From the NCBI GenBank assembly GCA_009746045.1, contig RPFO01000727.1, forward strand, positions 1 through 64,000: a stretch of DNA of 64,000 nucleotides, in the 5' to 3' direction. Of this stretch, positions 1 to 64,000 are shown one piece after another; within the stretch, counting starts at the first letter, position 1, and each line of letters opens with the position of its first letter. Position numbers and translations under genes: made by a program. The notes under the pieces were generated by a model. It did no database searches. It saw nothing but the letters and a program-made list of their open reading frames with translations, and had not been told where the DNA came from. This stretch comes from Mesostigma viride. Lineage: Eukaryota; Streptophyta; Mesostigmatophyceae; Mesostigmatales; Mesostigmataceae.

Positions 1-403
1 TGGCTCACCGCAGCAGCAGCTCGACCAGTGGTATTCCTCCCAGTCCCGGCTGCTCGGCGCCCCCCGCCGCCTCCGCCGCTTAGCCCTCTGGCGGCCGCAC
101 GCCTGGCAGTAGCACCGGCGGACGTCCCTGCGCCGCCCACGCCGCCCGCCGCTGAGCAGGACTACACGTACCCAGCCCTGACGGAACCCTGGCCGACCCC
201 AACGAGCTCCGCCGTTCACCGAGCTCGAGCTGAGCACCGCCGCCAAGCAACTCGGCTTTTTATGCCGCCGTTGGACCTGACCAGCTCCCAGCCCCGGTGA
301 TTAAGTTGACGGCGCTCACGGGGTTCCTGCTTGACGTCTGCAACCGGATCCTGCTTGCCGACGCGCCGCCGATTCCTGAGTGGCATGCAGCACAGCTACC
401 GTA

Positions 404-1171
404 TTATGCAGTACAAAAACAAAGGTTCCCCTGACGACCCCGCCAACTACAGAGGAGTCTGCATCCAGAGCGCCGCACTTAAGTTGTTCATGCGCATGAT
501 CCTCAACCGCCTTCGTTTCTGCTCTCGACTGTCACCTTGGGGAAAGTCAAATGGGCTTCCGTCCTGGGCGCAACACCGTCATGGCCATCTTCGTCGCGCG
601 TCGCCTCTTCGAGGAAATCGCTCTCCTGCAACCTGGTGAGTTTCCCGCCATCCTGATCTTCGTCGACTTCATCAAGGCTTTTGATTCTGTCCTCTGGGAC
701 GCTCTATTATGGGCTGTACTTGCTCGCGCTCGCGTCCCCACCCCCTTTACCGTCATCCGCACGCTGTATGAGGGGTCCACCACTTCGGTGCGCACTCAAC
801 ACGGCATTACCCCGCCATGCCCACTGCAGACCGGCGTCTGGCAGGGTTGCGTCCTGTCGCCGTACCTGTTTATTATTGTAGTGGATTATGTTATGCGCCA
901 GGCACGTGCTCGCTTTGCTAGCATTGCAGGCCGTGCCCCTGGCCTAGCGATCACGAACGAGCTTGGGGAAGGGGGGCCGACTAACAAGCTGAATTTACTA
1001 GCTGACCTCATTTATGCCGACGACATCACGCTCATCGAGAAGCCGGAGTCTGCCCAACTTTGGCTGGACTGCCTGGCGCTCGAGGCTCGGGCGGTTGGTC
1101 TAGAAATCAGCCCCAAAACGGAGGCCCTGGCCCTCGGCATGGCAGGGCCCCACCCACACTCCGCCTCTTAG
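404..1171 (+). pseudogene. LINE reverse transcriptase core, frameshifted
   Basis: Reverse transcriptase palm of LINE copy 1. It would make cDNA by target-primed reverse transcription in the nucleus. Visible motifs in order: KNKGSPDDPANYRG, MGFRPGRNT, DFIKAFDSV (first catalytic Asp), GVWQGCVLSPYLF and LIYADDITL (the YADD catalytic pair, near 1012-1035). The frame changes near 400 and again near 510, where CTTCGTTTCTGC has one T more than copy 2. A further phase change lies near 1070, where copy 2 carries additional bases. The copy is therefore not translatable as it stands. No endonuclease domain is visible in the window; it would lie upstream of base 1. Confidence 0.8.
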
Positions 1172-1331
1172 ACGACACCGAGGTCAACTACCCTCCTTCA
1201 GGCCGCTTCAAGCTGCTCGGCAGTTGGCTTCCCGACTGCGAGGACGACATGACGACACGGATCGGCATGGCGTGGGCGCACCTCCATGACCACCGCCGCT
1301 GGTGGAGCAACCCCGCCCTACCCGGATCGTC

Positions 1332-1335
1332 AAGC
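1332..1335. repeat. AAGC target-site duplication, left
   Basis: The AAGC immediately before the left terminal repeat recurs at 20926-20929 immediately after the right one. The uninterrupted LINE copy near 49250 has AAGC once (GTCAAGCGTG), so this is a true 4-bp target duplication. Confidence 0.85.
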
Positions 1336-1399
1336 GGGTGGTCCCACGCGGAATGGGGTAGATTTTTGCAAGAAAAAAACGCTAATTTCAATCGTCCGA
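1336..1399 (+). repeat. Left terminal inverted repeat of giant element
   Basis: It begins GGGTGGTCCCACGCGGAATG and pairs with the reverse complement of 20853-20925. After the first 24 identical bases the two ends differ by an approximately 9-base insertion in the right arm. They then agree again through GCAAGAAAAAAACGCTA, one mismatch, and TTTCAATCGTCCGA. Confidence 0.9.
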
Positions 1400-1783
1400 A
1401 AACCGGACATTGCGCCGAAATTCTTGCCGAAAATTTGGCAGCCGAGCGAATTTTTCGCCCGACGGACTTTGCGCCGAAATTTTGTGTCTGCCGTGCTTCG
1501 AACTCAACCGACTCCTGCTGTTGCGTGCACTTTGTCCGATGCCTGCAGGCCACGCACGAATTTTGCGACCGAAATATGACGACTAGACAAGTTTATCGAC
1601 GACCTACATCGATCTATTGCCACTTTTGAAGTCCTTGGCTTGCTAGCAGCTTTTGATTATCAATGCCGGGAACAAAATTGCCGAAATTTTTTATTGAATC
1701 AGTACATATATGTGCACATGTCCGTAATTTTATCATTCGCAATTTTGACATTGTCGGAGTATTTGACAACTTAGGCATTGCGC
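1400..1783. other. Left subterminal region with short repeats
   Basis: No gene seen. The first 100 bases contain repeated GCGCCGAAATT / GCCGAAAATTT words (about 1410-1490). Related words (CGCCAAATTCGCGCG) occur inside the right terminus near 20826. Such subterminal repeats are typical transposase-binding regions; that role is inferred. Confidence 0.4.
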
Positions 1784-2221
1784 CTAGAAAAAGGTGCCCC
1801 ATCCGTCGATGTCAAAATCGCCGAAGGAGTACACTCCCTGGTACTGGTCTCCCCTGTAGTTGGGAGGCTCGCCTGTATACATTTTGGTGTTCCACTTGGC
1901 CCCGCCGTTCTCCGCAGCAGCCAGGAACTCCTGCTGGGCCTCGGCCCTCAGGCGCATCATTGATACATTGGGAGAGCCCGGAATTTCCGTGCTCTCCACC
2001 ACCACTCTCGCCTGATTGTCAGGCACGCATTGGTAAGCAGGGTTCAAATCTGAATCGGGTGGCACCAGATCGATCATGCCATTGCCGAACGCAATGACAC
2101 CTGCACCCCACTGTGCAGAAGGTCCGAGCAACTCTACATCAATTCTGATGTTTGCAGCGTGCTCATTTTTGTCGACCATCACATAGGTATGCTGAGAACC
2201 GAAAATATTGCTCTGCTCCAT
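1784..2221 (-). CDS. Hypothetical 145-residue protein
   Basis: An ORF beginning MEQSNIFGSQHTYVMVDKNE and ending FDIDGWGTFF. I chose the ATG at 2221; the frame stays open further upstream, but that sequence looks non-coding or intronic. It is mildly acidic with no membrane segment or signal peptide visible. The central part (WGAGVIAFGNGMIDLVPPD) looks like folded beta-rich sequence. I recognise no domain. It lies between the left terminus and the DWAENY gene, in the same orientation as that gene. It could be the last exon of a longer gene, since a CTGCAG acceptor-like site lies upstream near 2310. Confidence 0.35.
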   Translation of the reverse strand: MEQSNIFGSQHTYVMVDKNEHAANIRIDVELLGPSAQWGAGVIAFGNGMIDLVPPDSDLNPAYQCVPDNQARVVVESTEIPGSPNVSMMRLRAEAQQEFLAAAENGGAKWNTKMYTGEPPNYRGDQYQGVYSFGDFDIDGWGTFF

Positions 2222-2542
2222 TTGTGACAGTGTTAAATTTCGGCAAGGTTGGCTGCTTGCAATCGACAGGAAATTGGTGACCCCGACAGCCAGACGCGCA
2301 AGGGTTATAACTGCAGGTAGAACCCAAAATTTGTCGATAAGGAGTAATGGAAGGGCACGACCACCAGTCACTAGTATTCGCTTCACCGGACACCTTTTTC
2401 AGCTTCCGGATAAAATTCAGCAAGAGCAGCGGCGATTAGATACTAAATATTGCGTTATTGGTTCGTACCGTACCCAGACAAAAATTGTACTAGTGACGCA
2501 ATTGTACTAGGCGGAATGACAACTGCGCCCGGCAAATAAGTA
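2222..2542. other. Spacer without convincing gene
   Basis: Short leftward frames are present (for example a cysteine-containing one at 2163-2423), but none shows a domain or a supported splice. Nothing else seen. Confidence 0.3.
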
Positions 2543-2755
2543 TTTATTGCTCCAACCCCACACCTAACTTGTTCCGGAGCTGTTCGAAGCGAAGAGCAAT
2601 GGAAGGGATCGGACCCGAGCCAGATTTGAGTGCGGAACATGATGGCTGGCCTACCTCACTCCGAACATTAAGGTGGACCCGGGTTCGAATCCTGTCAGTG
2701 CTATTCGCTTCGAACAGTTCCGGAACGATTTTTTTTGTGGGGGTGGAGCAATAAA
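2543..2755. mobile_element. 213-bp MITE-like element with long TIRs and a tRNA-type B box
   Basis: The ends TTTATTGCTCCA and TGGAGCAATAAA are inverted. The inverted match continues inward for about 55 bases with small gaps (GTTCCGGAGCTGTTCGAAGCGAA on the left against TTCGCTTCGAACAGTTCCGGAA on the right). Between the arms, GGGTTCGAATCC (about 2690) matches the RNA polymerase III B-box consensus. The inverted repeat shows directly; the mobile nature is inferred. Confidence 0.6.
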
Positions 2756-3043
2756 TTCTCGACATGCAGAAACAAATGTCGAATAGATTGTGCAAAAAAA
2801 TATCGAAATCCTTATCATTATTTAAATATACAGCATAAAATTATGTTGCAGTAAAAAATAACTGTTAATTGAAGGCCGCAAAAAATTATCAACTACCCTT
2901 AAACTTGACCACAGAAAGATCTCGAAAAATATATACAATATATGCGGCCACCTTTTTACACCCTACTGAAGCCCCACTCTAAAGATATAATACGAGCCGA
3001 AACTAGGGCGTCGTCTACCCGCAGCGAGACCCCAATTTCTTGT
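2756..3043. other. AT-rich 3' flank of the DWAENY gene
   Basis: AT-rich, without a gene. It follows the stop codon of the leftward gene and may hold its 3' end. Confidence 0.3.
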
Positions 3044-6000
3044 TTAAGTCGGTGCCGGCCCCTCCGGGGCTTCATCCTTGATCACCAGCGTAGTAAGCCA
3101 CTTGTCGAGCTCCTTGCTCATCCTGATGTCGGCACACATTCCGTCGCTGCGCACGCGTGCTTCTAGCCGGAGAGCCGGAGCGACGCAGAGATAGCAATTC
3201 ACAAGCTCGGGCTGGCGTGACGGTGGCCAATCCTCAACGTTGAGCGTGAAATGCAGGGGGTCATGCTTATCCCGCTTCCAAATCCGAACGGGAAGAATGC
3301 CGTTCCCGGCGAGGAACAGCTCCTTCTCCCGTCCGTTCCGGCCCTCGACCCACCTCTCGAAGTTCTCGTCTAACACGATCGGCCCGGCTTCGCTTACAAC
3401 CTCAGCCAACCAGAACGGGTGGATGGGATCGTGATCCGTGTCCTTGTCCGATGGAACTGCCACATAGTCGTGGAGTCTCATCTGCCGGCCCATCGCCTCC
3501 CGCTTGTCCTTCAGCTGCTCCCCCGCGTCACCATGCGAACCGGAGGGTTGGGCTGGCTCGGTGGCAGCAAACGGACAGTTTTCATCGAGCTTCCTGCATC
3601 ATTGAACTCGATGATAAACGACCACTCGCTTAGACATCCCTCAAACCGCCCAGCCAAACAGGGCGGACAGTAGCAGGAATAGCGCCTAATCATCAAAAGG
3701 CCAGGGTCGGACTTGTCCAGTCGCCACCAATGCGCCTTCTTGATGCCAGGCACCTCCTCAACCTCCCGCGCGTCGGCCGGACTCGACGTCCTGTCATCAA
3801 ATAGTTAGGCAAAAAGAATACCGTTCAATTAGCAAAATTGACCAAAAAATCAATAAAACAGGGTATAGCTGCAGAGAGACCCCTTAAAAAAAAAATTAAC
3901 GACAAGACATCAAGTGATCAAAATTCGACACAGGGTATAGCTGCAGAGAGACCCCATTCGAATCATAATAACAACGTACGACAAGATATCAAGTGATCGA
4001 AATTCGACACAGGGTATAGCTGCAGAGAGACCCCATTCGAATCATAATAACAACGTACGACAAGATATCAAGTGATCGAAATTCGACACAGGGTATAGCT
4101 GCAGAGAGACCCCTTCATACCGAAGAACAAGCGAAATTTCATACCTAAAAGAAAAGCAACCCATTGACAGTATATAGGGTCTCTCTGCAGAGATACCTTT
4201 ATTGGGTTTGAATTTTTATAGAACAGCGGCAGTTGACGTCTTAAAACCTGAAATAACACAAATTCCGTACCGGGGGTAAAAGGAAGAAGTGGCGAGTGAC
4301 GTTCTCGGCCCGCGCGCGGGCCGACTCCCTGCTCGATGTCTTGCCGCCCTGCCAGTTCTGGTTCAAGTAGGCGACTAGCTGGTGGGTCTCAAGTATGTGC
4401 TGGTTTTCGGGAATCCTCTGCATTTCCCTCAAGACGCACTTGCACTTCGCTCCTTGACCATCCACCTCCCCCTTCCCATGCTGCTCCCCCATGTAGTGGA
4501 ACTCAAAGGCCTGCAGGTCGGGATCCCCCATGAGCAGACCGTTAATCTGGTTAATCACGTACCTGGACTTAAACTGCACCGCGCAGTTGTCCGAGCACAT
4601 GTACAGGTTTCGCACCTCTACCCCTACTTCTACCCGCAGGGTTTCCAGAATCTTGCGAAGAGCGTATACGAGTGCGCGCTCGCCCCGCTTGATACTGGAA
4701 TCCCCCAGGAAAAAGAAGACGCGCTTTTCCAGCTCGCCGTTGAGCCGATAACGCACGATCATGGGCATCAGGATGTGGCTGCGCTTGTGGAAGTACTGCG
4801 ACTGCAGTTGGACGTAGCTGCTGTTCTCGTAGTTCTCGGCCCAGTCGCCGTGCACGAGCACGTCCCCCTCTCTCAGATTCTTCTCCCGATCCTTGATTGT
4901 ATCCGCCTGCGACCAGGCCGTAAAGCAGTGCACGGTGAACTTGTCCCACATCTTAAGAATCTCGTCCCGCAGCTCAGCTGGGGTGGACCTCATTTGGACT
5001 TGCTCGGGCCGCTTCACCTTCTTCGCCGCCCTGCCATCGGTCTCGCCCTGTTTCGCAAAGGTCCGCAGACAGTTTCGATTTGCAATAAAATCGCATTTCG
5101 ATAAGATAACTGCAACTCACAAAGGGTCTCGCTGCAGCTATAGGTCACAAAAAAAAAAGTCAACAACATATTAACGGAGAAATAAAATCGAAACCAACTC
5201 ACATTCACCCGTCGGGTCACAGTCTGCTCCACCATCTCGAACTTGAACCAATTCAGAATCTCCGTGGAATTCTTGTCCCGATCACACTGCACCCAGTTAT
5301 TATGGATGCCGCATGATTCCTCAGGACAGAACCCCTCCACACACGCCATCTTCAGTATGCGGTGAACCCTCTCCGTCCTCGGCACCCCATCTTCGTCCTC
5401 CACCAGCCTCTCAGAAATGTCGAGGTCTTCCAGGTCCCGTCCCCGCCATTCATCTTCCCCCTCCCCCTCTTCCATCCCCCCGCCCATTCCGCCCCCTTCA
5501 CGCAGCCCGTTATCCCTGCCGTCAGTCTCGGCGGACACCGGGCAGTGAAAGTGCTTGATCCAGTCCGTCGAGTGAATGGCTTTCCACATTCCGCAAGTAC
5601 CGTCCGGCTCTGTACTTGGAGCATCCCGCACACTCCGCGCCACACTTGCAGTTCTTGCCGTGGTTCGCATTGAGTGCTTGGTCCACGCCCCCATGGCCGA
5701 CTGCATGGTGACGTGCTTCTCACACGCGCACAGGTTCCTCTCCTTCCACTTGCCCTTGATGCAATCGGGCGCGTATTTGCAGAAGGTCGTGTAGCCCACG
5801 TGAATGCCCACGTCCTTATCATACTGGTTACTCCTTTTGTTCCAGTACGCATGCTTTTCGAGAAAGTGATTGTACATGTCCTCCTTGGAGGTCATGTAAT
5901 AGCGCGCTCCCTCAACGGCGACGAGCACCCCGTGATTGCCACGACCCTCCCTGCTGTAAGTGCGCTTGACATCCTTCATCTGGGAGGAGGCGCGCGACTC

Positions 6001-7124
6001 ATCATCGTGCATCCACGCGTCCACTATCGCGTCAATCACGAATTGCGGCAAAGGGCGCCCCTTGCGAGCCTGCGCGTGTCTGAGGTAGTCCAACTTCTGC
6101 TGCCTTCGTATCGCGCGAATTCCGCGAATCTTCTTGGCGTCCATCCCCGTCAGGTTCTCCAACTCCGCGGCCGAAAACTCCTTCTCCAAGTCGTCACCAC
6201 AGTAAAGCGTGGACATCAGCACCATCCTGACGTCTCTGTCTGCGTCGCTTTTGGTCAGACCATCAAAAAAGCCGTTAATCCGAGCCACCCAGAACCTGTT
6301 CAGTTCTGCCATCCGCTCCTGATTGTAAAGCTTTTTCGCCTCCTCATGATACTTCCCGTGACCTAGTTCAGCGGCCCTAGAGTTAAAGCCAGCAATCATC
6401 TGGTCGAAAGCCGGCCCCCGCCCCTCGGGTTTTGTCATCGCCTGAGCCGCTTCAAACGCCTGGTCAGCGAAATATTCCCCAATAACCCTCTTTGATTTCG
6501 AGTATTCTCCCGGCCGCTTGACTTCCTTGGCTTCAGGCTGCGCTGGATTCTGGTTCTCATCTCCGAAAACCCTTTTTGCGCCAGTTGACTGCTTCGTCCC
6601 GGTGTTCAACTTAATTGCACTGAATCCTGGACGACCGGACGCAAGGGCGAAAACTCCCACCCGTTCGCGTGCTGCATGCCATGACGACCGGCACAACGAA
6701 ATCCATGCAAATCGAGTATCGTTGGGAAAAGCGACAATTACAGACAAAGTTCGAAAGTGTATCATTTTTTACCACGATTGGGGTCTAGCTGCAGCTAGAC
6801 CCTTAGAGGGGCTTTTTCCGTTAGACGAAAAGATTACCTGATGTGGTGAACTTAGCATACCCCGACCAAGATTGGGGTCTCGCTGCAGCTAGACCCTTCA
6901 TTGCGGCGTGCGATTGTTAAATCACAGACTTCTGATTCATTAATTTTATAGCAACCATAAAGAGGGTCTAGCTGCAGCGAGACCCTTGAATTTAAGCTAT
7001 TGCTTGTGGTTATAAATGGTCTAGCTGCAGAGAGACCCCAATAAGGACGAAAAGATTTCAGGTTTTCCTCACCTTCGCGGCTCATTCTCTTATTAGTTCT
7101 CCCAGAACACTCAGATACCTGCAT
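3044..7124 (-). CDS. DWAENY/SDNC-motif protein, candidate RNase-H-fold transposase, multi-exon
   Basis: Leftward gene. Proposed exons: 7124-7073 (starts MQVSECSGR; donor GTGAGG); a long exon starting near 6620 and ending at 5203; 5047-4271 (joins in phase across a 155-bp intron 5202-5048); 3790 to about 3640; and about 3610 to 3044. The middle exons carry a Cys/His cluster (CKYAPDC, CAC, CGMW, HFHCP, CGIHNNWVQC), then DWAENY (about 4845), CSDNCAVQFKSRY (about 4590) and GEQHGKGEVDG (about 4480). That spacing of D, D and E/D suggests an RNase H fold. The next exon has CYCPPCL and GCLSEW, and the last holds an Agenet/chromo-like HPFWLAEVV stretch. Related proteins are common as uncharacterised ORFs in animals and protists (from memory). 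Phase does not carry cleanly across the 4270-3791 intron, and a frame change near 3600-3640 needs a tiny intron or an indel. Transposase function is inferred from its position inside a TIR element. Confidence 0.6.
3861..4198. repeat. Intronic 79-bp tandem repeat carrying CTGCAG palindromes
   Basis: Inside the 3791-4270 intron, GGGTATAGCTGCAGAGAGAC starts at 3861, 3933, 4012 and 4091; the last three are exactly 79 bp apart with near-identical spacers. A fifth copy in the opposite sense starts at 4177. These copies are asymmetric variants with one TATAG arm and one CTCTC arm. Confidence 0.85.
5124..5145. repeat. CTGCAG palindrome in DWAENY-gene intron
   Basis: GGGTCTCGCTGCAGCTATAG lies in the middle of the 155-bp intron 5048-5202. 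Confidence 0.8.
6781..7038. repeat. Four CTGCAG palindromes in first intron of DWAENY gene
   Basis: Copies start at 6781 (TCTAGCTGCAGCTAGA core, perfect), 6875, 6964 and 7017, spaced 54-94 bp apart, between the first short exon and the long exon. Arm changes are often compensated: an A in one arm has a T in the other. Confidence 0.85.
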
Positions 7125-7857
7125 GGCGAGAATAACAAAAATAACACAGTAGCATTGATAAAATTGTTTATCAGAAAATATATATACTAATTACAGTATA
7201 TTTTGCAAAAGATTTTATAATATATTGTGAATAGCATGGTTAAATTCCACATACTTTAATAATATGGTATGTTAAAGTATATAGAATCATTATTTAGTAA
7301 ATCATTTACAAGAAAAAGTGGTATAGACTATTATTATTATATAGTTCGGCAATCTATGATAGTAAGACGTACCGGATGTCAGGTTTATCAGCGGCTCCAG
7401 GGCTATAGCGTCTCGCTGCAGCGTGACGTTTGGTGCTATGACTGATTTCAGTAGATGTGCAGAAAAAAATTTATTTCCATGACCACACCAGGAATCGAAC
7501 CCAGAACCTCATTGTACATTCTGCATGGTAACGATGTCAGCCAAACATCCGAATGTTCCCAGGTAAATGGGCTGGAGGTCGTCTCTTTTTATACCTGCGG
7601 CCACAAGCACGGGTGACGGCATATTGGATGTCGTCCAATCCGCTAGCTTGGTTCCAAAAGATGGGATCGAGCTTTTGCACCAGCGCCGCGCTTCCAGTTT
7701 TCAGTTCCGTGGGGAGGAACGAGGATGCCACGTTTCCAATTTTTTCAATACCGTTCAGCCCTGTGACGCCGCGTCCGTTTTGCGAATTGCGACCGTCCCA
7801 TCGCCCATCGAAAAAGAAGCGCAGCCGCAGAGAGACCCCATAGCTGATACGAGCTGC
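7125..7857. other. Upstream region of DWAENY gene
   Basis: An AT-rich stretch at 7140-7380 could hold the leftward promoter. A degenerate palindrome with core GTCTCGCTGCAGCGTGAC lies at 7407-7430. At about 7480-7535, on the minus strand, GGGTTCGATTCC fits a B box and TGGCTGACATCG a weak A box 53 bases from it, but no acceptor stem forms. A leftward frame (7860-7537) is open, with no recognised domain. Confidence 0.4.
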
Positions 7858-8580
7858 CATATCGTTTCGACGTTTGCATGCTACCTGCTGGATTATAAAA
7901 TCCTACGTTGATACCTGCCTGGTGCCGGAAGTTTACAAGGAAATCGGTCTGCTTTCGCCGCACAACGAAAAAAAGGTGAGCTTTTGCCGCATCCTGGATG
8001 GTAGGCTGACTAAAATTGTTCTATCAAAAACGGCAACTAAACAGCGCATGCACGCCGACGACACAGTTAGCCAGCTGGGCGAAGACATGTCCTTGCTGCC
8101 ATCGCAAGAAACTCTATGTTGCAGCAAGAGTGATAAAAATGTCTGGCTTCCTTCTTTTCGTTGCTAGCTAAACCCTGCAGACATCTCGGTAGAGTCAGCT
8201 AAGCCGATCCTAATCCACATCTGGCATCCATCCCTTTAGTCTAGTTGCCATGGAGCGTTTCTTGGTCTCGCACATGTCGATCATGGTGGTGCTAGGCTTT
8301 CACTTGGGTCACCCTTTCCATGTTTGCTATGCCTTTGGTCTGGTTAGGTTATAGGTGTAGATGTGCACATACTGCATTTGCTGCGTTTCTAATCGGTGCT
8401 CCTGTTTGATGCTTTTTTTCCCCTTCATATCGTTTCGACGTTTGCATGCTACCTGCCGGATTATAACATCGGACGTTGCTACCTGCCTGCATAACGATAG
8501 TTTGCAAGAAATCTTCATTTTGCCGAAACACAAAAAAAGGTGATCTTTTGCCGCAACGTGGATGGTAGGCTGACTAAATT
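7858..8580. repeat. Diverged direct duplication of about 150 bp
   Basis: Block 7858-8025 (CATATCGTTTCGACGTTTGC ... GGATGGTAGGCTGACTAAA) recurs at 8426-8578 with substitutions and small gaps. The second copy runs straight into the first minisatellite. The spacer 8026-8425 shows no gene. Confidence 0.75.
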
Positions 8581-10180
8581 GTGCTGCTACGTATCAATAC
8601 ATGTGTGGGGGGGTGCTGCTACGTATCAATACATGTGGGGGGGTGCTGCTACGTATCAATACACGTGGGGGGTGCTGCTACGTATCAATACACGTGGGGG
8701 GGTGCTGCTACGTATCAATACATGTGGGGGGGTGCTGCTACGTATCAATACATGTGGGGGGGTGCTGCTACGTATCAATACATGTGGGGGGGTGCTGCTA
8801 CGTATCAATACATGTGGGGGGGGCTGCTACGTATCAATACATGTGGGGGGGCTGCTACGTATCAATACATGTGGGGGGTGCTGCTACGTATCAATACATG
8901 TGGGGGGGGCTGCTACGTATCAATACATGTGGGGGGTGCTGCTACGTATCAATACATGTGGGGGGTGCTGCTACGTATCAATACATGTGGGGGGGGTGCT
9001 GCTACGTATCAATACATGTGGGGGGGTGCTGCTACGTATCAATACATGTGGGGGGGTGCTGCTACGTATCAATACATGTGGGGGGGTGCTGCTACGTATC
9101 AATACATGTGGGGGGTGCTGCTACGTATCAATACATGTGGGGGGGTGCTGCTACGTATCAATACATGTGGGGGGGGATGCTACGTATCAATACATGTGGG
9201 GGGGTGCTGCTACGTATCAATACATGTGGGGGGGTGCTGCTACGTATCAATACATGTGGGGGGGTGGCTACGTATCAATACATGGGGGGGTGCTGCTACG
9301 TATCAATACATGTGGGGGGGTGCTGCTACGTATCAATACATGTGGGGGGGTGCTGCTACGTATCAATACATGTGGGGGGTGCTGCTACGTATCAATACAC
9401 GTGGGGGGGGATGCTACGTATCAATACATGTGGGGGGTGCTGCTACGTATCAATACATGTGGGGGGTGCTGCTACGTATCAATACATGGGGGGTGCTGCT
9501 ACGTATCAATACATGTGGGGGGGTGCTGCTACGTATCAATACATGTGGGGGGTGCTGCTACGTATCAATACATGTGGGGGGTGCTGCTACGTATCAATAC
9601 ATGTGGGGGGGGCTGCTACGTATCAATACATGTGGGGGGTGCTGCTACGTATCAATACATGTGGGGGGGTGCTGCTACGTATCAATACATGTGGGGGGGT
9701 GCTGCTACGTATCAATACATGTGGGGGGGTGCTGCTACGTATCAATACATGTGGGGGGTGCTACGTATCAATACATGTGGGGGGGGCTGCTACGTATCAA
9801 TACATGTGGGGGGTGCTGCTACGTATCAATACATGTGTGGGGGGTGCTGCTACGTATCAATACATGTGGGGGGGTGCTGCTACGTATCAATACATGTGTG
9901 GGGGGTGCTGCTACGTATCAATACATGTGGGGGGTGCTGCTACGTATCAATACATGTGGGGGGGTGCTGCTACGTATCAATACATGTGGGGGGGTGCTGC
10001 TACGTATCAATACATGTGGGGGGGTGCTGCTACGTATCAATACATGTGGGGGGTGCTGCTACGTATCAATACATGTGGGGGGGCTGCTACGTATCAATAC
10101 ATGTGGGGGGGGCTGCTACGTATCAATACATGTGGGGGGGCTGCTACGTATCATACATGTGGGGGGGTGATGCTACGTAT
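8581..10180 (+). repeat. G-rich minisatellite, 30-bp monomer, about 54 copies
   Basis: The monomer is GTGCTGCTACGTATCAATAC followed by ATGTG and a run of 5-8 G. Monomers are nearly identical; most differences lie in the G-run length, a few TGTG variants, and TACACG for TACATG. Each unit contains the self-complementary words TACGTA and ACATGT. The phase is open in all forward frames, which creates long artefactual ORFs. The regularly spaced G runs could support G-quadruplexes. Confidence 0.95.
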
Positions 10181-11665
10181 CATTTATTTATTCATGCCAT
10201 CACCCCCCCACATTTAATGATTAATGCCATCACCCCCAACATTCATTTATTCATGCCATCACACCCCACATTCTTTTATTCATGGCAGCACCCCCCACAT
10301 TTATTTTATTCATGCCATCACCCCCCCACATTTAATTATTAATGCCAGCACCCCCAACATTCATTTATTCATGCCATCACACCCCCACATTCTTTTATTC
10401 ATGGCAGCACCCCCCACATTTATTTATTCATGCCATCACCCCCCCACATTTAATTATTAATGCCAGCACCCCCCAACATTCATTATTCATGCCATCACAC
10501 CCCCACATTCTTTTATTCATGGCAGCACCCCCCACATTTATTTATTCATGCCATCACCCCCCCACATTTAATTATTAATGCCAGCACCCCCCAACATTCA
10601 TTTATTCATGCCATCACACCCCCACATTCTTTTATTCATGGCAGCACCCCCCCACATTTATTTATTCATGCCATCACCCCCCCACATTTAATTATTAATG
10701 CCATCACCCCCCAACATTCATTTATTCATGCCATCACACCCCACATTCTTTTATTCATGGCAGCACCCCCCACATTTATTTATTCATGCCATCACCCCCC
10801 CACATTTAATTATTAATGCCAGCACCCCCCAACATTCATTTATTCATGCCATCACACCCCCACATTCTTTTATTCATGGCAGCACCCCCCCACATTTATT
10901 TATTCATGCCATCACCCCCCCACATTTAATTATTAATGCCAGCACCCCCAACATTCATTTATTCATGCCATCACACCCCCACATTCTTTTATTCATGGCA
11001 GCACCCCCCCACATTTATTTATTCAAGCCATCACCCCCCCACATTTTTTTTTCATGGCAGCACCCCCCACATTTATTTATTCATGCCATCACCCCCCACA
11101 TTTAATTATTAATGCCAGCACCCCCCAACATTCATTTATTCATGCCATCACACCCCCACATTCTTTTATTCATGGCAGCACCCCCCACATATATTTATTC
11201 ATGCCATCACCCCCCCACATTTAATTATTAATGCCAGCGCCCCCCAACATTCATTTATTCATGCCATCACACCCCCACATTCTTTTATTCATGGCAGCAC
11301 CCCCCCACATTTATTTATTCATGCCATCACCCCCCACATTTAATTATTAATGCCAGCACCCCCCAACATTCATTTATTCATGCCATCACACCCCCACATT
11401 CTTTTATTCATGGCAGCACCCCCCCACATTTATTTATTCATGCCATCACCCCCCCACATTTAATTATTAATGCCAGCACCCCCAACATTCATTTATTCAT
11501 GCCATCACACCCCCACATTCTTTTATTCATGGCATCACCCCCCCACATTTATTTATTCATGCCATCACCCCCACATTCTTTTATTCATGGCAGCACCCCC
11601 CCACATTTATTTATTCATGCCATCACCCCCCACATTTAATTATTAATGCCAGCACCCCCCACATG
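10181..11665 (-). repeat. C-rich minisatellite with 119-bp higher-order repeat
   Basis: Four 30-bp monomer types cycle in fixed order: CATTTAATTATTAATGCCAG, CATTCATTTATTCATGCCAT, CATTCTTTTATTCATGGCAG and CATTTATTTATTCATGCCAT, each followed by CA and a C run. About 12 cycles are present. On the minus strand the monomer has the same length and layout as the first array (TGCTG, AT-rich core, ATG, G run). It is therefore a diverged array of the same ancestral unit placed in inverted orientation. Confidence 0.85.
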
Positions 11666-11735
11666 CATTTATACATAGCATCCCCCCCCACATGTATTTA
11701 TACGTAGCTTCCCCCCCCAAATGTATTTATACGTG
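11660..11735 (-). repeat. Inverted copies of the first minisatellite monomer at far edge
   Basis: ACATGCATTTATACATAGCA, ACATGTATTTATACGTAGCT and AAATGTATTTATACGTGG, each separated by a C8 run, are reverse complements of monomers close to the first array (TACGTA and ACATGT words retained). The double array is thus bounded by opposite-strand copies of the same unit. Confidence 0.75.
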
Positions 11736-11742
11736 GTCGTAA

Positions 11743-12095
11743 GGGTCTCGCTGCGGGTAGACCCTCGGAATTTTGTTTTTGTATTGACGTAAGGGTCTCG
11801 CTGCAGCGAGACCCCAAGGAATGTCAATTTTTCATGTTTTCATGATGGGGGGTCTTTCTTTTCTCACCCTTAAAATGATTTGTTTTTGTATCGGTGTTAG
11901 GGTCTCGCTGCAGCGAGACCCTACGAATGTCGACTTTTAATGTTTGCAAGATGGGAGGGGGCTTTCTTCGCTCACCCTAAAAATGATTTGTTTTTGTTTG
12001 ACGTTAGGGTCTCGCTGCAGCGAGACGCCAAAGTTTTGCATTAAACTAAATGTCCCTTTTAGAATCCACGAAAGGGTCTAGCTGCAGCGAGACCC
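11743..12095. repeat. Five CTGCAG palindromes upstream of the rightward gene
   Basis: Copies start at 11743, 11793, 11900, 12007 and 12074. Three successive ones are spaced 107, 107 and 67 bp apart, and their spacers resemble each other (AATGTC...TTTT...ATGATTTGTTTTTGT), so a 107-bp unit has been duplicated. The copies at 11793 and 11900 are perfect 22-base palindromes. This is the likely promoter or 5' UTR region of the rightward gene. Confidence 0.8.
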
Positions 12096-12172
12096 TCCCC
12101 ATCGTTTTTCTGCCGGCGATTCAGATTCTGAATGACATTTGTGAAACTTGCTTTTTTGATATTGTTCTGCAG

Positions 12173-13319
12173 ATGTCGTCCTCCTATTCCGATTCTGTCA
12201 AGGCCACTCCCGTTTCACCCAAGATGACGTCGAACACCTCGCCCGTAAATGCTCTGGCGAGGTCCCCCCCCACCGAGTCCCCCTCGCCCTCCAAGTCCAA
12301 CTTGCCCCCCAGCGAGTTGGACAGAATTATACCCCCCAACCCTCTCGCTGCTGCGTCTCGCGCTCCGTCCCGCTCTCCGCCCCGTAAGTCTCCATCGCCG
12401 CCCCCAAGTCGGCCGGAGCTACTGCGTCCCGCTCGCCGCCCCGCAAGTCCCCCAAGTCCCCCGCAACTGCGACCCGTTCGCCGAACCGCAAGTCCCCCTC
12501 TCCGCCCAAAGTTCCCCCCGCTACCGCGTCCCGCTCTCCTTCTCGCAAGTCCCCCTCGCCGTCAACCAAGAACCCCGCAACTGCGTCCCGCTCGCCGTCC
12601 CGCTCTCCTTCCCCCAAGTCCCGCTCGCCGCCACCCAAGTCCCCCGCTTCTGCGTCCCGCTCGCCGTCCCCCAAGCATTCCAGTTCTAAGCGTAAGCCTG
12701 CGGCCGAGTGGGTAGAGGAAGACGACCGCACCAAAGAGCTCAGGAAGCTGAGGAAGTCTATCAGTGAGCTTGTTGAGGAGGACGAGCGCGATCAGACTAA
12801 CGGGAGGCCTGAAGACCCGGAATCGCCGGTTCGGGAGTCGCGTCAGAAGCGGTTGTCCGATTTGTTAGCAATGGCCGCAAGCTTTGCTGACGAATACGCG
12901 GCTCTCGACAAGAAGGACAAGGAGAAGGAGAAGGCGGAGAGGGAGGCCATCGAGAAGGCGGAGAGGGAGAGGGTGGAGAGGGAGGAGAAGGAGAGGCTGG
13001 AGAAGGCGGAGAGGGAGGAGGAGGAGAGGGAGTACAAGGAGAAAAAGGCTGCCCAGGAGAAGGAGCACAGGATCCTGGTGGCGAAGCAGAAGGAGGAGGC
13101 GAAGAAGAAGACGGAGGCGGCAGCGAAGGAATTCTTGCGGAGGAGGCCGCTCTTTTTTTGCAGATGCGACAGGAGAGGATGAAGGCGGAAGAGGCCGCGA
13201 GGAAGATGGAGGAGGAGGCTGCGAGGAAGGAGGAGGAGGCTGCGAAGGCAGTTGAGGGGGAGAAGGACGAGAACGGGAGCCCACCCCTTCTTCACGAAGG
13301 ATTTTCAGTCGATTATCAG
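12173..13319 (+). CDS. Exon 1: RS-like repeats then charged coiled coil
   Basis: An ATG at 12173 follows CTGCAG, itself a possible acceptor. The first part is rich in SRSP, RKSP and PPKSP repeats (about 12250-12680), like RS domains of splicing-related or chromatin-associated proteins. The next part (about 12690-13300) is a long E/K/R/A coiled coil (KAERERVEREEKERLEKAER). The frame shifts at the C5 run near 12403 and again near 13133, and the coding pattern continues on both sides of each shift. The exon ends at a CAG/GTATGT donor. The role is unknown; nucleic-acid association is a guess from composition. Confidence 0.5.
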
Positions 13320-13417
13320 GTATGTTTATTAATGTGAGACGTACATTTTTCAGATGGCTTGAACGGCGTGTGTGTATCGTAGAAAGGGTGGGATTTTATG
13401 TCATACATTGATCGTAA

Positions 13418-13439
13418 GGGTCTAGCTGCGGAGAGACGT
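13418..13439. repeat. CTGCGG variant palindrome in intron 1
   Basis: GGGTCTAGCTGCGGAGAGAC lies in the 187-bp intron 13320-13506. Confidence 0.75.
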
Positions 13440-13506
13440 TGACCTAGGAGTTAAGGTTGTTGACGACGACGATGTGTGGCCTTTTTTTTACTCTTGTTGT
13501 CTGCAG

Positions 13507-14554
13507 CCCGACACGCTGGCCATTCTGAAACAGTACCTGGCTCAGGCTGAGTCTGAGTCTGGGGTGAGTCGTAAAGCCGAAAAGGGCTTGAGAGGCTTGA
13601 TCCGCTTTCTTTCGGCCGAGATAGCGTTTGCAGAGAAGTCCGGTGTCGTCGTGGACCGTCCGGAGTCGGCAGACATAATTTGGAAGAACGACCGCTGGGC
13701 CGTCTTGCATTGTTCGAAGCCACACAGCGAGCCATTCATGGGAAGAGGGTCGTTGGTGACGACATGTATGAGGTTTTGAAGATCGCGCAGTCGTGCATCC
13801 TTAATCTGAAGGAGGATGTCGGACGTTACTTTCCCCGTCGTGCTTTAATATGGTCGACGCTCTTTGATGAGGTTGAAAAGTTCGAGGTCCACATTGGCTT
13901 CACATGCATCGAGGCTTCCTATATGGAAACCTTGAAAACCACTGCGTTGCATCAGCTCTTTAAACTCATGACTGGAGATATGAGAGCGGATTCGAGGGCT
14001 TCACTGTCGGAAGATGAAGTGTTTGATATTGTCAGGCAAGGATTTGTTGACACGTCCAACAGTGACTTATCGTAATTGTGCCGGGAAGAATGAATGACGT
14101 AGGAGGATTGGAGGAGCGCGCACATGAAGTGATCGCGCATTTGGACATGGCAAGAGACCACTTACTGCAATCTTTTGTTAAGTGGCGGACTGACTTTCTT
14201 GTCAGCCCGGACGCCAGCCTTTCGCGGGAAGCGGTCGCTTTCTTTTTGGATTGGGCTGGACAGGTGATCCAAAGTTTCCGGCACCGGGAGGACTTCCATG
14301 TTATTCAGACATATAAGCCATACCGGGAAGTCGTCCAGGAATGGTTGGATCAAATCTCGTTGGTTGATTGTCTCCAGAGTATCCGAACCAAGACAGACAC
14401 GGAGTGGTCTGATTTAGAGGCGGGAGGCCATTGGCAGTCCCTCGAGTTGTTCTTCGAGGCGGAATTGAGGCGGCAACTGGAAAAGGAGAGAGCCCATCAA
14501 GTGCCGATATGGCCTTTGGGGAAGATTTTGAGGAGGTGGAAGTTCTACGTTTCG
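13507..14554 (+). CDS. Exon 2: helical domain, unknown
   Basis: It opens with PDTLAILKQYLAQAESESG after a CTGCAG acceptor and ends before GTACGT. It encodes about 350 mostly helical residues, including KRVVGDDMYEVLKIAQSCIL and a Trp-rich end (WPLGKILRRWKFYVS). The reading phase changes near 13700 and 14070, while coding character persists. No domain recognised. Confidence 0.5.
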
Positions 14555-14661
14555 GTACGTTAACTTGCCGATATCGTTTATCGATTTGGGTTGTTTCCAT
14601 TCCCTGAATAGGGCTCTATATGCTGACCAACCTTCATGGTTTGTCCTGTCATATCATGCAG

Positions 14662-15177
14662 GGGGGCTCCATGCCAGGGGACGTATCGGAGGATTTACCT
14701 AATTTGTCAGACTTGGTTGATAAGGTGGGTGCTTGTCCGTCGAGTTTCCACGAGCATCTTACATGGGGTCTAGCTGCAGGTAGACCCTCACCCTTTTATT
14801 GAGACTGACATGTTCGGCTAATTTCAACGGTGCCCCCAACCAATCTGTTGTCTTTTTTCAGGGGGCGGCTGCGGCGATGGCTGTTGACAGTGCTGGTATT
14901 TGGTCTGGACTCGAGATGGAAATGGTAAGCATTAAACGATATCCGGATGTCTGCATTTCGCCTGAAGTTTTAGTGAGCGCATTATGCGAAATATACAAAT
15001 GTCGACTAATTTTGATTTCCAATGAGCTGTCGTATTCGGTGTTGACAGGCGGGGGGTTTGGCCTCAGCAGGCGCTGCCGGAGAGGAAGAAAACGCTGGAG
15101 GAGATGAGGATGGGGGGGATGAAAACGCTGGAGGAGATGAGGATGGGGGAGACGCTGAGGGAGAAGTGGCTGTGCAG
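14662..15177 (+). CDS. Exons 3-5: small phase-0 exons of 63, 63 and 129 nt
   Basis: 14662-14724, 14862-14924 and 15049-15177 are each flanked by CAG acceptors and GTGGGT, GTAAGC and GTACGT donors. All lengths are multiples of three, so any of them could be skipped without changing frame. They encode short acidic or Gly/Ala-rich segments. The last contains two copies of ENAGGDEDGGD-like sequence from a 30-nt internal duplication. Confidence 0.55.
14766..14787. repeat. CTGCAG palindrome in intron 3
   Basis: GGGTCTAGCTGCAGGTAGAC lies inside the intron 14725-14861. Confidence 0.8.
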
Positions 15178-15303
15178 GTACGTTCATCCGCCGCGAGTTC
15201 GTGTGATTTTTTTCGTGCTGAGGGGTATCTCCGCAGAGAGACGATGGTGCAACAATCGAACTGAGGTCAAGTCCCTTCTTGTTCGTTTTTTTTTGTCATG
15301 CAG

Positions 15304-15845
15304 GCGGGGGCTGTCGCTGGGGGTACTGCGGGGGGGAAGGCGGCGAAGCCCCATTGACTGAGCATGAAAGGGAAAAGCTGGATTCCCGCAAGAAGGTTGC
15401 GAAGGATCATATTATTGCTGTTGGCCTGATCATGCTTAAGTCTCCGCCCGATGGCGTCGATTCGGAGGGACCTGCGGGGTCCGAGTTTCGCAAGTACCTG
15501 ACACGACTTGAGGCGGAAGTCGATGCCGATTTCGATACGGAGGTGTTGGGTGACGCTACCTTTAAGAGTGAATTGGCATATGAATTTGTAAATCTGGTGA
15601 AGTCGAAAGCCACCAAGAATTTCAAGTGGCAGCCTAAGGAGTACTCAGAGGCAAAGGTTGACAAGATCGAGAAATTCATGAAGGCTGATTTTCGTCGTCG
15701 GGCCGCTGAGGGAAAAAGGGCGCTGAATGCGGTGGCAAAGGCCAACAGTAAGAAGAACGCGGAGGCGAAGGCGGCGGAGAAGGAGGCGAAGAAGGCGGAG
15801 AAGGAGAAGGCTAAGGAGGCCAAGAAGCAGCAGAAAACTGGACAG
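15304..15845 (+). CDS. Exon 6: basic helical segment
   Basis: After a CATGCAG acceptor and a Gly/Ala-rich start, the phase changes at a G7 run near 15335. A domain beginning TEHEREKLDSRKKVAKDHII follows, ending in an Ala/Lys/Glu-rich coiled coil (KAAEKEAKKAEKEKAKEAKK). The donor is CAG/GTACGA. No domain recognised. Confidence 0.5.
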
Positions 15846-15867
15846 GTACGATTGTTGTGAAAATTTA

Positions 15868-15890
15868 GACCTCTCGCTGCGGGTAGACGC
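15868..15890. repeat. Degenerate CTGCGG palindrome in intron 6
   Basis: GACCTCTCGCTGCGGGTAGA lies just after the exon 6 donor. Confidence 0.65.
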
Positions 15891-16034
15891 TGACTGGCTG
15901 CGGGACTTGGTGTTTAGTGTCAGTAAGGTATTATTCCAACAGAACTTTGTTCGTCCCTGAACAGGATGTCGTGGTCGGCCTAAAGATTACTGACTTGAGC
16001 AAATCCTGCGGTCCTTTTCGATTTTTTACTTCAG

Positions 16035-17200
16035 GATGACGGGGGGGACGAAGACGCCACGGTGGAGAAGAAGTTACCTGGTCATGACGCCGTGTTCGCG
16101 CTGGTGAAGGATATGCTCAAGTACTGCTCGAGTAGGCGGATGGCGGACGTCGATGACCTGCCAAACTGGCCCGAGTTCTCCCCCTTTCTTGAGCTGCTCC
16201 GGTCACTCAACAAGCTTTTTAAGGAGGGGGTGCTCACGAGCAGTGGGAACCCGGACACCGACCCTATCATTGAAAGCTGGAAGCCTTCGAAAAAGGTCGA
16301 CTCGAACAAGGAGGTCAGGGACCAGAACATCCGGAAGGCCAATACTCTCAGGGAAACGCGTTGGATTCGGCCGGCCGATTTTAAGCAGACCGGATGTTTC
16401 AGTATGCGGATCCAGACGGTCAACGCGCTTATTTTGCCAGAGGCTTTGAGGCAGCGGCGTTTAAACCTTGAAACCATTAAGGAGAACGGCCGCATTCTCC
16501 TCAATGCGCGGGACAACGCCTTGCACTTCAAGGTTGTTGTCCCGGTCTGGCAGTTCCCTTTCCAGGCGCTTGCCGAATCTCAACCTGACCTGTTCGACAA
16601 GCAAATCTTGTGCATGCCGGATTTCGTCAAGTGGCTGAAGCATTCACCACGGCGCCAAGATTGACGCGGAGGATGTGGGGTCCAGGTACTTCCGGCCCCT
16701 TTCGGATACTGAAGTCGACGTGTGGCTTAACACGGAGTCCACCACCTCTTTCCTCGCGAGAGGACTTGAGTGGCGTACCTACGCCAGGGTGGACGAGGTG
16801 GCCGCAGTTTTGCCTCAGGAGATCGAGGGCAGTCGGGTTTTTCAACCTGCTGTGCAATACTGCGATGAAGTCCTACGATCCGAAATTTTTTGAGGAACGG
16901 GTACCGGTACCGTATCTGGTTCTCCGGTACGCGGTGGTGGATGGGAACCACTACTTTAAGGGGTTAAAGTCGTTTCTCAGGGGGCCGGATGGCGGGTGGG
17001 GAGAGGTTCGGGCAATGATGTGCGAGGGTGGGGCGGAGTCCAATTTCGCAAATACTCCTAAGGAGGCGGAGCACGCCTTCCAGGACCTGTTGCGGAAATT
17101 CCGTGGTGGTTACATGGGTACGAACGTCATTCTTCTCAAGGGTGGCGACCTGCTCCCGTCGTGGAGTGAGCTGCGAAATCTACCTAAGGCAAAAGAAGAT
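16035..17200 (+). CDS. Exon 7: about 390-residue conserved-looking domain, unknown
   Basis: It starts after TTTACTTCAG with DDGGDEDATVEKKLPGHDAV and ends before GTAAGC. Sequence complexity is high (RETRWIRPADFKQTGCFSMR; VPVPYLVLRYAVVDGNHYF), so this is the best candidate for a folded domain in the gene. The phase changes near 16645 and at a T5 run near 16840, with clear coding on both sides. It is not recognised; no DDE, tyrosine recombinase, polymerase or helicase motif is seen. Confidence 0.5.
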
Positions 17201-17220
17201 GTAAGCTATCTATTTTGGCA

Positions 17221-17398
17221 GGGTCTAGCTGCGGGTAGACCCTCGGAATTTTCGTGGTTGTTTTTTGTGTGCGCTTCAAGTTTTTTGCGAGGGTCTCGCT
17301 GCAGCTAGACCCTCTCCTTTTTTTTGTTGGAATTTTCGTTGCGTATTGTCGGCCGTTTCTTTTTCGAATTTTGTTAGGGTCTATCCGCAGCTATACCC
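17221..17398. repeat. Three CTGCAG-type palindromes in intron 7
   Basis: Copies at 17221 (CTGCGG centre), 17291 (CTGCAG) and 17377 (ATCCGCAGCTAT core) within one 255-bp intron. Confidence 0.85.
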
Positions 17399-17455
17399 CT
17401 CGCCTTTTATGACTGAGTTTTGTCGTTGCTCGCTCGATGTTAATTGATGTCGCAG

Positions 17456-19973
17456 GCGGTGCTGACCGGCAAGCTGGAGAAGCTGTTCGACATCGCCAAG
17501 GGGGCGAATTCGGAGGACTTAGCCGTGGCGGATCGTACGCTGGGCCAGGCGTTGCTTGACGTGTGGAACTACAACAAGCTATATCTATACGGCAAAGTCA
17601 CGCGTGGGAAGGGCCACTATATTGCGGATGGCCACTACACCAATCTGCTCACGTACATCCTCCCGGCTATGCGGCAAGCGGGGGGAAGGGAAGGGAATGT
17701 GGAGCCGGCAGCGGTGGATGTACACGAGGAGGAAGCAGAAGGAAAGAAAAAGCCGGCCCACAGCATTGCTTCAGTGCATTCCGCTTACAGTCGCACGCTG
17801 GCCAACACGTTTCTCCGTCTGACACAGGAGCAGACTGATGATCCTGCCTCAACGAAACCCGCGCCTGAGGAGGTGATGATGCAAAGGTGCAAATTCGCCA
17901 ATGCAGAGGGGGAGAAGAAAGGCCAGAAGGTCTCTTGGACTTCTTTCAGGAACTTGGCCAGCCTTCCTATGATGGACGCCGTGATCGATTGCATCATGAG
18001 CTGCCAGGTTGGACCGGAAAAGCTCACCAAGTTGGTGGAGATCGCCAAGGATGTGCTGGAGTGCCTGCGGCTGACCATTTGCGCCAGATTCAAGGAGGAT
18101 GAGACGCTGGAAGCGCAATGCAAGGACGCAAATGGCAAGGAGTTTGTGGCGTCTCATATTTTCGAACTCGTCTTCAATCTCCATCCTCTCGCTCGGCCGG
18201 TCGGCAGGAAGGAGATTGTGGCCAGATACCGGGAATTTTGGGATGTGGCCGTCATCATAACGAGGAACATCGCCTACCTTCTTAAAGCCAAAAAACACGC
18301 CGCACATCTGAGGATTCCGAGAAAGGATATCAGTAATGGCAAGATCGACTTTCAGGAGATTCTGCTAAAAGAGAGCGAGGACAAGACGGTGGGTTTGGCA
18401 CTTTTGGCTCCGGAAGCGTTCAGGAAGTACGCTCCAAAAGTTGGATTACTCGAAGGGGGGGTGAAGGAGGCGGCGATGAAGGGGCCGGTGAAGGGGCTGG
18501 AGAAGGGAAGGGAAAGGGGAAGGAGACGGAGGCGAAGAAGGAGAGGAGGCGAAGGAGGAGGAGGAGTGGGACGTGAAGTATGAGTGGCAGAGTGTGGACT
18601 GGGGCCGTCGCCGGGTCTGGTTTTGCTGTCAGGAACTAGACGGTGATGATGATGACAAGTCGCTCGTCAAGCAGGTGGCAGGCGAGGTTGCCTCAGCTTC
18701 AGCCCGCCCCTTTCCCTTGGGCAGGTCCCTTCCGTGCCTGAGCCTGCTGAACTTGGCGAACATTTGGGGTGATAAGTGGAGTAACTTTCAGTCCAGGTGG
18801 TGGGCGTTCGGTCCTTGCCCGAGAATCGGACATTCCCCAACCGGGCGGGATGTACGATCATGTGCTGAAGGCTTGCGCCCACGAGTTTTTCTCCAGGTTC
18901 GAACCGATGGTGATCGTGTTTGGTACCGAGACGGAGATTAAGGGGTTTCAAGAGATAGTGGAAAGGATCGGGAAAGGGAGTGAATTGTGGGAGCGGCTTG
19001 AACAGGGGGAAGGTGATGGGGGGCCTAGGCTCGGAAGGGCGAAGAAGCGAAAAGCTTCCCACGAAGCTGGGGGATTGTCCGCCGTGGTGGAGAGGGATGA
19101 CCAACAGTTGTTGGAGGGAGGGGATGGAGGGGATGGAGGTCCGGCAGGAGGGTCTAACCGCGGAGAGACCCCCGTCGAGGTCAGAACGCAGCAGGCCGAA
19201 CAGATGACGGGGCCTGAAGGTGATTCGGATCCGCCTGCGGCGAAGAAGCCCGCTTCTCAAGTGACTCGACGGGCAGTCGTGTCACTTGTTGAGGATGATG
19301 GAGGTGGGCCTTCCAAGCCTGCCGCGTCGCAGCCCGTTTTTCAGGTTCCGAAGAAGCAGCTTCGGGTTCCCCCGGCGACTCTGCCCACCCCGGCGCCTCT
19401 GCCCAGTTCTCAGGTACCGAAGAAGCAGCTTCGGGTTCCCCCGCCGACTCTGGCCATTTCTCAGGTACCGAAGAAGCAGCTTCGTAAGCCAGTTGTGGCA
19501 GTGGCTGATTCGGACGACGATGCTGAGGAGGAGGAGGAGGAGGAGGACGACGATGCTGAGGAGGAGGAGGGGGAGGAGGAGGAGGAGGAGGAGGAGGAGC
19601 AGCACGTTGCTACCAAGAAATCCGCCAAGGGTGGGAAGGCTGCGGAGCACGTTGCTTCCAAGAAATCGGCCAAGGTGGGGAAGCCTCCCAAGCCTGCCCT
19701 GCCTCAGAAACGGCGTCGAAAAGCAGTTGTGCTTTCAGATTCGGACGATGAGGAGGAGAAGGAGGAGGAGGATGGCGGCGGAGAGGAGGAGGACGGGGGA
19801 AAGGAGCGCGTTGCTTCCAAGAAGTTACCCAAGACCGCGAAGACTGCCAAGGTTGCCGAGCCCGCCAAACCCGCCCCGGCGCCTGCCCCCCACCCCCAGA
19901 CGGGGTCTACCTGCGAGCAGAGGTCGAAGGAAAAGGCCAAAAAGGGTAAGAAAAAATCTGCGAGTGAATTCTG
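17456..19973 (+). CDS. Exon 8: helical domain followed by acidic, lysine-rich tail
   Basis: It starts after GTCGCAG with AVLTGKLEKLFDIAKGANSE. The first 300 residues look folded (DVWNYNKLYLYGKVTRGKGH, WDVAVIITRNIAYLLKAKKH). After about 18450 it becomes Gly/Glu/Lys-rich. From about 19240 there are three copies of QVPKKQLR, then long Asp/Glu runs (19510-19600, 19740-19800) alternating with KKSAKGGK-like basic stretches, typical of chromatin-associated or histone-chaperone-like tails by composition only. Phase changes near 18560 and 18700 may hide a further intron. Donor CTG/GTATGT at 19974. Confidence 0.5.
19150..19171. repeat. Palindrome-like copy inside coding sequence
   Basis: GGGTCTAACCGCGGAGAGAC lies in frame within exon 8, encoding about SNRGET. 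It is the only copy I see in a probable exon. Confidence 0.6.
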
Positions 19974-20068
19974 GTATGTAGAGTGTTTTGATTTTTTACG
20001 GTTGGCAGTCCGATTTCTACTAACTCGATTTTAGTCATGCGTTGATGGCATGATCGGTTTGCTCGCAG

Positions 20069-20631
20069 GTAATGAGGATGTGGAGCAGTTACTTCGCTTG
20101 GCTAATGTGGCGGTGGGCTTCGGACCAGCGGCTGTACATGCTGACACTTCCGGACGGGAGGAGCCTAAGGGGGCGGAAGACAGTCAGGCGGGCGATGAGG
20201 ATGATGACAAGCCCACGTTGGAAATGAGACTTATGGACGGGGAAATGGGGTTCGGAGCACCAGAGGCCTTTTGGTGTGATGGGTGGACTTTAGCCATTAT
20301 GCAAGCAGGGAACAAGGATACGGCTACGCCAATGTATGCCAAGCTAGAAGACGTCATGCTTTATGGGCAGGTGTCTGGATACGACACCAAGTGGAGGGAC
20401 GTCGCATTTAAGTTTTTCGCTGAGGGGGAGAAGGGAGGGAAGTTGAAGAACAAGTTGTGGTGGATGCCGCTGGACTACGCGATGAAGGTGGTAAAGCTGA
20501 CGGATGGCAAGAGCTGGAAGGATGTGGAAGTCTGGGCGCCTGCAAAGGAGATCGATAAGAAGAGGAGGAACTCGAAAACGGAACAGCAGATCGCGGAAGC
20601 GAAATTACGGAAGAGGCCCTCGAAAGTGTGA
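20069..20631 (+). CDS. Exon 9: C-terminal segment of rightward gene
   Basis: After GCTCGCAG it encodes about 187 residues to a TGA: an acidic stretch, then a Trp-rich segment (AFWCDGWTLAIMQAGNKD, KNKLWWMPLDYAMK) and a basic end (KKRRNSKTEQQIAEAKLRKR) that may act as a nuclear signal. No domain recognised. Confidence 0.55.
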
Positions 20632-20852
20632 GGGAAAGTTAGCACTTGGACATGCGCTGGCAATGCTCGTCCTATGGTTAATACAAAGGTTAGGATGATG
20701 TCGAGTCTCTCCACGTAAAATTTACATGAATTACTAACTTTCAAGCCTCTCGATGTGGAATGTACGCTCAAATTGACATGAATTAAGCATTATGACACCA
20801 AATTAGCTCGAAAATACGCGATCGGACGCCAAATTCGCGCGAAAAAAAGATA
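20632..20852. other. Right subterminal region
   Basis: 3' flank of the rightward gene. It contains AGTCTCTCCACG and GCCTCTCGATGTGGAATGTA-like degenerate words and CGGACGCCAAATTCGCG near the terminus. No gene seen. Confidence 0.4.
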
Positions 20853-20925
20853 TCGGACGATTGAAACTAGCGTTTTTTTCTTGCAAAATGCGCCAAAAAT
20901 GACCCCATTCCGCGTGGGACCACCC
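20853..20925 (-). repeat. Right terminal inverted repeat of giant element
   Basis: The reverse complement begins GGGTGGTCCCACGCGGAATG and matches 1336-1399 apart from a short insertion and one mismatch in the inner part. Confidence 0.9.
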
Positions 20926-20929
20926 AAGC
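20926..20929. repeat. AAGC target-site duplication, right
   Basis: Partner of 1332-1335. Confidence 0.85.
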
Positions 20930-21562
20930 GTGACCTCTTCAAGGTCGTCATTCTGACGATCCTGACCTTCGGCGCCGAGACCTGGACACTGATGCAGGAG
21001 CTGGAGCAACGACTCGACGGCGCCGTCACCAAGATGCTGCGCAAGGCCCTTAACATCCCCTTTGGTTTGCACATTAGTAATGAGGATTTGTACGCTGATT
21101 TGCCCTATGTTTCCCACATTATTAGGCACAGGCGCCTGGGCCTAGCCGGGCACCTGGCCCGCACAGATCAGGTAGATACATCAGATAGACTAGCTGGCAC
21201 CAAGCCCGCCCAGCCTGGGCGATATGTCCTCACCTGGCGTGCCCCAGGCCGCGCGCGGCAGGGCCGCCACCCGTGGACTTTTCGTGATAGACTCGGCATG
21301 GACATGTGCTACACTAGACGTGACGGGCTCACCCCCGGGCAGCCTCCTGGTTTGTCTGTAATATGGAGGCAGATGGTGCGCAAGGATAGATGGCAAGTAG
21401 TGATGAAGGAGACCACCCCCAAGCCTGTGGGGGCTCCGCGTGTGACCAAGTATGGCATTCATAGCGATTCGGGCGGCGGTGCCCACACCCCTGTAACTAG
21501 GACCTAGATAGCTTATACCATCCATTCCATCCCATGTTCCCCTCCCACTGAGGACTTATGCT

Positions 21563-21581
21563 CACGTGACGCAGTCACGTG
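21563..21581 (+). repeat. LINE 3'-terminal hairpin
   Basis: CACGTGAC, loop GCA, GTCACGTG, followed by an A/T-rich tail. The same structure ends the other copies (near 49905-49925 and 50345). It is a plausible recognition site for the LINE's own reverse transcriptase. Confidence 0.75.
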
Positions 21582-21605
21582 TCTAATAATAATTAATTAA
21601 TCCAC

Positions 21606-22518
21606 TCACAAAAACAAAGGTTCCCCTGACGACCCCGCCAACTACAGAGGAGTCTGCATCCAGAGCGCCGCACTCAAGTTGTTCATGCGCATGATCCTCA
21701 ACCGCCTTCGTTCTGCTCTCGACTGTCACCTTGGGGAAAGTCAAATGGGCTTCCGTCCTGGGCGCAACACCGTCATGGCCATCTTCGTCGCGCGTCGCCT
21801 CTTCGAGGAAATCGCTCTCCTGCAACCTGGTGAGTTTCCCGCCATCCTGATCTTCGTCGACTTGATCAAGGCTTTTGATTCTGTCCTCTGGGACGCTCTA
21901 TGGGCTGTACTTGCTCGCGCTCGCGCCCCCACTCCCCTGATTACCGTCATCCGCACGCTGTATGAGGGGTCCACCACTTCGGTGCGCACTCAACACGGCA
22001 TTACCCCGCCATGCCCACTGCAGACCGGCGTCTGGCAGGGTTGCGTCCTGTCGCCGTACCTGTTTGTTATTGTAGTGGATTATGTTATGCGCCAGGCACG
22101 TGCTCGCTTTGCTAGCATTGCATGCTGTGCCCCTGGCCTAGCGATCACGAACGAGCTTGGGGAAGGGGGGCCGACTAACAAGCTGAATTTACTAGCTGAC
22201 CTCATTTATGCCGACGACATCACGCTCATTGAGAAACCGGAGTCTGCCCAACTTTGGCTGGACTGCCTCAGTGGCGCTCGAGGCTCGGGCGGTTGGTCTA
22301 GAAATCAGCCCCAAACGGAGGCCCTGGCCCTCGGCATGGCAGGGCCCCCAACCACATGCACTCCGCCTCTTAGACGATGCCGAGGTCAACTACCCTCCTT
22401 CAGGCCGCTTCAAGCTGCTCGGCAGTTGGCTTCCCGACTGCGAGGACGACATGACGACACGGATTGGCATGGCGTGGGCGCACCTCCATGACCACCGCCG
22501 CTGGTGGAGCAACCCCGC
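21606..22518 (+). mobile_element. RTE-like LINE copy 2, left part (5'-truncated)
   Basis: It begins ACAAAAACAAAGGTTCCCCTG, the same internal point as about 402 in copy 1, so the 5' end is missing. The frame 21679-22491 is open through MGFRPGRNT, FVDLIKAFDSV, GVWQGCVLSP and LIYADDITL, more intact than copy 1. The last part, from about 22265, is in a shifted frame. It is cut at CAACCCCGC by chromovirus A and resumes at 49237. Confidence 0.85.
22514..22518. repeat. CCCGC target-site duplication of chromovirus A, left
   Basis: CCCGC precedes the 5' LTR here and follows the 3' LTR at 49237-49241. LINE copy 1 has CCCCGCCCTACC uninterrupted at 1312-1323. Confidence 0.85.
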
Positions 22519-23060
22519 TGTTACGTCGCGTAACAATTCGTTGTAGTTACGGACGTAAATTAGGTCTCTTGCCTCGGTTGTCCCTAGGTATGTGTAGTTC
22601 CTACTGGGACACTATTGTCCTCGTAACAGTACTGTGGTACATTGGGTGCCTTTGGGCGCCGCGCCGCGTACCTTATTAGTGGTCCTGATCCTTTGGTAGA
22701 ATGTAGTGGACCAGCGTGCATCTGTAGGCGAGGGCCAGGTCGGCCCGAGCGTGTTGGACCGTTGGTGACCATTTATGCACGTTCTACCCCTCGTGTGTGC
22801 ACTCGGCGTGTGTTAAATGAATTAACACATATAGGCTTGGGTCACGGCAGTGTAGTTGTGTTTCCTTCCTCTATTCCTGGAGTAAACGGGTTGGTGTAAA
22901 TGGCTTATGGCGTATTATAGTAATACTTACGTTAATGCACTGAGATCTGGATCGTCTCGTTCGTCTTTCGCTAGGGGTTTAACTAGAGGCGGCCTTACTA
23001 GTTTAGGTAGCATCAGGCCAGGTAGAGGTAGAGGTGGCGGTAGAAGTCTGAGACGTAACA
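22519..23060 (+). repeat. 5' LTR of chromovirus A
   Basis: 542 bp, TG...CA ends. It starts with the small palindrome TGTTACGTCGCGTAACA. Compared with the 3' LTR it has a 13-bp insertion near 22812 and lacks short segments near 22590 and 22876, so the two LTRs have diverged by indels. Confidence 0.9.
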
Positions 23061-23588
23061 ATGGACTCGGAGGAATTTTAGGTAGAGAGCGAGACGACGA
23101 TCCCCTGCAACATACGTCATTGAATCAACCCTTCCGCGTCCGGGAAAATGAAGACGACACCTACTTGACAGGTAATGGGCGGGTCGCCTGCAAGCTGGGG
23201 GGGTAGTGCTGCCCGATTCGGGACACGCCCTGCCTAGAAGATAGACCTGCTCGAAGCGGAAAATCCTTTTATAGATAGCTCCTTTCCCTCGTTTTGTTTT
23301 CCTGAGAAATGTTGCTTACTGTCGTAGATAGGTGATGGTTTTGGTTCTACGGTAGAGAGACGACTAGCGTCTCGTAGATTACACTTTTTCTGCATCTTGC
23401 CTGCTTTGTATTTAGACGACCCATCGCCGGACGCAGAATTCTTGAAACCGGATACTTACGACCACCTGGCGCTGGAAACCTCGTCCCTGCGTGCGTCGTC
23501 AATCTGGTTCGGTTTCAGACACCCGAGATAAGTCGCCTTCTCCTCGTTCTCCTTATTTGACTACTCAAGACCTACCAGGTGCGTTAAC
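23061..23588 (+). other. Leader of chromovirus A with probable primer-binding site
   Basis: TGGACTCGGAGGAAT begins one base after the LTR. The starting TGG fits a tRNA CCA end, and element C has TGGTTCCGGAGGAAC at the same place. The rest is non-coding leader. Confidence 0.5.
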
Positions 23589-23993
23589 ATGAGCCAGCGA
23601 CGTCCTTTTCCTGCTCCTTCTCATTCGACTAGTAATAATAGTTTAGCGAAATATTACGTAGTTATTACCCCTCAATGGGCATCTATCTTCTTATCGTGGG
23701 CCGATGCTAGGAAGTTCGTTCAGTCGCGTACTTATAATGTCTCCAAATATAAGAAGTTTATGTCCTTTGAAGAAGCTCAGACCTACCTCTTAAATCATAG
23801 TGAATCAGATTTGAGTCTCCATTATCGTCCTTCTCCTCATGCTCGTCCTGCTGTAGATAGTCTTGTTTTCGTCACACCACCTCCATCTCCTCCTTCGTCT
23901 CCCCCTAAACGGGCTGCATCCTCATCTAGCTTAGATACGCCTCTCACCTTAGAGTTCGGTTCCCTATCCATTACTGTTGCTAAAAAGGATTGA
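23589..23993 (+). CDS. ORF0: hybrid-binding (RNase H1 N-terminal / viroplasmin-like) domain protein
   Basis: A 134-residue protein upstream of gag. Residues about 20-68 (KYYVVITPQWASIFLSWADA ... YKKFMSFEEAQTYL) match the layout of the hybrid-binding domain found at the N-terminus of RNase H1 and in caulimovirus protein VI: a YYVV strand, a W-A/S-W turn, a YKKF strand and an E-E-A-xx-L helix. That domain binds RNA/DNA hybrids. A Pro/Ser-rich linker and a short conserved tail (LTLEFGSLSITV) follow. Element C has an intact homologue at 38752-38360. It may assist reverse transcription; the function is inferred. Confidence 0.65.
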   Translation: MSQRRPFPAPSHSTSNNSLAKYYVVITPQWASIFLSWADARKFVQSRTYNVSKYKKFMSFEEAQTYLLNHSESDLSLHYRPSPHARPAVDSLVFVTPPPSPPSSPPKRAASSSSLDTPLTLEFGSLSITVAKKD

Positions 23994-24022
23994 TTTAAAT
24001 TGTTTTTCTTTTTTTTTGGACA

Positions 24023-25916
24023 TTAAGGGGACGTGGCGCGCCGAATATTTTCCGCGCCAAAAAATTCGCGGTACCGTCCGTACGGTGTATAATGTGTGCC
24101 CGGACCGCTCAACACTCGCGGAGGTGGCCATGGCGGCATGCCTTTATGCAATATTAATCGATATGGCACGTAAACAGCTAGAAAAAATGCTTGAATTTCG
24201 CAGAAGATTAGTTGATGACCTCATTTCATGGCGGAAAGTTTACGGTTTGCAATATCGCTAATTTCTCGAACGGCTACGGGCGCGGGGGTCCAGGATATAA
24301 TTTCTCTTGCGGATCATGAAATTTAATGCAGGTTTACGGCAGCTATTGTGAGGCAACGTAGGCTCTAAAGACCGATTATGAAGCTTACTTAATGGCGTTG
24401 TCGAGTTTGTGCCGAAGCTTCCCGGTTTCTTTTACATTTCCGGCATTCAAGGTAAGAACCTACGCAGGCCTGCGCATGTCGCCTTCGACGTATTCACGGA
24501 AGGCGCACCTTCCTTGTTCGCCTGATCAATGGATGATGTCTTTTATTGTTCGAGCTTGCGTGCCAGTTTATGCATGAAACATTTCCACGCAGGCAGGTGC
24601 ATTGACGTCGGCCTTTCGCCTTTTTTTCGGGCAGTTTCCCTGCAGGAAGCGCTCCATTTCTTTCGGTTGCATCGTCAGATTCCTAGCAATTTCGTACAAT
24701 TTCGTGTAGTTTGTGGCTGGCATGCTAAATGCGCCGAGGTCAAGTTGTTGGTAATGTGTTGACATTTGTTTTCCATAATCCTTTGGACATGAGCTTGCTC
24801 AGACGCTTTGTTATGTGCCGGATCTGACACGCCTGTTTTAGTAACGACATCCGGCATGTGCCTAGAGGCTAACAAGCTGGCATCAGCTTCTTAGCAAATT
24901 GCCATATTGGAAAGGAAGGTGAGAGTGGTTCTTTTGCTGGCCATACTGCATGAGTGGCATTGCATTAGATAGGTGTTTCCATTGCTTTCCTTGAGCTATA
25001 ACCATTAAGACTTCCCTGCTATGTGTGCAGCAAGGCAAGCTGGATAGGATGTGAATGATTGGCAGACAACATGTATGATTTGCTGCCAAGTTTGCAGGCT
25101 GCAGTTGCCTCTATTGCTTGGGCAGTCTTTCTAAGGTTTTTACACGTATACTTGCTGAGTTCTTGGCATAAATTTACATGGTAACCTTGGGCTGAGCATA
25201 GTGTATGCTCTCTTGGTGCGTGTATGCCTAGCGATGGTGTTGCTATGCGCACGCTGGCAAGGCTGGCCATGCTGAGGGCAGGGGAGGGCAGATGAGGTGC
25301 CCAGCCTTTTCTTATGTTGTGTGATCGAGTTGGGCATGTTTTTTGGCTTCTTGGATGGAAAACATGATGTCTAGGTGGCCTTATACACAGAAAAAACTCA
25401 TTTAGCGTATGTTCAGGTTTTAGCACGCAAAACCTTATAACTTGAGCTAGACTTGTCGGAATGACCTGGGACTTGGACCACTGCTGTCCCCCTGTTAGCC
25501 GGATTTTCGCTTGATTTTGTGGCCTTATTTGAAGTGTTTATGATACATTTATTCCCAATGTCCGGTAAAAAAAGACCTGTTTTGCGGGAAAATTAATAAC
25601 TGTTCAAGGTTTTGCCATTTCCATGATGTAAATAGCTCAGCAAGCTACACACTCAGGGAACTACAAATGGTTGATTTTTGGTTGCCAACAAATGTGTGCA
25701 TTGGCTGGGGCATACCCAGCCCTAATTAGCGTCTTTTTCTATTTATAGCGCAATATTGGCGTATACTTGGGGGTAGTACCCCCAACAAGTGCATGGACAA
25801 CTCACAAGAGATGTTATTTAGTGCCCGCAATCATATTTCAGCATTGTGCAAATGAATTTCAAGTGTTATTACCATAGTTCAATTTTTAAGGGTTTTGGGG
25901 TGCCACCTCCCCTTAA
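24023..25916. mobile_element. Insertion B1: TTAA-flanked non-autonomous element (24027-25912)
   Basis: TTAA at 24023-24026 and 25913-25916 flanks a 1,886-bp insert. Its ends are GGGGACGTGGCGC on the left and, reverse-complemented, GGGGAGGTGGCACC on the right. Element C has the uninterrupted site CCATTAAAATC in the same leader position. TTAA duplication is the piggyBac-type signature. No transposase is seen, and the short frames inside are unconvincing. Confidence 0.75.
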
Positions 25917-26000
25917 AAGCTTTTCTTTTCTTTCCTTGCCTTAAATTAGGCCTTGTCCTTTTCCCTTGTTGCTTTCAGTTAGATTCCTATTCCTTTACTG
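25917..26000 (+). other. Island of native chromovirus A leader between B1 and B2
   Basis: TTCTTTCCTTGCC, TTAGGCC, TTGTTGCTTTCAGTTAGATT and following bases match the corresponding leader of element C (minus strand, about 38330-38245). This shows that two separate insertions lie between ORF0 and gag. Confidence 0.85.
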
Positions 26001-28675
26001 TTTACCCGTCCCTTCTAACCACCCCAAAAGTGAACTCATGTAATAACATTGTAAGTCCACATGATATGTCCAGATTTGAGTTTGGGGCATCAAAACAACA
26101 TGTTTGGGCATGCATCCCCCCACCTGTAGGGTTCATGACCCCTGGCTATACACCGGATGCCAGCATAATACGCTAAACCATAGGGTCTATGGTATTTAGT
26201 GCCTAGGTGCATGGCAAGACCAAATTCAATCAGCCATGATATTTTCTTTAAGTTCCCACTGTTTACAAAAAACCTGGCTAGTTGGGTCCCAAAAATGGTA
26301 CTTCAAACTAGTAGATGATAAATTTTGACCTAAAAAGGGTCTTTTTTAGCACGTAAAAAAATAAATCAAATCAATAACACATGTTATATGGCCAGTGGGG
26401 ATAAAATCAAATATTACATGGTGGGAAATGTATACTGACCAATTTTCAGCTCAATCTGACCAGTAGAACACATATATGATCATGGTTATAGCCCTTTTCA
26501 GGACTTGGAAAAAACTGGAAAAACTGTCAATCAAGCACACTGTTGGCCCTCGTGTCATCACATGCTGCACAAAACCAGGGATCACCAGGCACGGTGGACA
26601 GCGTGAAACCCAAGCACAACATGTGGCCCCCATGGTCGCCCGGATCCTGGTTGGACCACAAGAGAAAGGGGTTCACCTTCTTGTGCTCTGCACCGCCACA
26701 CACCGTGCAGAGCACACTGTCACTGCCACTGTCACTGGCTTCCCCCCCCCTTCCTGCCCCGCCACGGGCTGCCCGTAGATGGCATAGCCACTGCCATGCT
26801 CACACTCCCCCCCGGCCTTGTTATCCTTCCACTTGCCCCCCTGGGCCTCAGTTTCTTTCTTCTTGCGCATCCTGCGCCAGTTTGGGTCCCTCTTCTTGGC
26901 CTGCTGGCGTGCCCTCTCCAGCTTGAGGGAGGCCAGCTGCTCCTCCACAGCCGGTGTGACCGTGATTCCCAACCACATACTACCATCCTCTGCACATATG
27001 GTACCTCCTATGTTCAAGGTTTGACGACGTTCTGACAAGAACTGCCCAAGTTACAACCATTCCAAGACGGCCACCCACACTACAAGGAAATTATAGTAAC
27101 CATTCAGCCACACTAGCACCTCCTTCTTCATCAAAGACATCTGCAAACTGACCAAAGCACACATGATTAACTCTTGCACGCTGACGGCAACGCATGCTCA
27201 ACGTGGGGGGTCATTGTGACAAGAACTACTCAAGTTGATGGGTTTCCTATATGACCACCTGACAAGGCGCTAAGGACCACTCAGTAAGTTAGTAACCCCA
27301 CAGTGCCACTTAATATGCCATCCAACATGCACCAAAACCATGCTGAGTATTTTTACAAAGTACAAAGGGGTGGCCACGCACCTCATATGTCTTCATCATC
27401 CCTCCAGCATGGCCAGCCTTGTAAATATGTTCATAGCCTTGACGATGGTAGCCCTAACATGCCTAAGCAGCATTTCCTATGTTTCTCCCAGGTTAGAGTG
27501 TAAGGTTGATGCCAACCAAGCTAATCAGCTCAACAACACCTCCTAAACTGTCCTCCCCGGCATGGATGACAAACTGGGACTATGGAGGGCAAGGAACCAA
27601 GTAGGAACATGGTATATATAGCTTGCATGCAGTCATGCATGTCAACCATGGTTGGCTCAGCACATTGTAGTCTTGTCACATCATCATAACAAAGGAAAGC
27701 TCAAACAACCATTGGTGCCAGCTATCTACATGCAGTCACACAAATGCAATATCTCCAACATCATCATCACTATAACACTTCCATCCCTGCACGATAAAAT
27801 GCAAAGAAACCATTGGCGGCCCTTCAGCGCATGAGCGCTGTGATGCCGCTGCGGCCTGCGAAGAGAGGGTGCGTCACTCTCAAACAACAAGAAGCGTCCA
27901 TACGCACAACATCCTTGCCAGAACACGTTTTATGAAATGCCTTATACCTTCCCGAAGAGCTATAGGCTGCGACTGAAGCGGCCCTGATCACGACATCAAC
28001 GAAAACAATCTAAAGCTGCCAGGTATTCGGCAACACAACGGCAAGCGACGGCAAGCTAGCTGGCGGAAACTGCCCAAAAAGAACGCAAAAAAAAACGAAC
28101 GATGAGCTCATAGAAGAAGGCACTGATAGCATATAACATTCGCGACAAATCTGTAACTCGCCCTCGTAAATCCCTCGCCCAGACGCGCAATAACAGCCGT
28201 TATTCCATGGACAGGTCAGACACGCACTGCGCAGGTCTGAACAATTACTTACCGATAATGGCCGAAAATATGGCAAAAAGCACCAGCTCGGTTTAGAATT
28301 CGATGCAACCGATATTAACGCCTGCTTTACGGTCAGAACAACCCCCAAAACCGCGATTTGACAGCCGCTATCATGAATTCTATTTCATTCCGCGTGACCA
28401 AAAAATTCAGATTACCCCCCATGCCGATGGCATAAAAAAACAACAGCGATATTGTAAACCAGCTGATTTCCGCCACAAACTAACATCATAAACTCATCGT
28501 CTTTTAGATTCGAGTAAAATTTTTGCATTTCGCCTGCCCTAGTGTGGTAGTTTCGCCTGAACGCAGTCGCCATGGCCACTTCCGCAAGGGGTGCGCGCAC
28601 CGTGCACGTGAAATTTATGACCTTCGGTACCGGCGCGAATTTTTTGGCGCCAAAAAATTCGGAAGGGACGGGTCC
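26001..28675. mobile_element. Insertion B2: 2.7 kb DNA element with 9-bp target duplication
   Basis: CCTTTACTG at 25992-26000 is repeated at 28676-28684. The ends share ACCCGTCCCTTC in inverted orientation, starting 3 bases in on the left and 2 on the right. A 9-bp duplication fits Mutator-like elements (8 bp would fit hAT). No transposase is recognised. A PHD-finger-like fragment on the minus strand (26527-27038) and otherwise AT-rich non-coding DNA fill it. The right subterminal region (CGCCAAAAAATTCGCGCCGG) resembles the left end of B1. Confidence 0.65.
26527..27038 (-). pseudogene. PHD-finger-like fragment inside B2
   Basis: Reading leftward, a basic helical segment (SLKLERARQQAKKRDPNWRR) is followed, after a phase change near 26700, by a cysteine pattern: CTVC, then GGHMLC, then PWFCAAC. 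The order C-x2-C, H-x2-C, W-F-C-x2-C is that of the second half of a PHD zinc finger, a histone-tail reader module. There is no clear start or full domain. It could be a captured host exon or the remnant of a transposase-associated protein. Confidence 0.4.
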
Positions 28676-28685
28676 CCTTTACTGG

Positions 28686-30216
28686 ATGGATCCAGTGGGT
28701 GGAGATATGTCGCCTATACCTACCAATAATGCTACTACGAATAATAATAATAATAATACTAACAACAATAACAACACTCGTGGTAACCGACGGGACTCAC
28801 TTGAAACGGTGCACCATCTCACTCCTCAAGGTTATCTGCGTACCTCACCTCCTTCTCCTGTTACTGGTGGTCGCCGTCGTCCCTCACTTACCCCTCCTAC
28901 CTATGAACAACGTATGCGTGTCAGATTTAGTGATGACCCCTCCTTTACCTTGAACCAGGCCCCTGCCCCTCCTGCAACCTTGGCTCAATCTACTATTAGG
29001 TCCTCACACCCTGACAATGTTTCTAGACCTCCTTCCCACCCTGTGCCTTCCATGCCTGCTTTTAACACGGGTCGTACCTCTGCCCCTGTCGGCCCTTCTG
29101 GGCGCCCTAGTGCAGTTCCCTTTTACCCACCTGCTTCCTGGTCCTACCCTGATACGGCCTATGAGGCTGCCCAGGTCCCTACCCGTGTGGCTGATTTAGA
29201 AGTTAATAGTGATTTCAGCACCATGCCTCTAGATGACAGAAATTATGATCATTTTGCCTACTCCTCTCTTCGTGAGCAATATACTGTTCCCTTCTCTTAT
29301 GGGCACCAGCCTGAAACGGTGGCCCCTTCTAGACCCCTACCCAAAACCTTTCCTCTTCCTTCCTTCTATCCCGCTTATGTAGCAGTGGAAGATAGTGGCC
29401 CTATGGGAAAAACTGACTCTTCTAATCCCCCTAAGCCCCCTGCTCTTCCCCCCTTTGCTAACCTTCCCAAGCTGGATGTCAAGTCTACCCCTCAACAGTT
29501 TTTCACTTTTATTATGTTGCTTACCCAGAACACAGAGTCGTGGCAGAATCATAATAGATGGCGTCTCTCTGATGCTGTACTAGTCCCTCACTATCTTACT
29601 ACCTGCATTACTCCTGAGCTTGCTAACCTCATCCAGTGTGAGTCTTTGGCCTCTCATGCCTACCCTAACTCTGTAGCAGAATTGTTTAAGCGTTTAGAGA
29701 ACCATTTAGTCCCTCCTGATGCAGATTGGCAGGATAGATTAGCCTTTGGTACCTTGCAGCAGGGTACTAAATCATTTAAGGAGTATATGAAAGAGTTTGA
29801 TGCCCAGATGGTACGTATTAGGGATTTGTCGGGTGCAGAAGTCCGTGCTCGCTTCCTCCAAGGCCTCAGTCAGTAGACCCTTATTACGTGAAGTCAAGCG
29901 CCAGTTCTCTGCCTACCGTTTTACTGATCTGCCCCTCAAGCATGTGCGCCAGCATCTCTTACGAGTAGCAGATTTCTTCACCACTCCTTCTCTCCCTACC
30001 CGTTCCCGTATTAATAATATTATCCTTACCCCTGAGGAGGAGAACTCCTATGTAGAAGAATTAGATATCTGCGTTACTGACCTTTCAGCTCTTGATGTCT
30101 CTCATATCACATGCTATCATTGTAAGGAAGTAGGTCATCTTAAACGGGAGTGCCCCAAGTTCCTTTCGGGTGCTCCCCCTCATCCCGACGCTCGTCCTCC
30201 TCGTACCCCTCAGCGT
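28686..30216 (+). pseudogene. gag: gag of chromovirus A, main part
   Basis: It starts MDPVGGDMSPIPTNN. Asn- and Pro-rich N-terminus, capsid-like region (PQQFFTFIMLLTQNTESW ... LANLIQCESLASHAYPN ... FGTLQQGTKSFKEYMKEF), then a CCHC zinc knuckle (CYHCKEVGHLKREC) at about 30109-30150 for RNA packaging. A premature stop at 29874-29876 comes from a one-base phase change; coding continues in the next frame. It is interrupted at 30216 by element C and continues at 39864. Confidence 0.85.
30212..30216. repeat. AGCGT target-site duplication of element C
   Basis: AGCGT precedes C here and follows it at 39859-39863. Joining across it restores the gag reading frame (PQR followed by APIRPTSG). Confidence 0.9.
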
Positions 30217-30789
30217 TGTTACGCCGCGGATATCTACCTCCACCTCTACCTCTAATGGGCCTGATACTACCTAAACTGGTCAGGCCTCCTCTACTTAACC
30301 CTCTGGCGAAAGACGAACGTGACGGAGCTGATCTCAATGCATTAACGTAAGTGTTACTATAATACGCCATACAACCATTTATCAAAACCCGTTTACTCCA
30401 GGAATAGAGGAAGGAAACACAACTACACTGCCGTGACCCAAGCCTAAATGTGTCAATTCACTTAACACACGCCGAGTGCACACACAAGGGGTAGAACGCG
30501 CATAAATGGTCACCAACGGTCCAACACGCTCGGGCCGACATGGCCCTCGCCTACAGGTGCACGCTGGTCCACTAAATCTACTGATGCACGCTGGTCCACT
30601 ACATTCTACCACAGGATCAGGACCACTAGTAAAGTACGCGGCGCGGCGCCCAACGGCACCCAATGTACCACGGTACTGTTACGAGGACAATAATGTCCCG
30701 GTAGGAGCCTAAACGTAAACCTAGGGACAACCGAGGCAAAGGACCTAATTTACGTCCGTAACTACAACGAATTGTTACGCGACGTAACA
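30217..30789 (-). repeat. 3' LTR of element C
   Basis: TGTTACGCC...GACGTAACA as read on the plus strand, 573 bp. It is followed at 30790-30808 by a C-rich stretch that is the polypurine tract on the element's sense strand. Confidence 0.9.
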
Positions 30790-31158
30790 CCTCCCCCCCC
30801 ACAAAGGTAGGGAGCCCTCTCCCTACGTACAGGGAGGAAAACAAGGGGTAGGAAACCTAATGCACCCAGCACACACTAACACAGTCAGCAGGCCATCCAA
30901 GATACAAGGCACCAATAGTTCACACGGTCTCCACCACCACGCCTGGAGGTGTAGGGTTAGCCAGCACCAAGCCTGGTGGTAGGTTCCCCTAACTGCCTGG
31001 AACGAAGTCCTTGCCGGGGGGAACGGCACTGGGCAGGACACACAGAGTAAACCCATCAGCACCAAGGACCAAGAACGACCAGTCAACTGGCCAGAACATG
31101 AGGGCGACTCTACATACCGGAGGGACAACACCCTCAGGTCGGGCCTAAGGCCCTCTAT

Positions 31159-33464
31159 CTAATGGCCATCCGTCTGGTAGGTACCACGGGAGGCCAGCAG
31201 GACATCCAGGTAGGCCTGGTAATGGGCCACATCCTCAACATTGTCATGCCTATCTACGGTGAGGAAAACATCGGCCCACACGCCGTCAGGAAAGAGGCCC
31301 AGGAAGGCCCAGTAATACCTATGCTGCGTGAGGACGACCTGGCCACGGGCCCAGTCCAAAAGCCACAGGCAAAGAGGCGAAGGAAAGGCTCTACCGCGAT
31401 CAGGCAAAGGGCCCGCAGGAGGAGGCGATGGTACCGGATCCGAGGGCGCATACCCGTCGGGAAGAACAGGTCCACCAGGGGCTCCACGTTGGACGGCCAC
31501 AACCGGATGTGCCGCACCTCGCGGGAGCGCCACCGACGAACACACTGTCGCGACCCGAATGTCTCTAGGTAGTCGCTGGCCCGAGGAGGAGGGTGACCAC
31601 GGGAGTCTAGACCCTGGCCCGGGATAGGCGCCGGGCGGCGGGCATCCCACTCAAGGATGGGCTGGAGGACCGTAGTGTACGCCGCACCCGGCACCGCAGG
31701 AAACTCTACTGTAAGGGCATCCGAAGCCATAATGCCCAGAGGGGAGGGTAAGCCCACTGGAACCCACCGTAGGTGTCTAAGTCGTTGTGGCGCCTCGCCC
31801 AGCGATACAGGACGCGCCGGACCAGGATCTCACCCTCGAACACCGGATCAGCTAAAATAACCATGTCGAACGGAGGCCGATCAGTCTCAATGGGTAGGCC
31901 ACGATCCCGGGGCGCCCGACACACCTGGGAGAACCCGTAGGACATGGGAGAGATGGCAAGCTCAGCAGAGGCGCGCGGCAGGTCACACTGTCGGCAGGCG
32001 AGTGCGGACATACCATACCCCGGAATGGGCGTGTCACGCGACTCCGGCGTCGCATGCACCACAGAAGGGCCCTGTCCCGATCACCCTGGGACAACTCCCG
32101 GAGGGAATCGGCAGCGCGGGTGGCGCGAGGATCCTGACCGGTGGACCGAACAACCGCGGCCAAAGACCGCGAGGCCGAAGGAGGAGGGACCGAGCAGGGG
32201 CCGACGCAGGGGCAGGAGCCGACACCGACGCAGGGGGCACTGGTAAAACAGGAGGTCGCGCCGGACCCGAAGCCAGAGAGGGCCGTGACGGACCCGCCAT
32301 CGACGCAGGCGCGCCGGTCTCCGTTGCCGGTGCACCCTCAGGCCACATATTGAAGATAGGGCCCGTAGGGACAGGCAGCCCGGCATAAGATTGGTTACCA
32401 TCCAAGCTCCAGTCGGGCACCGGGATCCTCTGCGGGGGACCACCCTCCCAAAGCCTGGGATGATCGCCCGTGTCGCTGAAGAAACCACGAACTGGCTGTG
32501 AGGGCGCAGCGGACGGCCCAGAGGGGGCGACGGCGGGCACAGCCGAAGGGGCTGAAGGCTCGCGCCGAGGCGCGGGAACGTCGGCCGCAGGCACGGAGGC
32601 AACCGGAGGTGTCGGAACCGCAGCAACCGAAGGGGTAGGGGGCGCCGGCGAAACCACAGGTGCCGAAGAAACCGAAGGGGTAGGGGGCGCGGACACCACA
32701 GACACCCCACCTGGCGTGGCCGGAGTCTGCGCTTGGGCCGCCAGGAAGGCCCCGAACGCCGTGGTCAGGGACTGGATCTGAGCCTGCATAGCCGAGACCG
32801 TCGCCGAAAGAGGATCAGGCAAACCCGAAGGGGTAGGCTCTACTGCAACACCCGGGTCGACCGAGGGGACGACGGGACCGGAGAGGGAGGAACAGACGCC
32901 GAGGAGGCGGACGCAGCGCTCGAGGCAGAATAATCTGGAGTATAATGTACCTCGGCTGGGGCGCCCGAAGGGGCAGGACCACTAACCGCTAGTCCGCCGA
33001 CTGATCAGCTATCTCCATGAATTCTACGGCCCGTAAAAGGTCGCAGGGGTTCTCATCTACCTCAGCATCACCCTCAGCCGGAAGCCAAGGGAACACCTCC
33101 CGTAGGCAGGTACGGCCCACAGGGTGGAGAGGTAGGAGAACACACGGCAGCACCGGAGAACCGCATCTATCTGTCCCAAGGCGGGACAGCTGGAACCACA
33201 CCCCAACAAACAGTGTCCGGCATCGTCGAACCCGTGCAGGACAAGCTGGTGCGGCTCATCAGGGGAAGGACCATACCACGTGACCCCGAAGAGGGCCGCC
33301 CTGACTAAGCTCGCATGTTGGGCCTGAAGGGCCGGCTGCACAACGCCACCCGGGTAACTTGATCGCGACACCCAGCGGCCCGGAAGGGCCTCGAAATACA
33401 GCTCAGGGTCCGGTAGGGGCGGGGACGGCAGCGAGCTCTCAGCCGGAGGGGTAGGCTCTGACAT
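31159..33464 (-). pseudogene. Third ORF of element C, frameshifted
   Basis: Homologue of the third ORF of A (46002-48322). It starts MSEPTPPAESSLPSPP at 33464 and ends with DVLLASRGTYQTDGH at 31159. Recognisable blocks (WVSRSSYPGGVVQPALQ, HGFDDAGHCLLGCG, LSATVSAMQAQIQSL, the C-terminal YRWARRHND and DRHDNVEDVAHYQAY) lie in several different frames, so this copy is broken in multiple places. Confidence 0.75.
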
Positions 33465-33540
33465 GACGGCTGCGGAGGGGAGGGGACAACCAACCACCCG
33501 TCGACAGCAGACATAACATAAGAGAGGAGAAGGTCTACAA

Positions 33541-36500
33541 CTAGAGCTTGTGCAGGGTTTTATATTCCTGCAGCAGGCGACTACACCCATCTAGCTCACT
33601 CTCCGTATACCAAACCTTATCTACTTCACTACGAGCATACATCCACTTCACTTTATACTGACGCTGGGTACCGCGGCCCTTTTTGATATCTCTATGGGCC
33701 ACGATGCTTTCTACTTCGTCTTCTACTTCCCCAGTGTCAGGGTTATGCTCTAAAGGGGCAGGCGCTAACTCCCTGCCAGCGAACGTACTAGGGTGGTACA
33801 GTTTAAGCTGGCTCCTATGGAAGGTGTTTGAATGCGTTTGCCAAGAGGTAGGGATATCGACTTTATACAAGAAATTTCCTACCCTAGACAACACATGGAA
33901 GGGTCCTAAGAAGGCGGGCCTAAGTTTGACCTTCAGTTCTGCTTCAAACTTATGAGCAAAACGGCCAACACGGGGGCCTTCTACTAATACTAGATCTCCT
34001 ATTTCTATCTCAGGTGCTCGTCTATCTAAGGAGGCACGCAACCTAGCAAGGTACTTAGCCTGAGCTTTTTGGTACCCTGAGATCGCGTGGTCATGAGCAG
34101 TTTTCATTCTATCTAGTAAGGACTGTACACCTTCTACAGTATCTCGGGACACATCATCCTTGTCCCGTAGAGGACTAGCTAAGAGAGAGGTAGGGGTAAG
34201 GGGCTGTCTACCAGTATCTAAGAAGAAGGGCGTATATCCATGCGCAGCTTGGGGACAATTGTTGAGGGAGAACTCTACCAAACATAAATAATCCTCCCAA
34301 TCACTACCCGAGCCATTAACATAGTGCCTAAGCGCTTCTTCTACTACCCTATTAAGACGCTCTACTAAATGAGAGGAGGAGGAGTGGTAGGCAGTACCGT
34401 AGGTAACCTTGGTACCGATGGCAGCGAAAAACTGCTGCCAAAAATCTGAGGTAAATAATTTATCCTTATCACTAATAAACTGCCTACTCAATCCATGATA
34501 TCTATATACATTATTGAGGTATAGGCGTGCGCAATCACGTGCGGTGAGTTCTAAAGGACACGGCACAAGATGGCACATACGAGTAAAACGATCTATGAAC
34601 ACAAGGATTTGGGCATTGCCCCTATCATTCTTTCTAAAAGGTCCTACAAAATCCATCATGATAGAATCCCAAGGCATGATGGGTCAGGCAAGGTCCTAGG
34701 TTCTGCTATCTGTCCTACATTATTGGGTTTCATTTCCTGGCAAGATTGACAAGTTCTAACATACTCATCTACATCCTTATAAAGGGAAGGCCAGTAATAA
34801 GAGCGGGCTACTAGGTCCCGTACCCGTTTACCACCCTGATGAGCAGCTAAGTCATGCAACTCAAAGAGCAAGGAGGAGCGACAGATAGGAGGGACATACA
34901 GGCGCCATTGAGGGGGAGAATCTGCTATCTGCACATATAAAAACCCACCTACAAATTTACAAGGGTGCTTGCCTAATTGTTGGGGATGTGCAGCAATGGC
35001 AGCTAATGCTTCCGGCTCAGTGGCCGTAAATCTACTAATAAGGCGTTCAAGATCAGAGGTAGGCATCGCTACAGAAGTATCCAGAACAGGTTTAAAGAGA
35101 TCTCCTACCGCCTTGCCAAAGAGAAGGGGAGGTCCTAGAGGGACTACGTTTTCATAAGACTTTCCTGACCTAGTCGCTATATGGCTAAGCGGTATAGAAA
35201 TTTTATTTTTCCCCTCCCCCCCACCGAGGCCACAGGAAGGGCCTCACACGGGAGAGAGAGTCCTACGTGAGAAAGGAGATCAGGCATGCGAACAGCTGTA
35301 TGAAAGAGGTAGGCATAGGATTCATCATCAGGTAGTTCACCATAAGGGGTTACACCCATAGTAGTAGGAACTAGAGTAGTATTGAGAACATCAAGGTCCT
35401 CGAAGAAGGAATAGTCTGCACGACGAGAGAGTGCATCTGGTACTATGTTATCTACACCCTTGACATACTGAAGTTTAAAAGGGGAAAACTGTGCTAAAAA
35501 TTCCATCCAGCGCGCTTGCCGAGGGGTAAGGTTGGGTTGGGAGAGAAGATGGGTAAGGGGACGATGATCCGTTTGGATAACTAACCTATAAGGATCTAGC
35601 TCACAGGGTTCATTCAGGCAGACATCAAATTGAGCACCTTTAAGGAAGTGCTGCCACGCGTGGCAACAATACACCACAGCTAAGAGTTCCTGCTGGTGTA
35701 CGGGATAGTTACGCTCCGCAGGGAGCATTGTCCTAGAGATATACTCAATTGGCTGTAAGCCCTGACCCTGATCCTGGAGAAGGACACCACCTATAGCTAC
35801 TTTACTAGCATCTGTAGCCACAACAAAGGGTTTAGTAGTATCCGGTAGGATGAGTACAGGAGGGGAAAGGAGTAGGGATTTTAGGCACTGAAAAGCCGAC
35901 TGACATTCACTACTCCAAACAAAGGGGATATCCTTCTTTAATAAATGATTAATAGGGGCTGCTATAGTTGCGAAACGCGGGATAAAACGCCTATAGTAAG
36001 AAGCAATTCCTAGAAAACTACGTACACCTTTAACGTCGGTAGGGGTAGGCCATTCCTGAATTGACTTAGTTTTATCCGGGTCGGTAGCGACCCCGGCATC
36101 TGACAGAACGTGCCCTAAAAATGGGACACTCCTACCCGAACGCACTTTAGCACGGCGCGCCCACAAAGAATTTTCAGCCATTATTTCTAATACTTTCTTT
36201 AAATCACGTAGGTGCGTTTCAAAATCAGGAGAGTAAATAAGAATATCATCTAAGTAAGCTTGAGCACAAGAACGGTCATGCTCAGATAAAGAAACAGAGG
36301 AGAAGGAGGGATCCTTTAGATCAGAGGACACCTGAGGAAGATGAGAATTTCCCATAACAGGTCTAAGCACTTCATTCATTAACATTTGAAAAGAGGCAGG
36401 CGAGTTACAGAGTCCCATAGCCGCTACTCTAAACTGGTAATGACCAAAAGGGGTAGCAAAGGCGGTTTTATGGCAATCCTCAGGAGCTATCCGCAACTGC

Positions 36501-37263
36501 CAAAAACCATCCGCACAATCCAGTACTGTGAAACAAGTGGAACCTTTAACCTTATTAAATATATCATCAATACGAGGTAGAGGGTATTTAGATTTCACAG
36601 TAATATCATTCAACTTCCTATAATCAGTAACTAGGCGAAACTTGCCATTTGGCTTAGGAACTAACAGGACACCAGCTGAGTAGGGGGAGTTACTAGGCTC
36701 TATCAATCCTGCTTCTAATAATGACACTAAAATCTGTTTTAGTTCCTTTAACTCGGTAGGGCCCATTCTATACATCGGAGAGTGCGTAGGAACTGCACCG
36801 TCCTTGATAACTACACGGTGTAAAACAGAGCGAGGAGGAGGATAAGAAGGAGTCTTTTCTTCAAATACTTTTGAGGAATCTATCACAGCCATGTATCTTA
36901 CTATTTCATTTTCAGTAAATCCTACTCCTATTGTATCCACTGTATTTACATCTATATCCACACTATTATTAGTGATAGGTATCTCTTGTACTTCTAACTG
37001 GAGGAACATACATAATAGGTATCCATTTTGCTTTAATTCAGAACGTAATTCGTCATTTGACATTAATACTTCAGGTATAGGTCTTACAGGAGGATCGACA
37101 GGTGTAGGAGGAGTAATATCAACCAAGGATAAATTTTCCAATCTGTAATGACGTTCAGGTACCCAGTAAGAGCTATCTGGAAACCAAATGACCATGGTAT
37201 CATAATTAATAGTAATCTTATTATCCTGGTGCCAATCTAATCCTAGTAATACATCAGCGGTAG
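33541..37263 (-). pseudogene. pol: pol of element C, lacking protease, frameshifted
   Basis: Begins at the deletion junction (TADVLLGLDWHQDNK). RT motifs: VPKPNGKFRLVTDYRKLN, FATPFGHYQFRVAAMGLCNS and AYLDDILIYS (catalytic DD). RNase H: VVATDASKVAIGG and TDHRPLTHLL. Integrase: zinc-binding H-H-C-C (ELHDLAAHQGG ... CQSCQ), then D-D-E core in MMDFVGPF, FISDKDKLFTSDFW and SHLVERLN. It ends with a chromodomain (VESIVAHRDIKKGRGTQRQY). Against A it has G7 for G8 near 35220 and one base fewer near 34680, each breaking the frame. Protease Asp is absent. Confidence 0.85.
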
Positions 37264-38235
37264 GCATGAGAGGCAAGAGACTCACACTGGATGAGGTTAG
37301 CAAGTTCAGGAGTAATGCAGGTAGTAAGATAATGAGGAACTAGTACAGCATCAGAGAGGCGCCACCTATTGTGGTTCTGCCAGGACTCTGTGTTCTGGGT
37401 GAGCAACATAACGAAGGTGAAAAACTGTTGAGGGGTAGACTTGACATCCAGCTTAGGAAGGTTGGCAAAGAGGGGAAGAGCAGGAGGCTTAGGGGGATTA
37501 GAAGAATCAGTTTTTTCCCATAGGGCCACTATCTTCCACTGCTACATAAGCGGGATAGAAGGAAGGGATAGGAAAAGTCTTGGGTAGGGGTCTAGAGGGA
37601 GCCACCGTTTCAGGATGGTGCCCATAGGAGAAGGGGACAGTATATTGCTCACGAAGAGAGGAATAGGCAAAGTGATCATAATTCCTATCATCTAGGGGCA
37701 TGGTACTGAAATCATTATTAACTTCTAAATCAGCCACACGGGTAGGGACCTGGGCTGCCTCATAGGCCGTCTCAGGGTAGGACCAGGAAGCAGGTGGGTA
37801 AAAGGGAACTGCACTAGGGCGCCCAGAAGGACCAACAGGGGCAGAGGCACGACCCGTGTTAAGAGCAGGCATGGAAGGAACAGGGTGGGAAGGAGGCCTA
37901 AAAACATTGTTAGTTAGTGAGGACCTGCTGGAGGGTTGAGCCAAGGTTGCAGGAGGGGCAGGGGCCTGGTTCAGGGTAAGGGAAGGGTCATCACTAAATC
38001 TGACTTGCATACGTTGACGTTGTTCATAGGTAGGAGGGGTAAGTGAGGGGCGACGGCGACCATCAGCAAGAGGAGAAGGAGGTGAGGCACGAAGATTACC
38101 TTGAGGGGTGAGATGGTGTACCGTTTCAAGTGAGTCCCGTCGATTACCCCGATTGTTGTTATTATTATTATTATTATTATTCATAGTAGGAGTATTGGTA
38201 GGTATAGGCGACAGGTTACCACCCACTGGATCCAT
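37259..38235 (-). pseudogene. gag: gag of element C, 3'-truncated
   Basis: It starts MDPVGGNLSPIPTNT. The N-terminal two thirds are as in A, with an A6 run near 37512 (A5 in A) that shifts the frame. It stops at CESLASHAY, where it is joined directly to pol at a shared CTACC. The zinc knuckle and nucleocapsid tail are missing. Confidence 0.85.
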
Positions 38236-38359
38236 TTTTGTTTAAGTAAATGATCAAAAATCTAACTGAAAGCAACAAGGATAAAGGACCAGGCCTAATA
38301 CAAGGCAAGGAAAGAAAAGGAAAAGATTTTAATGGCTTAAAAGAAAGGGACAATTTAAA

Positions 38360-38752
38360 TCAGTCCTTTTTAACAACAGTAATGGATAGGGAACCGAATT
38401 CCAAGGTGAGAGGAGTATCTAAGCTGGATGAGGATGCAGCCCTCTTAGGGGGAGACGAAGGAGGAGTAGCGAAATCTAGAGCTTCTACAGGAGGGCGACC
38501 ATGAGGAGTAGAACGTACGTGTAGGCCTAGATCTGATACGCTATGGTCTATAAGGAATTGTTGAGCTTCCTCGAAGGTAACAAATTTCTTATACCTAATT
38601 ACATTATATGTACGGTTTTGCACTATCTTCCTAGCATCTGACCAAGAGAGGAAAATGGCTGACCATTGAGGGGTAATAACTACGTAATACTTAGCTAAAC
38701 TATTATCACTAGATGAATGGGAAGGCGCAGTAAAAACACGACGTTGACTCAT
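38360..38752 (-). CDS. ORF0 of element C: hybrid-binding domain protein
   Basis: An intact 130-residue homologue of the A protein (KYYVVITPQWSAIFLSWSDA, YKKFVTFEEAQQFL), with the same Pro/Ser-rich linker and LTLEFGSLSITV tail. That it remains open while gag and pol are broken may reflect only its small size. Confidence 0.65.
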   Translation of the reverse strand: MSQRRVFTAPSHSSSDNSLAKYYVVITPQWSAIFLSWSDARKIVQNRTYNVIRYKKFVTFEEAQQFLIDHSVSDLGLHVRSTPHGRPPVEALDFATPPSSPPKRAASSSSLDTPLTLEFGSLSITVVKKD

Positions 38753-39285
38753 GATAACTCACCTGGCGTGTCTTGTGATGTCAAGCTAGACGGGGTAGGG
38801 GTAGGCGACTTAGCTTGACGATCTGGATCACCGAAAGAAGAAGGAGGGCGGGAGTTTCCAGCTCTCGTCCTAAGTCAGCGGCCGGATATCCCAGCGCTCG
38901 TCCTAACACAGCGCCCCGTAACTCTGCGGGTGCGGCCGTCTAATAAAGCAGCAGCACAAGGAAAAAGGTGTAGCTACTGCGACGCTAATCGTCTCCGAAC
39001 AGTAATACTCCCCTATCTAATGCAGGAAACAACCGTAAGCAGGAAAACAAGGCGAAGAACAGGCTAACTACGAAAGGATTTATCCGCTGTGAGCAGGTCT
39101 AGCTTCTAGGTAAAGCGTGTCCCGAAACGGGCAGCACGACGCTCCTAGCTTGAAGGCGACCCGCCCATTACCTATCAAGGAAGTGTCGACTTCTTGTTCC
39201 TGGATGCGGAAGGGGTCTTGAAAAGGTGTATGTGGCAAGGGATAGTCGTCTCGTTCACTACCTACTGAAGTTCCTCCGGAACCAT
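38753..39285 (-). other. Leader of element C
   Basis: Between the 5' LTR and ORF0. TGGTTCCGGAGGAAC next to the LTR is the probable primer-binding site. No gene seen. Confidence 0.5.
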
Positions 39286-39858
39286 TGTTACGCCGCGGAT
39301 ATCTACCTCCACCTCTACCTCTAATGGGCCTGATACTACCTAAACTGGTCAGGCCTCCTCTACTTAACCCTCTGGCGAAAGACGAACGTGACGGAGCTGA
39401 TCTCAATGCATTAACGTAAGTGTTACTATAATACGCCATACAACCATTTATCAAAACCCGTTTACTCCAGGAATAGAGGAAGGAAACACAACTACACTGC
39501 CGTGACCCAAGCCTAAATGTGTCAATTCACTTAACACACGCCGAGTGCACACACAAGGGGTAGAACGCGCATAAATGGTCACCAACGGTCCAACACGCTC
39601 GGGCCGACATGGCCCTCGCCTACAGGTGCACGCTGGTCCACTAAATCTACTGATGCACGCTGGTCCACTACATTCTACCACAGGATCAGGACCACTAGTA
39701 AAGTACGCGGCGCGGCGCCCAACGGCACCCAATGTACCACGGTACTGTTACGAGGACAATAATGTCCCGGTAGGAGCCTAAACGTAAACCTAGGGACAAC
39801 CGAGGCAAAGGACCTAATTTACGTCCGTAACTACAACGAATTGTTACGCGACGTAACA
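39286..39858 (-). repeat. 5' LTR of element C
   Basis: 573 bp, matching 30217-30789 throughout by eye. Confidence 0.9.
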
Positions 39859-40088
39859 AGCGTGCTCCTATTCGTCCCACTTCAGGACGCATTCCCTCAG
39901 CTACCCCTAGTAGGCTGAATGCTGTGCAGACAGGACCCCCAGGGTTCCCCTATGATAATCAGGCTCCCGCACCCTCTTCGGTCCCTTGTGACCCTCCAGC
40001 AGTGGCTTTTTCGCCAGGGTCTTCTTCGGGGTTAGTTCCTATGGATTTGGGGGGGAGGGGGAACAGTAGGCCTGTCAGCCGGGGGTAA
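39859..40088 (+). pseudogene. gag: gag of chromovirus A, C-terminal end
   Basis: It continues from 30216 in the same frame after the AGCGT duplication: Pro/Ser-rich tail (APIRPTSGRIPSATPSR ... SPGSSSGLVPMDLGGRG) ending at TAA. Confidence 0.75.
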
Positions 40089-41546
40089 CCTGGACAGGTC
40101 CTTAGATAGTACCCCAGATAATAATTTTTTCCTGCCTGTTTTTATAACCTCTGTAGGAGCTGAATCATCCCTACCACTACGTGTCCGTCCTCTTATGTTT
40201 TTGAATGGTGGCTTAACCGTTCCCCATACTGTTGTAGACCCCTTCTTGCATGCTGATGAACTCTTGAATGTCTCTGTGTTGGTAGATAGCGGTGCGGCTA
40301 GCTCCTTTGTGAGCGAGGCCCTAGTTAGGCGTTTAGGACTAGTCCCTATCCCTCACACCAAACCTGTCACTGTTCATTATGCTGACGGTCGCACCAGTCA
40401 TTCCCCGGGTACGGTGTCCCTTCCCCTGGTTATACAAGGACGTACTATCAACCTGACGGCCACTACTATAGGCCCTATTACTACCGCTGATGTATTACTA
40501 GGATTAGATTGGCACCAGGATAATAAGATTACTATTAATTATGATACCATGGTCATTTGGTTTCCAGATAGCTCTTACTGGGTACCGGAACGTCATTATA
40601 GATTAGAAAATTTATCCTTGGTAGATATTACTCCTCCTACACCTGTTGATCCTCCTGTAAGACCTATACCTGAAGTATTAATTAATGTCCAATGAAGAAT
40701 TGCGATCTGAACTAAAGGAATATGGATACCTATTATGTATGTTCCTTCAGTTAGAAGTACAGGAGATACCTATCACTAATAATAGTGTGGACATAGATAT
40801 AAACACAGTGGATACAATAGGAGTGGGATTTACTGAAAATGAAATAGTCAGATACATGGCTGTGATAGATGCCTCAAAAGTTTTTGAAGAAAAGACTCCT
40901 TCCTATCCTCCTCCTCGTTCCGTTTTACACCGTGTAGTCATCAAGGACGGTGCAGTTCCTACGCACTCTCCGATGTATAGAATGGGCCCTACCGAATTAA
41001 AGGAACTAAAACAGATTTTAGTGTCACTATTAGAAGCAGGATTGATAGAGCCTAGTAACTCCCCCTACTCAGCTGGTGTCCTGTTAGTTCCTAAGCCAAA
41101 TGGCAAGTTTCGCCTAGTTACTGATTATAGGAAGTTGAATGATATTACTGTGAAGTCTAAATACCCTCTACCTCGTATTGATGATATATTTAATAAGGTT
41201 AAAGGTTCCACGTGTTTCACAGTACTGGATTGTGCGGATGGCTTTTGGCAGTTGCGTATAGCTCCTGAGGATTGCCATAAAACCGCCTTTGCTACCCCTT
41301 TTGGTCATTACCAGTTTAGAGTAGCGGCTATGGGACTCTGTAACTCTCCTGCCTCTTTTCAAATGTTAATGAATGAAGTGCTTAGACCTGTTATGGGGAA
41401 TTCTCACCTTCCTCAAGTGTCCTCTGATTTAAAGGATCCTTCCTTCTCCTCTGTTTCTTTATCTGAGCATGACCGTTCTTGTGCTCAAGCTTACTTAGAT
41501 GATATCCTGATTTATTCTCCTGATTTTGAAACGCACCTACGTGATT
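40089..41546 (+). pseudogene. pol: pol of chromovirus A, protease and RT part
   Basis: Aspartic protease with VLVDSGAASSFV (catalytic Asp-Ser-Gly, about 40285) and a second LLGLDWHQDN segment. It then breaks frame at a TTAATTAA (40678-40685) where C has a single TTAA. RT motifs follow: PNGKFRLVTDYRKLND, FGHYQFRVAAMGLCNSPASF and AYLDDILIYS near 41500. Element D interrupts it after FETHLRD. Confidence 0.85.
40678..40685. repeat. TTAATTAA: apparent excision footprint in pol
   Basis: A has GTATTAATTAATGTCC where C has GTATTAATGTCA. The extra 4 bp are a duplicated TTAA, as left if a TTAA-inserting element departed without removing the duplication. It shifts the pol frame. Confidence 0.55.
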
Positions 41547-43260
41547 CGTCGTCTGTCCCTGGTCCTCTACGGAGGACTGAGTTGAACTCAGTCCTCTCTA
41601 GAGGACCGAGTTTTTGGGTTTCGTAGAAAATTCGCCCCGGTCAGAATGTTTGACAAAAAAATTCTCTCAAAATTTATTCAAATACTACGTGAAAAGATCT
41701 TTCTTGGACATATTTTGGGGATTTTTTTGGATTTGGTATGCGCGGCTAACTGTACGGTCAAAGTACAGGTGGTAAGGGTACTTTTCCACGTGAAACGCGA
41801 GTTCCGGAAATGCACGACCTAGCCATGGCGGCTCGCGCCCATGCATGCAGTTTACGTTTGCGGACGAGTTAGCCGTCCAAACTCAGTAAATAGATTTAAC
41901 ATGCCCTAAAGATGATATAAATCAATTTTTAGCTCGCGGGGATGCGATTTACCCGGTGTCGGCACTGTTCTTGCTGGAAAAAACTGCGATAAGGTAGGTC
42001 GACGGAATTGATTACTGCGCTTGCTTTCCGGCGCAATTTCAATGGCTGATAGGTTTCTTTCTACATTTTAACATGAATTGTATTAGAATATATTGAGTGA
42101 CAGTATAGATTTGATGATCTCGACCATTCTGTCACGTCATGGTCTATGTGCCGCAAAGTGCCACTTTTGCGGGCACCGCCTGGGCCAAGGTAACGCCAGC
42201 CGTGCCAGGTAAAGCCGGATAATCGTTGCCTCTTCGTTCCTTGATGTTCGTACATGAGTTTAAGCTTGCGAGGCGTTGTCAGGTTCAAGTCTTGATGCTC
42301 TTTCTTGACCGTTGCCTGCCCCTCTCTAAAACCCCCTTTTCAGATGATGTTAGCAGGCATTTGCCTTAACCCAGTGTAGTTGTGCAGGGTTTTAGGAGCT
42401 GTGCAGGTTTAAACACCTTCATAGATGTTAGTTATTCTTTTGCTACGTTCATACTGCATGATTGTGTGGCCACGGGCTGCGTCAAGGGTGCATTCAAGCT
42501 TTTACGGGTGAGTGAAAAGTCTTGGTGACAAACCACTGCCATCATGTGCCAGCAACTATGTTGGCCACATCATGGCAAGGCAAAACAGTTATAGCCATAT
42601 CTATTGTTGTTTGAAACAATGGAAATATGCTTAACCTACCCATTATATTGGTGGTTGACACTTATAACATAACCCTTTGTTGGTAGGTATCCAAGCCCAT
42701 TCCCTACATGCATGCATAGGCTCTCACTACATGATAAGGTATGATATACCTGAAGTATGATGATGCAAGTGTGTTGTCCTGTAATGCTTGAAGGGAAATG
42801 AGTTGATTGGGATGGTTGTTGGCCACGGTGATGTAGTATGACCGCACTTACATGCTAGCAAAGTTAGCAAAAGCCCCATTCCTCTCCTGAGGACTGAGAG
42901 TTTTTTAATTGTTTCAGGCAGTTGCAGTGGCCAAATGGAGCCCAGTTTTTTGCCACGCTTCAAGAACTATGTTGTTTACATGCCTATATTTTTTCTTCAT
43001 GCACCAGGATTTGATTGAATTTTTCCCACTCGTTCTTATCCCGAAAAATGCAAATTCGCGAGGGGCGCCCAACGTCCGTGTAATTTTCAGGTGTTCGGGT
43101 CAAGTTTTCACATATGCAGTATTTTTGCCAACAAAATGATATCTAGTACACCCCAGATCCACATCAAAACATTTGGGATGGACCCCCCACCTAGTCGCTA
43201 CACGCGGTTGAAAATTGTCAACTCAGTCCTCCTGTGAGGACTGAGTTGGGACAGACGACG
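41547..43260. mobile_element. Insertion D: 1.7 kb DNA element with perfect TIRs
   Basis: Left end CGTCGTCTGTCCC and right end GGGACAGACGACG are perfect inverted repeats, 14 bp if the flanking T/A is counted. Element C shows the empty site (CTACGTGATTTAAAGAAAG). Next to each end lie CTCAGTCCTC/GAGGACTGAG hairpins (41570-41610 and 43220-43247). The interior is AT-rich with no convincing gene. The target duplication is unclear (GATT on the left, AGTT on the right). Confidence 0.75.
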
Positions 43261-45925
43261 AGTTAAAGAAAGTATTAGAGATAATGGCTGAAAATTCCTT
43301 GTGGGCTCGCCGTGCTAAAGTTCGTTCTGGTAGGAGTGTACCATTTTTAGGACACGTCTTGTCAGATGCCGGGGTCGCTACCGACCCGGATAAAACTAAG
43401 TCAATTCAGGAATGGCCTACCCCTACCGACGTTAAAGGTGTACGTAGTTTTCTAGGGATTGCCTCTTACTATAGGCGTTTTATCCCGCGTTTCGCAACTA
43501 TAGCAGCCCCTATTAATCATTTATTAAAGAAGGATATCCCCTTTGTCTGGAGTAGTGAATGTCAGTCGGCCTTTCAGTCTTTAAAATCCCTACTCCTCTC
43601 CCCTCCCGTACTCATCCTACCGGATACTACCAAACCCTTTGTGGTAGCTACAGACGCTAGTAAGGTAGCTATAGGGGGCGTCCATCTCCAGGATCAGGGT
43701 CAGGGCTTACAGCCAATTGAGTATATCTCTAGGACAATGCTCCCTGCGGAGCGTAACTATCCCGTACACCAGCAGGAACTCTTAGCAGTGGTGTATTGTT
43801 GCCATGCGTGGCAGCACTTTCTTAAAGGTGCTCAATTTGATGTCTGCCTGAATGAACCCTGTGAAATAGATCCTTATAGATTAGTTATCCAAACAGATCA
43901 CCGTCCCCTTACTCATCTTCTCTCCCAACCCAACCTTACCCCTCGTCAAGCGCGCTGGATGGAGTTTTTAGCACAGTTTTCCCCTTTTAAACTTCAGTAT
44001 GTTAAGGGTGTAGATAATATAGTACCAGATGCACTCTCCCGTCGCGCAGATTACTCCTTTTTCGAGGACCTGGATGTTCTCAATACTACTCTAGTTCCTA
44101 CTACTATGGGTGTAACCCCTTATGGCGAACTACCTGATGATGAATCCTATGCCTATCTCTTTCATACTGCTGTTCGCATGCCTGATCTCCTTTCTCACGT
44201 AGGACTCTCTCTCCCGTGTGAGGCCCTTCCTGTGGTCTCGGTGGGGGGGGAGGGGAAAAATAAAATTTCTATACCGCTTAGCCATATAGCGACTAGGTCA
44301 GGAAAGTCTTATGATAACATAGTTCCTTTAGGACCTCCCCTTCTCTTTGGCAAGGCGGTAGGAGACCTCTTTAAACCTGTTCTGGATACCTCTGTAGCGA
44401 TGCCTACCTCTGATCTTGAACGCCTTATTAGTAGATTTACGGCCACTGAGCCGGAAGCTTTAGCTGCCATTGCAGCCCATCCCCAACAATTAGGCAAGCA
44501 CCCTTGTAAATTTGTAGGTGGGTTTTTATATGTGCAAATAGCAGATTCTCCCCCTCAATGGCGCCTGTATGTCCCTCCTATCTGTCGCTCCTCCTTGCTC
44601 TTTGAGTTGCATGACTTAGCTGCTCATCAGGGTGGTAAACGGGTACGGGACCTAGTAGCCCGCTCTTATTACTGGCCTTCCCTTTTAAGGATGTAGATGA
44701 GTATGTTAGAACCTGTCAATCTTGCCAGGAGATGAAACCCAATAATGTAGGACAGATAGCAGAACCTAGGACCTTGCCTGATCCCATCATGCCGTGGGAT
44801 TCTATCATGATGGATTTTGTAGGACCTTTTAGGAAGAATGATAGAGGTAATGCCCAGATCCTTGTTTTCGTAGATCGTTTTACTCGTATGTGTCATCTCG
44901 TGCCGTGTCCTTTAGAACTCACCGCACGTGATTGCGCACGCCTATACCTTAATAACGTTTACAGATATCATGGTTTGAGTAGGCAGTTTATTAGTGATAA
45001 AGATAAGTTATTTACCTCAGACTTTTGGCAGCAGTTTTTCGCTGCTATCGGTACCAAGGTTACGTTCGGTACTGCCTACCACTCCTCCTCCTCTCATTTA
45101 GTAGAGCGTCTTAATAGGGTAGTGGAAGAAGCGCTTAGGCACTATGTTAATGGCTCGGGAAGTGATTGGGAGGATTATTTATGCTTGGTAGAGTTCTCCC
45201 TTAACAATTGCCCCCAGGCTGCGCATGGATATACGCCCTTCTTCCTAGATACTGGTAGACAGCCTCTTACCCCTACCTCTCTCTTAGCTAGTCCTCTACG
45301 GGACAGGGACGATGTGTCCCGGGATACTGTAGAAGGTGTACAGGCCTTGCTAGATAGAATGAAAACTGCACATGATCACGCGATTTCAGGGTACCAAAAA
45401 GCTCAGTCTAAGTACCTTGCTAGGTTGCGTGCCTCCTTAGATAGAAGAGCGCCTGAGATAGATATAGGAGATCTAGTATTAGTAGAAGGCCCCCGTGTTG
45501 GCCGTTTTGCTCACAAGTTCGAAGCAGAACTTAAGGTCAAACTTAGGCCCGCCTTCTTAGGACCCTTCCGTGTGTTGTCTAGGGTAGGAAATTTCTTATA
45601 TAAAATCGATATCCCTACCTCTTGGCCGACACATTCTAACACCTTCCATAGAAGCCAGCTGAAGCTTTACCATCCTAGCACGTTCGCTGGTAGAGAACTA
45701 GCTCCTGCCCCTTTAGAGCATAACCCTGACACTGGGGAGGTAGAAGACGAAGTAGAGAGCATTGTGGCCCATAGAGATATCAAAAAGGGCCGTGGTACCC
45801 AGGGCCAGTATAAAGTGAAATGGATGTATGCTCGTAGTGAGGTAGATAAAGTATGGTACACGGAGAGTGAGTTAGATGGTTGTAGTCGTTTGTTGCAGGA
45901 CTACAAAACCCTACACCAGCTCTAG
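43261..45925 (+). pseudogene. pol: pol of chromovirus A, RNase H, integrase and chromodomain part
   Basis: It continues RT after D (KKVLEIMAENSLWARRAKV). RNase H (FVVATDASKVAIGGV, TDHRPLTHLL), integrase zinc-binding region (LHDLAAHQGGKRVRDLVARS) and a frame break at CCCTTTTAAGG near 44690 (C has one base more). Then the integrase core (MMDFVGPF, FISDKDKLFTSDFW, SHLVERLNRVVEE) and a C-terminal chromodomain (VESIVAHRDIKKG ... YKVKWMYARSEVDKVWYTES). The chromodomain targets integration to modified chromatin and defines the chromovirus group. Stop at 45925. Confidence 0.9.
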
Positions 45926-46001
45926 TTGGCAACCTGCCCCTCCCTTATCGTATTTCTGCTGTTGGTGGTTGGCTGGTTGTCCCCTCCCCTCCGCAGCCAT
46001 C

Positions 46002-48322
46002 ATGGCTGATCCTACCCCTCCGTCGGAGAGCCGGCCACCTTCCCCTCCGCCACCGGATCCAGAGCTCTACTTCGAGGCCCTTCCGGGCCGCTGGGTGTCA
46101 CGTTCCAGTTATCCGGGTGGCATCATTCAGCCTGCCCTCCAGGCCAGCATGCGGCTTTAGTCAGGGCTGCCCTCTTTGGGGTCGCGTGGTTCGGCCCGGC
46201 TCCAGATGATCCGCAACAGCTAGTTGTGCATGGATTCGACGATGCCGGGCATTGCCTTTTAGGATGTGGCTCCCGCTGCCCAGCATTAGGGCAGATAGCC
46301 GCGGTCCTTCAGTGCCCCCGGGTGTTTTCCTACCTGTCTACCCCTGTGGGTCGCGATTGCCTACGGGAGGTGTTCCCCTGGCTTCCGGGCGAGGGTGAGG
46401 CAGATGTAGATGACAACCCCTGTGACCTCCTACGGGCGGTTGAGTTCATGGAGATCGCGGACCAGACAGCGGGCGTAGTATTTGGCGACCCTACTCCTAC
46501 GGACGCACCAGTCGAGGCACAGTACACTCCTGAGTATTCAGCCTCCCCTGCTGCGGCGTCCTCCTCTTCAGTGTCGGCTCCTTCCCCTGTCCCGTCTTCA
46601 CCACGGTCGGTCCGGCGCGCATCGGTGGAGCCTACCCCTTTGTGCTCTGATCGTGAGCCTGATCCTCTTTCGGCGACAGTTTCTGCGATGCAGGCGCAGA
46701 TCCAGTCCCTGACAGCGGCCTTCGGGGCCTTCATGGCGGCCCAGGCGCACGCTCCAGCCACGCCAGGTGGGGTGTCTGCTGTATCTGTGCCCCCTTCCCC
46801 TTCGGTCGCCTCGACGTCTACGGGTCCGCCTGTGCCGCGCGAGCCCTCGGTGGCTGCGGTTTCCTCTGTTGCTGCGGCTCCTACTCCTTCGGCTGCCCCT
46901 GCGCCTGCTACTGACTTACCTGCGCCTCGGCGCGAGTCCTCCGCCCCAGCGGCTGCGCCCGTCGCCGTCGCTTCCGGGCCGCCCACCGCGTCAGCGCCGC
47001 CCTCGCGGGGTTTCTTCAGCGACCCGGGCGGTCTTCCCAGGCTTTGGGAGGGCGGTCCTCCGCAGAGGATTCCGGTGCCCGACTGGAGCTTAGATGGTAA
47101 CCAGTCGTATGCCGGTTTGCCTGTCCCCACGGGCCCTGTTTTCAACATGTGGCCTGGGGGTGCTCCGCCATCGGAGACCGGAGCGCCAGCTGCGGAGGCG
47201 GGGCCGTCGCGACCCCCTCCGGCAGCGGGTCCGACGCGACCCCCTGTTGTACCGGCGCCGTCTGCGTCTGTGCCGGTTCCTACCCCTTCTTCGGCCCCTG
47301 TCCCTTCGGCCCCGCGGTCTTTGGCTGCGGTTGTTCGGTCCAGTGGCTCTGATCCTCGCGCCACTCGTGCTGCTGATTCCCTTCGGGAGTTGTCAGAGGG
47401 CGATCGGGATCGGGCCCCTTCTGTGGTGCATGCGACTCCGGAGTCGCGCGACACGCCTGTCTTTGGGTACGGTATGTCTGCGCTCGCCTGCCGCCAGTGT
47501 GACCTGCCGCGCGCCTCCGCCGAGCTTGCCATTTCGCCCATGTCCTACGGGTTCTCCCAGGTGTGTCGGGCGCCGCGGGACCGTGGCCTACCCGTTGAGA
47601 CTGATCGGCCTCCTTTCGATATGGTTATTTTAGCTGATCCGGTGTTCCAGGGTGAGATCCTGGTTCGGCGCGTTCTGTATCGCTGGGCTAGGCGTCATAA
47701 TGACACTTACGGCGGGTTCCAGTGGGCTTACCCTCCGCCTCTGGGCATTATGGCCTCAGATGCCCTTACGGTAGAGTTTCCTGCGGTGCCGGGTGCCACG
47801 TACAGCACGGTCCTTCAGCCCATCCTAGAGTGGGATGCCCGTCGTCCAGCGCCCATCCCGGGCCAGGGTCTGGACTCCCGTGGTCATCCTCCTCCACGGG
47901 CTAGCGACTACCTCGAGACGTTCGGGTCGCGACAGTGTGCCCGTCGGTGGCGCTCCCGTGAGGTTCGGCACATCCGGATGTGGCCGTCTAACGTGGAGCC
48001 CCTGGTAGATCTGTTTTTCCCGACGGGTTTGCGCCCTCGGATCCGGTACCATCGCCTGCTCCTGCGGGCTCTCTGCTTGATCGCGGTAGAGCCTTTCCTA
48101 CGCCTCTTTGCCTGTGGTTTCCTGGACTGGGCCCGTGGCCAGGTCGTTCTTACGCAGCATAGGTATTACTGGGCCTTCCTGGGTCTTTTTCCTGATGGCG
48201 TGTGGGCCGATGTTTTCCTCACTGTAGATAGGCACGACAATGCCGAGGATGTGGCTCACTACCAGGCGTACCTGGATGTCCTGCTGGCCTCCCGTGGCAC
48301 TTACCAGACGGATGGCAACTAG
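46002..48322 (+). CDS. Third ORF of chromovirus A, unknown function
   Basis: About 770 residues between pol and the 3' LTR, the usual env position. It starts MADPTPPSESRPPSPPPP at 46002; one base is missing near 46145 relative to C, after which the frame 46226-48322 is open. Parts: an N-terminal domain (ELYFEALPGRWVSRSSYPGG, HGFDDAGHCLLGCGSRCPAL); a short helix (LSATVSAMQAQIQSLTAAFG); a 250-residue Pro/Ala/Ser linker; and a C-terminal domain of about 290 residues (VFQGEILVRRVLYRWARRHN ... VDRHDNAEDVAHYQAYLD). No signal peptide, transmembrane segment or fusion-peptide-like stretch is seen, so an envelope is unlikely. It may be a gag-like or accessory structural protein; not recognised. Confidence 0.6.
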
Positions 48323-48680
48323 ATAGAGGGCCTTAGGCCCGACCTGAGGGTGTTGTCCCTCCGGTATATAGAGTCGCCCTCACGTTCTGGCCAGTTGACT
48401 GGTCGTTCTTGGTCCTTGGTACTGATTTGTTTACTCTGTGTGTCCTGCCCAGTGCCGTTCCCCCCGGCAAGGACTCTGTTCCAGGCAGTTAGGGGAACCT
48501 ACCACCAGGCTTGGTGCTGGCTAACCCTACACCTCCCGGCGTGGTGGTGGAGACCGAGTTAATACGTTGGTGCTTTGTATCTTGGATGGCCTGCCGATTG
48601 TGTTGGTGTGTGCTGGGTGCATTAGGTTTCCTACCCCTTGGTTTCCTCCCTGTGCGTAGGGAGAGGGCTCCCTACCTTTG

Positions 48681-48692
48681 TGGGGGGGGAGG
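48681..48692 (+). promoter_or_regulatory. Polypurine tract of chromovirus A
   Basis: TGGGGGGGGAGG lies directly before the 3' LTR; it is the usual plus-strand primer site. Confidence 0.75.
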
Positions 48693-49236
48693 TGTTACGT
48701 CGCGTAACAATTCGTTGTAGTTACGGACGTAAATTAGGTCTCTTGCCTCGGTTGTCCCTAGGTTTACGTGTAGTTCCTACTGGGACACTATTGTCCTCGT
48801 AACAGTACTGTGGTACATTGGGTGCCTTTGGGCGCCGCGCCGCGTACCTTATTAGTGGTCCTGATCCTTTGGTAGAATGTAGTGGACCAGCGTGCATCTG
48901 TAGGCGAGGGCCAGGTCGGCCCGAGCGTGTTGGACCGTTGGTGACCATTTATGCACGTTCTACCCCTCGTGTGTGCACTCGATGAATTAACACATATAGG
49001 CTTGGGTCACGGCAGTGTAGTTGTGTTTCCTTCCTCTATTCGACTATTCCTGGAGTACTGAACGGGTTGGTGTAAATGGCTTATGGCGTATTATAGTAAT
49101 ACTTACGTTAATGCACTGAGATCTGGATCGTCTCGTTCGTCTTTCGCTAGGGGTTTAACTAGAGGCGGCCTTACTAGTTTAGGTAGCATCAGGCCAGGTA
49201 GAGGTAGAGGTGGCGGTAGAAGTCTGAGACGTAACA
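48693..49236 (+). repeat. 3' LTR of chromovirus A
   Basis: 544 bp, TGTTACGTC...GACGTAACA, paired with 22519-23060. Confidence 0.9.
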
Positions 49237-49945
49237 CCCGCCCTACCCCGGATCGTCAAGCGTGACCTCTTCAAGGTCGTCATTCTGACGATCCTGACCT
49301 ACGGCGCCGAGACCTGGACACTGCCGCAGGAGCTGGAGCAACGACTCGACGGCACCGTCACCAAGATGCTGCGCAAGGCCCTTAACATCCCCTTTGGTTT
49401 GCACATTACTAATGAGGATTTGTACGCTGATTTGCCCTATGTTTCCCACATTATTAGGCACAGGCGCCTGGGCCTAGCCGGGCACCTGGCCCGCACAGAT
49501 CAGGTAGACACATCAGATAGACTAGCTGGCACCAAGGCCCAAGCCCTCCCAGCCTGGGCGATATGTCCTCACCTGGCGTGCCCCAGGCCGCGCGCGGCAG
49601 GGCCGCCACCCGTGGACTTTTCGTGATAGACTCGGCATGGACATGTATGTGCTACACTAGACGTGACGGGCTCACCCCCGGGCAGCCTCATGGTTTGTCT
49701 GTCATATGGAGGCAGATGGTACGCAAGGATAGATGGCAAGTAGTGATGAAGGAGACCACCCCCAAGCCTGTGGGGGCTCCGCGTGTGACCATGTATGGCA
49801 TTCATAGCGATTCGGGCGGCGGTGCCCACACCCCTGTAACTAGGACCTAGATAGCTTACACCATCCATTCCATCCCATGTTCCCCTCCCACTGAGGACTT
49901 ATGCTCACGTGGCGTAGTCACGTGTCTATTAATAAATTAGTTATA
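49237..49945 (+). mobile_element. RTE-like LINE copy 2, right part with 3' end
   Basis: Starts with the duplicated CCCGC and continues CCCTACCCCGGATCGTCAAG, KRDLFKVVILTILTYGAETW, then the LINE C-terminal region (frame change near 49530). It ends at 49850 with the same stop, a hairpin (CACGTGGCGTAGTCACGTG) and an AT-rich tail. Confidence 0.85.
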
Positions 49946-50225
49946 TTATATTTCCACTCTCTCTCCCTTCTTTGGACTGCCATGCAGAACAAGACGCGGT
50001 GGCAGAAGATTGTCAAGGCTCACACGCCAGACCCTGCGGGCAAGCCACCTCCCCCCAAGAGGAGGAGGCGTTTTGCTGAGTAGTGTAGTCAGGATTTTCT
50101 AGACTGGATAGCTTAGCGTTAGGCTAGTTCGATTACGCGGCTTCCTCCACTCCACCCATTCATCAAGGAATATGTGCTACATGATCTCCCAACGGATTCA
50201 TGTTATAATTTAATTTAATTTATTT
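49946..50225 (+). mobile_element. 3' end of a second LINE family (family b)
   Basis: Encodes the C-terminus LLWTAMQNKTRWQKIVKAHT ... PPPPKRRRRFAE, then a 3' UTR ending in CATGTTATAATTTAATTTAA. Related fragments lie at 51806-52330 (minus) and 52470-52850. Truncated at the 5' side. Confidence 0.65.
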
Positions 50226-50577
50226 TAATGAAGGAGACTACCCCCAAGTCAGTGGGGGCTTCGCGTGTGACCAACTATGGCATTCGCAGTGATTCGGGCC
50301 GCGGTGCCCACAACCCCGTAACTAGGTCTTAGATTAATTAATAGACACGTGACTGCGTCATGTGAGCATAAGTCCTCAGCGGGAGGGGAACATGGGATGG
50401 AATGGATGGTATAAGCTATCTAGGTCCGAGTTACAGGGTTGTGGGCACCGCCGCCCGAATCGCTATGAATGCCATACGCGGTCACACGCGGAGACCCCAC
50501 AGACTTGGGGGTGGTCTCCTTCATCACTACTTGCCATCTATCCTTGCGTACCATCTGCCTCCATTAATTAATTAATT
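50226..50577. mobile_element. Two short LINE family-a 3' fragments, tail to tail
   Basis: 50226-50335 is the last part of the LINE ORF plus stop in forward sense (KETTPKSVGASRVTNYGI). 50336-50577 is the same 3' end in reverse, beginning with the tail TTAATTAATAGACACGTG. They meet at the A/T tails, forming an inverted repeat of about 110 bp. Confidence 0.65.
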
Positions 50578-51805
50578 TTTAATAGACACGTGAAGACCTG
50601 TCATGTGAGCATAAGTCCTCAGTGGGAGGGGAACATGGGATGGAATGGATGGTGTAAGCTATCTGCCTCCATATGACAGACAAACCATGAGGCTGCCCGG
50701 GGGTGAGCCCGTCACGTCTAGTGTAGCACATGTCCATGCTGAGTCTATCACGAAAAGTCCACGGGTGGCGGCCCTGCCGCGCGCGGCCTGGGGCACGCCA
50801 GGTGAGGACATATCGCCCAGGCTGGGCAGGCTTGGCGCCAGCTAGTCTATCTGATGTGTCTACCTGATCTGTGCGGGCCAGGTGCCCCGCTAGGCCCAGG
50901 CTCTTGTGCCTAATAATGTGGGAAACATAGGGCAAATCAGCGTACAAATCCTCATTACTAATGTGCAAACCAAAGGGGATGTTAAGAAGGGCCTTGCGCA
51001 GCATCTTGGTGACGGCGCCGTCGAGTCGCTGCTCCAGCTCCTGCGGCAGTGTCGGAGGTCTCGGCGCCGTAGGTCAGGATCGTCAGAATGACGACCTTGA
51101 AGAGGTCACGCTTGACGATCCGGGGTAGGGCGGGGTTGCTCCACCAGCGGCGGTGGTCATGGAGGTGCGCCCACGCCATGCCAATCCGTGTCGTCATGTC
51201 GACCTCGCAGTCGGGAAGCCAACTGCCGAGCAGCTTGAAGCGGCCTGAAGGAGGGTAGTTGACCTCGGCATCGTCTAAGAGGCGGAGTGCATGTGGTTGG
51301 GGGCCCTGCCATGCCGAGGGCCAGGGCCTCCGTTTTGGGGCTGATTTCTAGACCAACCGCCCGAGCCTCGAGCGCCACTGAGGCAGTCCAGCCAAAGTTG
51401 GGCAGACTCCGGTTTCTCAATGAGCGTGATGTCGTCGGCATAAATGAGGTCAGCTAGGAAATTCTGCTTGTTAGTCGGCCCCCCTTCTCCAAGCTCGTTC
51501 GTGATCGCTAGGCCAGGGGCACGGCATGCAATGCTAGCAAAGCGAGCACGTGCCTGGCGCATAACATAATCCACTACAATAATAAACAGGTACGGCGACA
51601 GGACGCAACCCTGCCAGACGCCGGTCTGCAGTGGGCATGGCGGGGTAATGCCGTGTTGAGTGCGCACCGAAGTGGTCGACCCCTCATACAGCGTGCGGAT
51701 GACGGTAAGGCAGGGGAGTGGGGACGTGAGCGCGAGCAAACACAGCCCATAGAGCGGCCCAGAGGACAGAATCAAAAGCCTTGATGAAGTCGACGAAGAT
51801 CAGGA
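50578..51805 (-). mobile_element. RTE-like LINE copy 3, 5'-truncated and internally deleted
   Basis: Read leftward from 51805: FVDFIKAFDS region, GVWQGCVLSP (about 51630), LIYADDITL (about 51440), then YGAET and the C-terminal region, losing about 80 bp before the stop, then a 3' UTR and tail at 50578. Multiple phase changes. It begins at the same kind of internal truncation as the other copies. Confidence 0.75.
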
Positions 51806-52334
51806 TGTAGCTTAGAATGTATTAAAAGCCATATGCCTCTTCTCTGGGATTAAATTATAACATGCCTCCGTTGGGAGATCATGTAGCACATACTCCTTGA
51901 TGGATGGGTGGGGTGGAAGGAGCCGCGTAATCGAACTAACCTAACTCTAATCTAGCTAGTCTAGAAAAGTCCTAACTACCCTACTCATCAAAACGCCTCC
52001 TCCGCTTGGGGGGAGGTGGTTTGCCCACAGGGTCGGGCGTGTGAGCCTTGACAATCCTCTTCCACCGCGTCTTGTTCTGCATGGCGGTCCAAAGAAGGGA
52101 GAGAGAGTGGATGCGGTATTCAAACTGGGCTGGGACCAGTAGGTCATCCAGCAACATCTGTACGTAGTTCGTGACATGTTTCCCTACCTTTTTGGCAATG
52201 CCCTTGGGGCCAGGCCAGGTCAGAATGTGCCGCCCTGGCTGGCCAAGCCGCTGGGGGCCGGCCAGACCAAGGGCGGTGTCGACCTGGGATATGTGCTACA
52301 TTTACTCCCAACGGAGTTATGTTCCTAATTAATT
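51806..52334 (-). mobile_element. LINE family-b fragment
   Basis: The minus strand reads LLWTAMQNKTRWKRIVKAHT ... PPPPKRRRRF in one frame, then a 3' UTR and TTATAATTTAATCCC near 51850. Upstream coding (LGPKGIAKKVGKHVTNYVQM-like) runs to about 52260. Confidence 0.6.
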
Positions 52335-52469
52335 GCGATTCGGGCCGCGGTGCCCACACCCCTGTAACTAGGACCTAGATAGCTTACACCATCCATTCCA
52401 TCCCATTTTCCCCTCCCACGGAGGACTTATGCGGCTCACGTGACACAGTCTATTAATAATCAATTAATT
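52335..52469 (+). mobile_element. LINE family-a 3' fragment
   Basis: The last 130 bases of family a: GATTCGGGCCGCGGTGCCCA, the stop, 3' UTR, a CACGTGACACAG hairpin remnant and an AATAATCAATTAATTAAT tail. Confidence 0.65.
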
Positions 52470-52850
52470 AATGCGTTACATATGCTTCCCACAAGTTGAC
52501 CACCGCATTTCGTCCCTCTCTCTTGCTTGGGGTCGCTATGCAGAACAAGAAGAGGTGGCAGACCATTGTCCAAGCCCACACGCCAGCCCCTCGGTGTGGG
52601 CAACCCCCCCCCCCCCTCCCCCAGGAGGAAGGGGCGCTTTGCTGAGTAGAGTGGCTAGGATTTTCTAGATTAGATTAGAGTTACCTTAGCTAGGTTTAGT
52701 AAGACGCGGCTTTGCTCACCTCCATCCACCAAGCAAGGACTTGGAATATGTCAGTGCTCATACATGATCTCCCCACGAAGTCATGTTATAATTGAAGTTT
52801 GCATCATGCTCCCCAAGGAGACTGTATGTCATAATTTAAGTTAATTCAAT
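52470..52850 (+). mobile_element. LINE family-b 3' end
   Basis: GGTCGCTATGCAGAACAAGA region encoding MQNKKRWQTIVQAHTPAP, a C12 run near 52607, a stop, then a 3' UTR ending with CATGTTATAATTGAAG and a partial second tail (ACTGTATGTCATAATTTAAG). Confidence 0.6.
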
Positions 52851-54390
52851 TGGGGGCGTTGCTTGAGAAAATTCTTGACCTGCTTTTGGTAATTTTGTGT
52901 ACTTGTCACGAAGGAATCTGCCATCCCTATTCTCACAGCTGACATCAAAAAACTTGCGATAGCAAATTAGTGATCGTAGCAAAAAGTGCCCTACCACGAG
53001 GAAAGCTGGGTCGCAAAAGGTACAATTCGTCTCCAGGAATTCGCGTGCCGTCACCGATCACACTACTAAACTGGCCCAAGGCAGCTTAACTTCGCAGGTC
53101 TGATGGGATGCGGTGTGTTCTGCCTGGTATGAACGAATCATGCTAGCGGCGCAAAACTTGTCATATATAAACCGTGTCTACGAGTCATGTGCTTACGTCT
53201 TTTCCCTGCCAAACTGGGCAGAACGTGGCCGGACCAAAAACCACTCTTGCACATCCTGGTTCTGCCCTCCTCACCCGACACCCGTCCACAGCCTGGAAGC
53301 CATCTTTATTTTCTTTCAGTGAGGCAGCAAGCCGTTGCACGATACCACGTGCACGGCAAAGTTTTGCCACGACGCGCGCTTTGCTGTGCTCATACGGTGC
53401 TCAGGTCGGCTGATGCATAAGGTAGGTTGAATTGCGCCGGAGAACTGGATTTCTGGGTCATCACTAGTTACTTGCTGCCAAAGCGCAAAGGCGCGTGTAT
53501 CGCCGCGTGCCTTGGTTTGGGATATAGGCTGCCAGTCTACAACAGGAATCATTGCTCGAAGTCGTCCTTATCATGGGGGCATTTAGGCGTTTGAAAGCTC
53601 GTTCCTTGAGATCCTGATCATTTGCAGCAGCATAACTAGAGCAGTCTGGTGGCGGATCATTGACGTCTGTGTTGTAAGTTTGTTTCTATATTTACAAACA
53701 TGTTACATTACTGGCACGTGGGTTTTGCTCCATTGCCATTAACAACGGAAGTGGCGGGAAATTCGTTGCGTGCGATTTACGCGCACGACTTGACAAGCTG
53801 ATTAGGAAGCCTTAGGGCATGCGAGTATTATATGGAAAGTATATACTCCACGACCGAGCGAGTTCCTACTCTATTCCATCGTCCCCAAAGTTACACCCGT
53901 TGGTCGACGTGTCGCGAAGCCGCCGAGAAATCCTGCTCAATGCGGTCACCGCGTTCGGCACCCGGCCGGTGGGGAGCCATGCCGCTGAGTCTAGGACCCC
54001 GCGCGACCAGTCAGCTATCCTAGGCAGATTTTCCGTTTAGGGTTGCAGTTGTGCTATCAGATTTTCCGCAGCTTTTAATGGTTTTCCTTACGCTGCGTAT
54101 GCCATGCGTCCTAAAGCTGCCCACACTTGATCGGGCAGTTTTCTGGCTTTGCTGCGCTTCCTTGATTGAGTTTTCACATGTTAGACATTCTCTATTGTGT
54201 AGTCAAGGACCCTAGCTGCCTGGGAGCGGCATCACCATAATTTGCAAGGAGCTGGCGAGCTCATAAACGCCTGTCATGGCTCTTCAGCCTGCTGGAAAGC
54301 AAGGTTGTTGTAGGGAGGGTGAGCATATGTGAGTCACTTATCTCCTCCCCACCTGTTTTGCTTCCGTTAAGCATGGCTTGGGCTTCTTAG
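52851..54390. other. Region without recognisable gene
   Basis: Single-copy-looking DNA of mixed composition. Short frames on both strands show no domain or supported splice sites. Nothing else identified. Confidence 0.35.
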
Positions 54391-54597
54391 ATTAACTAAT
54401 TAACTAATTAAACACGTGCTCCCGTTCGGGAGTCACGGAGCACCTAAGTGCTTTTAATCCCTGAGTGTGCACAGCGGATAGGGGGGCAGAGACCCCCCCT
54501 TCCCTCACGCCGCATGGCTTGGCCTTGAACCTAGATGACAGGGATCAGGAGGTTATGACCATAAAGGATGGACCTTTTATCCATTAGCTAGCGTCAG
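54391..54597 (-). mobile_element. Probable tRNA-derived SINE
   Basis: On the minus strand, TAGCTAATGGATAAAAGG (A-box-like) is followed 41 bases later by GGTTCAAGGCC (B box), the spacing of a tRNA-derived polymerase III promoter; the head resembles tRNA-Arg. The body contains a GGGGGG/CCCCCC hairpin (about 54480-54500). The 3' end has a GTGCTCC/GGAGCAC stem enclosing CTCCCG/CGGGAG, then CACGTGTTTAATTAGTTAAT. The CACGTGT plus TTAATTA tail resembles the LINE family-a 3' end, which fits LINE-driven mobilisation. Confidence 0.6.
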
Positions 54598-55294
54598 GAC
54601 ATGGTACCTGCTCGCAATGGTTAAAGAGCTGGTGGTTGTTTTCTTCAAGCATGTAGAAATTGTTTTTCGTGGTTCTGCCCCATTTGGAGGGGGCAAGCTT
54701 AGGAATGTGCTTATGGTTTTCTTTTCTTTCTTTCTTCCTTTCTTTATATTTTCCCTTTTAATTTATACGTTCTTACTTTTAACCCCTTCGTGTGTGATTG
54801 TGTGTGTGTGTTCTCTTTTTCATTCTTAGGTTTGGTTTGGTTTTTTCTATAAACTTTTTTGGTTTGTTACCATCTGGACATCTTCCTCCATGCAGGTCTT
54901 CCTACAGATACCCACGCGGCTCCCGCGGTCTTCGCGTCGTTCCTCTCAGACAACTGCCCTAGTCCTTCCACGGCGTTGGATCGCCATGCACGACCATGAA
55001 TAGTTGTCTCACTTAATATTATGGTGTCCCTCATGCCATGGTGCACCAAGCATGCAGGGTGGCAGCAATAAATTGATGTAATATGGGCAAAATAGGTCTA
55101 CAAAAACCTAAAGTGACCCCCTTTTGGAGGGCTGACAGACATGCACAGGACTTGGACAAATGACATGGCATTCCTCGTGGTAAAGCATGGAAATAAACAC
55201 ATGTAATGATATTTATTAATGAAACAATTCTTTATTCCAGATTATATTGCATCATTACATTGCATTGGTCACACGTAAACCTTGTCAGTACTAT
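54598..55294. other. Non-coding spacer
   Basis: T-rich tracts (54715-54860), no supported gene. The right end, near 55210-55245, probably holds the 3' flank of the next leftward gene (TTTATT words). Confidence 0.35.
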
Positions 55295-56430
55295 TTACTG
55301 GTCCTCATCATCAGAGGATCCCTCCTTTTGATTTCCCTCATCAGGGATGAAGGGCATGTCCTTGGTTCCTCTCCCCTGAGTCTTTCTGGCCTGCTCAGCA
55401 GCAGCAGCCTGATCAATGGCAGCCTGCTCAAGAGCAGCCTGCTTGGCAGCCAGCTTGGCTGCCTGCTTGGCAGCTTGCTTGGCAGCGCGCCTGGCAGCTC
55501 TATCAGGATCAAGTTGCTCGTCAGGAACAGGCTGCTGCCCCCCAGAAGCGGCTGGTCAATAATAACAGGTTGCTGCACGTAAAATGACCCCTGCTGGGGA
55601 GCAGGCTGCTGCAAAAAAACAGATGCCTGCTGGGGAGCAGGCTGCTGCAAAAAAAAAGATGCCTGCTGAGGAGCAGGCTGCTGCACAGAAGGGACGCGTA
55701 CAGTAGCAGCCTGCTGAGATAACAGGTGTGCCAGCTGAGCCTGGGCCTTGGCAGCCTCTTCCTGCGACCTCTTGAGCTGCTCCGCCAGCGAAGCTGCCAG
55801 CGGGTCGGTCGCAAGCTTGCTGGGGATCGTGTTGGGCGTGTGGTTGCTTGAGGATGGCTCGTTATCGTGGTCGAACTCATGCATCTCGTCGTGGTTCTCA
55901 CCAGAATCGTACGTGTGAAACTTCTTGAAAGGGGGGCCTCCTGCATCCCGTGCCGCCTTGACTGCGTTCCACGCCTTACGAACCTCGCGGTGGTCAACCC
56001 TGTTATTCACCCTGCATTTTTTATCCTTGGTTGACACGAAATCGTCCAAGAACGCCTGTATGGCAGAGTCGCAGTTTCCTGCAATGTTCTGGATCGGCTC
56101 CCATCCGAACAGGTCTACTTTTTGCCCCTTGGTGGCGTAATCCAGTAACTGCTCTTTTGTATAATCCCACTCTATCTGCAGCATCATCACGTCCCCGTTT
56201 CTTTTGGCATCCATAATCGTTTTGATATCCCACGTGTCGTATTCCGTGGCACTCGGACCAGCGTCCGTGTTTTCTAGAGCTCGTTTTAGCTCGCGGCCTT
56301 GAGCACGCTTTGTCTTGGTGTCGGCATAATTGTCCTGATTATAAGCCGTTTCCAGCTTATGCAGGCGCTTGCCCACATGGCTGAAGAGAGCTGTCAGTGG
56401 TATCTTTTTTAATATAACCTCGTGGTCCAT
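55295..56430 (-). CDS. Q/A-rich coiled-coil protein of unknown function
   Basis: It starts MDHEVILKKIPLTALFSHVG. The first 170 residues look like a folded domain (TWDIKTIMDAKRNGDVMMLQ, VDLFGWEPIQNIAGNCDSAI). A charged linker follows, then a coiled coil (LAEQLKRSQEEAAKAQAQLA) and a Gln/Pro repeat (three QQPAPQQ units near 55560-55690). At the G6 run near 55545 the frame changes; the next frame continues as AARRAAKQAAKQAAKLAAKQ and ends in an acidic SSDDEDQ tail at 55295. The composition suggests a scaffold or regulatory protein; no domain recognised. It is the first of three leftward genes. Confidence 0.6.
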
Positions 56431-56990
56431 GGCTGCGTTGAAGAGTCACGTACTCATTGCTTTCTTTTATTATCAATTCGAATCACTCCTTTGCATGGCG
56501 GCGACATGCCAGCGGGCCGGAAGCGTGAATGCAAGGGCCGACTGGCCAGGGCGAATCTATTTATACAAGTCCGTGGCTTGCCAGTAACTACAATTATGAA
56601 TTGTGAGCGCCACTCCGTTGGTACTTTGTCAGTAATTAAATTTGCACAAGTCCCGAGCACCGTGTCATACGCCCTTACTTCTGTCGTACGCAGTACCGGC
56701 GCGGCGTTAGGCGTGTTTCTGTGCAAAGTCCCGAATTTTCACCAAGTCCTGGGCACTAAGGGGGCCGTGCTAGTAAGTGTAGCTCCTAAACGGCTAAGTC
56801 TTTTTGAATTCTGTCACTTGCACCCTGTTTGGTATGCTCAGTATATGCTACGTACCTATTGCATTTGTTAATTGGCCTATTTATAATGCATGAGATGTGA
56901 GGACTCTTTGTTTACGTAATTGCTTTTATTAGAAAATAAAATACAGTAATCATTTCAACACTCCTTTTCTCAATGTAGGAGTGGAAGTAC
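56431..56990. other. Intergenic spacer
   Basis: Probable promoter of the leftward Q-rich gene next to 56431 and 3' flank of the next gene at the other side. No CCACGGG hairpin is seen here. No gene. Confidence 0.35.
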
Positions 56991-57709
56991 TTATTTGTAC
57001 ATCGCATGCGCCTTCCTCCGTTCATGGCTTGGCTTCAAAAGGCTGCACTCCCTGCAGCTGACATAGCCATTGGCCAGTTGGTTCTTCCACACGTCTAACT
57101 CCCAATTGCACAGTTCCTCCATCTTCTGCATCCGGGGGGGCGGTGGTGAGGAGCCACGCTTGTCTCGAGGGCCTTGCGCACCGCCTCCTTCATGCGATTG
57201 ATGAGCTCGAGACCGTGCTCTTCTGCCGTGCGTTCCTTCTCGAGATCCGGCACGGACTTGATGTACTCGTGAGCGACAAGGTCAGCGTCGTGTCCGAAGA
57301 CGATGACAGCCCAGAACATCTTGTCAAACACATTCTGGGCAAGGCACGCCAGATGCTTCCTGTAGCAGTGAGCCTCGGCGACCCACCTCTTCGCTTGACG
57401 GAGAAAGATATAGGGCTTCTTGCCAATCAGCAACCGCTTGCACATCTTGAGATCGCATGAAGTCATGTGGCGCAGCTCGCCAGGGTTCCTTCGGCGTCTG
57501 CGGGAGCGCATCTGAATCTCCTTCTCAATGGCATTCAGCAGCTCAGTGGCTTCGATCGTCTTTTCCTCTTTCACCTTCTCAAACTGGACCTGCGTGGCCT
57601 TGTTGATTCCACACAGTTTGGGCCACGAGAGCTCCACGAGGCGGTGCACGATTTCTGCAGGCAGGCTGTCGAAGGTGGCAGCCATAGCTGGTTTCGCGGA
57701 GTCAGCCAT
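56991..57709 (-). CDS. F-box-like protein with C-terminal cysteine motif
   Basis: I chose the ATG at 57709 (MADSAKPAMAATFDSLPAEI); upstream in-frame sequence overlaps the CCACGGG repeat region. SLPAEIVHRLVELSWPKL near the N-terminus resembles the start of an F-box (Skp1-binding, ubiquitin ligase substrate adaptor), but the motif is short. A helical, basic middle follows (KKPYIFLRQAKRWVAEAHCY). At the G7 run near 57135 the frame changes and coding continues to MYK and TAA at 56991, including CREC. The F-box call is tentative. Confidence 0.5.
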
Positions 57710-58191
57710 AGCTGTTTTCGTGGTAGTGGTGGATGGAGAGGAGGATAGCTGCGAGAGTTGTTGCGTCTCGCGACTTAATAGACGAAGGGATATCCACAGC
57801 TGCCACGGGATTGGTCCGCGTCCTGTGGATAAGCGCGGCGCGAGCGCGACGCGCGCGTCCTGTGGATAAGCGCGGCGCAAATACGGAACGGCGCGGCGCG
57901 AGTACGGACCGGTGCACGTCCACGGGATTCTGCCACGTGGCACGTGCCATTCCCGTGGTGACGGCGCCAGAAGTATAAATATAAAACCGCGCCAAATTCA
58001 AATTTTTGCCAAGTCTCAACGGCTAAGTATTATTAAATTTGGACACTTGGGACGTGTGCAATTGTTAATTTTACTTTGATTGCAAGCATGGAAAATAAGA
58101 CATGATGTTCGTGTGAATTGTTTTCATTAAAAATATAATTACTCTTTAATTGTACACAAGTCCACGGGACTAGAGAGATTCTCTGAACTAT
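57710..58191. promoter_or_regulatory. Promoter region with CCACGGG repeats
   Basis: TCCTGTGGATAAGCGCGGCG is repeated (57821-57845, 57858-57880). TCCACGGGATTCTGCCACGT and ATTCCCGTGG follow at 57919-57957, with a TATAAATATAAAA box-like word at 57974. Oriented leftward this precedes the F-box-like gene; the right side is the 3' flank of the RING gene. Confidence 0.5.
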
Positions 58192-59456
58192 TTACAGGGC
58201 ACGCGGGGCGGCCAGTTGGTTCATGACAGCTGCATAGCAGGACTCTGCGGAGTCGTAGCGGAAAAACGGGAAGCACAGGTCGTGCTTGGAGTCCTTGCCC
58301 TCGCAGATGGGGCAGGAGACACTCTTGGTGCCAGCCTCCCGCAGAGTGTCGAGGACGCACTCGCTGCAGACGACGTCGTTGTCGATGCTGTGGCCGTTGG
58401 CGGTGAAGAGGTAGTGCGCCTTCTTGTTGCACACCTTGCAGGTCTTGGAGGGCACGTCCAACTGGTGGTTGCAGCCCATCTGCTTGCTGGCAGCCTTGAC
58501 GCCGCAGAACTTGTTCTTCAGATGCTCGAACTCCTTGGTGCCGGGAGTGACGGTGCTGGTGAGGTTGGACTCGGACAGCGTGAAAGAGACGAAGCTGAGG
58601 TGGGAGACATAGTTGCGCTTCTCGCACTCCCACTTGATCCTGGAGATCTCCTTGGTGAAGTCGCTCTTGAAGTTCTCGATGTCGACCTTGGGCTTCTTGA
58701 TGGCGTCGTTGAACAGCCCGCAAGACCTCAGGTAGTCGTTTGTGTCCTCCTGCTTCCTCTTGTAGCCACCGCGAAGAAAGGGCTGGTCGCGCTCCTCGAC
58801 CTTGACGTTGACCTTGCCAGGGTCGGTGGGGCCGGTGAGAGCAAAGTTCGGCTCAGAGACGGTGTAGGTGCCTGGCGTGGGCCACTTGATGAACTCGGCG
58901 GTGTCCTCCATATCCGGGTAGATCTGGAGCAGCTCGGGGAACCTCTTCTTCGTCCGCTCGTGCTCGAACGCGAACTGCTCGAATGCGGGGTCCCAGCAGC
59001 TGATGCAGTGCTCGGCCTTGCCGTTGCAGTCGATCTTGAGGAGATCCACACGAGTCGGCTTCTTGCACTTGGCGCAGTCCTTCGTGGGGATGCTCTTCAG
59101 CATGTTGTTCTGCTGAAGGTACTCGCACGAGTCGCAGAAATGGCCGTCGCAGGGGAAAAGCTGTGATTGTTGCGCATCTTGTAATCCTCGTCAAACTCGC
59201 AGAAGTGCTTGAGAGACCTCATCTTGTCGCAGCCGACGCAGCGAATGCGCTTCTTGTTCATCATGATGTTGCTCGTCTCGTAGTGATCCATCATGTCGTT
59301 CAAAACGCTGCGAGAAGCCTCAGGAAGGTGGACTTCGCATGCATGCTCGCCGGTGACTGGGTGGAAAAGAATGTTGAAGTGGCGAGTTTTCTTGACTTTG
59401 GGAGCACTGTGCGGCCCACGCTGGCGAGGAGCAGAGATGGCGGAGGAGGTAGCCAT
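58192..59456 (-). CDS. Double RING-type zinc finger protein, putative E3 ubiquitin ligase
   Basis: It starts MATSSAISAPRQRGPHSAPK. The first RING is CVGC (residues 73-76), KHFC, then PCDGHFCDSC and CAKCKK, the C-x2-C / C-x-H-x2-C-x2-C / C-x2-C order. The frame changes by one base near 59160 in the middle of it. Cysteine pairs follow (CISC), then a 130-residue middle (KKPKVDIENFKSDFTKEISR) and a second RING-like cluster near the C-terminus (CNHQ, CKVCNKK, GHSIDNDVVCSECV, CPIC). It ends at 58192 with NQLAAPRAL. RING pairs usually recruit E2 enzymes; the substrate is unknown. It is transcribed away from the RING/TRAF gene across a shared spacer. Confidence 0.65.
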
Positions 59457-59539
59457 TGGAGCTGGTTGGTTTTGGTTGCTGAGAGAGCTGGGTGGATGCG
59501 AGTGGGATGCGAGGCGAGGTGGTGCAAGTCCTGCATTTA

Positions 59540-60060
59540 TACCCACGGGGCTGCAATTCCCGTGGTCTAGAAGAATTCAGCAGATCGACGGCTCGTGGCG
59601 AGCCACGAGGTTTGTAACGGGAAACGGTATGACGGTTACGAGGAAAATTTCCCGTGGCCATACATTTTGAGCGTTATTTTGCCACGGGATTTGTAACGTA
59701 AAAAATCTTTCCCCGTGGCAAAAATATCCGACAGTTACTTTGCCGCGGGACCGGAATCGGATTTTTTTCTGTCCCCGTGGACGGATATTTTCGAGCGTTA
59801 TTTTGCCACGGGATTTGTAACGTAAAAATTCTTTCCCCGTGGCAAAAATATCCGACAGTTACTTTGCCACGGGGCTCGAAACCGAAAAATTGTAATCCCC
59901 GTGGACGGATATTTCTGACCGTTACGCTGCCACGGGATTGTAACGTAAAAAAACGCGTCCCGTGGATAAGGTTTCGGCGCATAAACGACGAACGCGCTTC
60001 CACGTAGCCAGATTGCCCGTGCAAGACCACGTAGATAGCCTGGCAGCCACGGGACCGTCT
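59540..60060. repeat. Array of CCACGGG/CCCGTGG hairpins in divergent promoter
   Basis: At least a dozen CCACGGG or CCCGTGG words. They pair as hairpins such as TTTTGCCACGGG / CCCCGTGGCAAAA with a 22-base loop containing GTAACGTAAAAA (59680-59725 and 59799-59843). Variant spacers carry ACGGATATTT and CCGACAGTTACTTTGCC. The array lies between the leftward RING gene and the rightward RING/TRAF gene and may act on both. Confidence 0.75.
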
Positions 60061-60161
60061 CGTCAACCAAGGCTGCGCAGGTATAAAGACCAGACTTCCT
60101 CGTCTCCTCGCCACTCGCTCACCTCACATCAGCTCAGCACACCAAAACTCTCTCACTGGAT

Positions 60162-61342
60162 ATGGCTTCCCGCCCCAGATACGCAGCTAGCTACAACTTT
60201 GGCCGTGGTGTTACTGGAGCTAGTGGCAGTGGCAGTGGAAGTGGCAGGGGAAAGCGACGTGCTGCGAGGAACACGGCTACTGGAGAAGCAGGTTTGTGAC
60301 GAGCCTTTGTTTTTTTGCACCCAAAGCGCTTTTTCTTGTCGTTTCCGCCTTTTGGTACTCATTTCTTGTTATGTTTTCTTGCCCCCACACACCCGTGCAT
60401 GCAGAACTGACCGCTGAACAACGGCAGCTTCACAGGGCTAACAAGCCTGTGCCCGTGCACGATAATCACGGGGACTTCGACACAAGAAACAACGTGTTTC
60501 CCTATCTGGAGAACACTTTCAAGGTGGCGAAACTCGTCCTGGACTTGAGCAAGATCGAATGCGCCATTTGCGCGGAGGAGAGAGACAAGTATGTCACTCT
60601 CATGCTGGAGAACGAGCCCGCGCACGCATGCTCCATCATCATCTGCGACACCTGTGCCACTACCAAGCTTCACACGTTCAGAAACCAGTGCCGCAGTGCC
60701 GCAAGCCGCTGAGCTCGTCTGGGCAGCTGTTCGTCCCCAACCCGCAGCTCAACAGCCTGGCGTCGAGGACGCAACAGGGCCTGCGAACACCCCGGCTGCT
60801 TTACGATCATCCCAAGCAACATGATGGCGGCGCACGAGGAGGAGTGCGAGTACAACGTCTACACCTGTGGCAACACCGTCTCGTTCCGCCTGCTGGACAA
60901 CGAGACGCTTTCTTCCAAGATGTGCTGCGGCTATGAGGGCAAGAAACGCGCCGTCGAGGAGCACATGGAGACTTGCCCGGAGGCTGAGTCTGCGAAGAAG
61001 CTTAGCGCCATGATGGGCGTGTTTGACAAGGTGGAGGCGCTCTCAGCTGCAATGGAGCGCGACAGCCCAGACGTCTTCAAGCGCATGGCTCAGTTGTTTG
61101 GGGTGACCACGGAGAAGGCCAGGCGCATCCTTGCCAGCCTGCCTGGAGCGAGTGGTGCCGGCCCTTCTTCCCAGCGTGCTCCTCGTCCAGGGGAAGCAGT
61201 GGACACAGCAATCCCCGTCGACGCCCCCACTGACCCAATCAGTGATCTCGTGGACGCCATAGACGCTGACGTTGCTGCACAGGGCGTCGACGACGAGGCT
61301 GCAGACCCCACCTGGACTCCGGCTGGCAACCAGGACGACTGA
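60162..61342 (+). CDS. RING plus TRAF/SIAH-type zinc finger protein, putative E3 ligase (copy 1)
   Basis: Exon 1, 60162-60291 (MASRPRYAASYNFGRGVTGA, Gly/Ser-rich), joins in phase to exon 2 from 60405 across a 113-bp intron (GTTTGT ... ATGCAG). The RING is CAIC at about 60568, HACSIIICDTC, then NQC followed by a phase change near 60696 where copy 2 reads CPQCRKPL. The C-terminal part holds the second zinc-finger block (AAHEEECEYNVYTCGN, CCGYEGKKRAVEEHMETC), C-x-H-x-C spacing like TRAF or SIAH fingers. An acidic tail ends DPTWTPAGNQDD. RING-TRAF architecture suggests an E3 ligase; substrate unknown. Confidence 0.65.
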
Positions 61343-62307
61343 ACAGTTACAGCTGACAGCATTGGATGTCAAAAACCCCTCTAGTTTAGAGACAAGGGCC
61401 ATAGTTAGAAACCAGCCCATCCACGGGGTTAGGTGACAGGCAGTAGAAGAAACACCCCACACACTGGGGACTTGGACAGGAAAGATGTGGATGTTTGTAA
61501 TAAAGATGTGGATGTTTGCAAAACCAGTTTGAAAAAATATCTAAGCTGCACATTAGTATAAGTATGGTAAGTTTCCAGCAGGCCACGTGGCAGCCAGAAA
61601 GCCCGATCCCCGTGGTAGCCGGCGCAGTACGGATCCCGTAGGAATCCACGAGATATTTCCGAGATATTTCCGAGATATTTTAGATATTTTCAGATATTTT
61701 GAAAATATCCCAGGGACCCCGTGGACTCCCAGGGGAATCGTAACCGAAAATCGGACTCGCGGCCGGCGATCGGAGGAGCCACCACGGGAAAATCCCGTTT
61801 TTTTTTTCGGGTGTGTCCTCAGAACGTTCTGAGGACACACCCGAAAAAAAAACGGGATTTTCCCGTGGTGGCTCCTCCGATCGCCGGCCGCGAGTCCGAT
61901 TTTCGGTTACGATTCCCCTGGGAGTCCACGGGGTCCCTGGGATATTTTCAAAATATCTGAAAATATCTAAAATATCTCGGAAATATCTCGGAAATATCTC
62001 GTGGATTCCTACGGGATCCGTACTGCGCCGGCTACCACGGGGATCGGGCTTTCTGGCTGCCACGTGGCCTGCTGGAAACTTACCATACTTATACTAATGT
62101 GCAGCTTAGATATTTTTTCAAACTGGTTTTGCAAACATCCACATCTTTATTACAAACATCCACATCTTTCCTGTCCAAGTCCCCAGTGTGTGGGGTGTTT
62201 CTTCTACTGCCTGTCACCTAACCCCGTGGATGGGCTGGTTTCTAACTATGGCCCTTGTCTCTAAACTAGAGGGGTTTTTGACATCCAATGCTGTCATCTG
62301 TAACTCT
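61343..62307. other. Palindrome centre and facing 3' flanks
   Basis: 3' flanks of the two facing RING/TRAF copies. Four GAGATATTTC-type words per arm (61645-61700 and mirror), CCACGGG/CCCGTGG words (61605, 61715, 61780 and mirrors) and, at the centre, GTGTCCTCAGAACGTTCTGA flanked by T10/A9 tracts. No gene. Confidence 0.7.
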
Positions 62308-63488
62308 TCAGTCGTCCTGGTTGCCAGCCGGAGTCCAGGTGGGGTCTGCAGCCTCGTCGTCGACGCCCTGTGCAGCAACGTCAGCGTCTATGGCGTCCAC
62401 GAGATCACTGATTGGGTCAGTGGGGGCGTCGACGGGGATTGCTGTGTCCACTGCTTCCCCTGGACGAGGAGCACGCTGGGAAGAAGGGCCGGCACACTCG
62501 CTCCAGGCAGGCTGGCAAGGATGCGCCTGGCCTTCTCCGTGGTCACCCCAAACAACTGAGCCATGCGCTTGAAGACGTCTGGGCTGTCGCGCTCCATTGC
62601 AGCTGAGAGCGCCTCCACCTTGTCAAACACGCCCATCATGGCGCTAAGCTTCTTCGCAGACTCAGCCTCCGGGCAAGTCTCCATGTGCTCCTCGACGGCG
62701 CGTTTCTTGCCCTCGTAGCCGCAGCACATCTTGGAAGAAAGCGTCTCGTTGTCCAGCAGGCGGAACGAGACGGTGTTGCCACAGGTGTAGACGTTGTACT
62801 CGCACTCCTCCTCGTGCGCCGCCATCATGTTGCTTGGGATGATCGTAAAGCAGCCGGGGTGTTCGCAGGCCCGTATGCGTCCTCGACGCCAGGCTGTTGA
62901 GCTGCGGGTTGGGGACGAACAGCTGCCCAGACGAGCTCAGCGGCTTGCGGCACTGCGGACACTGGTTTCTGAACGTGTGAAGCTTGGTAGTGGCACAGGT
63001 GTCGCAGATGATGATGGAGCATGCGTGCGCGGGCTCGTTCTCCAGCATGAGAGTGACATACTTGTCTCTCTCCTCCGCGCAAATGGCGCATTCGATCTTG
63101 CTCAAGTCCAGGACGAGCTTCGCCACCTTGAAAGTGTTCTCCAGATAGGGAAACACGTTGTTTCTTGTGTCGAAGTCCCCGTGATTATCGTGCACGGGCA
63201 CAGGCTTGTTAGCCCTGTGAAGCTGCCGTTGTTCAGCGGTCAGTTCTGCATGCACGGGTGTGTGGGGGCAAGAAAACATAACAAGAAATGAGTACCAAAA
63301 GGCGGAAACGACAAGAAAAAGCGCTTTGGGTGCAAAAAAACAAAGGCTCGTCACAAACCTGCTTCTCCAGTAGCCGTGTTCCTCGCAGCACGTCGCTTTC
63401 CCCTGCCACTTCCACTGCCACTGCCACTAGCTCCAGTAACACCACGGCCAAAGTTGTAGCTAGCTGCGTATCTGGGGCGGGAAGCCAT
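62308..63488 (-). CDS. RING plus TRAF/SIAH-type zinc finger protein (copy 2, in the other palindrome arm)
   Basis: Mirror copy of 60162-61342. The RING is intact here (CAIC ... HACSIIICDTC ... NQCPQCRKPLSSSG). Differences: RTHTGLRTP for RTQQGLRTP, and a phase change after LASLPGAS near 62500 that garbles the C-terminal tail. Copies 1 and 2 are thus damaged in different places, and the zinc-finger parts agree. The intron matches the mirror of copy 1 (donor side near 63359, acceptor near 63246). Confidence 0.65.
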
Positions 63489-63589
63489 ATCCAGTGAGAG
63501 AGTTTTGGTGTGCTGAGCTGATGTGAGGTGAGCGAGTGGCGAGGAGACGAGGAAGTCTGGTCTTTATACCTGCGCAGACCTTGGTTGAC

Positions 63590-64000
63590 GAGACGGTCCC
63601 GTGGCTGCCAGGCTATCTACGTGGTCTTGCACGGGCAATCTGGCTACGTGGAAGCGCGTTCGTCGTTTATGCGCCGAAACCTTATCCACGGGACGCGTTT
63701 TTTTACGTTACAGGTCCCGTGGCAGCATAACGGTCAGAAATATCCGTCCACGGGGATTACAATTTTTCGGTTTCGAGCCCCGTGGCAAAGTAACTGTCGG
63801 ATATTTTTGCCACGGGGAAAGAATTTTTACGTTACAAATCCCGTGGCAAAATAACGCTCGAAAATATCCGTCCACGGGGACAGAAAAAAATCCGATTCCG
63901 GTCCCGCGGCAAAGTAACTGTCGGATATTTTTGCCACGGGGAAAGATTTTTTACGTTACAAATCCCGTGGCAAAATAACGCTCAAAATGTATGGCCACGG
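63590..64000. repeat. Mirror CCACGGG hairpin array at window end
   Basis: Reverse complement of 59651-60060, with small differences, reaching the window edge. Confidence 0.8.

Follow-up and report, generated by a model that had tools for sequence, protein, structure and literature searches.

A giant, sharply bounded mobile element with three genes and an internal palindrome family in Mesostigma viride

The window, meaning the whole stretch of 64,000 nucleotides analysed here (positions 1 to 64,000 of contig RPFO01000727.1 of Mesostigma viride), contains an element of 19,590 bp at 1336-20925 (+ strand). The left terminal inverted repeat (TIR) is 64 bp long (1336-1399, + strand) and the right TIR is 73 bp long (20853-20925, - strand). 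The first 24 bp of the two arms are identical, and an indel of 8-9 bp lies between the arms. The target site duplication (TSD) AAGC occupies 1332-1335 on the left and 20926-20929 on the right, so that both TIRs and the flanking duplication agreed with an earlier note on this DNA. The insertion interrupts a LINE. An antisense LINE copy at 50661-51807 is uninterrupted across the insertion point and carries a single AAGC at 51110-51113 (- strand), which makes it a clean empty site. The earlier note had also proposed that a second LINE copy preserves the empty site; this copy is a better match than the place it named, near 49250, where the right side matches and only approximately 20 bases match on the left. 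The element is confirmed as a real, sharply bounded mobile element. That it is a giant TIR transposon with introns, and that its limits are placed to the exact base, is strongly supported by the TIRs, the TSDs, and the ends of other copies.

The results showed that the element contains a transposase-like gene, a large multi-exon gene, and a central satellite (about 8581-11734), as had been claimed; the satellite consists of two arrays of 30-bp units. The claimed pair of genes is in fact a trio, and a third gene at 1784-2221 (- strand) had been missed. A tRNA-like stretch at approximately 2640-2715, suspected by eye, was not called by ARAGORN.

The transposase gene lies at 3044-7120 on the - strand, with exons at about 7073-7120, 5203-6671, 4248-5047, and 3044-3790. 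This exon order is backed by the predicted proteins P0002 and P0001. A 29-nt intron in the first model was dropped; P0001 reads through there. The protein is roughly 1,000 aa long. Over the aligned half of the query, the window transposase and P0002 (Mesostigma viride, eukprot, Mesvir1) agree at 100% identity, and P0001, the transposase of a sister family, is 58-60% identical to the transposase of the window's family. D581, D665, E706, and D708 (P0001 numbering) are invariant in three aligned proteins and sit in the motifs DWAENY, SDNC, and HGKGEVDG. A Cys/His-rich stretch is located upstream of these conserved acidic motifs. Judged by its sequence, D...SDNC...HGKGEVDG may form an RNase-H-like DDE/D core. 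Sola transposases have a DDD catalytic triad; here the third residue has two candidates, E706 and D708, both invariant beside D581 and D665 in the three proteins.

The transposase had no significant Pfam match, and NCBIfam and PDB searches gave no domain. Pfam contains models for the KDZ, hAT, MULE, Tc1/mariner, Harbinger, piggyBac, and CACTA transposases, none of which matched. Weak Pfam hints in P0001 were TniQ (E 0.11) and DUF7869 (E 0.12). Pattern-based scans of viral and prokaryotic contigs revealed no relative of the transposase. A search of approximately 5.8 billion proteins, which reaches relatives sharing exact 5-residue words and scored the best 8000 candidates, gave, apart from the family of the window itself, a fragment with no source assigned and two relatives from Mesostigma. 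Such isolation, together with the missing Pfam and NCBIfam matches, would be expected if the element represented a new superfamily among the eukaryotic DDE/D transposons, one characterised by this gene trio and palindrome system. We consider this unlikely: the reach of the protein search is that of exact 5-residue words among the best 8000 candidates, and a known group could still accommodate the element, given the parallel with giant Sola-1 elements and the weak hint of DUF7869.

Gene 2 lies on the + strand at 12173-20631 and has about nine exons in a manual model: approximately 12173-13319, 13507-14554, 14662-14725, 14862-14923, 15050-15177, 15304-15845, 16036-17200, 17455-19973, and 20069-20631. 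In the window copy, both large genes carry small frame breaks, which in gene 2 occur at nine places. At eight of these, more than half of the covering copies show a length difference from the window that is not a multiple of 3; the share of differing copies ranged from 8/11 up to all, and was 8/13 at 15304-15356. At 13105-13160, 6 of 10 copies have the window's length. Long-read indel noise is the likely cause of the frame breaks. The published Mesostigma NIES-296 assembly is, according to the available part of its description, a PacBio RSII assembly (442 Mb, 2363 scaffolds; PMC6947507). Other copies have long open frames in gene 2, of 379, 436, 444, and 860 codons, each from a different copy. 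Across 15 copies, 95 nonsynonymous and 28 synonymous changes were counted (expected 90 and 29), and one stop change was observed against five expected. This gives no sign of purifying selection on gene 2 within the family, in a test limited by sequencing noise and by the youth of the copies.

Scans of the gene 2 exons, all but three short ones, against Pfam, PHROGs, NCBIfam, and PDB gave nothing significant, and neither a ParB nor a methyltransferase domain; the exons scanned also lacked a [DNS]PP[YFW] motif. When five of eleven gene 2 segments, joined by X, served as a protein query, no homologue reached E 10 or better. An NCBIfam RNA helicase model reached E 1.4 on a Lys-rich stretch and was taken as chance, and four phage matches to one exon were at chance level. 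ParB proteins carry a DGxHR motif, and bacterial ParB binds the palindrome parS. By eye, YAVVDGNHYFKGL in gene 2 (in the exon at locus L034) recalls the DGxHR motif.

The third gene (1784-2221, - strand) encodes a protein of 145 aa, and its frame is kept across copies: it was found by exact start in 26 of 30 copies and at full length by tblastn in 2 more. A sister-family copy has a homologue at the same place, 63% identical over 119 aa and 42% over another 64 aa; it is spread over two frames, which indicates a frame break in that copy. For 103 codons of the longer segment, in one sequence pair, dN/dS was 0.28 (a point estimate) and dS was 0.84. Within the window's family, there are 1-5 differences per copy. 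Selection within the family is not readable for this gene or for gene 2 because the copies are too young. Pfam and PHROGs scans of the 145-aa protein gave nothing significant.

A 22-bp palindrome family, GGGTCTNNCTGCNGNNAGACCC, extends from 2303 to 19171. With up to 3 mismatches, the pattern gave 45 strand matches, corresponding to 23 sites, all of which are inside the element; three looser, hand-chosen sites bring the number to 26. Shuffled sequence gave 0.19 matches on average, and the remainder of the window outside the element held no site. The internal palindrome family proposed earlier is therefore present far above chance. Four of the 23 sites fall inside one 79-bp tandem repeat. Only 1 of the 26 sites is in an exon of the manual model (binomial p about 5e-11, a value that treats the sites as independent, which the four tandem-repeat sites are not). 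Palindromes were found in 8 of 11 model introns, namely all 3 of the transposase gene and 5 of 8 of gene 2; five sites were located upstream of gene 2, and another upstream of the transposase gene. We regard this array in the noncoding parts as the most unusual feature of the element. The available text of the transposon literature compared here (PMC12477816, PMC3627910, PMC10045372) contains no description of a comparable palindrome family.

The palindromes could work in RNA as hairpins that aid splicing, or could have spread passively as mini-palindromes, in either case unrelated to the proteins. Their presence in most introns of the exon model is consistent with this, as are their flanks, which are unrelated (mean identity 0.26-0.31 vs 0.78 in the core). 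The sites upstream of the two large genes argue against it. Moreover, only 11 of the 26 sites have a pair at position 7 and only 12 at position 8, and no wobble pairs occur, so that these positions are unpaired in 15 and 14 sites even with wobble included. Pairing of the palindromes as RNA hairpins is thus unsupported, and given the often unlike half-sites, two protein half-sites fit better than a selected RNA hairpin. We consider the RNA or passive explanation possible, if on the unlikely side, and favor protein binding.

The assembly (440 Mb, 2243 contigs) was searched for other copies. The exact 24-bp end occurs 363 times (187 forward, 176 reverse), and the reversed control occurs 0 times. 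Copies are abundant, and the earlier concern that the genome might hold no second copy with these ends can be set aside. A genome search with the left TIR, in which the best 40 of 473 candidates were scored, listed 40 matches with 100% identity and a further one with 79%. Thirty loci were examined; they had 27 distinct 30-bp flanks, one being the window's own insertion (L011). In 21 of these 30 copies, identity to the window across the first 1.56 kb was at least 99.6%, and in the other nine the match was shorter, was split, or had diverged further (95.7% to 99.7%). The high identity in the 21 copies indicates that the family has spread recently; the 30 loci were selected by an identical 64-bp TIR, so older copies are under-represented among them.

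The right end was located in 9 of the 20 copies whose expected right-end region was fetched; a matching 4-bp TSD was present in 5 of these 9 end pairs and absent in 4. A second set consisted of facing ends up to 45 kb apart, taken from approximately 100 listed places of the 24-bp end. Of 20 such pairs tested, 19 had an exact 4-bp TSD and 1 had none. Both sets combined, the TSD was exact in 24/29 pairs of the window's family. Among these 24, the window insertion was seen again once, and a TGTT insertion (contigs C323 and C224) appeared twice as judged by its flank, leaving 23 distinct TSD-bearing sites including the window. End-to-end spans of 25 pairs, one of which (on C47) entered without a TSD check, ranged from 10.3 to 44.8 kb, and inserted DNA was present within some copies. 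Six spans measured 10.3-10.7 kb and likely represent a non-autonomous size class.

The size near 20 kb, the several genes, and the many copies would also suit a segmental duplication or an endogenous DNA virus, polinton-like or otherwise. Against this, 4-bp TSDs occur at many separate sites, the scanned pieces contain no capsid, polymerase B, or integrase profile, and the pattern-based scans of viral contigs found no relatives. We judge this explanation extremely improbable.

The sister family was traced with P0001. In a genome search, 45 copies of 1621 candidates were scored; across the first exon their identity to the query was 97-100%. The end of the family was fixed at GGCCGGGCCCACTTCGAATGTTCC from seven copies with different flanks; it occurs 130 times in the assembly, and its control 0 times. 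Placed in register, the ends of the two families agree at 14 of 24 bases (p 0.0009 by shuffling). A 4-bp TSD was found in 8 of 10 sister-family end pairs and was absent in 2, and the spans are typically 20-25 kb, some longer. Among the pooled TSDs of both families (n = 31), no sequence is fixed; the most frequent bases are G at position 2 and C at position 3 (14/31 each, a count without a statistical test). On contig C1713, a satellite with a 30-bp period lies approximately 9-11 kb from the sister-family transposase and is weakly similar to the window satellite (82% over 49 bp). The stretch examined for gene 2 in the sister family (L052) consists of a run of N and then satellite. The C1713 satellite is probably within that sister-family copy, in a stretch that is partly N and does not take in the far end of the copy. 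The sister family also has a similar but distinct palindrome, GGGGACGCTCCGCAGCGCCACCC, of which locus L051 contains one complete occurrence and a second that is truncated where the locus ends.

Taken together, we believe that the window element is very probably a copy, complete in length, of a giant cut-and-paste DNA transposon that has multiplied recently in Mesostigma viride. In the proposed mechanism, the TIRs would be bound by the element's own transposase, which would cut the unit out and reinsert it through 4-bp staggered cuts, leaving the 4-bp TSD. The 10.3-kb copies, which have the same ends and TSDs, may move by trans-mobilisation. The products of the 145-aa gene and of gene 2 would be accessory proteins. 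The role we favor is that one element protein binds the 22-bp palindromes as half-site pairs across introns and spacers, and that this binding marks, protects, or regulates the element's own DNA. A bolder version is that the element belongs to a new lineage of giant eukaryotic transposons, possibly a superfamily, whose own palindromic array in introns and spacers is read by an element-encoded protein that marks or shields the element, the sites changing together with the proteins between the sister families. We regard this version as speculative and doubtful.

These data indicate a recent spread, in a streptophyte of an early-branching lineage, of DNA transposons of approximately 20 kb that carry several genes with introns. 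They also offer a concrete, testable link between accessory genes and palindromic sites that the element itself carries. Should an element protein indeed bind the palindromes, the element would be a case of a eukaryotic transposon marking its own DNA by means of dedicated sites, and such self-tagging, if true, would bear on how giant transposons persist in host genomes.

Among known systems, Polinton/Maverick elements have a 6-bp TSD and polymerase B, integrase, and capsid genes. The element shares their size class but differs in its 4-bp TSD, and the scanned pieces lack such viral Pfam domains. No description of the element was found by title and opening of the abstract in the literature, where the search lay outside Repbase and most subscription papers, and the available part of the repeat section of the Mesostigma genome paper describes no such element (PMC6947507). 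The KDZ and EnSpm algal giants, in the portion of their description available (PMC12477816), are similar in size, accessory genes, and long transposase, whereas the element has no Pfam match of those kinds. AcademX elements are described, in the accessible text, with a 3-4-bp TSD (PMC10045372), a range that includes the 4-bp TSD found here, and with an extra enzyme gene; no XPG nuclease or helicase Pfam domain, features of AcademX/AcademH, was found in the scanned pieces.

Sola2, including Sola2-Fanzor chimeras, has a 4-bp TSD and an 888-aa transposase in the part of the description at hand (PMC3627910). A 4-bp TSD (24/29 pairs of the window's family, 8/10 of the sister family) and a long transposase are thus common to both. 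Sola2 differs in its AT-rich TSDs and TIRs of 12-21 bp, as against the varied TSDs and the TIRs of 64-73 bp of the element. The earlier note had proposed that no described superfamily combines this gene pair, TSD length, and palindrome family. With Sola and Academ compared by published description only, an undescribed superfamily is not established; 4-bp TSDs and an opposite-strand accessory gene have been described before.

The closest parallel in the literature compared is Sola1-1_Ec32 of Ectocarpus, which is 21.5 kb long and, in the available text, has an opposite-strand accessory gene encoding a ParB-like and methyltransferase protein of 1104 aa (PMC12477816). Both elements are about 20 kb long with a large accessory gene opposite the transposase, gene 2 being on the + strand and the transposase on the - strand here. 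Gene 2 is longer in the manual model, and neither domain appeared in its profile scan; the 145-aa gene, the 30-bp satellite, and the palindrome family go unmentioned for Sola1-1_Ec32 in that text. The element could accordingly be a giant Sola-1 member, with gene 2 as a diverged ParB-methyltransferase relative and the palindromes as parS-like sites. The common size class and gene arrangement, the 4-bp TSD of Sola2 (PMC3627910), the DGxHR-like YAVVDGNHYFKGL, and the palindrome binding of bacterial ParB speak for this reading, while the scanned exons of gene 2, with neither ParB or methyltransferase domain nor [DNS]PP[YFW], speak against it; to us its chances appear even. More broadly, we think it probable that the element forms a new branch within a kind of giant transposon that is already known.

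Among about 100 of the exact 24-bp matches to the element ends in the Mesostigma assembly, facing ends up to 45 kb apart were paired. Matching 4-bp TSDs were found at end pairs 34.6-44.8 kb apart on three contigs (C224:1407445-1442026, C113:1293838-1333876 and C225:293678-338450), and these spans may represent larger cargo or nested insertions. On contig C557, approximately 470 bp past the right end of the copy read there (L042), another element end was observed in the opposite orientation, which indicates that two elements lie tail to tail.

Within the element, the spacer that separates the transposase gene from the 145-aa gene contains, at 2550-2751, a pair of imperfect inverted repeats (~50 bp), recognised by eye, that flank a T-arm-like stretch (GGTTCGAATCC). 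ARAGORN detected no tRNA in this interval. The inverted pair is possibly a small nested insertion.

Outside the element, short tandem arrays were present at 55389-55685 and 59664-59952 (unit lengths 12-36 bp and 61/124 bp). The window terminates (59652-64000) in a near-perfect palindrome centred at ~61825, with arms of ~2.1 kb whose pieces are 99-100% complementary. It may be a young inverted repeat or a fold-back artefact of long-read assembly.

P0004 (481 aa, source label lgn) is a relative of the N-terminal half of the transposase. In the alignment, it was 36% identical to P0001, the transposase of the Mesostigma sister family. P0004 raises the possibility that the family also occurs outside Mesostigma.
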